A stretch of DNA of 42,238 nt from contig VFZL01000035.1 of NCBI GenBank assembly GCA_016871175.1, positions 1 through 42,238 on the forward strand, given 5' to 3'. This document shows positions 1 to 42,238 of the stretch, one piece after another; positions within the stretch are counted from its first letter, which is position 1; each line of letters starts with the position of its first letter. Made by a program: the position numbers and the translations under genes. This DNA comes from Acidimicrobiia bacterium (GTDB lineage Bacteria; Acidobacteriota; Vicinamibacteria; Vicinamibacterales; CAVVIG01). The notes beneath the pieces were generated by a model that did no database searches, was not told the DNA's origin, and saw only the letters and a list, made by a program, of their open reading frames with translations.

Positions 1-75
1 CGCGGCTCGGCGAGGCCGAGGCCTCTCCGGGCGCCCTCCGAGGCCCCCGCCTCGCCTGGTTTCTGTCTGGACATA
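1..75 (-). CDS. possible 5' end of an unidentified gene running off the window
   Basis: On the minus strand an ATG at 75 is preceded at good spacing by a GAGGAG Shine-Dalgarno-like run (about 83-88). It opens a reading frame that stays open to the window edge. The visible 25 residues begin MSRQKPGEAGASEG and are rich in Gly, Ala and Arg, with no recognisable domain. The style resembles the start of some IS3-type helix-turn-helix transposase proteins, and an insertion here would fit the truncation of the neighbouring acyltransferase, but this is recollection and inference only. The frame could also be chance in GC-rich DNA. Confidence 0.25.
9..57. repeat. GC-rich imperfect inverted repeat
   Basis: GGCGAGGC at 9-16 is the exact reverse complement of GCCTCGCC at 50-57. 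Inside it GGCCTC and GAGGCC arms flank a CGGGCGCCC core, so the segment can fold into a long, interrupted hairpin. It lies inside the possible partial gene at the window edge. Its role is unknown. Confidence 0.4.
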
Positions 76-124
76 CCCCATTCTCCTCACTCCAATGGGC
101 TGTCCAATCCTTTCGTGCCGCGCC

Positions 125-1144
125 CTAATTGATGTACGTCCGTGCCGTCCCCAGACGATTACCGCCGAGGGGCACATAGAGGTAGTCGCGGAGCCACGTC
201 GAGAGCGAGATGTGCCACCGGCGCCAGAACTCGGTGATGCTCGTCGCGAGATACGGGTCATCGAAGTTCTTCCGGAAGACGAAGCCCAGCATGAGCGCGA
301 GGCCCACGGCCATATCCGAGTAGGCCGAGAAGTCGAAGTAGATCTGGAACGCGTACGCGACGATGCCGTACCAGGCGTCGTACCAGTGCATTGCACCCGC
401 CGCGAACGCGCTGTCCGCGATGTGCGCCATGGGATTCGCGAGCAGGATCTTCTTGCTGAGCCCGAGGGAGAAGAAGGCGGTGCCACGCGCGAACTTCTCG
501 TAGGTCAGCGTGCGATGCCGAAACTGCTCGGCGATGCTCCAGTAGCGAATGATCGGGCCGGCCAGCTGGTGCGAAAACATGGCGACGAAACAGGCGAAGT
601 CGATCGGACTCTTGAGCGGCCGCGCGTCCCCGCGATAGACATCGATGGCGTAGCTCATCGACTGGAAGGTGTAGAACGAGATGCCGATGGGCAACGCCAC
701 GTGCAGGAGCGAGAGCTGCGACGTGGCACCAGCCGCCGCGAGCGCGGCGTTGACCGTCGAGGCGCCGAAGTCAAAGTAAAAGTACTTGAAGAACCCCAGA
801 ATCGAGAGATTCGACACCATCGACACGGCCAGGGCGGTCTTCTGCCGGCGCGTCCGAGGCTCATCCTTAGGCAAGAGCGGCAGGTCCGGCCCGGAGAGCG
901 ACCGACCCGAGTACTTCACGAGCGCCAGGCCGCAGAAGTAGTCGATGAAGGAGTTCGTGAACAGCAGCACCAGCCACTGCGGGTTGGCCCAGCCGTAGAA
1001 CAAGTAGCTCACGAGGACAAGCATCAACGTGAGCAGCCGGAACGGCAGCAGGTAGTTCAGGAGCAGGACTATCGGGAGGAAGTAAAAGATGAAGATGTGC
1101 GATGAGGCAACGATGACATACAGCCACTTAGGGATCATCCTCAT
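125..1144 (-). CDS. truncated MBOAT O-acyltransferase (AlgI/DltB-like), probable gene remnant
   Basis: This is a membrane-bound O-acyltransferase of the AlgI type, which normally acylates exopolysaccharide at the inner membrane. Family marks are SSHIFIFYFLPIVLLLNYLLP near the N-terminus, the central SFYTFQSMSYAIDVYRG, and EFWRRWHISLSTWLRDYL followed by PLGGN near the C-terminus. The protein stops at residue 339, just after the PLGGN segment. AlgI-type proteins are usually about 460-520 residues and carry the invariant catalytic His in a downstream WHG motif, which is missing and does not appear in any frame beyond the stop. The N-terminus is also odd: where family members start just before SSH, this one has about 14 unrelated residues, and its start overlaps the oppositely oriented gene at 1113. 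It is therefore probably inactive. Confidence 0.75.
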   Translation of the reverse strand: MRMIPKWLYVIVASSHIFIFYFLPIVLLLNYLLPFRLLTLMLVLVSYLFYGWANPQWLVLLFTNSFIDYFCGLALVKYSGRSLSGPDLPLLPKDEPRTRRQKTALAVSMVSNLSILGFFKYFYFDFGASTVNAALAAAGATSQLSLLHVALPIGISFYTFQSMSYAIDVYRGDARPLKSPIDFACFVAMFSHQLAGPIIRYWSIAEQFRHRTLTYEKFARGTAFFSLGLSKKILLANPMAHIADSAFAAGAMHWYDAWYGIVAYAFQIYFDFSAYSDMAVGLALMLGFVFRKNFDDPYLATSITEFWRRWHISLSTWLRDYLYVPLGGNRLGTARTYIN

Positions 1145-1559
1145 CGTCGCTATAGCTCTTCCGATCGCCAGCTCAGCCCATCAGGTGCCTGCGCCTGACA
1201 CCGTGCTCGGCAGCGTCACGCTAAGTATCCCGGTTCTGGCGGACGGCAAACGCCTGGCTCCTGGAACCTACCAGGTCCGCTTGACGGAGGAAGTGGCCAA
1301 GCCGGGTGTCGGTCAGAGCCCGAATGCTGAACGCTACGTCGAGTTCGTGCGTGGCGGGTCGGTAGCCGCGCGAGAACTTGCCACGGTCATCGGTCCCGAG
1401 GGTGACCCGACGGCAAACAGCCGCGCGCCGACAGGTGACCGCGTCAGGGTGGAGCGCCTGCGCGGGGGCGACTACGTCCGCGTGCGGATTGATCACGGGG
1501 GACGGAGTTACTTGATCCACATGCCGCCGGCGTCGATCTCGGGGCCGGGCGGGCGTTGA
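1113..1559 (+). CDS. small secreted protein of unknown function
   Basis: The product is a 148-residue protein with a clear Sec-type signal peptide (TYSHLGIILIVAIALPIASSA, cleavage near residue 23). The ATG at 1113 is chosen because GAGG lies 5 nt upstream; an in-frame ATG at 1089 would only add eight charged residues before the signal. The mature part is short beta-rich sequence with motifs VLADGKRLAPGTYQVRL, YVEFVRGG and GGRSYLIHMPP. It looks like a small periplasmic beta-sandwich resembling carboxypeptidase-regulatory-like or PEGA-like proteins common in Acidobacteriota. No catalytic residues are evident. Its 5' end overlaps the antisense start of the acyltransferase remnant by 32 bp, which suggests that this gene is the intact one of the two. 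Confidence 0.7.
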   Translation: MTYSHLGIILIVAIALPIASSAHQVPAPDTVLGSVTLSIPVLADGKRLAPGTYQVRLTEEVAKPGVGQSPNAERYVEFVRGGSVAARELATVIGPEGDPTANSRAPTGDRVRVERLRGGDYVRVRIDHGGRSYLIHMPPASISGPGGR

Positions 1560-1575
1560 CTGATCCGGGGCCCGT

Positions 1576-1603
1576 GTCGCCGCCGATCGTCCGGAGGCGC
1601 GAC
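1576..1603. terminator. possible bidirectional hairpin between convergent genes
   Basis: GTCGC-c-GCC (1576-1584) pairs with GGC-GCGAC (1596-1603), giving an 8-bp stem with one bulged base and an 11-nt loop. It lies between the convergent ends of the secreted protein gene (1559) and hisC (1626). There is no U-tract, so intrinsic termination is uncertain. Confidence 0.3.
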
Positions 1604-1625
1604 CGCACCTGGACACGCCGCTGAC

Positions 1626-2699
1626 TCATGCCTCAGCTGGCGACGGCACGAGCTCCGCGAGCGAGGCGAGCAGCGCGGTGTTCTCCTCAGGCGAGCCGAC
1701 CGTGATGCGCAGCTGGTCCTGGAGCTCCGGTTTGTCGAAGAAACGAATCAGGATGCCGCGTGCTTTGAGCGCCTGGTAGAGGTCTCGAGCATCGACTGAG
1801 GAAGGCACGGTCGCCAACACGAAATTCGCGTGACTCGTGATGACGTCGAAGCCACGGCGGCCCAACTCCCGCGTGAGTCTGGTGCGCTCCACACGAACCC
1901 GGTCCCAGCAGTCGCGTGCGTACGACTGATCGTCGAGGGCGGCACAGGCCGCGGCGATCGCAATCGCATCGCAGTTGTAGCTGTCCTTCACCTTCGCCAT
2001 CGACGCGATCACCGACGGATGGCCGATCGCGTACCCGAAGCGAAGGCCGGCGAGACCATACCCTTTACTGAACGTGCGCGTCACGAGCACGTTCTCGTAC
2101 TGCGAGATCAGGCCGAGACAGTTCGTGTCCGCAAAGTCGACGTACGCTTCATCCACCAAGACGAGGGCATCCGTGCGAGACGCCAACGTGGCGACGTCGG
2201 CGGGCGGGACGATGGTCCCGGAGGGTGCGTTCGGGTTCGCGAAGAAGATGGCCTGGGGCTTCGCCGCGAGCAGCGCCGCGACAGGCAGGGTCCAGTGGTC
2301 TTCCCACGGCACCGTGATGAATCGGACGTCAGCGAGCTCCGCGAGCACCGGGTACAGCGAGTACGTGGGGTTTGGGCTCGCCAACACATCGCCGGGACCA
2401 CAGTAGCTGCGAAGCGCGATCTGCAGGACGTCGTCGCTGCCGTTGCCGGCCAGAATCTGATCCGGTGAGACGTTGTGCACCCGAGCGGCCACCTCCCGAA
2501 ACGCGTCTGCCATCGGCGATGGGTAACGGCGGAGCGCGTCACCCTCCAGTCGCCGAATCGACTCCAGCACGCTCGGGCTCGGCGGATACGGGTTCTCGTT
2601 CGTGTTCAGCTTGATGACCCGTTCGCCGGGCGTTGGCTGCTCACCGGGCACGTATCCCAACATGCGGGCGACGGTGGCGCGCGCGCGTGGCACTGACAT
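1626..2699 (-). CDS. hisC: histidinol-phosphate aminotransferase HisC
   Basis: A PLP-dependent fold-type I aminotransferase that converts imidazole-acetol phosphate and glutamate to histidinol phosphate in the cytoplasm. At 357 residues it has family length. Visible marks are LNTNENPYPPSP near the N-terminus, AGNGSDD (84-90), FANPNAPSG (153-161), the LVDEAYVDF segment (181-189) and the PLP lysine K212 in TRTFSKGYGLAGLRFGYA. It is the last gene of the mreB-to-hisC run, 6 bp after the rng stop, so it is probably co-transcribed. No other his gene is in the window. A broader aromatic or tyrosine aminotransferase role is possible for an isolated hisC, but the sequence fits HisC well. Confidence 0.9.
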   Translation of the reverse strand: MSVPRARATVARMLGYVPGEQPTPGERVIKLNTNENPYPPSPSVLESIRRLEGDALRRYPSPMADAFREVAARVHNVSPDQILAGNGSDDVLQIALRSYCGPGDVLASPNPTYSLYPVLAELADVRFITVPWEDHWTLPVAALLAAKPQAIFFANPNAPSGTIVPPADVATLASRTDALVLVDEAYVDFADTNCLGLISQYENVLVTRTFSKGYGLAGLRFGYAIGHPSVIASMAKVKDSYNCDAIAIAAACAALDDQSYARDCWDRVRVERTRLTRELGRRGFDVITSHANFVLATVPSSVDARDLYQALKARGILIRFFDKPELQDQLRITVGSPEENTALLASLAELVPSPAEA

Positions 2700-2705
2700 C
2701 GACGT

Positions 2706-4328
2706 TTATATGGCCATGACGTCGAACTGCTCGTGATGGAGCTGCACGTCCGGGCGGACCTGGATCTCCTTGCCAATGTCCTGGCGTAGGTCCTTGAGCA
2801 CCGCGTTCTCCTCTTCCTTGAGCGCACGTGCGATGTCCGGATTCACCCGAAGGAGCAGGCGATGCCCGTTCAGATCGCTGCTGATCTTCCGGACCTCGCT
2901 CAGGATCTCGTAGCAGATGGTCGCACTCGACTTGATGGCGCCTGTACCCGAGCAGTACGGACACGGCTCGGTCAACACGCGCTCGAGACTCTGCTTGACG
3001 CGCTTTCGGGTGATGATCACCAGGCCGAAGTCGGCCACCTGCAGGGCCTTTGAGGGTGACCGATCCTTCTTCAGCTCCTGCTCGACAGCCTGCAGTACCT
3101 TCTGTCGGTTCTTCTTCTCCTCCATGTCGATGAAGTCGAGGACGATGATGCCGCCGAGGTCTCGCAGCCGGATCTGCCGGACGATCTCCTTCACCGCTTC
3201 GAGGTTCGTCTTGACAATCGTGTCCTCGAGACGCCCCGCAGACTTCTTCCCCACGTAGCGTCCCGTGTTCACATCAATCGCGACGAGCGCTTCGGTCTGG
3301 TTGATGACGATCGACCCACCGGACTTCAACCACACCTTGCTCTTGAGCGCCTTGTCGATCTCGCCCTGCACACCGTATTCGTCGAGGATCGGAAACGGCT
3401 TCTGGTACAGCTTCACCCTCGACGTCAGGTTCGGCAGGATGCGCTGAACGAGGTCGAGGGTCTGTTGATAGATCTGCGGGCTGTCGATCCGGATGGCCTG
3501 GAACTCGTCGGTCAGCAGATCGCGAAGCATCTTGCCCACGAGGCTCTGCTCACGGTAGACCACCGCCGGCGCGCGAGACGCCTCCATGCGATGGCGGATC
3601 TCCTTCCAGATCGTGTGGAACGCTTCGAGATCGGCAAGGATGTCGTCCTGCGGCCGCCCCGCCGCGGCGGTTCGGATGATCACGCCGCCACTGAAGCCGT
3701 GCGACTCCCTGAACTCGCGGACGATTCCCCTGAGACGAGCGCGCTCTTCACGCGAGTCGATCTTCCGCGACACGCCGATGTGATCGACCGTCGGCATGAA
3801 CACCAAGAACCGACCGGGCATCGTCACGTGCGACGTGAGGCGCGCGCCTTTGGTCCCGAGTGGCTCCTTGACCACCTGGACGAGAATCTCCTGCCCTTGC
3901 TTGAGGAGGTCTTCGATCTTCGGCTGCGCCTTGGGCTCCCGCTTCTGGTCGCCGTTACGGCCAGTGACGGCGTCCTTGGTGCCACCGTCTTTGGCAAGCG
4001 ACTCCTTGTCCTCGCCGTCCTTCGACGGCGCTTCCGCCGGCGAGGCGGCGGCCTGGGCGGCCTCTTCTTCCTCGGTCGCGAGCTTCTCGAACTCCTCGAG
4101 CGTGTCGACGACTTCCGCGACGTAGAGGAATCCGTCGCGCTCCAGCCCCAGGTCGATGAAGGAGGACTGCATGCCGGGCAGCACCCTCGAAACCCGGCCC
4201 TTGTAGACATTCCCGACGACACCGCGCGATCGCTCGCGTTCGACGAAGATCTCCGCTGCGAGGTCGTCTTCGAGAATGGCGACAATCGTTTCGTGCCCAT
4301 TCGAAGAGACAATCATCTCCTTCGTCAT
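2706..4328 (-). CDS. rng: ribonuclease G/E family endoribonuclease
   Basis: A single-strand-specific endoribonuclease acting in mRNA decay and rRNA 5' maturation. The ATG at 4328 is chosen over an upstream in-frame ATG (4406) because GGGAG lies just before it and the residues upstream are not family-like. The 540-residue product shows the S1 domain (about 37-155), the DNase I-like catalytic core with metal-binding D352 in VAIDVNTGRYVGKK and D398 in IVLDFIDMEE, and the zinc-link CPYC at 456-459. The S1 domain is split by an insertion of about 60 residues (77-137) rich in Ala, Glu, Lys and Asp, likely disordered. There is no long RNase E C-terminal scaffold, hence the G-type call. Lying after mreBCD it parallels the mre-rng order of enterobacteria. 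Confidence 0.92.
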   Translation of the reverse strand: MTKEMIVSSNGHETIVAILEDDLAAEIFVERERSRGVVGNVYKGRVSRVLPGMQSSFIDLGLERDGFLYVAEVVDTLEEFEKLATEEEEAAQAAASPAEAPSKDGEDKESLAKDGGTKDAVTGRNGDQKREPKAQPKIEDLLKQGQEILVQVVKEPLGTKGARLTSHVTMPGRFLVFMPTVDHIGVSRKIDSREERARLRGIVREFRESHGFSGGVIIRTAAAGRPQDDILADLEAFHTIWKEIRHRMEASRAPAVVYREQSLVGKMLRDLLTDEFQAIRIDSPQIYQQTLDLVQRILPNLTSRVKLYQKPFPILDEYGVQGEIDKALKSKVWLKSGGSIVINQTEALVAIDVNTGRYVGKKSAGRLEDTIVKTNLEAVKEIVRQIRLRDLGGIIVLDFIDMEEKKNRQKVLQAVEQELKKDRSPSKALQVADFGLVIITRKRVKQSLERVLTEPCPYCSGTGAIKSSATICYEILSEVRKISSDLNGHRLLLRVNPDIARALKEEENAVLKDLRQDIGKEIQVRPDVQLHHEQFDVMAI

Positions 4329-4576
4329 TTCAGCACTCCCCGAATGGAGATGACCTCGGTCCCCAGTCGCCAGGCGCCTGTCACCCATCCCCCGACCGCG
4401 AGTCACGAGTGTGCCAATCGGCGGTCAGCCGGTCACAGAGTCATCACGCGTCCGGTTGTCCGACGACACGGAGTGATGACCGCAACAGGTGATTCGCGAC
4501 CCGCAGACTCGGGACGAGCGACTCGACGAGAGGGTGACTGCGAACTGATGACTGGCGACTGAAGGATCCTCTCCGT
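4329..4576. repeat. non-coding spacer of degenerate GTCAC/GACTG-type short repeats
   Basis: The 248 bp between rodA and rng have no convincing gene. They are filled with variants of one short word and its complement, such as CGCGAGTCACGAG, CACAGAGTCATCACG, GTGACTGCGAACTGATG and GACTGGCGACTG, clustered densest at 4530-4561. The pattern looks like an eroded tandem repeat. It is the only long gap in the mreB-hisC run and could carry a secondary promoter or processing site for rng-hisC. Confidence 0.45.
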
Positions 4577-5668
4577 TCAGTTCGTGAACCTGCGCATGCG
4601 GACGTTGAGCACCAGCCCAAACGCGGCGAGCGTGGCGATCATCGAGGAGCCGCCGTAGCTCATGAGCGGGAGTGTGAGCCCTTTGACGGGGGCCAGCCCT
4701 GCCGACATGGTGATGTTGTAGATCACCTGGAAGGTGAAGCTGGCCAGCACGCCGATCACGAGATACGAGCCGAGTCGGTCCTTAGCCAGGCGGGCCGCCT
4801 CGAGCGTGCGCACAATCACGAACAAATACAACGCCAGCGCCACCACGACGCCGACAAACCCTCGCTCCTCGGCCAGCACCGAGAAGATGAAGTCGTTGTG
4901 GGCGACGGGGAGGAACCGCAACTGGCCTTGCGTCCCTTGTCGAAACCCCTTGCCCTGGAGCCCGCCCGATCCCACGGTGATGCGCGCCTGGATCTGCTGG
5001 TATCCGGCGCCTTTCGCATCCTGCGAAGGATCGAGAAAGGTGGAAATCCTGGTCTTCTGATAGTCCTTCAGCGCGAACTGCCACGCCACTGGCGCCGCCA
5101 CGAGCAGCGCCGCGACGAGAAAGCCGAGGATACGGGTCTGTATCCCGGCGAGATATGCCACTGCCATGAACACCGGTACGAGCGTGACCGCCGTACCCAG
5201 GTCCGGCTCCTTTGCGATGAGGCCGAGCGGGATGGCGGTGAGCACGCCGGCCACCGCCAGGTCGGGCCAGGACGGAATGCCCCGGTTCTCGCCGAAGTAT
5301 TTCGCCAGCACGAGCGCCACGCCCACCTTGGCGAACTCCGACGGTTGGAGGTTGAGCGAGCCGATGGGGATCCAGCGACGCGCCCCCATCTGCACGTCTC
5401 CAAAGAAGACGACATACAACAACGCGCCGAGCAGCCAGATGTAGAGCAAATGCGACTTATCCGTGAACGCGCGATAGTCGACCGACAGCGTCACGACCAT
5501 GGCCACGAGTCCAAGAACGATGGCGTACGACTGCGTGACGTACATCCGTGACGTGGCTGGCGTCGCGGCCGTCGCGCTGAAGATCATCAGGACGCCCATG
5601 GCGCACAGCGCGAGTATCGCGAAGAGAAGCGCCCAGTCGATGTGGTAGTACAGACGGCGTTCGAACAC
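4577..5668 (-). CDS. rodA: RodA peptidoglycan glycosyltransferase (SEDS family)
   Basis: An integral-membrane SEDS glycosyltransferase that polymerises lipid II for lateral wall growth with PBP2 and MreB. At 363 residues it matches the family. Ten or so hydrophobic segments are visible, together with the RRWIPIGSLNLQPSEFAK motif, the KEPDLGTA motif, the conserved Asp in VAHNDFIFSVLAEERGF (the catalytically important aspartate region of SEDS proteins) and the terminal PLMSYGGSSMIATL signature. The start is GTG at 5668, 28 bp after the mrdA stop. It is separated from rng by the repeat-like spacer. Confidence 0.95.
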   Translation of the reverse strand: MFERRLYYHIDWALLFAILALCAMGVLMIFSATAATPATSRMYVTQSYAIVLGLVAMVVTLSVDYRAFTDKSHLLYIWLLGALLYVVFFGDVQMGARRWIPIGSLNLQPSEFAKVGVALVLAKYFGENRGIPSWPDLAVAGVLTAIPLGLIAKEPDLGTAVTLVPVFMAVAYLAGIQTRILGFLVAALLVAAPVAWQFALKDYQKTRISTFLDPSQDAKGAGYQQIQARITVGSGGLQGKGFRQGTQGQLRFLPVAHNDFIFSVLAEERGFVGVVVALALYLFVIVRTLEAARLAKDRLGSYLVIGVLASFTFQVIYNITMSAGLAPVKGLTLPLMSYGGSSMIATLAAFGLVLNVRMRRFTN

Positions 5669-5696
5669 AACTGGCCCTTAGTCTAACAGCCTCCGC

Positions 5697-7586
5697 TCAC
5701 TCGTCGGCTGGCTGACTGCGCGCCAGCGAGTCCGACATGTCCAACTTGAGATCGGTGGGTGGCGGAGGCAACGGACGACCCCCTTGCTTGGCGAAGTAAG
5801 TGTCCAGCACGTGCCGGGCAATTCGGACGGCGTTGCCCCCGTGCAAGCCGTGCTCGGCGAACACGACCCCAGCAATCGTGGGGTTGTCGCGCGGCGCGAA
5901 GAACACGAACCAGCCATGGTCCCGCAGGTTGCGGCTGGTCCTCGCCGCAAGCCGGCCCGCGTTCGAGATCACCTGGGCCGTCCCGGTCTTGCCCGCCACG
6001 TCCTTGCCCTCGATCCGCGCACGGCCGCCGGTGCCCGCGGCATTGACGACTCGCCACATTCCGTCGCGAATGGCCTGCATCTTCTCGGGACTGATGTCGA
6101 CCACCGGCTGCGGCGCCGGAGGGGTCACCGGCGTCCAGCCTCGCCCCTCATCGATCGCCTTCAGGAGGTGCGGGGTCACGCGGCTCCTGCCGTTGGCGAG
6201 CGTGGCGGCGTACACGGCCAGCGAGATCGGCGTCACCGAGACCTGCCCCTGCCCAATGGCCACCGAAATGGTCTCGCCCGCGTACCACTTCTCGTTCAAC
6301 CGGCGGCGCTTCCATTCGGTCGACGGGATGAGCCCCTGCTGCTCGTTGGGCAGGTCGATCCCGCTCTTCACGCCGAGGCCCAGCGCGGTTGACCACTTGT
6401 GGATCTTGTCGACGCCGAGTTGGTTGCCCACCGTGTAGAAGTACACGTCGCACGACTGCTCGATCGCGCGCGCGAGGTCCACCGACCCGTGGCCAGACCG
6501 CTTCCAGCACTTGAAGTAGCGGCCGTAGAAGTTCGCCCCACCGCCGCAGTGCACGGTCGTCTCAGGGGTGATGACCCCCTCCTCGAGCCCTGCCAAGCCA
6601 ACCGCCATCTTGAACGTCGAGCCGGGGGAGTACGTCCCCTGGATCGCGCGGTCGTTCAGCGGGCGCAAGCTGTCGCTGTTGAGCTTGGCCCAGGTGCCAC
6701 GATCGATACCGGCCGCGAACGCGTTCGGGTCGTAGGCTGGAAGACTAGCGAAGGCCAGCACTCCTCCGTCGCGCGGATCGAGGATGACGGCGGCGCCGTT
6801 GAACGGCGTAGCCTTGAACGCGTCCTCGACCGACTTCTGGACGTCGGCGTCGATCGTCAACTGAATGCGCTGACCCTCCACTGGCTCTTCACGTTCCAGC
6901 GTTCGGATCTCACGGCCGACGCTGTTCACCACCACGCGCCGAGCGCCGTCTCTGCCCATCAGCGCCATGTTGTAAATCTTCTCGATACCGGCCTGTCCCA
7001 CGACGTCCCCACTCTTGAGGCCTTCGCCGTCGGTCAGCTGCGCGTCGCTCACTTCGCCAACGTACCCGAACAAATGCGCCGCCATCTTCTCGGGATACTG
7101 CCGCGTCGGCATGGGCTCGACGACGACATCTGGCAGCTCGAAGTCCAATCGCCGCGCGGTGACCGCCGCGACTTGGGCCAGGGTGGCATCCTGGACGATG
7201 GGAATCGGGCGATAGCTGGGCTCACGGCGGTGACGATCGACCGTCTCCCGAATGCTCGCTTCATCGATCCCCAGGACGTCCGACAGCAGGTGAATCGTCC
7301 GGTTCAGGTCCCGGGTATGCTCGCGAACGATGGAGATGCCGAAGGAGTGGCGGTTCTCGACGAGCACCTTGCCGTCGCGGTCGAACACCACCCCGCGCGG
7401 CGCGCGCAACGGCAGCGTGCGCTGATGGTTGTTCTCCGCCATCTCCTCGTACTTCGCGTGCTGGAATACCTGGAGTACACAGAAGCTGGCGGCCAGCGCG
7501 CCAAACACCGCGAAGGCCATGTATTGGAGCATGGCCAACCGGGTGCCGATGCGACGAAGGTCCTCAGTGTCGGCGTTGTGAGCCAT
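5697..7586 (-). CDS. mrdA: penicillin-binding protein 2 (MrdA), peptidoglycan transpeptidase
   Basis: The class B PBP of the elongasome, which cross-links peptidoglycan with RodA in the periplasm. At 629 residues it is close to the E. coli protein (633). It has one N-terminal membrane helix (about 19-41), a pedestal domain and a transpeptidase domain with active-site S323-T-F-K326, the SxD motif S378-C-D380 and K533-T-G535. Between the first two motifs, C347, C360, H366 and C379 are spaced like the zinc ligands reported for some PBP2 proteins, with C360-H366-C379 spacing 6 and 13. The ATG at 7586 follows the mreD stop by 27 bp. It is preceded by mreBCD and followed by rodA, the standard shape-operon order. 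Confidence 0.96.
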   Translation of the reverse strand: MAHNADTEDLRRIGTRLAMLQYMAFAVFGALAASFCVLQVFQHAKYEEMAENNHQRTLPLRAPRGVVFDRDGKVLVENRHSFGISIVREHTRDLNRTIHLLSDVLGIDEASIRETVDRHRREPSYRPIPIVQDATLAQVAAVTARRLDFELPDVVVEPMPTRQYPEKMAAHLFGYVGEVSDAQLTDGEGLKSGDVVGQAGIEKIYNMALMGRDGARRVVVNSVGREIRTLEREEPVEGQRIQLTIDADVQKSVEDAFKATPFNGAAVILDPRDGGVLAFASLPAYDPNAFAAGIDRGTWAKLNSDSLRPLNDRAIQGTYSPGSTFKMAVGLAGLEEGVITPETTVHCGGGANFYGRYFKCWKRSGHGSVDLARAIEQSCDVYFYTVGNQLGVDKIHKWSTALGLGVKSGIDLPNEQQGLIPSTEWKRRRLNEKWYAGETISVAIGQGQVSVTPISLAVYAATLANGRSRVTPHLLKAIDEGRGWTPVTPPAPQPVVDISPEKMQAIRDGMWRVVNAAGTGGRARIEGKDVAGKTGTAQVISNAGRLAARTSRNLRDHGWFVFFAPRDNPTIAGVVFAEHGLHGGNAVRIARHVLDTYFAKQGGRPLPPPPTDLKLDMSDSLARSQPADE

Positions 7587-7613
7587 CCACCACCATTGTA
7601 GCCGGGCCTTTTC

Positions 7614-8117
7614 CTAACGGCGCATCCGAGTGCTCGCGTGGCGCCGCTCTTCCGCGCCCGGCAGCGAATCGACCACCTTGAACACGAGCAATCCGACCAT
7701 GGCATTGATCGCCGCCGGCAGCGCAATCCGGCGGTAGGGGTCCCCGAAATCCCGTGCTCCCAACACCGCATAGACGCCGATGAAGAGGACGGCGTGCAGA
7801 AGGCTCGCGCCGAAGAAGACGACGAAGCGCGGCAGCGGATGCTCGACGATGAACTGCGTCCCCACGATGCCGATGGCGAAGCCCACCACCGTCTTGGCCA
7901 GTCCCCCGACGCCAATGATGCCGGTCGACATCGCATCTTGCACCAGCCCAGCGATGGTGCCGCTGAGCAGCCCAGAGACGGGTCCAAACGTCAGGGCCGA
8001 GTACACGACGACGATCAGGACCAAGTCCAAGCCCGCGGCAGACCCGACGTACCGTCCGATCGAGCTTTGCACTGCCAACGCCAGGGCCGTCGCCAGCACC
8101 AGGCCGGCGACCTTCAC
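7614..8117 (-). CDS. mreD: rod shape-determining protein MreD
   Basis: A small polytopic inner-membrane protein of the elongasome. The 167 residues carry about five hydrophobic segments, starting with VAGLVLATALALAVQSSIGRY, with SAAGLDLVLIVVVYSALTFG and GLVQDAMS typical of MreD. The start is GTG at 8117 and overlaps the mreC stop by 4 bp (GTGA), implying translational coupling. Position between mreC and mrdA supports the call more than the weakly conserved sequence does. Confidence 0.9.
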   Translation of the reverse strand: MKVAGLVLATALALAVQSSIGRYVGSAAGLDLVLIVVVYSALTFGPVSGLLSGTIAGLVQDAMSTGIIGVGGLAKTVVGFAIGIVGTQFIVEHPLPRFVVFFGASLLHAVLFIGVYAVLGARDFGDPYRRIALPAAINAMVGLLVFKVVDSLPGAEERRHASTRMRR

Positions 8118-8983
8118 GGTCGCTTCTCCTTCGAGACCGCGGACGAGAACCCTTCGGCCGCTCGCTGCGGGTTCGGGGTCAGCACGACCAAAACGTCCTC
8201 GAGGCTCGTGAAGTCCACGGCCGGCTCCACCAAGATGCTCCGATAGGCTGTCCCGCTCGGATCGACCTTGGTCACCCTCCCGATGACGAACCCCTTGGGA
8301 TAGATTCGGTCGAGGCCTGAGGATACGACGACGTCCCCCTCAGCCACGTCCGCCACCTCGGACACGTACTCCAGACGCAAGAGCCGCTCGCCCGTTCCGA
8401 CGGCCACACCCTGAGCCCGCGAGCGTTCGATGATCGCGCCGGCGGCGGCGTTCCGGTCGATGATGAGTTGGACCTTGGCGTTTCTCGCGCTCGGGATCAC
8501 GACGCGCCCCACGACACCGTCCGCCGCGATAACGGCCATGTCACGCCCCACGCCATCGTCCTCGCCCTTGTCGATGCTGACGCTCTGGAACTCAGGCGTC
8601 GCAGCCGAAGCGATGACCTCCGCCGCCGCGGTGGTGAGCGAGGCGCGCTCGCGCAAATCGAGCAGGCGCTCAAGGCGGTGCGACCGTTCGGCCAACGTGC
8701 GTTGTTGCTGCAGCTCGACCATGGTGGCCTCAAGCTGCTGCTTCAACTGTTCGTTTTCGGCGCGGACGCCCCGGAGCCAGACGTACCCGTTCCACAGCCG
8801 CTGAACTCCGGTAATCCCCGACGCGGTCCCTCGCTGCACCTCGGAGAATAGGCCAAAGATCACCGACTCGAGCACGGGCACGCCTTGCTGCGAGTTGACT
8901 TGCGCCGAGATCAGGATGATGTGGCCGAACATCAGCGCCAGGAACAAGTACCCGGAGCGGAGTCGCAGATTTACGAGGGCCAC
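8114..8983 (-). CDS. mreC: rod shape-determining protein MreC
   Basis: A bitopic periplasmic scaffold protein that links MreB filaments with PBP2 and RodA. The 289 residues show an N-terminal membrane helix (about 10-30), a coiled coil (about 75-110, ENEQLKQQLEATMVELQQQ) and then the beta-barrel-type MreC core with VIPSARNAKVQLIIDRNAAAG and VVSSGLDRIYPKGFVIGRV. The start is GTG at 8983, 18 bp after the mreB stop, and the stop overlaps mreD. Confidence 0.95.
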   Translation of the reverse strand: MALVNLRLRSGYLFLALMFGHIILISAQVNSQQGVPVLESVIFGLFSEVQRGTASGITGVQRLWNGYVWLRGVRAENEQLKQQLEATMVELQQQRTLAERSHRLERLLDLRERASLTTAAAEVIASAATPEFQSVSIDKGEDDGVGRDMAVIAADGVVGRVVIPSARNAKVQLIIDRNAAAGAIIERSRAQGVAVGTGERLLRLEYVSEVADVAEGDVVVSSGLDRIYPKGFVIGRVTKVDPSGTAYRSILVEPAVDFTSLEDVLVVLTPNPQRAAEGFSSAVSKEKRP

Positions 8984-9001
8984 TGGGTCACCGCATCGCC
9001 A

Positions 9002-10117
<1,116 letters not shown>

Positions 10118-10127
10118 CTACAGCTCA

Positions 10128-10157
10128 AGATTACTTGCTTGATGACCAGAGAGTCGA
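10128..10157 (-). promoter_or_regulatory. candidate sigma-70-type promoter of the mreB operon
   Basis: On the minus strand TCGACT (10157-10152) and TAATCT (10133-10128) are separated by 18 nt, resembling -35 and -10 boxes with four to five matches each. Transcription would start about 90 nt before the mreB start codon. Promoter strength and sigma specificity in this lineage are unknown. Confidence 0.35.
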
Positions 10158-10172
10158 GCGTTTCCGGGTAAG

Positions 10173-11138
10173 TTATCGGCTGGATCCGGCGGCGCGGATA
10201 CCGTTTTTTCCAAGGCGCTTGACACGGTACATGGCGGCATCGGCCGCCTGGATCAGCTCCTCCGACGAGTTCGCGACGTCAGGGAAGGTGGCCAGCCCGA
10301 CGGACACGGTGAGCCGGACGTTCAGTCGGTCGGCGGCCAGGAACGCGAACGCGGCAATCCGGTCCCGGCTACGCTCCCCGACGGCGTAGGCCCCGTCGGC
10401 ACCCGTGTCTGGCAGCACCAGCGCGAATTCGTCTCCGCCGAACCGGGCGACCACGTCCGTCTCGCGGGCGCTGCTCCGGATCACGGCGGCCGCTTCGACC
10501 AGCGCCCGGCTCCCGCACAGGTGGCCGTAGGTGTCGTTGATGGCCTTGAATCCGTCCAAGTCGATGAACAGCAGCGACAACGGCCGACCGCTTCGAGCGG
10601 CCCGTTTCGTCTCGTGTCGGAGGACCTGGTTCAGATAGCGGGAGTTGTAAAGGCGGGTCAGGTCGTCGGTCACCGACAGCTCCAGGGCCCGCTTGAGCTG
10701 CAGCGCGTTGTGGAGGGCCGCCGCTGGGTCCATCAGCTGACGAAGCGCTCGGTAGAGGCTCCGTGGCAACGGGGGCTCCGCGCTGGACGGTCTGGGGTCC
10801 AGCGCGACCATCGCCCCAATCCGCTTCTTTCGACAGATCAAGGGGATGGCAATGGCCGTGGCCGCGCGGGCGTCACGAACCCGGCGGTCGCGGCTCAGAT
10901 CGGCGCTGACAAAGGCCTCGGCACGCCCGGAGCCAGCCTTGATGACCCAGGCGGCTGGGCCGAAGACGGCCGGTCCCCAGGTGTCCCCGAGCCCACGCTC
11001 TGCCAGGACGGACAGTTGGCCGGTGTCATCGCATGAAACCAGCGCCAGGCACGGGGCTGGCAGCCAACCGGCGACCTGTTCGACGACACACTGAGCGATG
11101 TCAGTCGGTTCGAGGCTTCGGTTGACGGCCTCGATCAT
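10173..11138 (-). CDS. GAF-GGDEF diguanylate cyclase
   Basis: The protein makes cyclic di-GMP from two GTP in the cytoplasm. The annotated start is the first ATG (11138) in the frame of the recognisable protein, giving 321 residues. An N-terminal GAF-like sensor region holds CLALVSCDDTGQLSVLAERG and IAIPLICRKKRIGAMVAL. The C-terminal GGDEF domain has LTRLYNSRYLNQVL, LLFIDLDGFKAINDTYGH, an intact RFGGDEF active site and, five residues before it, a RETD inhibitory I-site, so product feedback is expected. The same frame stays open upstream to 11285 but is not protein-like there, while the -1 neighbouring frame is; see the separate entry. The gene lies upstream of, and on the same strand as, the mreB operon, 145 bp away. 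Confidence 0.85.
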   Translation of the reverse strand: MIEAVNRSLEPTDIAQCVVEQVAGWLPAPCLALVSCDDTGQLSVLAERGLGDTWGPAVFGPAAWVIKAGSGRAEAFVSADLSRDRRVRDARAATAIAIPLICRKKRIGAMVALDPRPSSAEPPLPRSLYRALRQLMDPAAALHNALQLKRALELSVTDDLTRLYNSRYLNQVLRHETKRAARSGRPLSLLFIDLDGFKAINDTYGHLCGSRALVEAAAVIRSSARETDVVARFGGDEFALVLPDTGADGAYAVGERSRDRIAAFAFLAADRLNVRLTVSVGLATFPDVANSSEELIQAADAAMYRVKRLGKNGIRAAGSSR

Positions 11139-11352
11139 CGCCAACAGGGAAGCTCGCCCCCAGCTGGTCGCGCAAGGTGGGCAGCGCGCTCCGGAGCCGG
11201 GATGACAGGTCCGGGTTCTGCGCGGGCACGGTGGCAGTGCGGAAGCCCTCCGGCGACGGAACCGCTGCCGGCGCCGCCCGGACAACGGCCAGACGGCCCG
11301 CCGACGGACGGCGCCGGGACGTCAGACTTGACGCGCGAGTTGGGGCTGGCAT
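11139..11352 (-). pseudogene. out-of-frame N-terminal part of the diguanylate cyclase gene
   Basis: Immediately upstream of the cyclase, a different minus-strand frame gives natural-looking sequence: an Ala/Arg/Pro-rich start (ATG at 11352, MPAPTRASSLTSR) ending in NPDLSSRLRSALPTLRDQLG. Removing one base from the run of five C at about 11155-11159 (G on the coding strand) would join it to RASLLAMIEAVNRSLEP and make one protein of about 390 residues. The frameshift may be real or a homopolymer sequencing error. Confidence 0.5.
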
Positions 11353-11439
11353 GTCGCTCGGAGGTCCCCAGCCCATCAGGGGGGACGCTAACTACTTCTA
11401 TCGGCAGCAAATATAGCACACGAGAGGCCCTGTAACTGC

Positions 11440-11467
11440 TTGCCTATGTGCAAGTTCATGGCATAAT
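11440..11467 (+). promoter_or_regulatory. candidate promoter of the PpiD-like gene
   Basis: TTGCCT (11440-11445) and CATAAT (11462-11467) are separated by 16 nt, close to sigma-70 consensus. The ATG at 11488 follows with GAGGA (about 11476-11480) as its ribosome binding site. Confidence 0.5.
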
Positions 11468-11487
11468 CAGCATTTCGAGGAATTGCA

Positions 11488-13410
11488 ATGACCATGCTCG
11501 ATCGGATGCGCCGGCACCGCAACTGGCTCAAATGGAGCCTTGCGCTCGTGTGCCTGGCTTTTGTCGTCTTCTACATCCCCGATTTCCTCCAGAATCCGGC
11601 GATGGACGCCGCTACTCCCACGGGCGCGGTGGCCGTCGTCGAAGGCCACGAGATCCCGGCCGACGAGTTCCAGCGGACCTACACGGCGCAGCTGGCCGCG
11701 TATCGGAGTGCCTACGGCGCGGGCATGAGCGATCAGCTCCTCAAACAGCTCGGCGTGGACCAGCAAGTGCTGATGCAACTGGTCGACGAGCGCGCGGCCC
11801 TCGCAGAAGCCGAACGCCTGAACATCAGCGCGAGTGACGAAGAGGTGCGACAACGCATTCTGAAGATCCCGGCATTCCAGGAGAATGGCCAGTTCATTGG
11901 CGAGCAGCGCTATCAACAGTTGCTGGGCATGCAGCGGCCGCCGCTGACCGCCGCCAACTTCGAGGCCAGCATCCGACGGGCGATCATCATCGACAAGCTG
12001 CGCACCGCCGTGACCGACTGGCTCTCGATAACCGACAAGGAGATCGACCAGGAGTACCGTCGGCGGAATGACAAGGTGAAGCTCGCGTTGATCGCCTTTC
12101 GGAGCGACAGCTTCCGGCCGGACGTGACCGCCAGCGATGAGGAGATCGCGGCCCACTTCGAGGCCAAGAAGGACGACTTCAAGGTGCCCGAGAAACGCAA
12201 GATCAAGTACGTGCTCATCGACGCCGAAGACATCAAGAGCAAAATCCAGGTCACGCAGGCCGATCTCGAGCGGGCGTACAACGACAACTTCGACCAGTAC
12301 ACGATGCCGGAGCAGATTCGCGCGAGCCACGTGCTCATCAAGACCGAGGGCAAAGACGAGGCCACAGCGAAGGCGGCGGCCGAGGACGTCCTGAAGCAGG
12401 CGAAGAGCGGGACGGACTTCGCCGAACTCGCAAAGAAGTACTCGGAAGACGAGGGTACGAAAGCCAACGGCGGCGACCTCGACTACTTCGGCCGCGGCCG
12501 CATGGTGCCCGAATTCGACAATGCCGCGTTCGCGATGGAGGCTGGACAGATCAGCGATCTCGTCAAGACGCAGTACGGCTTCCACGTCATCAAGGTCACC
12601 GACAAGAAGGGCGGCACGACCCGGCCGCTCGACGAGGTCAAACCTCAGCTCACCGAGCAGATCAGCCGCGAGAACGCCCAACTGCAGGTCCAAGCGACGG
12701 CGGACCGTTTGGAGCCCCTGATCAAGGCGCCTGCGGATCTGGACACCGTCGCCAAGGCCAACGGCTTGACCGCACAGGAGACGGCGCTCTTCGCGCGGGA
12801 CGAGCCGCTCATGGCACTCGGCGGCGCGCCCGAGATCGCGGCGCGCGCGTTCCAACTCAAAGAGGGCGAGGTCACCGGAGCCGTCGGGACGACCCGCGGC
12901 GTCGTGTTCATGACGCTGACCGGTAGACAAGACGCCTACGTCCCCAAGCTCGAAGAGGCCAAGGAGAAGGTCAAGGAAGCTGTCGTCGGTCAGAAGGCGC
13001 GTGACCTGGCGCGCCAGAAGGCCACTGAGGTGCTCGCGAAAGTGAAGACGGCGGACGATTTCGAGAAAGCCGCGAAGGCCGCCGGGTTCGAGGCCCGTAC
13101 GACGGATCTCCTCACGCGCGAGGGAGCGATTCCCGATCTGGGCGTCGCACCCGATGTCACCGATGTGGCGTTCACGTTGGCGCAGGGCGCCGTGAGCGAC
13201 GTCATCGCGACCAGCTCCGGCGCCGCCATCATCAAGGTCGTCGAGAAGCAGGAGGTCGGCGATACCGAGATGCTCGCCAATCGCGACCAGTTCCGCGAAG
13301 AGCTCCTCAATGATCGCCGGGGCCGCTTCTTCAGCGCCTACATGGGCAAAGCGAAAGAGAAGATGAAGATTCAGCTGAATCGCAGCGAGATTCAGCGCAT
13401 CCTCGGATAG
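11488..13410 (+). CDS. ppiD: PpiD/SurA-type membrane-anchored peptidyl-prolyl isomerase chaperone
   Basis: A periplasmic folding factor for exported proteins, tethered to the inner membrane. The 640 residues open with a short basic cytoplasmic tail and one membrane helix (about 16-34, WSLALVCLAFVVFYIPDFL). A SurA-N-like chaperone region follows, with the typical QLGVDQQVLMQLVDERAALAEA. One complete parvulin (PPIC) domain lies at about 270-370, with IRASHVLIKT, ELAKKYSEDEGTKANGGDL, YFGRGRMVPEFDNAAF and TQYGFHVIKV. A second, decayed parvulin-like stretch may lie at about 500-600. The length and architecture match PpiD rather than soluble SurA. It has its own candidate promoter and is followed, 42 bp on, by a secreted protein gene on the same strand. 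Confidence 0.9.
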   Translation: MTMLDRMRRHRNWLKWSLALVCLAFVVFYIPDFLQNPAMDAATPTGAVAVVEGHEIPADEFQRTYTAQLAAYRSAYGAGMSDQLLKQLGVDQQVLMQLVDERAALAEAERLNISASDEEVRQRILKIPAFQENGQFIGEQRYQQLLGMQRPPLTAANFEASIRRAIIIDKLRTAVTDWLSITDKEIDQEYRRRNDKVKLALIAFRSDSFRPDVTASDEEIAAHFEAKKDDFKVPEKRKIKYVLIDAEDIKSKIQVTQADLERAYNDNFDQYTMPEQIRASHVLIKTEGKDEATAKAAAEDVLKQAKSGTDFAELAKKYSEDEGTKANGGDLDYFGRGRMVPEFDNAAFAMEAGQISDLVKTQYGFHVIKVTDKKGGTTRPLDEVKPQLTEQISRENAQLQVQATADRLEPLIKAPADLDTVAKANGLTAQETALFARDEPLMALGGAPEIAARAFQLKEGEVTGAVGTTRGVVFMTLTGRQDAYVPKLEEAKEKVKEAVVGQKARDLARQKATEVLAKVKTADDFEKAAKAAGFEARTTDLLTREGAIPDLGVAPDVTDVAFTLAQGAVSDVIATSSGAAIIKVVEKQEVGDTEMLANRDQFREELLNDRRGRFFSAYMGKAKEKMKIQLNRSEIQRILG

Positions 13411-13452
13411 GCGGCGAGACCAGGGGGAGAGCCCCTGGAGTGAGGTTGTCAC

Positions 13453-14451
13453 ATGCGGGGCGCAGTGGTCGTGGCAGCGGCGGTTCTCATCGCGGCGTAC
13501 GTCGTCTCCCCCGTCGCGGGTCAGTCACGCACGGCGGCACCGGGGCAGCGATCGCCCAAGATGCCGTGGGGCCACCCCGACCTCGAGGGCATTTGGAACA
13601 ACTCGACAATCACGCCCCTCGAACGACCGAAGGAATTCGCCGGCCGTGAGTTCATGACCGAGGCGGAGGCCCGCAAGATTGATCAGGCCGCCGAGACGCG
13701 CTATGACGAACGTTCGGCGGACGCGGCGGCCGACGTCGACGCCGCCTACAACCAGTTCTGGTGGGAACGCGGGAAGACGGTCGGCACTCGGCGCACGTCG
13801 CTCATCGTCGACCCGCCGGATGGTCGCCTGCCGCCGATGACCCCCGAGGGTCAGAAGCGCGCCGCAGAGATCGCCTCACGATTGCGGGGAGCTGCCAGCG
13901 GCCCTGAGGACCGCAACCTGGCGGAGCGGTGTATCACGCGCGGGGCGCCGAAGCTGCCCGGCGGTTACAACAATAACTTTCAGATCGTACAGACGCCCAC
14001 GTACGTGGCGATCACACAAGAGATGATCCACGAGACACGGATCATCCCGCTCGACAACCGCCCACGCCTGCCGGAACGCATCGGCCTGTGGCTGGGCGAC
14101 TCACGCGGGCACTGGGAAGGCGATACGCTCGTCGTCGAAACCCTCAACTACCACCCGCTCTCGGCGTTCAACTCGTACTACTGCTGCCGAGGCGCCGCCG
14201 AGCACCTCAAGATCACGGAGCAATTCCGCCGCGTGGACGCCAACACGATCGATTACCGCTTCACGGTTGAGGATCCGACGACCTTCACACGTCCGTTCAC
14301 CCTGGAAGTGCCGATGTCGCGCTCGGAGGGGCCGATCTTCGAGTATGCCTGCCACGAGGCCAACTACGGTCTCGAGGGCATCTTGCGGGGTGCGCGGGCC
14401 GACGAAAAGCGGGCGGCTGAGCAACAGCGGCGTACTGGCGAAACGCGCTGA
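13453..14451 (+). CDS. secreted protein of an uncharacterised family (PDLEGIWN-type)
   Basis: The 332-residue product has a Sec signal peptide (about 1-23, ending SPVAGQ). The ATG at 13453 has GGAGTGAGG upstream. The mature protein carries MPWGHPDLEGIWNN, DPPDGRLPPMTPEGQKR, RCITRGAPKLPGGYNNN and GDSRGHWEGDTLVVETLNY. These mark a family frequent in Acidobacteriota and some Proteobacteria whose function is not established. Four cysteines are present, including the adjacent pair YYCC; no metal site or catalytic motif is evident. It is probably a periplasmic beta-rich protein. It converges with the small gene at 14465, leaving 13 bp between them. Confidence 0.75.
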   Translation: MRGAVVVAAAVLIAAYVVSPVAGQSRTAAPGQRSPKMPWGHPDLEGIWNNSTITPLERPKEFAGREFMTEAEARKIDQAAETRYDERSADAAADVDAAYNQFWWERGKTVGTRRTSLIVDPPDGRLPPMTPEGQKRAAEIASRLRGAASGPEDRNLAERCITRGAPKLPGGYNNNFQIVQTPTYVAITQEMIHETRIIPLDNRPRLPERIGLWLGDSRGHWEGDTLVVETLNYHPLSAFNSYYCCRGAAEHLKITEQFRRVDANTIDYRFTVEDPTTFTRPFTLEVPMSRSEGPIFEYACHEANYGLEGILRGARADEKRAAEQQRRTGETR

Positions 14452-14464
14452 GCGGCCTCCCCGA

Positions 14465-14860
14465 CTACGACAACTCTTCTCGGTCGAACGTCAGGTAGAC
14501 GATGTTCGTGCCGAGCACGTACGCCCACATCGAGAAGGTCAGCGAGCATTCGCGATTCGCGGTCATGAAGCTGGCGTGCTCACCAACGCCGATCGTGAAG
14601 CTGATCGTCCGCCAGAAGAGCGTGTTGTGCACGCGGAGTGTGTGTGGCCCCGGCTTGACGTCACACGTCACCTCTTGATCGACGCTGAGCCGCGCAATCC
14701 GCTCGCCGTCGAGTGACACATAGATCGACTTGATGCCCGCGTCGACTCGTGACTGGCGACGCATGGTTATCTTCGCCGTCCAGGAATTCTTCAGCCGAGT
14801 GATGACGTCGTCGAGATCGGCGGCGCTCGGTTCCGGCGCGATCTCGACGATGGTCGTCAT
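14465..14860 (-). CDS. small orphan protein with PEGA-like fold, unknown function
   Basis: The 131-residue product starts at the ATG at 14860 (MTTIVEIAPEP), with GAGG 5 nt upstream; the longer open frame to 14992 upstream is not protein-like. After an acidic N-terminal helix (LDDVITRLKNSW) the pattern is short beta strands: IKSIYVSLDGERIARL, CDVKPGPHTLRVHNTLFWRT, VGEHASFMTANR. The C-terminus has a hydrophobic stretch (SMWAYVLGTNIVYLTF). The DGERIA...KPGPHTLRV pattern resembles PEGA-type repeats. No signal peptide is visible. Its promoter region contains a GCCCAAT/ATTGGGC inverted repeat. Confidence 0.6.
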   Translation of the reverse strand: MTTIVEIAPEPSAADLDDVITRLKNSWTAKITMRRQSRVDAGIKSIYVSLDGERIARLSVDQEVTCDVKPGPHTLRVHNTLFWRTISFTIGVGEHASFMTANRECSLTFSMWAYVLGTNIVYLTFDREELS

Positions 14861-14903
14861 TGAGGCCTCGAGAAGGTCTCGCCCCATGTGCCCGCACAGA
14901 ATA

Positions 14904-14948
14904 GCCCAATGAGGAGCCTGCAAGGCGCGAAGAGCGAGCGTATTGGGC
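14904..14948. repeat. 7-bp inverted repeat upstream of the small orphan gene
   Basis: GCCCAAT (14904-14910) and ATTGGGC (14942-14948) are perfect reverse complements 31 nt apart. A TATTCT-like -10 box on the minus strand (14903-14898) abuts the first arm, so an operator role is conceivable. Chance occurrence is also possible. Confidence 0.3.
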
Positions 14949-15027
14949 ATCGGTGAGCGCTGAGCACAACGCCGCGAGGCGGGGTGGCCCACCCGGCAGG
15001 CGGGACTGATTCAGGCGGGACGGGCCG

Positions 15028-16797
15028 CTAGTAGGCGAGCACGTAGGGCATGAGCGCGAGCATCTCACCGGACAGGAACGCCGCCCACGGTCCACGGATC
15101 GCGCGTAACAGGTCGCGTTCGCTGGTCGTCAAACGGGCAGCGATCCATTGTGAGATGCCGAGCTCGCCGCCCCACTGCTCCGAAAACGCTTCGTAGAAAC
15201 TCCTGCGAGGCGGAAAGGGCACCAGCTCGACATCACTATCTGGATCGATGTCGGCCCGCTCCTTCGCGAGCGCGACCGCGCGATCGAGGCCACCGAGCGC
15301 ATCGACCAACCCGTTCTGGTACGCCTGTTGTCCGGTCCAGACGCGCCCCTGGGCGATGGCATGAATCTCGGCGGGCGTTCTGCCGCGCGACTCGGCGACC
15401 TTCTCGATGAACCGGTCGTAGAACGCCTGCAACTGCTGCTGGAACTTCTTGACCTCCTCGGGCGTGAAGCGACGGGCAGGCGATTCCATCTCGGCGAACC
15501 GTCCGTGACTCGTCGAGTCGATGCTCGCCCCCAGCTTGCCGTACAGGCCGCTCGACACGAACTTTCCGCCGAAGATTCCGATCGAGCCCGTCAACGTCGA
15601 CGGCTGCGCGACGATCGCATCGGCGGCCATCGCGAGGTAGTAGCCGCCCGATGCCGCCAGGTCAGACATCGATGCCACCAGCGGACGGTTGTCGCGCTCG
15701 GCCTTGGCCAGCATCAGCTCGTGCCAGATCGCGTCAGACGCCGGCGCGGAGCCACCCGGGCTGTCAATCCGAAGCACCAGCGCCTTCAGCGACCGATCCT
15801 TACGCGCTTCGCGAATGTGCTCGATGATCGTGTCCGAGCCCACCGTGGAGCCGTTGATCGGGTCGAAGCCGCTCCGGCCGCCGGTAATCGTCCCTGACGC
15901 GTAGATGACGCCGATCCGCGGTCCCCGGTTCAAGCCGAGAGACTCTGCGCTGACCCTGGCGTAGTCATGGTCCTCGATGTCGCGGTCGTCGTTCTTTCCG
16001 CCAGTCGCCTCGCGGATCGCCGAACGAGCTTCGTCTTCGTAGCCGAGATCATCGACGAGTCCGGCTTGGACGGCGGCCTCGGGCAAGAACGGCCCGTCGT
16101 CGATGAGCGCGCGGACCTCACCCAACGTCTTTCTGCGCCCCTCGGCGATGCCGCGGACGAGCGCGTCGAACAGGCTGCCGTTCAACGACACGTCCATTGC
16201 CTTGTGCGCGGGCGTATAGCCCTTTTCGGTGAACTGGTTCACGGCGGTCTTGTAGTCGCCGACGTGGTGCAGGTCGGGGAACACGCCGATGAGGTCGAGC
16301 GTGCCCCTCAGGAACAGCTGGAGCGTCGCGACACCCTTGACGTCGAGCGGGCTCGACGGCATGAGGAACACCTTGTCGGCCGCTGATGCCAAGTAGTACT
16401 CCTGCTGGCCTCCGTACTCCAGGTACGCGTACACGGGCTTCCCCGACGCGCGAAAGTCGAGGACTGCGTCTCGAATCTCCTGCACCTTGGCCCAATACGG
16501 CGTGGAGAAGCCAGTCGGCCGAAGGAGTACGCCGCTGACACGCGAGTCGGCCCTGGCCTTCCGCAGCGTCTCGACGATCGTACGGACCGTGGGCGGCCGC
16601 CTCACGCTGAGATAGCTGACGACATCGGTCGGGTCGAGCTCCGGGAGCTCGCCGCCGACCTTGAGCGTCAACGTCGCGCGGCTCGGCAGGCTCGGCTGGC
16701 GGCCAATCAGGAAGTACATCGACACCAACGCCAGCGTCGACGCGACGATCGCAAGGCCAAGGAAGACGATCACGATCGCGAGACCTCGTCGAGCCAT
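15028..16797 (-). CDS. sppA: signal peptide peptidase SppA (67-kDa type)
   Basis: An inner-membrane serine protease that degrades cleaved signal peptides. The ATG at 16797 is preferred over the GTG at 16806 because a GGGGGTG run lies just upstream. The 589-residue product has an N-terminal membrane helix (about 7-32) and two tandem ClpP/crotonase-like domains. The catalytic dyad is present: Lys183 in the first domain (HHVGDYKTAVNQF) and Ser383 in the second (MSDLAASGGYYLA), as in the long E. coli form. LRIDSPGGSAPASD and STLTGSIGIFGGKF are further family marks. It is transcribed divergently from the amidohydrolase gene. Confidence 0.94.
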   Translation of the reverse strand: MARRGLAIVIVFLGLAIVASTLALVSMYFLIGRQPSLPSRATLTLKVGGELPELDPTDVVSYLSVRRPPTVRTIVETLRKARADSRVSGVLLRPTGFSTPYWAKVQEIRDAVLDFRASGKPVYAYLEYGGQQEYYLASAADKVFLMPSSPLDVKGVATLQLFLRGTLDLIGVFPDLHHVGDYKTAVNQFTEKGYTPAHKAMDVSLNGSLFDALVRGIAEGRRKTLGEVRALIDDGPFLPEAAVQAGLVDDLGYEDEARSAIREATGGKNDDRDIEDHDYARVSAESLGLNRGPRIGVIYASGTITGGRSGFDPINGSTVGSDTIIEHIREARKDRSLKALVLRIDSPGGSAPASDAIWHELMLAKAERDNRPLVASMSDLAASGGYYLAMAADAIVAQPSTLTGSIGIFGGKFVSSGLYGKLGASIDSTSHGRFAEMESPARRFTPEEVKKFQQQLQAFYDRFIEKVAESRGRTPAEIHAIAQGRVWTGQQAYQNGLVDALGGLDRAVALAKERADIDPDSDVELVPFPPRRSFYEAFSEQWGGELGISQWIAARLTTSERDLLRAIRGPWAAFLSGEMLALMPYVLAY

Positions 16798-16849
16798 ACG
16801 CCACACCCCCGTCGCGCGAGCGGTCCGGCCGAACCCGCGCCCTGTGTCG

Positions 16850-16855
16850 AGTATA
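16850..16855 (-). promoter_or_regulatory. possible -10 box for sppA
   Basis: TATACT on the minus strand lies about 53 nt before the sppA ATG. No convincing -35 box is seen at the usual distance. Confidence 0.25.
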
Positions 16856-17057
16856 GACGGACCGATGCGAGTCGGGCGGACTCGGCCGCGATCCCGTGAC
16901 CATCAGGCCGGCCCGCGCGATGCGTGGCGCGAGAATGCCGAACGACATCCCATCACCGTCGTCACGTTGAAGCCGTCCCGACCGGAACCCGCAGCACGGC
17001 GATCGCCGGCGCTCGGTTGGGCCGGTTCGCGGGTCGGAGCGAGGTAGTATCTGCAGC

Positions 17058-18242
17058 ATGTCTCTCAACCGTCGGCAATTCCTCCAAACAGCGGCTGCGA
17101 CCACCGCAGGCCTTCGTCTCGGGCCGCATCTCTTCGCGCAGCCACGCTACGACCTGGTCATCACGGGGGGCCGCGTCATCGATCCGTCGCTCCGGCTCGA
17201 CGCCGTGCGCGACGTCGCGATTGCGGGCGGAGCGATTCAAGCGGTCGAGCCGAGCATCGCGGCCAGTGCCGAGCGGACGCTCGACGCGCGCGGCAAGATC
17301 GTCGCGCCAGGATTGATCGACGTGCACACCCACGCCGGGCGGGTGAAGGACGGGCCCCTCATTTGTCTGAGAGACGGCGTCACCGGTTTCATCGACGCCG
17401 GATCGCAAGGTGCGGACGGCATCGCCGCGCCTGTTGCCGTCGTGAAGGCGGCACCGCAGCCGGCCAAGATGCTGATCAACATCGGCCGGGCGGGCATTCT
17501 GCCCGGAGGCGACACGATGGATCTGGCTCGCGCGGATGTCGTGGCTGCGCGTGACGCGATCGCCGGCAATCGCGACGTCCTCGTGGGCGTCAAGGCTCGG
17601 CTGTCGCGAGACGTCTGCGGGAACAACGACGTCGAGGTGTTACGGCGAGCGCGCGAGGTCGTCTCGCCGTTCAACTTGCCGGTGATGATCCACATGGGCC
17701 AGACGATGTCACCGATCGATCAGATCATGGATCTCCTGCGACCGGGCGACATCGTCACACACATGTTCGCGCCACCGCCGAACAGCCTCGTCGACGACAA
17801 CGGTCGGATCCGGCCCGGCGTGCTCGCGGCGAGGCGTCGAGGCGTCTGGTTCGACGTCGGCAACGGCCGCACCGGTCACCTTCGGTGGGATACGGTCGAC
17901 CAGATCATGCAGGCGGGCTTCTGGCCAGACTCGTTCTCCACGGATTGGACACCGGAAGGGCGCACGACGCAAGTGCTCGACTTCCCGAACGTGCTCTCCA
18001 AGGGACTGCTCATCGGGATGCCGCTCGACGCCATCATCGCGCGAGCGACGCTGAACCCATCGCGCATGTTCGAGGTGTTCCGCGACCGCGGAACGCTCAA
18101 CGTCGGCGCGCCCGCCGACGTCGCGATCCTCGAGTTGCGCGACGGGTCGTTCGAGTTCGTCGACAACTACGGCAACACGCGGATCGGCAAGCAGCGCCTC
18201 TTCCCCAGCGCGACCATCCTCGGCGGCCGGTTCGTCTCCTGA
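17058..18242 (+). CDS. Tat-exported amidohydrolase (deacetylase/dihydroorotase-like)
   Basis: A binuclear metal-dependent hydrolase of the amidohydrolase superfamily, likely acting on an amide or N-acyl substrate in the periplasm. The N-terminus NRRQFLQTAAATTAG is a twin-arginine signal. The metal site is complete: H90 and H92 in LIDVHTHAG, carboxylated-lysine candidate K179 in VGVKARLS, H212 in MIHMGQ, H235 in ITHMFAP and D296 in FSTDWTPEG. At 394 residues, with a small N-terminal composite beta domain, it resembles the amidohydrolase/deacetylase family. The following SLC13 transporter, 70 bp on, may import its product. Confidence 0.85.
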   Translation: MSLNRRQFLQTAAATTAGLRLGPHLFAQPRYDLVITGGRVIDPSLRLDAVRDVAIAGGAIQAVEPSIAASAERTLDARGKIVAPGLIDVHTHAGRVKDGPLICLRDGVTGFIDAGSQGADGIAAPVAVVKAAPQPAKMLINIGRAGILPGGDTMDLARADVVAARDAIAGNRDVLVGVKARLSRDVCGNNDVEVLRRAREVVSPFNLPVMIHMGQTMSPIDQIMDLLRPGDIVTHMFAPPPNSLVDDNGRIRPGVLAARRRGVWFDVGNGRTGHLRWDTVDQIMQAGFWPDSFSTDWTPEGRTTQVLDFPNVLSKGLLIGMPLDAIIARATLNPSRMFEVFRDRGTLNVGAPADVAILELRDGSFEFVDNYGNTRIGKQRLFPSATILGGRFVS

Positions 18243-18312
18243 TGGCTACGGACTCGTCGCGGCTACCAGGGTTTGCCATCCCGCCGCCAGGGATTCTCAG
18301 GCGCCCCGGCGC

Positions 18313-19854
18313 TTGACCGAGACCGGACCGCTGGTTCATGCTGCGCCCTTGATCCGGCCCCGCCCCTCCCCGTCGCCAACTTCTCGAGAGCTTCCAACAC
18401 GCGATCGTGTGCCCGGCGATCGCAGGTTGCTCGCGCTCATCGCGGCCGTCGCGCTGATGCTCCTCATCGACGCGTTGCCGGTCCCGGCACCGCTGGAGCG
18501 CGCGGGCACCTCGATTCCGCTCACCGCGAACGGGAAAGCCTGCCTGGCGATCATGGCCCTCGCCGTGGTGCTGTGGATCACCGAGGCGATGCCATTCGCG
18601 GCCACCTCTCTCCTTGTCGTGTTGCTGATCCCGGTGTTCGGCATCGCGGACTACCGGGCCGTGGTTCGCGCCGGCTTTGGCGATCCGGTGATCACGTTCT
18701 TCATCGGAGTCCTGCTGCTGTCGGCTGCGTTCACGCACTCGGGACTCGGCACACGGCTGACGTATCTCGTGTTGCAGAGGGTCGGGACCAGGACCGATCG
18801 CGTCCTGCTGGGGGTCCTCACGGTCGGCGCGCTCATCTCGATGTGGATTACCGACATGGCGGTGGCGGCGATGCTGCTTCCGCTGGGTGTCGGTCTGCTG
18901 CGAGATGCCGAGCTGCTCCCCGGTCGGAGTCAGTTCGGGCGTTCGCTCATGATCGCGACCGCGTTTGGTCCGCTCATCGGGGGCATCGCCACGCCCGCGG
19001 GAACCGCTGCCAACATCGTCGCGATCGCGCAGCTGAAACAACTCGCGGCGACCGACGTGTCGTTTCTGCGCTGGATGTTGCTGGGGACGCCTGCGTCGCT
19101 CCTGATGATCCCGCTCGCGTGGTGGATCCTCCGCTGGCTCTTCCCGCCCGAGATCGACCGCTTGCCTATCAGTGCTGACGGCATCCGTGCTCGCCTGGTC
19201 CAACTTGGTCCTCTGAGAGCCGGCGAACGGCGTACGCTCGCGATATTCGCGACCGTTGTCGCGCTATGGCTGCTCTCTCCGCTCCTCGGCGCATGGACCG
19301 GTGGACGCGTGGCGCTCCCGGTGGAAGCCGTCGGTCTCGCGGGCGGCGTGGCGCTCTTCCTCCCGGGCCTGCGCGTGCTCTCCTGGAGAGAGGCCGAGGC
19401 CGGCGTCGACTGGGGCGGGCTCATGATGATTGCCGCGGGGCTCTCGCTGGGGCTGGCGGTGTATGACAGCGGCGCGGCCCGCTGGCTCGCGTGGGTGTTG
19501 CTCGGTCAGATCACGTCGGTGCCAGACGTGCTTCGGCCGTTCGTCATCGTGCTCGCCGTCTCCGCGCTGCACCTGCTCTTCTCGAGCAACACCGTGACTG
19601 CGAGCATCATCATCCCGATTCTCGTGGCGCTGGCGACCGATCTCCGCCTCGATCCCTGGAGCATCGTGGCACCAGCCGCTTTCACGTCCTCGTTGGCATT
19701 CATCCTCGTCAGCGAAGGACCGACGACCATCATTCCGTACTCGTCGGGTTACTTCTCGATTGGGGACTTGGCGAAGGCGGGCGTGTGGATGACGGTCGCC
19801 GCCGCCGCGTGCGTCGCCCTGACGCAATCCGTGGCGCGCCTCGCCGGGCTCTGA
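18313..19854 (+). CDS. SLC13/DASS-family sodium-dependent anion transporter
   Basis: An inner-membrane secondary transporter for dicarboxylates or related anions. The 513 residues contain about 11-12 hydrophobic segments after an extra N-terminal tail of some 45 residues. Family marks are VLWITEAMPFAATSLLVVL, the first hairpin region GGIATPAGTAANIVAI and the second SNT-type motif LFSSNTVTASIIIPIL followed by SEGPTTIIPYSSGY. In the first motif the SNT signature is replaced by AGT, seen in some divergent members. The start is TTG at 18313, without a strong ribosome site; the first residues are poorly conserved, so a later start is possible. Substrate is unknown. Confidence 0.85.
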   Translation: MTETGPLVHAAPLIRPRPSPSPTSRELPTRDRVPGDRRLLALIAAVALMLLIDALPVPAPLERAGTSIPLTANGKACLAIMALAVVLWITEAMPFAATSLLVVLLIPVFGIADYRAVVRAGFGDPVITFFIGVLLLSAAFTHSGLGTRLTYLVLQRVGTRTDRVLLGVLTVGALISMWITDMAVAAMLLPLGVGLLRDAELLPGRSQFGRSLMIATAFGPLIGGIATPAGTAANIVAIAQLKQLAATDVSFLRWMLLGTPASLLMIPLAWWILRWLFPPEIDRLPISADGIRARLVQLGPLRAGERRTLAIFATVVALWLLSPLLGAWTGGRVALPVEAVGLAGGVALFLPGLRVLSWREAEAGVDWGGLMMIAAGLSLGLAVYDSGAARWLAWVLLGQITSVPDVLRPFVIVLAVSALHLLFSSNTVTASIIIPILVALATDLRLDPWSIVAPAAFTSSLAFILVSEGPTTIIPYSSGYFSIGDLAKAGVWMTVAAAACVALTQSVARLAGL

Positions 19855-19868
19855 GGCCGGCCTGTCAT

Positions 19869-19888
19869 GCGTGACTCTCGGAGTCCGC
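19869..19888. terminator. hairpin between convergent genes
   Basis: GCG-(T)-GACTC pairs with GAGTC-CGC around a TCG loop, giving 8 bp with one bulge. It lies between the transporter stop (19854) and the dioxygenase stop (19914), where a bidirectional terminator would be expected. No U-tract follows. Confidence 0.35.
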
Positions 19889-19913
19889 GAACGCTCACCC
19901 TCCGAACCGAGGC

Positions 19914-20780
19914 CTATGCGCCGGCGCGCCTGTCTCCCTTGATTTGCGTCCGATGCATGACGCGGCGGGCGTGTGGGTCGAACGCGTCACGGCGATGCAT
20001 CACGCAACGGTTGTCCCACATCACGACGTCGCCGACCCGCCAGTGATGGCGCCACGTCAGCGCGTCATTCGTAGCCGTCTCCCAGATCTGATCAAGTAGC
20101 GCGTCGGACTCCTCGAGCGACAACCCCTCGAGCCACGCGTTGCGGCGTCGACCGAGATAGAGATGACGACGACCGGTCTCGGGATGGACGCAGATTAGCG
20201 GGTGGAGGGTACCGGGCGCCATCCGCGGATCGTCGGTCGGCGTCAGGCCGGCACGAACGTATCCACCGCTGTTGTAGGTGCCGTCGTGCTTCACACGAAG
20301 ATGCGCCACTCGCGCGCGGAGCGAATCCGGCAGGGTCTCCAAGGCGCCGTACATCGTGCAGAAGCTGGTATCGCCCCCCTGGGACGGCACCTCCCGCGCC
20401 ATCAGCACGCTCGCCTTCGGGGGATCGGGCAAGTACGACATATCGGTGTGCCACACGGCTTCGCCGGCCCCCAGACTGCCGATCGGGATGCCGTTCTCGA
20501 CAACGTTTGAGACGACGTACAGCTCCGGGTGCCCCTCGACGAAACGGCGTCCGGTCTCCTGCATCGGCGCGTGATCGAGCTCGCCGAAGCACCGGCTGAA
20601 GGCGATGAGATCCGCATCGGACAGCGTCTGACCTCGAAACAGCAGCACCTGGTGCGCGAGCCACGCGTCGTGAATCGCCGCGAACACTCCGTCGTCTATC
20701 GCGCGCAGGTCGACGCGCCGGATCTCCGCCCCCAACGCGGCTCCGGTCGGCACAACGTCTAATGAGGCGCGTAACGACAT
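19914..20780 (-). CDS. TauD/TfdA-family Fe(II)/2-oxoglutarate dioxygenase
   Basis: A non-heme iron oxygenase that uses 2-oxoglutarate to hydroxylate a small substrate in the cytoplasm. At 288 residues it has family length. The iron triad is visible as H111 and D113 in AVWHTDMSYLP and H262 in NRCVMHRRDAFD, with the 2-oxoglutarate-binding Arg in the ARRVMHRTQIKG segment. QVLLFRGQTL and GDTSFCTMYGALETLP are further family marks. It starts at ATG 20780, 6 bp after the stop of the epoxide-hydrolase-like gene, so the two are probably one transcript. Substrate (taurine-like, phenoxy acid or other) cannot be told from sequence. Confidence 0.9.
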   Translation of the reverse strand: MSLRASLDVVPTGAALGAEIRRVDLRAIDDGVFAAIHDAWLAHQVLLFRGQTLSDADLIAFSRCFGELDHAPMQETGRRFVEGHPELYVVSNVVENGIPIGSLGAGEAVWHTDMSYLPDPPKASVLMAREVPSQGGDTSFCTMYGALETLPDSLRARVAHLRVKHDGTYNSGGYVRAGLTPTDDPRMAPGTLHPLICVHPETGRRHLYLGRRRNAWLEGLSLEESDALLDQIWETATNDALTWRHHWRVGDVVMWDNRCVMHRRDAFDPHARRVMHRTQIKGDRRAGA

Positions 20781-20786
20781 CGCCCG

Positions 20787-21248
20787 CTAGGCCCGTTCCA
20801 TCGAAATCGTATAATCGTACCACTCGACGATCTTGCCGTCCTTCAGGAAGAACACGCCGACGCCGCGCCAGGACTTCAGCGGACCGCTCGAGAAGTAGTC
20901 GATGCGCTCGTTGATGACCATCGGACCCCGGGCGAACGTCTCGAGCACGTCGAAGCGCACCACGGCGTCGATGATCGTCTTGATGCGGGCCGCCATCGCC
21001 TCTTTTCCTTTTGCGGGCTCCATCGTTTCGGTCATGCGATAGGCGCCGTCGTCCGCGAAGAACCCCAGGATCTTGTTCAGATCGTGGCTCGGCCACGCGC
21101 CGCAGAACTCGTTCACGATCTTGATGTTGGCCTGCTCGGCGCCCGTCGGCGCCCCGGCCGACTCGCCTGGCAAGAGCACCCCCAAGCCGAGGCCCGCACC
21201 GGCCGAAAGGAACATCCGTCGGTCTACACGGTGATTCGCAACTTCCAT
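20787..21248 (-). CDS. Tat-exported limonene-1,2-epoxide-hydrolase-like (NTF2-fold) protein
   Basis: The ATG at 21248 is chosen because AAGGAG lies 7 nt upstream; the frame is open further back but not protein-like. The 153 residues begin with a twin-arginine-type leader (VDRRMFLSAGAGLGLGVLLPG). The mature NTF2-fold domain resembles limonene-1,2-epoxide hydrolase: ADDGAYRMTETMEPAKGKEA, R115-x-D117 in VINERIDYFSS, and D145 in KIVEWYDYTI. These correspond to the Arg-Asp-Asp catalytic triad of that family, the last spacing being three residues shorter. SnoaL-like non-enzymatic proteins share the fold, so activity is inferred. It is followed by the dioxygenase gene. Confidence 0.8.
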   Translation of the reverse strand: MEVANHRVDRRMFLSAGAGLGLGVLLPGESAGAPTGAEQANIKIVNEFCGAWPSHDLNKILGFFADDGAYRMTETMEPAKGKEAMAARIKTIIDAVVRFDVLETFARGPMVINERIDYFSSGPLKSWRGVGVFFLKDGKIVEWYDYTISMERA

Positions 21249-21585
21249 GCATCGACTCCTTCTGCGTCTGGCGCCCGCTACGTCACGTGGCTCGGAGCCA
21301 CAGTGTGTGCCACACCGCCTGCGGCCAGAGGCGAGACGTCGCCGAGCACCCGCCGCACGCCCGATCGTCACCGCGAGTCCGCACGCCAGCGCGACCGATG
21401 TCGCGACCGATGTGATGACCGGTGTAGCGGCACGGGGCGGCGCATCGTCGACCCATCGGATTGTACTTGCACTGCGACGCTCGTGGGCGGGAGTCACGAC
21501 GACCGAGTCGCCTTTGAAAGGCGCGCATGCGACGTTCAGTAAGAGCCAACCCGCCCGGCCAGCCCGCCGGCCAGATGCATCAGGC
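21249..21585. other. intergenic region without a recognisable gene
   Basis: This stretch separates the divergently oriented epoxide-hydrolase-like gene and the TonB remnant. Open frames exist on both strands, but none gives natural protein composition. It may contain the promoter of the 21248 gene and the decayed N-terminal part of the TonB-like gene. Confidence 0.5.
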
Positions 21586-21790
21586 GTGTACCAGGCGGGC
21601 GGCTCCCTACAGGCTCCCAATCGGCTCGATGTCCCGCAATACTCGCCCGACGCGCGAGCAGCAGTTCTCAAAACCATCGCCCTCGTCGAGGTGGTCATCG
21701 ACGCCGGCGGTCGCGTCGTCGACGCCAAGCGCGAAGGTCGTCCAATCGATTCCTCTGCTCGACGAGGCGGCGCTCAGGGCGTGCCGCCAG
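21586..21790 (+). pseudogene. decayed TonB C-terminal domain
   Basis: One frame reads YQAGGSLQAPNRLDVPQYSPDARAA and LVEVVIDAGGRVVDAK, and another continues VVQSIPLLDEAALRACRQ. Together they make the typical TonB C-terminal domain, in which GRVVDAKVVQSIPLLDEAAL would be continuous. The frames are separated by a 7-nt insertion (21730-21736, CGCGAAG) that looks like an imperfect tandem copy of the preceding GCCAAG. The usual end of the domain (R/Y-rich strand after the RQ) is also missing, and a run of eight C follows at about 21792. The gene is inactive. Confidence 0.65.
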
Positions 21791-21928
21791 ACCCCCCCCG
21801 AAACCGGCCGGAATCAGGCCGATGGAGCCGCTCAGTCGGCGTCCAGACACGCATCCGACCGTGCTCGCGCAGCGCTGGCCACAAAGGCCCAGGAATGCTA
21901 TGGTTAGCAAGCTCTTCTCGGAGGGTAC

Positions 21929-24343
21929 ATGGCAATCCGTGGGCCGTTTCTCGCCGCGTTCATCGTGGTTGGCATGCTGCCGACCTGGGCTATGGGGCGG
22001 ACCCAGTCCGTGTCAGGCTCATCCTCCGACGAGACCCCGCAGCAGGCGCTCAATCGGTATTGCGGCGGGTGCCACAACCCACGAACGAAGGCTGGCGGCC
22101 TCGTGCTCGAGTCGCTCGGCGAGCGCCCGGTGGCGGGCCACGCGGCGACGTGGGAACAGGTCGTGCGAAAGCTGCGCGCACGGGCGATGCCGCCAGCTGG
22201 TGCGCCGCGCCCGGACGACGCGATATACACGCGCCTGATCACCTACCTCGAAGGCGAGCTGGATCGCGCCGCGCTGGCCGCGCCGAATCCCGGACGCACC
22301 GACGCGCTTCGCCGACTCAATCGCACCGAATACCGTCACGCGATCCGCGATCTCCTCGACCTCGACGTCGACGTGACCGAGTTGCTACCGGCCGACGAAT
22401 CGAGCTTCGGGTTCGACAACGTCAGCGTCGCCAGCCTGTCGCCGACGCTGATGGAGCGCTACCTCGCCGCGGCGCAGAAGGTCAGTCGGCTCGCGGTGGG
22501 AAGCGCATTCCGCGCGCCGGCGAGCCGCGTCGTCCTCGTCCCGCCAGACCTGACCCAAGAGGATCACCTGGAGGGCCTGCCGCTCGGCACGCGCGGCGGC
22601 ACCGTGTTCTCGCACGTGTTCCCGCGTGACGGCGAGTACGCCGTCCAGGTGCGACTCGCCCGGAACCGCAACGAGAATGTCGAAGGGCTGAACGAGCCAC
22701 ACGACATGGAGATCTTGCTGGACGGCACGTCGGTGAAGCGCTTCACCGTGACGCCGAGCCGGAATCGGCTCGGACAGTACTATGCCGACGAGGCCGTCGA
22801 TCGCGACTTACAGATCAGGCTGCCGGTGCGCGCCGGTCCGCGCGACGTGGCGGTCACCTTCTTGCGCAAGAACGCGGCCCTGATGGAGACCGAGCGTCAA
22901 CCGTATCAAGCGCACTTCAACGCGGACCGCCATCCGCGCACGCAGCCCGGCATCCACTCCGTCTCCATCGTCGGCCCGTACGCCGACACTGCGGCCGGCG
23001 AGACGCCGAGTCGCCGGCGGGTGTTCGTCTGCCACCCTGACGTCCGCGCCTCCGCCGACGCCTGTGCGACACGCATTCTCACATCGCTGGCGCGCCGAGC
23101 GTATCGTCGGAGCGTGACCCCCGCGGACGTCAAAGTGCCCTTCGATCTGTACAAACGGGCCGCTGCGGACGCTGGCTTCGAGGCGGGCATCGAGCTCGCC
23201 TTGCGCGCGCTGCTGGCGAGCCCCGAGTTCCTCTTCAGGGTCGAGCGCGATCCGGACGGCGTGGCAGCGGGCTCCGCCTATCGCGTGAACCCGGTGGAAC
23301 TGGCGTCACGGCTCTCGTTCTTCCTGTGGAGCAGCATCCCAGACGAAGAGCTCCTGAACGCCGCGGCTAGCGGTGCGCTCGACCAACGCGGCGGACTCGA
23401 CGCGCAGGTGCGCCGTATGCTGGCCGACCCCCGGGCGGCGACACTGGTCTCCAACTTCGCCGCGCAGTGGCTGCGTCTCGGGAACTTGGCCTCCGTCTCG
23501 CCCGATCCTCGACAGTTCCCGGACTTCGATCACAACCTCCGGCAGGCGTTGCGGCAGGAGACCGAGCTCTTCGTCGCAAGCGTGTTCCGTGAGGACCGAA
23601 GCGTGCTCGATCTCCTTCGCGCCAACTACACGTTCCTCAACGAGCGGCTGGCACGGCACTACGGGATCCCCCACATCTACGGCGATCGGTACCGGCGGGT
23701 CGAGCTGCCGCCTGACAGTCCGCGTGTCGGCCTGCTCGGGCACGGCAGCATCCTGACGTTGACCTCGTACGCGACGCGGACGTCTCCGGTGAGCCGCGGC
23801 AAGTGGATTCTCGAGTCGATCGTGGGCATGCCGCCACCGCCGCCGCCGCCCAACGTGCCTGCGTTGCCAGAGGATCGGTCGAACAGCAAGCCGGCCACCA
23901 TGCGCGATCGGATGGCGCAGCACCGAGCCAACGCGGCGTGTGCGTCGTGCCACCAACTGATGGATCCGCTGGGGCTCTCGATGGAGCACTTCGACGCCAT
24001 CGGTCGCTGGCGCGACCGCGGAGAGGAGGGCATCGCCATCGACGCGTCGGGCCGGCTTTTCGGCGAGGCTCCGTTTGAGGGCGCGCCCGGTCTCCGCAAG
24101 GCGCTGTTGGCACGACCAGAGGTGTTTGCGACCACTCTGACGGAGAAGCTGCTGACGTTCGCGCTCGGGCGAGGGCTCGAGGCCAGCGACGCGCCAGCCG
24201 TCCGCGCCATCGTCCGCGAGGCGGCGCGTCAGGACTATCGCCTCTCCGCGCTGATCCAGGGTGTCGTCCACAGCGTCCCGTTCCAGATGCGGCGCGATGG
24301 ATCCAGTGAACCGGCGCCACTGTCGACATCCGCGGCACGGTGA
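21929..24343 (+). CDS. secreted diheme DUF1592/DUF1587/DUF1588/DUF1585 protein (planctomycete-type cytochrome)
   Basis: A large exported protein of the PSCyt/DUF1592 group, widespread in Planctomycetota and Acidobacteriota and suspected of redox or polymer-degrading roles; the function is not established. The start ATG at 21929 has GGAGGG just upstream. After a signal peptide (about 1-23) the 804 residues contain a heme c motif C45-G-G-C-H49 in the N-terminal cytochrome-like part, DUF1587-like sequence (DALRRLNRTEYRHAIRDLL), a carbohydrate-binding-like beta region, then DUF1595/1592 sequence (LASRLSFFLWSSIPDEELL), DUF1588 (NYTFLNERLARHYG) and DUF1585. A second heme motif, C671-A-S-C-H675, lies before MDPLGLSMEHFDAIGRW. 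It heads a plus-strand gene train and is paired with the DUF1552 gene, as in other genomes. Confidence 0.9.
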   Translation: MAIRGPFLAAFIVVGMLPTWAMGRTQSVSGSSSDETPQQALNRYCGGCHNPRTKAGGLVLESLGERPVAGHAATWEQVVRKLRARAMPPAGAPRPDDAIYTRLITYLEGELDRAALAAPNPGRTDALRRLNRTEYRHAIRDLLDLDVDVTELLPADESSFGFDNVSVASLSPTLMERYLAAAQKVSRLAVGSAFRAPASRVVLVPPDLTQEDHLEGLPLGTRGGTVFSHVFPRDGEYAVQVRLARNRNENVEGLNEPHDMEILLDGTSVKRFTVTPSRNRLGQYYADEAVDRDLQIRLPVRAGPRDVAVTFLRKNAALMETERQPYQAHFNADRHPRTQPGIHSVSIVGPYADTAAGETPSRRRVFVCHPDVRASADACATRILTSLARRAYRRSVTPADVKVPFDLYKRAAADAGFEAGIELALRALLASPEFLFRVERDPDGVAAGSAYRVNPVELASRLSFFLWSSIPDEELLNAAASGALDQRGGLDAQVRRMLADPRAATLVSNFAAQWLRLGNLASVSPDPRQFPDFDHNLRQALRQETELFVASVFREDRSVLDLLRANYTFLNERLARHYGIPHIYGDRYRRVELPPDSPRVGLLGHGSILTLTSYATRTSPVSRGKWILESIVGMPPPPPPPNVPALPEDRSNSKPATMRDRMAQHRANAACASCHQLMDPLGLSMEHFDAIGRWRDRGEEGIAIDASGRLFGEAPFEGAPGLRKALLARPEVFATTLTEKLLTFALGRGLEASDAPAVRAIVREAARQDYRLSALIQGVVHSVPFQMRRDGSSEPAPLSTSAAR

Positions 24344-24416
24344 TCCGAGGAGACCATGAGCCATCGACTTCTCGCACCCGTGAACCCGTGAAACCCGCGA
24401 GCTGCGAAGGTCCGCT

Positions 24417-25751
24417 ATGTTCCTAACCCGAGCTTCTCTCCCCCGCCGTGCCTTCCTGCGAGGCGTCGGCGCCACCGTCGCGTTGCCGATGCTCGACGCA
24501 ATGGTGCCGGTGTTCTCCTCGGTCGCGGCCGCCGCCGGCTCGGCCCGGCGACTCGGCTATGTGTACATCCCGATGGGGATGAACCCGGTCCCGTGGATGC
24601 CGGCACCCGTGGGGCGCCTCACTGAGCTGTCGCCCACGCTCACGTCGCTGACGCCGTTTCTCGATCGCTTGACGGTCATCAGCAACCTGGAGCTCAAGAA
24701 CGCGAACACCACCGGTAACCACGCGTCGGCCAATTGCTCGTTCCTGAGCTGCGCAAGGGCGAAACGGACCGAGGGCAACGACTACGAGTTGGGGATCACG
24801 GCCGACCAGGTTGCCGCACAGCAGATTGGCCGCGAGACCGCGATTCCCTCGCTCGAACTTGGCACCGATCTCATCGCGCAGGTGGGCTCCTGCGACAATG
24901 GATACGCGTGCGCCTATCAGAACAATCTGTCGTGGTCTTCGACCACCACGCCGTTGCCGACCGAGGCCGACCCTCGTGTCGTGTTCGAGCGGCTCTTTGG
25001 CGACGGTGGATCGTCGGCCGAACGGCGTGCGGAGCTCCGCCGAAACGCCAGCATCCTCGATTGGGTGATGGCAGATGTGTCCAGGCTTCAGAGACGCCTG
25101 GGTGCAGCCGACCGCACGCGCGTAAGCGAGTACCTGGACGCCATTCGCGAAGTGGAGCGCCGTATGCAGCGCGCGGAACAGCAGTCGGCTGAATCGCCAC
25201 TGCCGGACCTGGAACGGCCGGCGAATGTGCCTTCGGTGTGGGAAGACCACGTGAAGCTGATGTTCGACCTCCAAGTGCTCGCGTGGCGGGCGAACGTCAC
25301 GCGGATCACGACGTTTCAAATCGCGCGCGAAGCCAGCACGCGAACCTATCCGCAGATCGGTGTGCCGGAACCGCACCACCCCGTGTCGCACCACGGCAAC
25401 GATGCGGACCTGCTGGCGAAGCTCGCGAAGATCAATGCGCACCACGTGTCGCTCTTCGCCTACCTCCTCGAGCAGTTGAAGGCGACGCCCGACGGCGACG
25501 GCACGCTCCTCGATCACGCCACGCTGCTTCTTGGCAGCGGCATGAGCAATCCGGATATCCACGACCACACGAACCTGCCGATTGTCGTGGTGCGCGGGGG
25601 GAAGCCAGGGGCCCGTCACATCAAGTACTCCGAGCCTACACCGCTCGCGAACCTGCACCTGACGTTGCTCGACGATGTGGGGGTGCGTCTGGATCGGTTC
25701 GTGGACAGCACCGGTCGAGCGGACGTCCTCAACGAGCCGGTGACGCTCTAG
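24417..25751 (+). CDS. Tat-exported DUF1552 protein
   Basis: The usual partner of DUF1592 proteins. The 444 residues begin with a twin-arginine leader (LPRRAFLRGVGATVALPML) and continue with YVYIPMGMNPVPWMPA, SNLELKNANTTGNHASANCS and TADQVAAQQIG, all typical of DUF1552. Later segments PHHPVSHHGND and LLLGSGMSNPDIHDHTNLPIVV are His/Asp-rich and recall the metal-binding alkaline-phosphatase/sulfatase-like DUF1501 relatives. The start ATG at 24417 has GAAGG 7 nt upstream. It lies 73 bp after the DUF1592 gene and 13 bp before the ankyrin gene. Function is unproven. Confidence 0.9.
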   Translation: MFLTRASLPRRAFLRGVGATVALPMLDAMVPVFSSVAAAAGSARRLGYVYIPMGMNPVPWMPAPVGRLTELSPTLTSLTPFLDRLTVISNLELKNANTTGNHASANCSFLSCARAKRTEGNDYELGITADQVAAQQIGRETAIPSLELGTDLIAQVGSCDNGYACAYQNNLSWSSTTTPLPTEADPRVVFERLFGDGGSSAERRAELRRNASILDWVMADVSRLQRRLGAADRTRVSEYLDAIREVERRMQRAEQQSAESPLPDLERPANVPSVWEDHVKLMFDLQVLAWRANVTRITTFQIAREASTRTYPQIGVPEPHHPVSHHGNDADLLAKLAKINAHHVSLFAYLLEQLKATPDGDGTLLDHATLLLGSGMSNPDIHDHTNLPIVVVRGGKPGARHIKYSEPTPLANLHLTLLDDVGVRLDRFVDSTGRADVLNEPVTL

Positions 25752-25764
25752 GGGATGCGACGCC

Positions 25765-27252
25765 ATGCGAACGAGTAGCAGGTCCACGGGCGGGCAATGG
25801 GTCGCGTTCGCGCTGGCGCTCGCAGGCGCCTGTGTCGTGGTGATCGAGGCGAGCGCGACCGCTAGGGACTCGTCCTTGATCGACGCCGTTCGGGCGGGCG
25901 ATAAGGCTGTAGTTCGTTCGCTGTTGGAGCGGCGCGCCGACGTGAATCAACCGAGCGTCGACGGGACGACGCCGCTGCATTGGGCCGTTCGCGCCGGCGA
26001 TGACGAGCTCGTTCGGCTCCTCCTCGACGCCAACGCGAACGTGAAGGCCACCAACCGGTACGGCGTGACGCCCCTCTGGCTCGCGTGTCTCAACGGGCAG
26101 GGGCCCATCGTGCGTCGTCTTCTCTCGGCTGGCGCCGACCCGAATACCACGTCCACCGAAGGCGAAACGGTCCTCATGGTCGCCGCGCGCACGGGCGTCC
26201 TCGACGTGGTGTCGGCGCTCCTCGACCGCGGCGCCATCGTCGAGGCGCGCGAACGCTGGCGAGGCCAAACGGCCTTGATGTGGGCCGCCGCAGAAGGCCA
26301 CGCCGATGTGGTGCGCGCCCTCCTCACTCGAGGCGCCGACATCACCGCGCGTTCGAAGGGCGGCTTCACGCCCCTGCTGTTCGCGGTGCGCGAGGGTCGG
26401 CTGGCTGCGGCCCGCTCGCTCCTGGAGGCCGGCGCGTACGTGCACGACACGCTGCCGGCACCACACAAGCCCGAAGACTCGCGCGAGAAGACCTGGCCTC
26501 AGACGGGCGTCAACGCCCTGCTGCTCGCGGTCGGCAACGCGCACTACGAAGTGGCGGCGTTCCTCCTGGACAAGGGCGCCGATCCGAATGCTGCACCGCT
26601 CGGCTGGACCGCGCTCCACCAACTCACATGGGCGCGGAAGACTGGCATCGCCGGCTCGAATAATCCTCCGCCGCAAGGGTCCGGCGCCATGACCAGCTTG
26701 GAGTTCGCCCGCACGCTCGTCGCGAAAGGCGCGGACCTGAATGCTCGCGTGACGCGACGGCCGCCTGTCGGCGTCACCGGCCTCAACATGACCGGCGGCA
26801 CGCCGTTCCTCCTGGCCGCGCGCACAGCTGATGCGCCGTACATGCGGCTTCTGGCGGAGCTTGGGGCGGACCCGAAGCTGCCCAACGTCGATCAGTCGAC
26901 GCCACTCATGGTGGCGGCCGGGCTAGGCACCGCAGCGCCTGGCGAGGACCCTGGTACGGAGCCCGAGGTCCTCGAAGCCGTCAAGCTCGCCTTGGAGCTC
27001 GGCAATGACATCAACGCCAAGGACATCCGCGGCAACACCGCGATGCACGGCGCGGCGACCAAGCACGTGCCCTCGGTCGTCCGACATCTCGCGCAGGCCG
27101 GTGCCAACATGGAAGTCTGGAATCAAGGCAACGCGGACGGCCGAACGCCGTTGTCGATCACGCAAGGCGTCGTGTCGGGTATGAACATCGTGCGCTCGGC
27201 GATCACGGAGGCCGCCGTGCGCGAGGTGATGGGCGCCGCCGCACGGCCGTAG
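25765..27252 (+). CDS. secreted ankyrin-repeat protein
   Basis: The 495 residues begin with a hydrophobic leader (about 11-32, WVAFALALAGACVVVIEASATA) and then carry about nine to ten ankyrin repeats, for example TPLHWAVRAGDDELVRLLLDA, TPLWLACLNGQGPIVRRLLSAG, TALMWAAAEGHADVVRALLTRG and TPLMVAAGLGT. Repeats in the middle (about 225-330) are interrupted by longer loops. Ankyrin stacks bind partner proteins; an exported one so close to the DUF1552 gene (13 bp) suggests a scaffold or inhibitor for the neighbouring periplasmic enzymes. That role is inference. Confidence 0.88.
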   Translation: MRTSSRSTGGQWVAFALALAGACVVVIEASATARDSSLIDAVRAGDKAVVRSLLERRADVNQPSVDGTTPLHWAVRAGDDELVRLLLDANANVKATNRYGVTPLWLACLNGQGPIVRRLLSAGADPNTTSTEGETVLMVAARTGVLDVVSALLDRGAIVEARERWRGQTALMWAAAEGHADVVRALLTRGADITARSKGGFTPLLFAVREGRLAAARSLLEAGAYVHDTLPAPHKPEDSREKTWPQTGVNALLLAVGNAHYEVAAFLLDKGADPNAAPLGWTALHQLTWARKTGIAGSNNPPPQGSGAMTSLEFARTLVAKGADLNARVTRRPPVGVTGLNMTGGTPFLLAARTADAPYMRLLAELGADPKLPNVDQSTPLMVAAGLGTAAPGEDPGTEPEVLEAVKLALELGNDINAKDIRGNTAMHGAATKHVPSVVRHLAQAGANMEVWNQGNADGRTPLSITQGVVSGMNIVRSAITEAAVREVMGAAARP

Positions 27253-27305
27253 CCGCGAAGACCCGCTCGCGACGCAATCCCGGAGTGTTCGGGTCGAGGA
27301 TGGTG

Positions 27306-29369
27306 ATGGGTGTCGGTGCTGCCTGCCTTCTCACACCGTTCGCGACGCTGCTGTTCATCGCTCCACTGAGCGCCGCGGCGGTGGCGGCGCCAACCTTCAC
27401 AGCAGACGTCGCACCGTTGCTCGCGACACACTGCGTGACTTGTCACCGGCCGGACGGCGCCGCGCCGTTCTCCCTGCAAACCTTCGAGGAGGTGCGACCA
27501 CGCGCGCGGCAGGTGGCTTCTGCTCTTCGCCGTCGGACGATGCCGCCCTGGAAACCTGCGAATCCGCCCGGGACGTTCCTTGGCGAGCGACGACTGACCG
27601 ACGACGAGATTGCGGTAGTTCAACGATGGGTCGCGCGCGGCGCACCCGAAGGCGACGCGCGGGGTCGGTCTCGATTCGCCGCACCGCCTCTCGATTGGCA
27701 GCTGGGCACGCCGGATCTGGTGCTGCGCCTGCCGTCGCCGTACATGCTCGAGCCGAAGGGGCGCGAGCAAATGCGCAATGTCGTCTTCCCGGTGGGCCTC
27801 ACCGAGACTCGCTACGTCAAAGCGTGGGAGCTCAAGACCACGGCCCCGCGCGTCGTCCATCACGCGACCCTCGTGGTCGATTCGGCCGCGACGGCTCGAA
27901 GGCTCGACGCCGAGGATCCGGCGGTCGGTTATGAGGGGCTCCTCCCCTTGTCCGCGCAGAGCCCCGATGGCTACTTTCTCGGCTGGACACCCGGGCACCG
28001 TCCATCGGTCTCACGGTCGGACCTCGCGTGGCGGTTGATGCCCGGCAGCGATCTGGTGGCGCTGCTGCACCTTCGGCCAATCGAGCGGGCCGAGCGGGTG
28101 GACGTGCAAGTAGGCCTGTACTTCACGGACGCGCCGCCCTCACGCGTGCCGGCGATGATTCGGCTCAATCGACAGGATCTGGACATTCCCGCGAGTGACG
28201 CACAGTTCGTCGCTGTCGATCGCTACACGCTCCCGGTCGACGTCGAGCTGCACGCTGTCCAGCCGCACGCGCATTATCTCGCGCGTCGGATCCGCGGCGT
28301 CGCCAAGCTGCCCGACGGCCGAACGACGACGATCATCGATATTCCGCAGTGGGACTTTCACTGGCAGGACGCTTATCGGTTTCGCGAACCGATCGTGCTG
28401 CCCGCCGGAGCCGAGTTGCTGATGGAGTGGACGTTCGACAACTCGACGGCAAATCGCGCCAACCCGACTCAGCCGCCGCGTCGCGTCACCTACGGTCAGC
28501 GATCGACGGACGAGATGGCGGATCTCTGGCTGCAAGTCGTCCCGCGCGATCCTGCCGCGCTACCGAGTCTGGTCGCACACCTTCGCCGCAAGCTGCTGCC
28601 CCAGCACATCGTCGGTTACCGGATGATGATTCAAGCGGACCGGGACAACGCGGCATTACACGACGATCTGGCGCTTCTCCAGCTGGAGGCGGGCGACCTC
28701 GTCGCCGCGTCGGCGGAGTTCGCGGAGACGGTTCGCATTCGCCCGACGTCGGCCGCCGCGCGCTACAACCTTGGGAATGTGCTGCTGTTGCGCGGCCAGG
28801 CAACTGATGCCGAAGGTCATTTCCGGGCCTCCCTCGCACGCGATCCGACGTATGGCTTGGCTCACCAAGGGCTCGGACTGGCGCTGAGGGCTCAGGGACG
28901 GTTGACCGAGAGTCGGTCGGCGCTCGACGCCGCACTTCGGCTCCTGCCCGATGATGCCGACGTTAACTACAACGTGGGTGTCGTGCAGTCCGCGCTTGGT
29001 CGCTTTGGCCCCGCGATCGAGGCGTTCCGACGCGCGCTGGCCGCGCGTCCCCACTGGGGGGCCGCGCAGACCGAGCTGGCGTGGGCGCTCGCGGTTGCAC
29101 CCGACCCGACGCAGCGCAGCCCAATCGAGGCGCTCACCCTGGCGGAGCAGGCGGCGGCGGGGACACAGCTACTCGATCCGCATGTTCTGGACGTCCTCGC
29201 CGCGGCGCAGGCCGCCGTCGGCCGTTTCGACGCGGCCGCGGCGACGCTGCAAGCGGCGCTGAATGAGGCGACCAGACCAGAACAGGCATCCGGTCGGGCG
29301 GCGATGGCTGCACGGCTCCAACGTTATCAAGCCAGTCGACCGTTCGTGTGGCAGCCCCAAGAACCGTGA
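27306..29369 (+). CDS. heme-c / PHM-type copper monooxygenase with C-terminal TPRs
   Basis: ATG 27306 is chosen because GAGG lies 6 nt upstream; in-frame GTG 27285 and ATG 27300 are alternatives. After a signal peptide (about 1-28) the 687 residues hold a single heme c motif C43-V-T-C-H47. A copper type II monooxygenase module related to peptidylglycine alpha-hydroxylating monooxygenase (PHM) follows. Candidate copper ligands are H185-H186 (RVVHHATL), H254 (VALLHLRP), H320 and H322 (VQPHAHYLAR) and M403 (QRSTDEMADLWLQV), matching the order H107/H108, H172, H242/H244 and M314 of PHM. The C-terminus (about 440-670) has TPR repeats such as AAARYNLGNVLLLRGQ and YGLAHQGLGLALRAQGR. It is probably periplasmic, hydroxylating an unknown substrate with electrons from its own heme. 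Confidence 0.85.
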   Translation: MGVGAACLLTPFATLLFIAPLSAAAVAAPTFTADVAPLLATHCVTCHRPDGAAPFSLQTFEEVRPRARQVASALRRRTMPPWKPANPPGTFLGERRLTDDEIAVVQRWVARGAPEGDARGRSRFAAPPLDWQLGTPDLVLRLPSPYMLEPKGREQMRNVVFPVGLTETRYVKAWELKTTAPRVVHHATLVVDSAATARRLDAEDPAVGYEGLLPLSAQSPDGYFLGWTPGHRPSVSRSDLAWRLMPGSDLVALLHLRPIERAERVDVQVGLYFTDAPPSRVPAMIRLNRQDLDIPASDAQFVAVDRYTLPVDVELHAVQPHAHYLARRIRGVAKLPDGRTTTIIDIPQWDFHWQDAYRFREPIVLPAGAELLMEWTFDNSTANRANPTQPPRRVTYGQRSTDEMADLWLQVVPRDPAALPSLVAHLRRKLLPQHIVGYRMMIQADRDNAALHDDLALLQLEAGDLVAASAEFAETVRIRPTSAAARYNLGNVLLLRGQATDAEGHFRASLARDPTYGLAHQGLGLALRAQGRLTESRSALDAALRLLPDDADVNYNVGVVQSALGRFGPAIEAFRRALAARPHWGAAQTELAWALAVAPDPTQRSPIEALTLAEQAAAGTQLLDPHVLDVLAAAQAAVGRFDAAAATLQAALNEATRPEQASGRAAMAARLQRYQASRPFVWQPQEP

Positions 29370-29390
29370 GACGTCAGCGGTCGACCTCGC

Positions 29391-29396
29391 TATACT
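29391..29396 (+). promoter_or_regulatory. possible -10 box before the PQQ dehydrogenase gene
   Basis: TATACT lies about 47 nt before the ATG at 29443. A weak -35 (GAGACG, 29368-29373) sits 17 nt upstream. It could give the dehydrogenase its own transcript in addition to read-through. Confidence 0.3.
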
Positions 29397-29442
29397 GACG
29401 CGGGCACACACTGTGGCTGGGGTCACCATCTCTGGGGTCAGC

Positions 29443-31452
29443 ATGATGATGCGCGTCGTACTAGGTTCGGCGATTCTTGCGCTCTTGTCCTTCATGGCCG
29501 GTGTCGGCGGTCAGAGCGTATCAGCGACGCTGGGAGCGCAGGCACAGCCACCCGCCTCCGCACGTAACGTTGAATGGCGCTACTACGCCGGCGACTCGGG
29601 CAGCACCAAGTACTCGCCGCTCGACCAGATCACCAAGGAGAACGTCAAGGATCTCCGGATCGCGTGGCGATGGAAGGCAGACAACTTCGGCAGCAGCCCC
29701 GAGTTCAACCTGCAAGCGACTCCACTCATGATCAACGGCGTGTTGTACACCACCGCCGGCACCCGCCGGAACGTGGTCGCGATCGATGCGGCGACGGGTG
29801 AGACGCTGTGGATGTGGCGGTACGACGAAGGGCAGCGCGGCCTCGTGGCGCCGCGCAAGAATCACCGCGGCGTGGCGTACTGGACCGACGGCAAGGGCGA
29901 CGAGCGCATCCTGTACCTGACACCCGGCTACCGCCTCATCGCACTCGACGCAAAGACTGGACGGTCGATCCCCAGCTTCGGGACCAATGGCATGGTCGAT
30001 CTCTACGAAGGACTCGATCGTCCCGCGCCGGAGGACGGCACCATCGGCGCCAGCTCACCGCCGATGGTGGTTCGAGATACCGTCGTGGTCGGGGCGGCGA
30101 TGACCGCGTTCCCACGCAAGGTAGGCAATATCGCGGGTCACGTGCGCGGCTACGACGTGCGCACCGGTCGGCGGAAGTGGATCTTCCACACGATTCCCGC
30201 GCCAGGCGAGTTCGGCAATGACACGTGGGAGAACGATTCGTGGTCGGTGCAGGGCAACACCGCCGTATGGGCGCCCATGTCAGCGGACCAGGAATTGGGC
30301 TACGTTTACCTGCCCGTCGAAACCCCCACCAACGACTTCTACGGTGGTCATCGTCTCGGCAACAACCTGTTTGCCGAGTCGCTCGTCTGCCTCGACGCGA
30401 ACACCGGCAAGCGGATCTGGCACTACCAGCTCGTACACCACGGCGTGTGGGACTACGATACCGTGGCGCCGCCGATTCTCCTGGATCTCACGGTCAACGG
30501 CCGACGGATTCGGGCGGTGGCCCAAGTGACGAAGCAGGCGTTCACGTACGTCTTCGATCGCGTGACGGGCCAGCCGGTGTGGCCCATCGAAGAGCGGCCC
30601 GTGTATCCCTCTGAAGTGCCTGGCGAGCGGCTCTCGCCGACGCAGCCCTTCCCCACCAAACCACCGCCATTCGATCGTCAGGGTGTCTCGCTGGATGATC
30701 TGAATGATCTCACGCCGGAGCTCAAGGCTGAGGCGGTGAAGATGGTGTCGGAGTACAGGATCGGGCCGCTGTACACAGCACCGATCGTCGCTGGCACGAA
30801 CGGGCTGAAGGGCCTTCTCATGCTGCCAGCCGCCACCGGCGGCGCGAACTGGCAAGGCGGCGCAGCCGATCCCGAGACGGGTATGCTGTATGTCTCGTCA
30901 GGGACGCAAATCGGTCCGCTCGCGCTGGTGAACGACCCGAAGCGGTCTGAGCAGAACTACATCAGCGGCGGCGGTGGCGAAGGTGGTGGTGGGCCGCGCC
31001 CTGCCAACGCCGCACCGCGCGTGTTCGGACCGCAAGGGCTCCCCATGGCGAAACCACCATGGGGCCGCATCACGGCCATCGACTTGAACGCGGGCGAGAT
31101 CAAGTGGATGGTCCCGAACGGCGACGCACCGGAGTGGGTGAAGAGCCATTCGGCGCTGAAAGGCGTCCAGCTGCCCAAGACCGGCCGCTACGAGCACTCC
31201 GGCATCATCGTCACGAAGACGTTGGTGTTCGCCGGCGAGGGCTCCGGGCTCTTCGCGGTCCCACCCGGATCCGGTGGGCCGATGTTCCGTGCGTACGACA
31301 AGATGACCGGCGAGGTCATCCACGAATTCAAACTGCCGGCGAATCAGAGCGGCATCCCGATGACCTACATGGTCAACGGACGTCAGTTCATCGTCGTGGC
31401 CGTCGGCGCACAGGGAGTGCCAGCCGAGTTCGTCGCGCTCGCGGTGTCGTGA
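29443..31452 (+). CDS. secreted PQQ-dependent dehydrogenase
   Basis: An eight-bladed propeller quinoprotein that oxidises an alcohol, aldose or similar substrate in the periplasm. The ATG at 29443, first of three consecutive ATGs, follows a GGGG run and opens a signal peptide (about 1-25); the longer open frame upstream overlaps the previous gene and is not protein-like. The 669 residues carry YYAGDSGSTKYSPLDQI, several propeller W-motifs (AIDAATGETLWMWRYDEG, SLVCLDANTGKRIWHYQ) and the catalytic-Asp region HHGVWDYDTVAPP (D337/D339), as in glucose/quinate-type dehydrogenases. There is no heme c motif and no N-terminal membrane bundle, so it must pass electrons to a separate acceptor. A glycine-rich loop (GGGGEGGGG) interrupts a late blade. 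Confidence 0.88.
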   Translation: MMMRVVLGSAILALLSFMAGVGGQSVSATLGAQAQPPASARNVEWRYYAGDSGSTKYSPLDQITKENVKDLRIAWRWKADNFGSSPEFNLQATPLMINGVLYTTAGTRRNVVAIDAATGETLWMWRYDEGQRGLVAPRKNHRGVAYWTDGKGDERILYLTPGYRLIALDAKTGRSIPSFGTNGMVDLYEGLDRPAPEDGTIGASSPPMVVRDTVVVGAAMTAFPRKVGNIAGHVRGYDVRTGRRKWIFHTIPAPGEFGNDTWENDSWSVQGNTAVWAPMSADQELGYVYLPVETPTNDFYGGHRLGNNLFAESLVCLDANTGKRIWHYQLVHHGVWDYDTVAPPILLDLTVNGRRIRAVAQVTKQAFTYVFDRVTGQPVWPIEERPVYPSEVPGERLSPTQPFPTKPPPFDRQGVSLDDLNDLTPELKAEAVKMVSEYRIGPLYTAPIVAGTNGLKGLLMLPAATGGANWQGGAADPETGMLYVSSGTQIGPLALVNDPKRSEQNYISGGGGEGGGGPRPANAAPRVFGPQGLPMAKPPWGRITAIDLNAGEIKWMVPNGDAPEWVKSHSALKGVQLPKTGRYEHSGIIVTKTLVFAGEGSGLFAVPPGSGGPMFRAYDKMTGEVIHEFKLPANQSGIPMTYMVNGRQFIVVAVGAQGVPAEFVALAVS

Positions 31453-31473
31453 CGGCCAGGACTGCTGTGCGAC

Positions 31474-31478
31474 GGAGG
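31474..31478 (+). promoter_or_regulatory. Shine-Dalgarno site deciding the TTG start of the E1 gene
   Basis: GGAGG lies 7 nt before TTG 31486. The alternative GTG at 31492 would leave 13 nt, which is too far. Confidence 0.6.
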
Positions 31479-31485
31479 ACAAGAC

Positions 31486-33843
31486 TTGTCGGTGACCACT
31501 GAGACGGCGAAGCGTCTCGACCTGCTGCGTGCGCTCGAACGGAAGAGCTTGTGGCTTGCGGTCTGGACCATCCACCAGGCTAACCAGGTTCGCCCCAAGC
31601 GGGATCATCTGAAGGTCGGCGGCCATCAGGCCTCGTCCGCGTCGGTGGCCACGCTGATGGCGGCGCTGTACTTCGAGGAGCTGACGCCTCATGATCGCGT
31701 CGCCGTCAAGCCTCACGCCAGCCCAGTCTTCCACGCCATTCAGTACCTGTTCGGACGGCAGTCGCTCGAGGCACTCCAGTCCTTCCGCGCGCTCGGCGGC
31801 GCCCAGGCCTACCCGTCGAGGACAAAAGATGCCGATGACGTGGACTTTTCTACGGGTTCGGTGGGCCTCGGTGTCGCGCTGACCAGTTTCTCCGCGCTCG
31901 TCCAGGACTACGTGCACACCCGGCAGCTCGCGAAGGCGCCTCGTGGACGGATGGTCGCGGTGGTCGGCGACGCGGAACTGGATGAAGGCAACGTCTACGA
32001 AGCGCTCCTGGAGGGCTGGAAGCACGACATCCGGAACGTCTGGTGGGTCATCGACTACAACCGCCAGAGTCTCGACGCGATCGTCTCCGATCGCCTGTTC
32101 CAGCGCCACGACACCATCTTCCGTGACATGGGCTGGCGCGTCGTCACGATGAAGTACGGCCGGAGGATGGAGGAGGCCTTCTCACGCCGCGGCGGCGATG
32201 CGCTCAAGTCATGGATCGACGAGTCCTCCAACGTGCTCTACTCCGCGTTGTCGTTTCAGGGTGGTCAGGCGTGGCGCGCGCAACTCACGTCGGATATTGG
32301 GACGGAGCCTGGGGTCGAAGCCTTGCTGTCGTCGTATGACGACGAGGCACTGCACGCGTTGATGACCAACCTCGGCGGCCACGATCTGGAAACGATTCTG
32401 TCCGCGTTTCGTCAAGTGAAGGACGATCAGCCGACGTGTTTCATCGGTTACACCATCAAGGGCTTCGGGCTCCCGTTTGCCGGGCACAAGGACAACCACG
32501 CCGGGATGATGACGGCCGATCAGATCGACACGCTGAAACGGCGATTCAACATCCAGGCTGGCCAGGAATGGGAACGCTTCGCGGGCCTGGAGGAGATGGC
32601 GTTCGAGCTCGAGGCGTATCTCGCAGCCGCACCGTTTGGACGACGTGTGGAGCGACGCCACACAGCGCCCGGGGTTGCCGTTCCTGCGCGCTTCGACGTG
32701 CCGGCTGGCGGACGGATGTCCACACAAGAGGCGTTCGGCCATGTGCTCGCGGGCATCGCGCGACAGCATCACGACTTGGCCGATCGGATCGTCACGACCG
32801 CGCCTGATGTCACCACGTCGACAAATCTCGGTCCGTGGGTGAATCGCCGCGGCATCTTTTCACATCAGGAGACGCCCCCCGCGCCACCGGCCGCGCAGAT
32901 CGCCTCGCCACAGCAATGGAGACTGACGCCGACCGGTCAACACGTGGAGCTCGGGATCGCTGAGAACAATTTGTTCTTGCTGCTCGCTGCGCTAGGGCTA
33001 TCGCACTCGCTCTTCGGTGCCCGGCTCCTGCCCGTGGGCACGGTGTACGACCCGTTCATCGCACGCGGCCTCGATGCCTTCACGTACGCGTGCTACCAGG
33101 ACGCGCGGTTCATTCTGGCCGGTACGCCGTCTGGTATTACGCTCGCGCCGGAGGGTGGGGCGCACCAGTCGATCTATACGCCACTCATCGGCATCGGCCA
33201 GCCTGGGCTGGCTTCCTATGAGCCCGCGCTCGTGGATGAGATGACGGAGATCCTCCGCTGGAGCTTCGAGCACATCCAGGCCGAAGATGGCGGCGCGGTG
33301 TATGTGCGCCTGTCGACGCGTCCGCTTCCGCAGGTGCAACGAGACATGACCGATGCGCTGCGGCACGACATCATCCAGGGCGGCTACTGGATCGTGCCAC
33401 CCGGCCCGGAAGCCGATCTCGCGATCGCGTGCACGGGAGCCGTGCTCCCCGAAGCCCTGGAGGCGCAGCGCGCGATTGCCGAGGAGCTTCCTGGTACCGG
33501 ATTGCTGGTCATCACGTCGTCAGCCCGCCTGCAACGGGACTGGGTACGGGGTCAGCGGATCGGGACCGTCCGCAAGCGGCGCTCGCACATCGAATCGCTC
33601 CTCCAGCCGCTTTCGCGATCGGCGGGGCTTGTCACCGTACTCGATGGTCACCCTTCGACGCTCACCTGGCTCGGCGCAGTCCGCGGGCATCGCAGCGTCA
33701 ATCTGGGCGTCGACAAGTTCGGACAATCAGGCGACATTCCGGATCTCTACCGGACCTACGGCATCGACACCGCAGCGATCATCGACGCCGCGGCACGCGC
33801 ACGTGTGATGACCTGCCTCTCGGAAACAGGCGATGGCCACTGA
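31486..33843 (+). CDS. aceE: pyruvate dehydrogenase E1 component, AceE-like
   Basis: A thiamine-diphosphate enzyme that decarboxylates pyruvate and acetylates the E2 lipoyl arm in the cytoplasm. The 785 residues form one chain containing both transketolase-type halves. The TPP-binding motif is G161-D-A-E-L-D-E followed by WWVIDYNRQ (N192). FIGYTIKGFGLPFAGHKDNHAG, LGIAENNLFLLLAALGLSH and TLAPEGGAHQSIYTPLIG are typical of homodimeric E1p. It is about 100 residues shorter than E. coli AceE. The start is TTG 31486 with GGAGG at good spacing. The gene overlaps the E2 gene by 11 bp, confirming that the two are coupled; E3 is not in the window. Another 2-oxo acid specificity is possible but less likely. 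Confidence 0.85.
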   Translation: MSVTTETAKRLDLLRALERKSLWLAVWTIHQANQVRPKRDHLKVGGHQASSASVATLMAALYFEELTPHDRVAVKPHASPVFHAIQYLFGRQSLEALQSFRALGGAQAYPSRTKDADDVDFSTGSVGLGVALTSFSALVQDYVHTRQLAKAPRGRMVAVVGDAELDEGNVYEALLEGWKHDIRNVWWVIDYNRQSLDAIVSDRLFQRHDTIFRDMGWRVVTMKYGRRMEEAFSRRGGDALKSWIDESSNVLYSALSFQGGQAWRAQLTSDIGTEPGVEALLSSYDDEALHALMTNLGGHDLETILSAFRQVKDDQPTCFIGYTIKGFGLPFAGHKDNHAGMMTADQIDTLKRRFNIQAGQEWERFAGLEEMAFELEAYLAAAPFGRRVERRHTAPGVAVPARFDVPAGGRMSTQEAFGHVLAGIARQHHDLADRIVTTAPDVTTSTNLGPWVNRRGIFSHQETPPAPPAAQIASPQQWRLTPTGQHVELGIAENNLFLLLAALGLSHSLFGARLLPVGTVYDPFIARGLDAFTYACYQDARFILAGTPSGITLAPEGGAHQSIYTPLIGIGQPGLASYEPALVDEMTEILRWSFEHIQAEDGGAVYVRLSTRPLPQVQRDMTDALRHDIIQGGYWIVPPGPEADLAIACTGAVLPEALEAQRAIAEELPGTGLLVITSSARLQRDWVRGQRIGTVRKRRSHIESLLQPLSRSAGLVTVLDGHPSTLTWLGAVRGHRSVNLGVDKFGQSGDIPDLYRTYGIDTAAIIDAAARARVMTCLSETGDGH

Positions 33844-35110
33844 AACGCCCGTCCGCCTGCCCGATCTCGGCACGGGTGTGCCCGCAGCCAAGCTGATCGC
33901 CTGGCTGAAGCGCGAAGGCGAGTCCGTGACGATCGGCGATCCGATCGCCGAACTCGAGACGGACAAGACGACCGTCGAGATTCCCGCTCCAGCAACAGGC
34001 GTGCTGACGCGGATCCTGGTGCCCGCTGGCACAGAAGAGGTGACGCTCGACGCGCTGCTCGCCTACATCGGCGAGGCGGGCGCGCCCACGGCCATCGTCT
34101 CCTCCGCGCCTGTCTTTGCGCCCGGTCCCGTCTCGACGTCGGCGTCCCCCGTCTCCCCACCCGGCGCCGAGGTCACGCCTGTCGATGTAGGTGCCACGAC
34201 CCAGCTAGCCGCAGGCCCGACGCCCCCGGCATCGCTTTTCGTCCAGCGCATGGCCGAGGCTGCCGGCCTCAGCCTCGGCCATGTGTCGGGCTCAGGCGCA
34301 CAAGGCCGCGTAACGCGGCTCGACCTCGAGGCCGCGATCGGCAGCGGGCCTCGGGCTGCTCGGCGGCCTGAGTCATCGGTCAGCTCCGCGTCGGCTCCGA
34401 CATCGACAATGCTCGCCGCTGCCCCTCCGGATCTCGGCCCGCCACAACCCCTGTCGGCGCTCCGCCGAGTGACCGGCGAGCGGCTCACGCTCGCGAAGCA
34501 GACCATTCCGCACTTCTACCTGCGGACCGAGTGCCACATGGACCATGTGGCGCACGCGCGGCGGGAGTTCAACGCGCGCAACGAAGCCCACCTATCGTTT
34601 ACGGCGCTCGTCGTGCGGGCCGCGGCCTTGGCGCTCCGAGACGTGCCGGCAGCGAACACGTGGTGGCTCGACGGAAAAGTCCGTGCGTGCGCCTCCGTGG
34701 ACGTGGCGGTCGCGGTGATGACGTCGGCAGGACTGATCGCGCCGGTTGTCCGACGCGCAGACGAGCGCTCGGTGGCCGCCACGGCTCAGGAACTGGATGC
34801 CCTCGCTGCGCGGGCGCGGGCCGGCAAGCTGTTGCCCGACGAGTACGCGAACGGATCGTGCACAGTCTCAAACCTCGGGATGTACGGGGTGACGGGGCTG
34901 TACCCCATCATCAATCCCCCCCAGACATGCATCCTCGGCGTAGGTGCTGTCGAGGAGCGCGCCATCGCCAAAGACGGCGCCGTCGTCGCCGGTCTCATGA
35001 TGACGGCGACCCTGTCCGCCGATCATCGGGCGATTGATGGCGCTGCTGGTGCCGAGTTCCTCGCTGCGTTCAAACGACGTATCGAGGATCCGTGGCGCTT
35101 GGCGTTCTGA
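33833..35110 (+). CDS. dihydrolipoamide acyltransferase, E2 of the 2-oxo acid dehydrogenase complex
   Basis: The core acyltransferase that moves the acetyl group from the lipoyl arm to CoA. The 425 residues show one lipoyl domain (about 4-78) with the modified lysine K45 in ELETDKTTVEI, an Ala/Pro/Val linker, a peripheral subunit-binding domain (VQRMAEAAGLSLGHVSGSGAQGRV split over about 136-165) and the catalytic domain. The active-site H398 and D402 are in SADHRAIDGA. A Pro/Ala-rich second linker follows the binding domain. The ATG at 33833 lies inside the end of the E1 gene, so translation is coupled. With an AceE-type E1 upstream it is probably the acetyltransferase of a pyruvate dehydrogenase. 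Confidence 0.92.
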   Translation: MATETPVRLPDLGTGVPAAKLIAWLKREGESVTIGDPIAELETDKTTVEIPAPATGVLTRILVPAGTEEVTLDALLAYIGEAGAPTAIVSSAPVFAPGPVSTSASPVSPPGAEVTPVDVGATTQLAAGPTPPASLFVQRMAEAAGLSLGHVSGSGAQGRVTRLDLEAAIGSGPRAARRPESSVSSASAPTSTMLAAAPPDLGPPQPLSALRRVTGERLTLAKQTIPHFYLRTECHMDHVAHARREFNARNEAHLSFTALVVRAAALALRDVPAANTWWLDGKVRACASVDVAVAVMTSAGLIAPVVRRADERSVAATAQELDALAARARAGKLLPDEYANGSCTVSNLGMYGVTGLYPIINPPQTCILGVGAVEERAIAKDGAVVAGLMMTATLSADHRAIDGAAGAEFLAAFKRRIEDPWRLAF

Positions 35111-35114
35111 TCAT

Positions 35115-35143
35115 CCGATCCGCTCACTGCCCCCTGCGATCGG
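35115..35143 (+). terminator. possible hairpin after the E2 gene
   Basis: CCGATCcGC (35115-35123) pairs with GCGATCGG (35136-35143), 8 bp with one bulge and a 12-nt loop, starting 5 nt after the E2 stop. No U-tract is present. Confidence 0.3.
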
Positions 35144-35245
35144 CCGCGCTCTTGCGCACTTTTCGCCCCACGTGCGGCCTGTGTGAAAGGGTCTTGGTGT
35201 GCGCGTGCGACTCTGCCAGTCATGGCCCGTGCGCCGGAAGCGTTG

Positions 35246-35528
35246 ATGGTTTCCTCGGTCTTGCAGGACTGGAGTCCCGCGGGTACGCCTGGATCCCAAC
35301 CGCCGCAGACGGCTACAACCTCGCAGTCGAGGCGCGCAGCACCGGCGCGACGGCCCCGGAAGTGGTGAGCGCGATCGGCTACGGCGTCACAGAGAGTACT
35401 GGTGCTGGCGCTGTGATGACAGGCGTGACGCTGTCAGCGGACATGCAGGGATCGCAGGTGTTCGGCACAGCCGTCACATGGACAGCCGTCGGCAGCGGCG
35501 GCAGCGGATCGTATGAGTCTCGCGCGCC
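35246..35528 (+). pseudogene. frameshifted fragment of a repeat-domain exoprotein
   Basis: Two plus-strand frames together give one recognisable repeat unit of large secreted Acidobacteriota proteins with Ig-like/bacterial-surface repeats. The first reads VLQDWSPAG (to about 35285). The second reads YAWIPTAADGYNLAVEARS, then VVSAIGYGV and GTAVTWTAVGSGGSGSYE. Normally QDWSP...YTWTPT...YNL runs in one frame, so about two bases are missing near 35285. There is no start, no signal peptide and no further repeats, and the fragment runs into the end of the TonB receptor gene on the other strand. Confidence 0.5.
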
Positions 35529-38426
35529 TCAGTAGTTCATCCGGATCCCAAATCGCAGCAGCCGGCCTGGCAGAATCGTCAACGGTTGACCGACTGACGC
35601 GCCCCAGGTGGTGACCTGGTTCGTCACGGGCGATACGTTGAATGCGTTGAACAGGTCCAGCTGGGGCTTCAGGACAACCCGACCGACCTTGAAGTCCCGG
35701 GTCAAGCTGATGTCGAGCTGATTGTTCCGATCGAGGAACTCCGTCCCGGGTTCGTTCAGACGCGTCGTCACCTGAGCAAGGGTCAGCGACGGCACAATCG
35801 CGCGATTCACGATGTAGTTGATCACGACGTCGCCGTCGTTGTTGGCCGTTCTGGTCTCGAGGACGCCGGGCATGCTTTGAAACACAGCACTCAAACGGAA
35901 CGCGTACGGCAGCGGGTACGTACCTGTGAGCTTGAACTGTGTCCTGAACGGCTGTTCCGCTTCGCAGCCGCGCCGCATGTTCGGATCCGGCACATCGCAG
36001 GTCACGGCCCGAAGCCTGCCAGTGGACGTACCGCCCAAGAGCGTCGCGCCGTTTCTGAGCCTGGCGTTGAAGGTGATGTCAAAGCCGTTGTAGGTTCGGC
36101 TGTTGTTCGGGGAGTTGGTGTCGAACTCGTTCACCAATCCAGCGAACTGCGGCCTGACGTTGTAGATGGTGACCGCCTGTCCGGTACCCCTTGGATCGGC
36201 GACCGTGACGGGAACGTACGCCTCGTCCCATCTGGCGACAGGCACAGCCAGATTCTCGGTCCAGATGATTCGGTAGTAGTCGCGCCGGTAGTAGTAGAAC
36301 GACACCGATGTCGACGAACCGATCTGGTGCTGAACGCCCGCGTTGTACAGAACCTGGTACGGGCGCTTGATGTCGGGGTCGGGATTGCGGTTGCGGCGGA
36401 TGCCGAACGTCGCGTTCGTGGGAGGGCCGATTTCGTTCTCCTGCGCGATGTCATCGCCGTTGGCGTCACGCCAGGTCCGGATGTCCGTCGACAGGATGCT
36501 CGGGTTGTACGTGTTCGAGAAGCCGGTTGCTTCCTGCTGTGTGTACTTGCCGACGCTTCCCTTGAGCGCCGTCCGTCCGTCGCCGAACAGGTCGTAGGCT
36601 GCGCCGAAGCGCGGCGAGATATCGGTCCAGTTCGGCAGGTTCGGGATCGCGTCGAAGCGCCGCGCTGGAACGAAGCGGCCGGCGGGCAGATCTACCGCCT
36701 CCGTCGATCCGCGCAGCCGCTCGTACCGAACGCCGGGGTTCAACGTCAACCGGTTGAGCCGCCACGAATCCTGAACGTAAATCCCGATGTCGAAATCCAG
36801 ATTGGATTGCTGGATATAGGGCGTGTTCGAGATCGTCACCGAGTCGGATGTCCACACGCCAGGCACGAACAGGTTGCCGAACGTCGCCGCCGTGCTGCGA
36901 TACCGTTGCACCAGATCCGCGTTCTTCGCCGAGGACCCGTTGCGATTGTACCCATGCTGGAAGGTGAACCCCGCCTTCAGGGCGTGGCTCCCGGTCACGT
37001 ACGACAGCGCGGACATCACGCCGTCCTTCCACAGCCGATTCCATGTGACGTTCTGCGACGCCACATCGGTGATGCCCGTCGTGATGTTGAAGTGTGAGAT
37101 GTCCCCGTAGTTCGTCCCGGGCGCACATGCCGCGGCAGCAGTGAAGCACGTCGCGGGCGCCACCTCGGGCTGGTACTTCGAGTTGTAGTAGTACGGGAAG
37201 ATGATCCCGGCCGCCTCGAACAGCAGCCGATTGGACAACGTGGACGTCCACTTCAATTGGCTGATGTGCGCCTGCACGATGTCGAGAATCCCCGCGCCGT
37301 AGGGTGTCTGCAGGCCCGTCTCGATCCCGGAGTGGCGACGGATGCGGGGATAGCGGTTCCAAGAGAAATTGATGCGATCGCGCTCCGATGGTCGGAACGT
37401 CAAGCGCGTGCTGTACGCCTGGACGGTGTTGTCGTCGATCCCGGGCCGGCCGTCGCGGTAGAAGATGTTGCCCACCTGGTTGTTATAGGCCCAATCGCGA
37501 AACGAACCGAAGAACCAGATGCGATCTCTTTTGACCGGCCCGCCGATGGTGGGGTTCACGTCCCACAGCCTGTCCAGCCGCCCAGGCGACCGGTAGTTGC
37601 GGCGGACGAGGTCGTCTGTGAGATTGCTCGACTGAAAGCGCGTGGAAGACAAGAGGATCGTCGCGTCCCCCTTGAACTCGTTGCCGCCGACTTTCGGGAT
37701 CATGTTGATCCTGACGCCGCCCGTCTGGCTCTCCGCGGGTCCACCGGCCACCTGGTAGACCATCTCCTGGAACTCACCGTCGTTGTGGTACACCAGCGGA
37801 AACCAGCCGCGGTCGAGCGTGCCCATCACGTTCAGGCCGTCGACTTCCATCGCCAGGTCAGTCCCTGTCCCGCCGTAGACGACGAGCACGCCCTGTTGCA
37901 TCGCGTTGGACCCGGCCACGTCGAAGCGACCCATGCTCAGCGCCGGCAGCGTCGCGCCGATCCCTTGGAAGCTGCGTCCGGTCGGCAGCGCGTCCAGCAG
38001 GTCTCGCGAGAGCACCTCGCGCTTCGCCGTGGTCTGCACGTCGACCAGCGGCGAGGCGCCGGTGACCGTGATGCTCTCCTCCATCGAGCCGACCTGTAGG
38101 TCCGCGTTGACCGTCGCGGTGAAGTTCGCCTCGATCACCAGCCCGTCGCGCTTGACAGCTTGGAAGCCCGACAGCTCGAACACCACCTCGTACGTGCCAG
38201 GGCGCAGGTCGACGATGCGGTATTGGCCGGAGGCATCCGTGACGCTGGCCTTCGATCGTTCGATCAGCGCCGGGCTGGATGCTGTCACCGTGACGCCGGG
38301 CAGAACGGCGCCACTCGAGTCGCGAACGACGCCGGCGACCGCGCTCTGCGCGAGGGTCGCGATGGGAGAGCCGAGGACACAGGCCGCCACAAGCAGCCCG
38401 CGCGCTGCGATTCGTCGACGTCGCAT
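35529..38426 (-). CDS. TonB-dependent outer-membrane receptor with carboxypeptidase-regulatory N-terminal domain (Oar-like)
   Basis: An outer-membrane beta-barrel that imports or binds a large ligand with TonB energy. The ATG at 38426 has GGGAGGCGGAG upstream. The 965 residues begin with a signal peptide (about 1-26, ending ATLAQ). A carboxypeptidase-regulatory-like beta domain follows (about 28-112; GVVRDSSGAVLPGVTVTASS, GQYRIVDLRPGTYEVVFEL), then a plug (SITVTGASPLVDVQTT; SQTGGVRINMIPKVGGNEFKG) and a long barrel ending in aromatic-rich strands and RFGIRMNY. It is last in the minus-strand set, 10 bp after the PAL-like gene, so it probably handles the substrate or product of that system. Ligand is unknown. 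Confidence 0.92.
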   Translation of the reverse strand: MRRRRIAARGLLVAACVLGSPIATLAQSAVAGVVRDSSGAVLPGVTVTASSPALIERSKASVTDASGQYRIVDLRPGTYEVVFELSGFQAVKRDGLVIEANFTATVNADLQVGSMEESITVTGASPLVDVQTTAKREVLSRDLLDALPTGRSFQGIGATLPALSMGRFDVAGSNAMQQGVLVVYGGTGTDLAMEVDGLNVMGTLDRGWFPLVYHNDGEFQEMVYQVAGGPAESQTGGVRINMIPKVGGNEFKGDATILLSSTRFQSSNLTDDLVRRNYRSPGRLDRLWDVNPTIGGPVKRDRIWFFGSFRDWAYNNQVGNIFYRDGRPGIDDNTVQAYSTRLTFRPSERDRINFSWNRYPRIRRHSGIETGLQTPYGAGILDIVQAHISQLKWTSTLSNRLLFEAAGIIFPYYYNSKYQPEVAPATCFTAAAACAPGTNYGDISHFNITTGITDVASQNVTWNRLWKDGVMSALSYVTGSHALKAGFTFQHGYNRNGSSAKNADLVQRYRSTAATFGNLFVPGVWTSDSVTISNTPYIQQSNLDFDIGIYVQDSWRLNRLTLNPGVRYERLRGSTEAVDLPAGRFVPARRFDAIPNLPNWTDISPRFGAAYDLFGDGRTALKGSVGKYTQQEATGFSNTYNPSILSTDIRTWRDANGDDIAQENEIGPPTNATFGIRRNRNPDPDIKRPYQVLYNAGVQHQIGSSTSVSFYYYRRDYYRIIWTENLAVPVARWDEAYVPVTVADPRGTGQAVTIYNVRPQFAGLVNEFDTNSPNNSRTYNGFDITFNARLRNGATLLGGTSTGRLRAVTCDVPDPNMRRGCEAEQPFRTQFKLTGTYPLPYAFRLSAVFQSMPGVLETRTANNDGDVVINYIVNRAIVPSLTLAQVTTRLNEPGTEFLDRNNQLDISLTRDFKVGRVVLKPQLDLFNAFNVSPVTNQVTTWGASVGQPLTILPGRLLRFGIRMNY

Positions 38427-38436
38427 CTCCGCCTCC

Positions 38437-39585
38437 CTACTGTCCGCGAGAGGATCGGTGCACCGTGCCCGGCTTCAGCAGGAACCGCTGGACGCGCCAG
38501 TTGAGCAGCTCGCCAATCCAGAGCTCGTTCTCGGCGACGCACGCGATCGCGTGCACCCAGCCGAACTGGCCGACCTTGCGCCCGGCCGTGCCGAACTGGC
38601 CGACGACCTTGCCGTCCAGCGTGATCTTCTGGATCTGCCCGGGGAACATCGAGTTCGCGTAGATGTACTGTGGCTCACCGGGCGTGATGCACAGCGTGTT
38701 CGGCCAGAGCGTGTTGTGCCTGCCGTCCGCTCGCTTGCCGAAGTCTGGAATCGGCGAGACATAACCAGCCGGCTGGGGCGGGTCGTATTTGATCTCGCGC
38801 ACGTAGTTGAGATCGTTGTCGAGGACCTGAATGCGCGCGTTCGAGCGGTCGGCGACGTAGACCAGGCCCTTGGCGTCGACGGCGATGCCGTGCGGCGTGC
38901 TGAACTGCCCTGGCGCGCTGCCCCTCGCCCCTCCGGCCATCTTGACGATGTGGCCGTCCTTGTCGAACTTGTGCACAACCGAGTTCTGGTACCCGTCGCT
39001 GATGAAGATGTTGCCTTGCGCGTCGAACGCGACGTCGGTCGGTTCGTAGAAGTACCCGGTCCGCGGCGCAGGCGGCGGGTTGCCGGGATTCATGCCCACG
39101 CGCCGCACGCGCTCCTGCACCGGCTCGTTGCGGCGACCGAGAATCAACTTCACACGGTAGTCCGGCCCGAGCTTCACGACTTCGTCGGTGCCGTTGTCGA
39201 CGAGCCAGATGTTGTCCTCCCTGTCCACCCGAACCGCGTGGGCCCATCCCTTCGAGTAGAGGTTCTTCCCAATCTCCTTGAGGAAGGTGCCGTCGGGATT
39301 GAACTCAAAGATTCGCGCCGACGTTGGCTCGAGGATCGTCTGGCCGTTGTCGGCAGCGGTCCGCGTGTACACGAAGATGTGCTTCTTGGAGTTGAGGGCG
39401 ACGCCGGCGATTTCGCCGAGATAGAGGTCCGGCGGCATCTTCAGCATGTCTTGCGCGTCGAACGCGATGTCGGGCGCAGGCGTTGCCGGTTGCTGCGCGC
39501 GAACGCCGCCGCACAACAGGACCACGCCGGCGAGGAGCGCGAGGAGAATCATCTTGACCGGCTTGGTGAGGGTGGCAGGCGTCAC
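38437..39585 (-). CDS. NHL-propeller protein resembling peptidyl-alpha-hydroxyglycine alpha-amidating lyase (PAL)
   Basis: The start is GTG 39585, with GGAGG 5 nt upstream, in preference to the longer frame from 39609. A signal peptide (about 1-31, ending GGVRA) precedes a six-bladed NHL propeller in 382 residues. Segments EPTDVAFDAQG, FISDGYQNSVV, GQFSTPHGIAV, VADRSNARIQV and YVREIKY align by eye with rat PAL. The zinc ligands H585, H690 and H786 correspond to H116 (GWAHAVRVD), H232 (TPHGIAV) and H345 (GWVHAIA). Catalytic R533, Y654 and R706 correspond to R75 (FVYTRT), Y199 (SDGYQN) and R247 (ADRSN). PAL cleaves a hydroxylated glycine to an amide and glyoxylate. Whether this protein uses peptides is unknown. 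It lies between a PHM-containing operon partner and the receptor gene. Confidence 0.85.
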   Translation of the reverse strand: MTPATLTKPVKMILLALLAGVVLLCGGVRAQQPATPAPDIAFDAQDMLKMPPDLYLGEIAGVALNSKKHIFVYTRTAADNGQTILEPTSARIFEFNPDGTFLKEIGKNLYSKGWAHAVRVDREDNIWLVDNGTDEVVKLGPDYRVKLILGRRNEPVQERVRRVGMNPGNPPPAPRTGYFYEPTDVAFDAQGNIFISDGYQNSVVHKFDKDGHIVKMAGGARGSAPGQFSTPHGIAVDAKGLVYVADRSNARIQVLDNDLNYVREIKYDPPQPAGYVSPIPDFGKRADGRHNTLWPNTLCITPGEPQYIYANSMFPGQIQKITLDGKVVGQFGTAGRKVGQFGWVHAIACVAENELWIGELLNWRVQRFLLKPGTVHRSSRGQ

Positions 39586-39625
39586 AGATACCTCCAGGAT
39601 TGAGGTCACGGCGAGACTTCACTCA

Positions 39626-39644
39626 CGCGGCGCAAACCGCCGCG
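39626..39644. other. strong intergenic hairpin in the gap before the PAL-like gene
   Basis: CGCGGCG (39626-39632) and CGCCGCG (39638-39644) form a perfect 7-bp GC stem with a 5-nt loop. It lies in the 118-bp gap between the unknown secreted protein gene and the PAL-like gene. No U-tract follows on the coding strand. It may act in RNA processing or partial termination and so set the ratio of upstream to downstream products. Confidence 0.5.
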
Positions 39645-39703
39645 AGCAGGGAACGCATGAGACGTGGCGAAACGAAAGGGGCGCTGACCGCGCGGGCGGC
39701 CCA

Positions 39704-40513
39704 TTACTTCACCGTTACCGTGATGTCGTACGGCGTCTCAAGCAGGCCATCGAAGAGGACCGCTCGCACAATGTAGCTTCCAGGCGACGCGAACACCGCC
39801 TGGGTCTTCTCGTCGATGGGCTTGCCGTGGACTGGCGTGCTGGACTCAGGCGTGAAGGTCACCTTGCCGGCCCCTCGATAGTGGAACCACCGCACACGGA
39901 GCCCCTGCGCGGCTGGCGGCGTCGTCGCGCCCGGTCGCGGCTTCCGCGGCCTCGGAATGCCGTCGTCGCTGGCCTGCACCGACAGCGTCAGCGGGTTGTT
40001 GATCCCCGCCGTCATGTCCTTGCTCCCGCTCGTCACCTTCGGGTGCTGATTCGGCGGGTTGGTCGGCGGCGCTCCACCTCCGCCAAGGTTCATCTGAATG
40101 ACGCCATCATCCACTTCCCACTCGGGCTGCAACCAACCGTTCGCCGTCTCGGTCTTGCCGTTGACGGTCACGATCCACTGCAGTCGCCGCGTCTTGTCCC
40201 AGTCTCTGGGAACGCTCACCGAGAAGACGAACTCGTGGCGGCGTGTGTAGAAGTGGGTGGGTTGGTTGCGATCGGCGGGACCCGGCTCGAACCGATTATT
40301 GGGCCCGACGGGAATGTCGAGCTGGTCTCCATAGTTCCGATTCAGGTAGCCGAAAAAGAACTTGTAGCTGCCATCCTCGTTGCGTTGCCAGCCCTCGAAC
40401 ACGGGCACGAGGTTCTGGCCCGACTGGTACTGGATGTCCTGAGCGCCGGCGCTCGCGTTGGACAGAGCCAACGCGAGCGCACACGCCACCACTCCAACGA
40501 CCGACCGGTTCAT
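39704..40513 (-). CDS. secreted protein of unknown function in the PHM/PAL-like operon
   Basis: The 269 residues start at ATG 40513, 19 bp after the stop of the heme-c/PHM gene. A signal peptide (about 1-24, ending NASAGAQ) is followed by a beta-rich domain: LVPVFEGWQRNEDGSYKFFFGYLNRNYGDQL, then RHEFVFSVSVPRDWDKTRRLQW. The C-terminal half, from about 160, looks Ig- or PKD-like (NPLTLSVQASDDG, GSYIVRAVLFDGLLETPYDITVTV). Cysteine is absent after the signal peptide; aromatic and Asn residues are frequent in the first half. Similar proteins occur near heme-c or copper proteins in Acidobacteriota, to my recollection, but no function is known. It may be an accessory subunit or substrate-binding protein. 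Confidence 0.75.
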   Translation of the reverse strand: MNRSVVGVVACALALALSNASAGAQDIQYQSGQNLVPVFEGWQRNEDGSYKFFFGYLNRNYGDQLDIPVGPNNRFEPGPADRNQPTHFYTRRHEFVFSVSVPRDWDKTRRLQWIVTVNGKTETANGWLQPEWEVDDGVIQMNLGGGGAPPTNPPNQHPKVTSGSKDMTAGINNPLTLSVQASDDGIPRPRKPRPGATTPPAAQGLRVRWFHYRGAGKVTFTPESSTPVHGKPIDEKTQAVFASPGSYIVRAVLFDGLLETPYDITVTVK

Positions 40514-40532
40514 CGCCGCCCTCTCGTCGTAA

Positions 40533-41852
40533 CTACTGCTGCTGGTTCTGCGTGGCCGCCTGCGTCTTGCGCTGCCGCTCGGCCACCATCTCCTTGTACT
40601 GATCCTCGGTCAGCTCGTACCACGTCATCCAGGCGAACGCCATATCGTCAATGGAACGCTGCCCGAAACCGGCCCAGTTCGACGGGTCTGGGTTGAACTT
40701 GTTGGCGGACGTGTTGTCGTGCCACGAGGTGACCTTCAGCATCGTGCCTGCCGGCAAGAGCGGCTGATCGTCCGGCGTGTAGTGGTAGACAATGTGCCAA
40801 TTGAATCGATAGCGATTCACGCAGCTGATCGTCTGCGTCTTCGCGATGCCGGGGCGAATGCCGGCGCCCGGGATAATGGCCTCGACGCACTGGGCCTTGC
40901 CGCGGTTGTGCAGGTGTGGTTGGAAGGAGGTCAGGCGTACCGGCTTTGTGAGGACCGTGTAGCCCTCGGACCGCGCGTTCGCATCGCCCGGCGCGATATC
41001 GAGATCCTCGTTGTCGCCGACGTGTGTCACAGTCTCGACGAACGTCGGCTTGTAGCCTTCGGGATACAGCTTGATGCCGACGACGACGTTGGCCGGAATC
41101 TCCTCGCCGATAGAGTGCAGGTGGAGATTCATCGAGAGCTTGGAGTTCGCTCGAAGCACGCGCGCCGCCCCGTCCGGGTAGATGTCGCCGAACTTGCCGA
41201 CGGCGTACTCGACGAGCAGGGTCTTCGAGATCTCGGGATCGTCTTCGAGGTAAGTGCTGGCCACGGCGTGGTGCACGACCGAAGGGCCCTTCGACGGCTT
41301 AACTTCGACGGCCTTGATATAGCGATCCTTGGGGATGTCGACGTGGGTCATGTCCACGTCCATCCACTGATCAGCAGCGGCCGCCTTGACGATCACGTCC
41401 TTCGGCAATGTGGCGATGATGTCGGGTTCACCAATGTGCCAGCGATCGCTGTCGTCGAACTTGCGCGGCGGCGGCATGTCGGCTGGGTTGCCCCGCGGCG
41501 CTCCGGCGTCCACCCATTTGACGATGGTGTCAATCTCGGCATCGCTCAGCGACGGATCTGGATCGAACTTCTTCACGCCGACGTTTCGATCGATGTACCA
41601 CGGTGGCATCTCGCGCTCAGCCACCTTGACACGGATCGACCGCGCCCACGGACGTGCTTCCTCGTACGTCAGCAACGACATCGGCGCGATGTTGTTCGGC
41701 CGATGGCATGCCTGACACGCCCTCTGAAGAATCGGTGCGACATCCTTGGCGAAGGTGACTTGAGGCTTGGCCTGCGCGACAGCCACGCTCGACGCTCCTA
41801 CCAGGCCGGCGCATACGAACGCGGCGATTCCGCCCCACTTGGAACCATTCAT
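40533..41852 (-). CDS. heme-c / PHM-type copper monooxygenase
   Basis: The ATG at 41852 is chosen because AGGAGG lies 8 nt upstream; an in-frame ATG at 41870 would place that site inside the gene. After a signal peptide (about 1-27) the 439 residues hold a single heme c motif C46-Q-A-C-H50, followed by MSLLTYEEARPWA and EMPPWY typical of this cytochrome-like module. A PHM-like copper domain follows. Candidate ligands are H194-H195 (SVVHHAVAS), H244/H246 (MNLHLHSIG), H313 and H315 (SFQPHLHNRGK) and M404 (RSIDDMAFAWMTWYEL), in the PHM order for CuH and CuM. The C-terminus is Gln/Lys-rich and has no TPRs, unlike the paralogue at 27306-29369. First gene of a four-gene set; predicted to hydroxylate the substrate that the PAL-like enzyme then cleaves. 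Confidence 0.87.
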   Translation of the reverse strand: MNGSKWGGIAAFVCAGLVGASSVAVAQAKPQVTFAKDVAPILQRACQACHRPNNIAPMSLLTYEEARPWARSIRVKVAEREMPPWYIDRNVGVKKFDPDPSLSDAEIDTIVKWVDAGAPRGNPADMPPPRKFDDSDRWHIGEPDIIATLPKDVIVKAAAADQWMDVDMTHVDIPKDRYIKAVEVKPSKGPSVVHHAVASTYLEDDPEISKTLLVEYAVGKFGDIYPDGAARVLRANSKLSMNLHLHSIGEEIPANVVVGIKLYPEGYKPTFVETVTHVGDNEDLDIAPGDANARSEGYTVLTKPVRLTSFQPHLHNRGKAQCVEAIIPGAGIRPGIAKTQTISCVNRYRFNWHIVYHYTPDDQPLLPAGTMLKVTSWHDNTSANKFNPDPSNWAGFGQRSIDDMAFAWMTWYELTEDQYKEMVAERQRKTQAATQNQQQ

Positions 41853-42126
41853 CGGGCTGTCCTCCTGCATGGCCGAGTCATTCCTACGGGTAGCCTGATA
41901 AGCATCTCACAAGTATCCGCCGCGCGACAGCCCTGTTTGATGGGTTTCGGGAGGAATGGGAGCCTGAACAGTCGAGTCCAGAAATACCTACAATCAGTTA
42001 TATGCGGCGGCATGGCCCGATGGTTGGGAGAACCGCCGCGCGCGGCTTCTCAAGGGCTGACATGGGTGTCGGAACCGGGGGATGTCCCGCCCGCTGTTGA
42101 AACTCGGCGGCGGCTCGGTTGAGATT
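41853..42126. other. intergenic region between the PHM operon and the right-edge gene fragment
   Basis: No gene is supported here. The part next to 41852 should hold the operon promoter, but no clear -35/-10 pair is seen. The right part would lie outside the end of any insertion sequence carrying the 42127-42238 fragment; no terminal inverted repeat could be identified. Confidence 0.4.
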
Positions 42127-42238
42127 CTACGCGACGTGCTCGACTGAGACGCGAAGGCCCATTCTGTGATCGCGAGCACGGAGCGCGGCGACGAGCCGGG
42201 GCATGTCAGCGTGTTCCTTCAGTCGCCGGAAACCTTTG
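42127..42238 (-). CDS. C-terminus of a possible transposase, cut by the window edge
   Basis: The minus-strand frame entering from the right edge ends at a TAG (42127-42129) after 36 residues: KGFRRLKEHADMPRLVAAL, then a short Arg-rich tail. The FRRLK...MP.LVAAL pattern recalls the C-terminal end of some mutator/IS256-type transposases. The assignment rests on a short stretch and on memory; another gene is possible. Confidence 0.35.
   Translation of the reverse strand, partial: KGFRRLKEHADMPRLVAALRARDHRMGLRVSVEHVA

Follow-up and report, generated by a model that had tools for sequence, protein, structure and literature searches.

The conserved unit at this acidobacterial locus is a PHM-type gene followed by the gene for a partner protein, MID, and not a PHM-PAL pair. 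We consider it reasonably probable that the core is a two-gene unit, in which one gene encodes an exported protein joining cytochrome c to PHM and the other its dedicated partner MID, likewise exported and built of tandem Ig domains; this confidence applies to the PHM-MID core and not to the PAL step. The window, meaning the whole stretch of DNA analyzed (42,238 bases), is an entire contig, which ends 368 bases from the PHM gene on its upstream side. The ORF list verified the four-gene minus-strand layout of the original prediction (PHM-like, MID, PAL-like and TonB-type receptor genes). The genes discussed here are as follows.

40533..41870, minus strand: PHM-like ORF, 445 aa, with an N-terminal heme c domain and a predicted PHM/DBH-type dicopper monooxygenase core
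39704..40513, minus strand: MID ORF, 269 aa, probably exported partner protein
38437..39609 (alternative start 39585), minus strand: PAL-like NHL propeller ORF (Pfam NHL), probably exported
35529..38426, minus strand: Oar-like outer-membrane receptor (PF25183, E 4.7e-38; PF13620, E 1.5e-16)
27285..29369, plus strand: a further heme-PHM paralog, which carries TPR repeats in its C-terminal part and has no adjoining MID

The PHM-like start at 41870 lies 18 bp upstream of the start given originally. The PAL-like gene has two in-frame GTG starts, 39609 and 39585; the latter is likelier because GGAGG stands just upstream of it, and PAL residue numbers are counted here from 39609. The gaps are 19 bp between PHM and MID, 94 or 118 bp (by PAL start) between MID and PAL, and 10 bp between PAL and the receptor; the same ORFs thus give the spacing first described, with the 118-bp gap requiring the 39585 start. 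Judged by eye, all four N-termini are signal-peptide-like, as had been predicted, and the four proteins are probably exported. The Pfam domains of the receptor (CarboxypepD_reg and OMP_b-brl_4) bear out its Oar-like assignment. The original prediction was silent on the second heme-PHM gene of the window (27285-29369, plus strand).

The modeled structure of the PHM-like protein is a PHM/DBH double jelly-roll. In Foldseek searches with the AlphaFold2 model (pLDDT 83), ranks 1-31 were all PHM/DBH (best E 1.1e-11). With VIA, PHM/DBH matches reached Z 16.6-19.4 over 226-262 residues, at 11-13 percent identity in structural alignments, and the first other fold was PNGase (Z 8.7). Structure prediction, the check suggested for the claim of a heme-c/PHM-type monooxygenase, therefore returned the PHM/DBH fold, and together with a CxxCH motif at residues 52-56 it upholds that claim. 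Model confidence in the heme region is low around residues 54-56 and 61-63. A search of solved structures gave two profile matches, both to heme segments, and detected no sequence match between the copper core and any solved PHM; the PHM assignment is therefore carried by the fold and six motif positions. Pfam gave weak cytochrome c and haem-binding matches only, and the 445-aa protein had no match to PF03712 at E 0.1. Two paralogs of the same genome exceed the 23-bit cut-off of that family (24.7 and 24.2 bits), and the TPR-type copy in the window falls under it (17.2 bits). Conservation of the heme and copper positions was counted in a 51-row alignment that includes the window protein.

41703..41717, minus strand: CxxCH heme c motif, aa 52-56; 50/51 rows, the remaining row being without its N-terminus
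41607..41609, minus strand: Met88 of an MPPW motif, putative sixth heme ligand; 51/51 rows
41268..41273, minus strand: His200-His201, proposed CuH ligands (rat H107, H108); 50/51 rows each
41121..41123, minus strand: His250, proposed CuH ligand (rat H172); 51/51 rows
40908..40916, minus strand: His319-x-His321, proposed CuM ligands (rat H242, H244); 50/51 rows each
40641..40643, minus strand: Met410, proposed CuM ligand (rat M314); 50/51 rows

The ligand order His-His, His, His-x-His, Met is kept, as alignment positions and not as geometry. The copper ligands of rat PHM and human DBH used for comparison are those given in PMC6123673 and PMC4846438. All six ligand positions originally matched (H200, H201, H250, H319, H321 and M410) are present, in 50-51 of the 51 rows.

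PHM genes are strongly amplified in this organism and commonly paired with MID. The 4.44-Mb genome has about 30 PHM places (merged from 43 matches), and its 22 MID matches merge to 18 places, every one of which (18/18) has a PHM place no more than about 350 bp away. MID directly follows PHM in 21 of 23 named acidobacterial loci for which PHM was the only query; the exceptions are L037 and L038, the latter with MID after a second PHM copy. In the wider sample, which holds several loci per genome in places and counts identical proteins once, MID lies within 1.5 kb of 70/96 PHM genes versus 2/52 PAL-centred controls (Fisher p 2e-17); the controls include tandem copies from a single locus, and one control locus, L189, itself has MID and PHM next to its PAL pair. 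Neighbor genes were called by a simple codon-usage ORF caller that missed at least five MID copies recovered by tblastn (L022, L024, L027, L035 and L039), so the MID counts are on the low side. The median PHM-MID gap is 16 bp (57 same-strand downstream pairs). In one genome, a single ORF of 755 aa (G003:C79) is an in-frame PHM-MID fusion, which fits a physical pair.

MID is not required by every PHM copy. Most TPR-type paralogs have no adjoining MID (two, L073 and L202, do), and several short paralogs also go without it (e.g. L083, L088, L089, L090 and L095). Among other neighbors, TonB receptors occur beside PHM more often than beside PAL (30/96 versus 6/52, p 0.009), an excess that we count as weak because it is uncorrected for the abundance of the family. 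PQQ dehydrogenases were considered as a regular electron source or product handler and dropped, as they neighbor 28/96 PHM genes and 8/52 PAL-centred controls (p 0.07).

At an E-value limit of 0.1, neither Pfam nor NCBIfam gave a family for MID. Its AlphaFold2 model (pLDDT 76, pTM 0.52) suggests two Ig-like beta-sandwich domains, the N-terminal one less certain; the C-terminal one (approximately residues 155-269) matches Ig/PKD folds with Z of 9-11 and dominates the structure matches. Any role given to MID is a guess, since no His, Cys or internal Met is conserved in it. The "unknown secreted protein" of the original prediction is thus probably exported, matches no family and is a regular PHM neighbor.

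Sequence and profile comparisons indicate that the PAL-like protein is an NHL propeller collinear with PAL. The PAL of PAM (3fvz) aligned in one stretch over residues 59-277 (E 4.6e-21), and the family profile aligned with it over 295 positions (E 2.8e-33); the NHL matches that score above PAM/PAL align by shorter repeat stretches. R83, H124, Y207, H240, R255 and H353 are all present, at what we take to be the positions of the three zinc His and of rat Arg533, Tyr654 and Arg706. The match of R83 to rat R533 comes from a local alignment and is weak, and the other site matches rest on collinear homology and on rat numbering; when the C-terminal piece was searched by itself, PAM did not appear among the hits. 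The earlier claim for the zinc and catalytic residues holds at these six positions and fails at the next, where Ala354 follows H353 and rat PAL presumably has Asp787. Position 354 is variable in the PAL family (Q 12, A 11, E 10, G 9, S 7 in the 51 of 55 rows aligned, four cut or short rows being left out). The family often occurs in tandem with a copy without the zinc-ligand positions.

PAL is not a regular companion of PHM, and the linkage between them exceeds chance only weakly. A close PAL (at least 200 bits) lies within 6 kb of 3/96 distinct PHM genes; these three include the window itself, and one has its PAL on the opposite strand. At 39 PAL loci in relatives, PHM was found within 6 kb in 4 versus 1.57 expected (P 0.075), on the same strand within 6 kb in 3 versus 0.79 (P 0.045), within 9 kb in 5 versus 2.09 (P 0.06) and within 1 kb in 0 versus 0.32. 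This chance test used 39 of 40 PAL regions, leaving out one without a PAL at 190 bits, and the PHM density behind the expected values comes from loose candidate counts. Ten further PAL loci added one with a nearby PHM, which leaves 44/49 PAL loci in relatives without a PHM within 6 kb. The wide searches scored at most the best four or the best 30 candidates per genome. On the PHM tree, the five PHMs labeled as PAL-linked need five separate changes, i.e. they form no cluster; the L157 fusion, with PAL on the other strand, was left unlabeled. The three closest tree neighbors of the window PHM (L021, L022 and L023) show no PAL, although L021 ends just after MID. We therefore rejected PHM-PAL as a conserved pair, given the 3/96 PHMs, the weak excess and the five changes for five rows. 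A conserved PHM-PAL neighborhood in relatives, which the original prediction had set as its own test, was mostly missing. Of the split PAM-like system proposed there, the parts stand (PHM, heme motif, PAL homology and receptor); as a system it is unsupported, with PAL near so few PHMs.

Two readings of the window's PAL and receptor genes can be weighed against this background. The PAL-receptor pair could be an independent unit, moved behind PHM-MID by rearrangement and acting on unrelated substrates, which we regard as plausible at somewhat less than even probability. The best PAL match outside the source genome (G010:C71, 73-76 percent identity) adjoins a close receptor match in a locus with no PHM-MID pair, the four closest PAL paralogs in the source genome either have no PHM match within 20 kb or lie on a PHM-free contig, and most PAL loci in relatives stand apart from PHM. 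However, a TPR-type PHM lies two genes away in G010:C71 as well, and separate PHM-PAL neighbors occur elsewhere: L189 has the gene run PAL, pseudo-PAL, MID, PHM; PAL and PHM adjoin in L027; and in L243, among the best candidates scored, the best PHM match of the genome and its best PAL match share a strand and lie some 0.9 kb apart. These same cases, the run of PAL, receptor match and TPR-type PHM in G010:C71, the compact one-strand layout in the window and the R, three His, Y, R positions of PAL speak for a PAM-like pathway, in which PHM would hydroxylate an N-acylglycine or another N-alkyl compound at its alpha carbon, PAL would cleave the carbinol and the receptor would import substrate or product. 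This pathway is a tentative proposal, given the rarity of PAL near PHM, the weak excess over chance, the scatter on the tree and the PAL-free tree neighbors. Given the weak excess and the recurrence of the linkage in separate lineages, a PHM-then-PAL reaction is still conceivable here, and the PAL-type lyase may process the PHM product in this locus.

True peptide alpha-amidation as in animals, with glycine-extended peptides as substrate, is very improbable even though both folds and the metal-ligand positions match PHM and PAL. With motifs aligned by eye, the peptide-carboxylate trio of rat PHM, presumably Arg240/Asn316/Tyr318, is absent. What we take to be the position of the carboxylate-binding Arg240 is Gln317 (Gln in 39/51 rows, Arg in 1/51), and those of Asn316 and Tyr318 are presumably Phe412 and Trp414. 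About thirty PHM places per genome also hardly suggest a single peptide. We likewise think it unlikely, though less so, that PHM-MID is an LPMO-like, polymer-attacking oxidase with MID as its binding module. Ig/PKD-like folds often act as binding modules. The proteins are probably exported, and feeding by c-heme would resemble that of LPMOs as described in PMC8981238. However, no carbohydrate-binding family was found for MID in Pfam or NCBIfam, and there was no carbohydrate-active family among ten annotated representatives of neighbor clusters.

In the PHM-MID model that we favor, the protein, if loaded with copper and heme and active, would activate O2 at the His-His-Met copper (CuM) of the PHM half and take up electrons at the His3 copper (CuH). 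The fused c-heme would act in ascorbate's place, relaying electrons from periplasmic donors; the feeding of copper monooxygenases by c-type cytochromes in bacterial LPMOs offers a precedent (PMC8981238). MID may bind the hydroxylase and/or the substrate. As the approximately 30 PHM copies (18 with MID) stand beside different genes, each copy probably oxidizes a different molecule, presumably a small exported or imported one. In this locus, with a PAL-type zinc lyase and a TonB receptor as neighbors, the chemistry could be hydroxylation next to a heteroatom and then cleavage by the lyase, if the neighbors act together. More speculatively, Acidobacteriota may hold a large modular class of extracytoplasmic, cytochrome-driven dicopper hydroxylases (c-heme-PHM with its tandem-Ig partner) that serve many small molecules and are combined, copy by copy, with follow-up enzymes of their own. 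Some lineages, the present one among them, would independently have gained a PAL-type lyase, giving a bacterial oxidative N-dealkylation parallel to peptide amidation in animals.

PMC4846438 and PMC8812541 present PHM/DBH enzymes as eukaryotic and DBH as driven by ascorbate. Among the matches listed in a search of open-licence literature (subscription papers and preprints being outside its scope), we recognized no paper on bacterial c-heme-PHM proteins. A soil-type bacterium has some thirty putative, probably exported copper hydroxylases whose kind has usually been described in animals; each is fused to a heme domain and most are paired with MID. Such a set, together with its dedicated partner protein, would supply C-H hydroxylases that carry their own source of electrons. 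In the heme-PHM protein, a fused one-electron donor would also make it possible to probe electron transfer between the two distant coppers. MID, rather than PAL, is the partner gene to test first.

The window protein shares with rat PHM and human DBH the predicted double jelly-roll fold and has the same six copper-ligand residues in the same order, but it is bacterial and distant in sequence. Human DBH has a DOMON domain, whereas the window protein has a fused c-type heme motif, presumably also replacing ascorbate; it differs from rat PHM in the presumed Arg240 position, a Gln here, and in having a separate Ig partner. The window PAL resembles the PAL domain of rat PAM (3fvz) in its collinear NHL propeller and in the six positions named above (two Arg, one Tyr and three His). 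It differs in being a separate protein, in having Ala where rat PAL presumably has Asp787, and in coming from a family whose members frequently adjoin a tandem copy devoid of the zinc-ligand positions. As in bifunctional PAM, PHM-type and PAL-type genes lie side by side in this locus, but their proteins are unfused and not regularly linked, MID stands in between, and the electron feed is probably different. With cytochrome-fed LPMO systems (CjX183 of Cbp2D, PMC8981238), the PHM-MID unit would have in common a c-type heme donor to an exported copper monooxygenase, whereas here the heme domain, as putative donor, and a dicopper PHM fold belong to one protein.

Open reading frame analysis confirmed the four genes, and the spacing between them, that were originally proposed on the minus strand:

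40533-41870, minus strand, exported c-heme/PHM-type protein of 445 aa (PHM)
39704-40513, minus strand, exported partner protein of 269 aa (MID), initially an unknown exoprotein
38437-39609 (or 39585), minus strand, PAL-like NHL propeller (PAL)
35529-38426, minus strand, Oar-like receptor

The window is one entire contig of a 4.44-Mb genome that is 97 percent complete. A second gene run (21929-35110, plus strand) encodes a DUF1592-type cytochrome, a DUF1552 protein, an ankyrin protein, a TPR-type heme-PHM (a paralog with C-terminal TPR repeats), a PQQ alcohol-dehydrogenase-type protein, a transketolase/E1-like protein and an E2 acyltransferase.

In Pfam, the 445-aa protein matched only cytochrome c or haem-binding entries, and those weakly, and a sequence search found no match to it among solved PHM structures. 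Structure prediction with AlphaFold2 (28-sequence input, mean pLDDT 83) yielded a PHM/DBH-type fold: Foldseek ranks 1-31 were all PHM or dopamine beta-hydroxylase (DBH; best E 1.1e-11), and VIA-align gave Z scores of 19.4 against DBH and 16.6-19.0 against PHM chains. The first other fold was PNGase (Z 8.7), described in an excerpt of PMC8812541 as a fold relative of PHM. The six copper-ligand positions recognized in the original prediction occur in the same order as in PHM, and each is kept in 50 or 51 of 51 aligned homologues; CxxCH is present in 50 and the Met of MPPW in all 51. Based on these structural matches, the order and conservation of the ligands, and the retained CxxCH and Met, the modeled protein is assigned to the PHM/DBH fold family as a c-heme-fused member. 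Two PHM paralogs from the same genome pass the curated Pfam cut-off for the copper monooxygenase C-terminal domain, so that sequence, too, links the group to this family.

The informative gene of the locus is MID. Within its own genome, the PHM query gave 43 matches (merged into ~30 places) and the MID query 22 (merged into 18); each of these 18 has a PHM place no more than ~350 bp away. MID directly follows PHM in 21 of the 23 named loci that were fetched with PHM alone, every one from acidobacterial metagenome bins. Overall, 70 of 96 distinct PHM genes have MID within 1.5 kb, compared to 2 of 52 PAL genes used as the control. The median gap is 16 bp (57 same-strand downstream pairs), and in some loci MID is instead upstream. 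One 755-aa ORF (L157:5052-7319, in G003:C79) fuses PHM and MID through a linker and shows no sign of a second signal peptide. MID is missing beside most of the TPR-type PHM paralogs and several of the short ones. One PHM paralog elsewhere in the window's genome (C6:50817-52091) is interrupted by three in-frame stops and adjoins a MID copy, representing a decayed gene or an assembly error.

MID matched nothing in Pfam or NCBIfam at E 0.1. Its model (pLDDT 76, pTM 0.52) comprises two beta-sandwiches, the second clearly Ig/PKD-like by structure comparison. The MID profile was detected at E 1e-25 in 3 of 80 genomes sampled phylum-wide (16, 20 and 1 matches), suggesting narrow presence and strong amplification. 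The narrowness is tempered because this cut-off is strict: genome G270 has MID at 30 percent identity, and in a set of 11 genomes, selected because a PAL match was present in most of them, 9 gave PHM matches at E 1e-20.

The PAL-like assignment also held. PAL of PAM matched residues 59-277 in one long stretch, a separate profile search aligned it over 295 positions (E 2.8e-33), and the NHL proteins scoring above it match via shorter repeat stretches. The long alignment marks the protein as a genuine PAL relative. Among 51 aligned sequences, 40 keep all three Zn-His positions, and the other 11 have lost two or three of them; R83 is kept in 43, Y207 in 42 and R255 in 40. In ten loci (L027, L099, L172, L174, L177, L178, L179, L180, L188 and L189) a Zn-His-deficient copy adjoins an intact one, perhaps forming a heterodimer.

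PHM and PAL had been proposed to act as a two-step hydroxylase/lyase pathway like animal PAM, to be checked by looking for a neighborhood conserved in relatives. Such conservation is not the rule. Allowing 6 kb, 3 of 96 PHM genes have a close PAL, among them the one in the window; relaxing the threshold to 100 bits raises this to 5 of 96. Starting from PAL instead, 4 of 39 loci have a PHM within 6 kb (expected 1.57), as does 1 of ten further loci. The five PAL-linked PHMs on the tree (window, L189, L027, L243 and L156) need five label changes, no fewer than with shuffled labels (mean 4.9). Linkage is therefore sporadic. For the window locus itself we tentatively retain PHM-then-PAL action as a possible, though rather doubtful, reading because in L243, which belongs to another family of the phylum, the best PHM and PAL matches adjoin, and because genome G010 has its best PAL match grouped with a window-like receptor and a TPR-type PHM.

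At the PHM position that we equate with the Arg binding the peptide carboxylate in the rat enzyme, 39 of 51 sequences have Gln and one has Arg; the positions presumably equivalent to rat Asn316 and Tyr318 are Phe and Trp in the window protein. These predicted correspondences argue against glycine-extended peptides as substrate. Together with the number of PHM copies in the genome, the changed carboxylate-site residues suggest that the copies may act on many different substrates.

PQQ dehydrogenases, possible electron sources for the heme, are present near PHM genes without significant enrichment (p 0.07; 96 PHM versus 52 PAL genes). A multiheme cytochrome (e.g., L075:4912-6831) lies near PHM-MID at 7 of 96 PHM genes versus 0 of 52 PAL genes, a difference that is likewise short of significance (p 0.10). 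Cluster c5, a 253-aa protein without a Pfam match (e.g., L024:6610-7371), is near 18 of 96 PHM genes and 7 of 52 PAL genes.

We recognized no paper on bacterial heme-PHM proteins among the matches listed in the open-licence literature. According to excerpts of the respective sources, ascorbate supplies DBH with two electrons (PMC4846438), and bacterial LPMOs have been shown to be reduced by a c-type cytochrome domain (PMC8981238). In the window protein, the fused c-heme would be the obvious electron donor to PHM. The locus would encode a known kind of enzyme (PHM/DBH) in c-heme-fused form, its function putative, accompanied by a partner family without Pfam or NCBIfam match.
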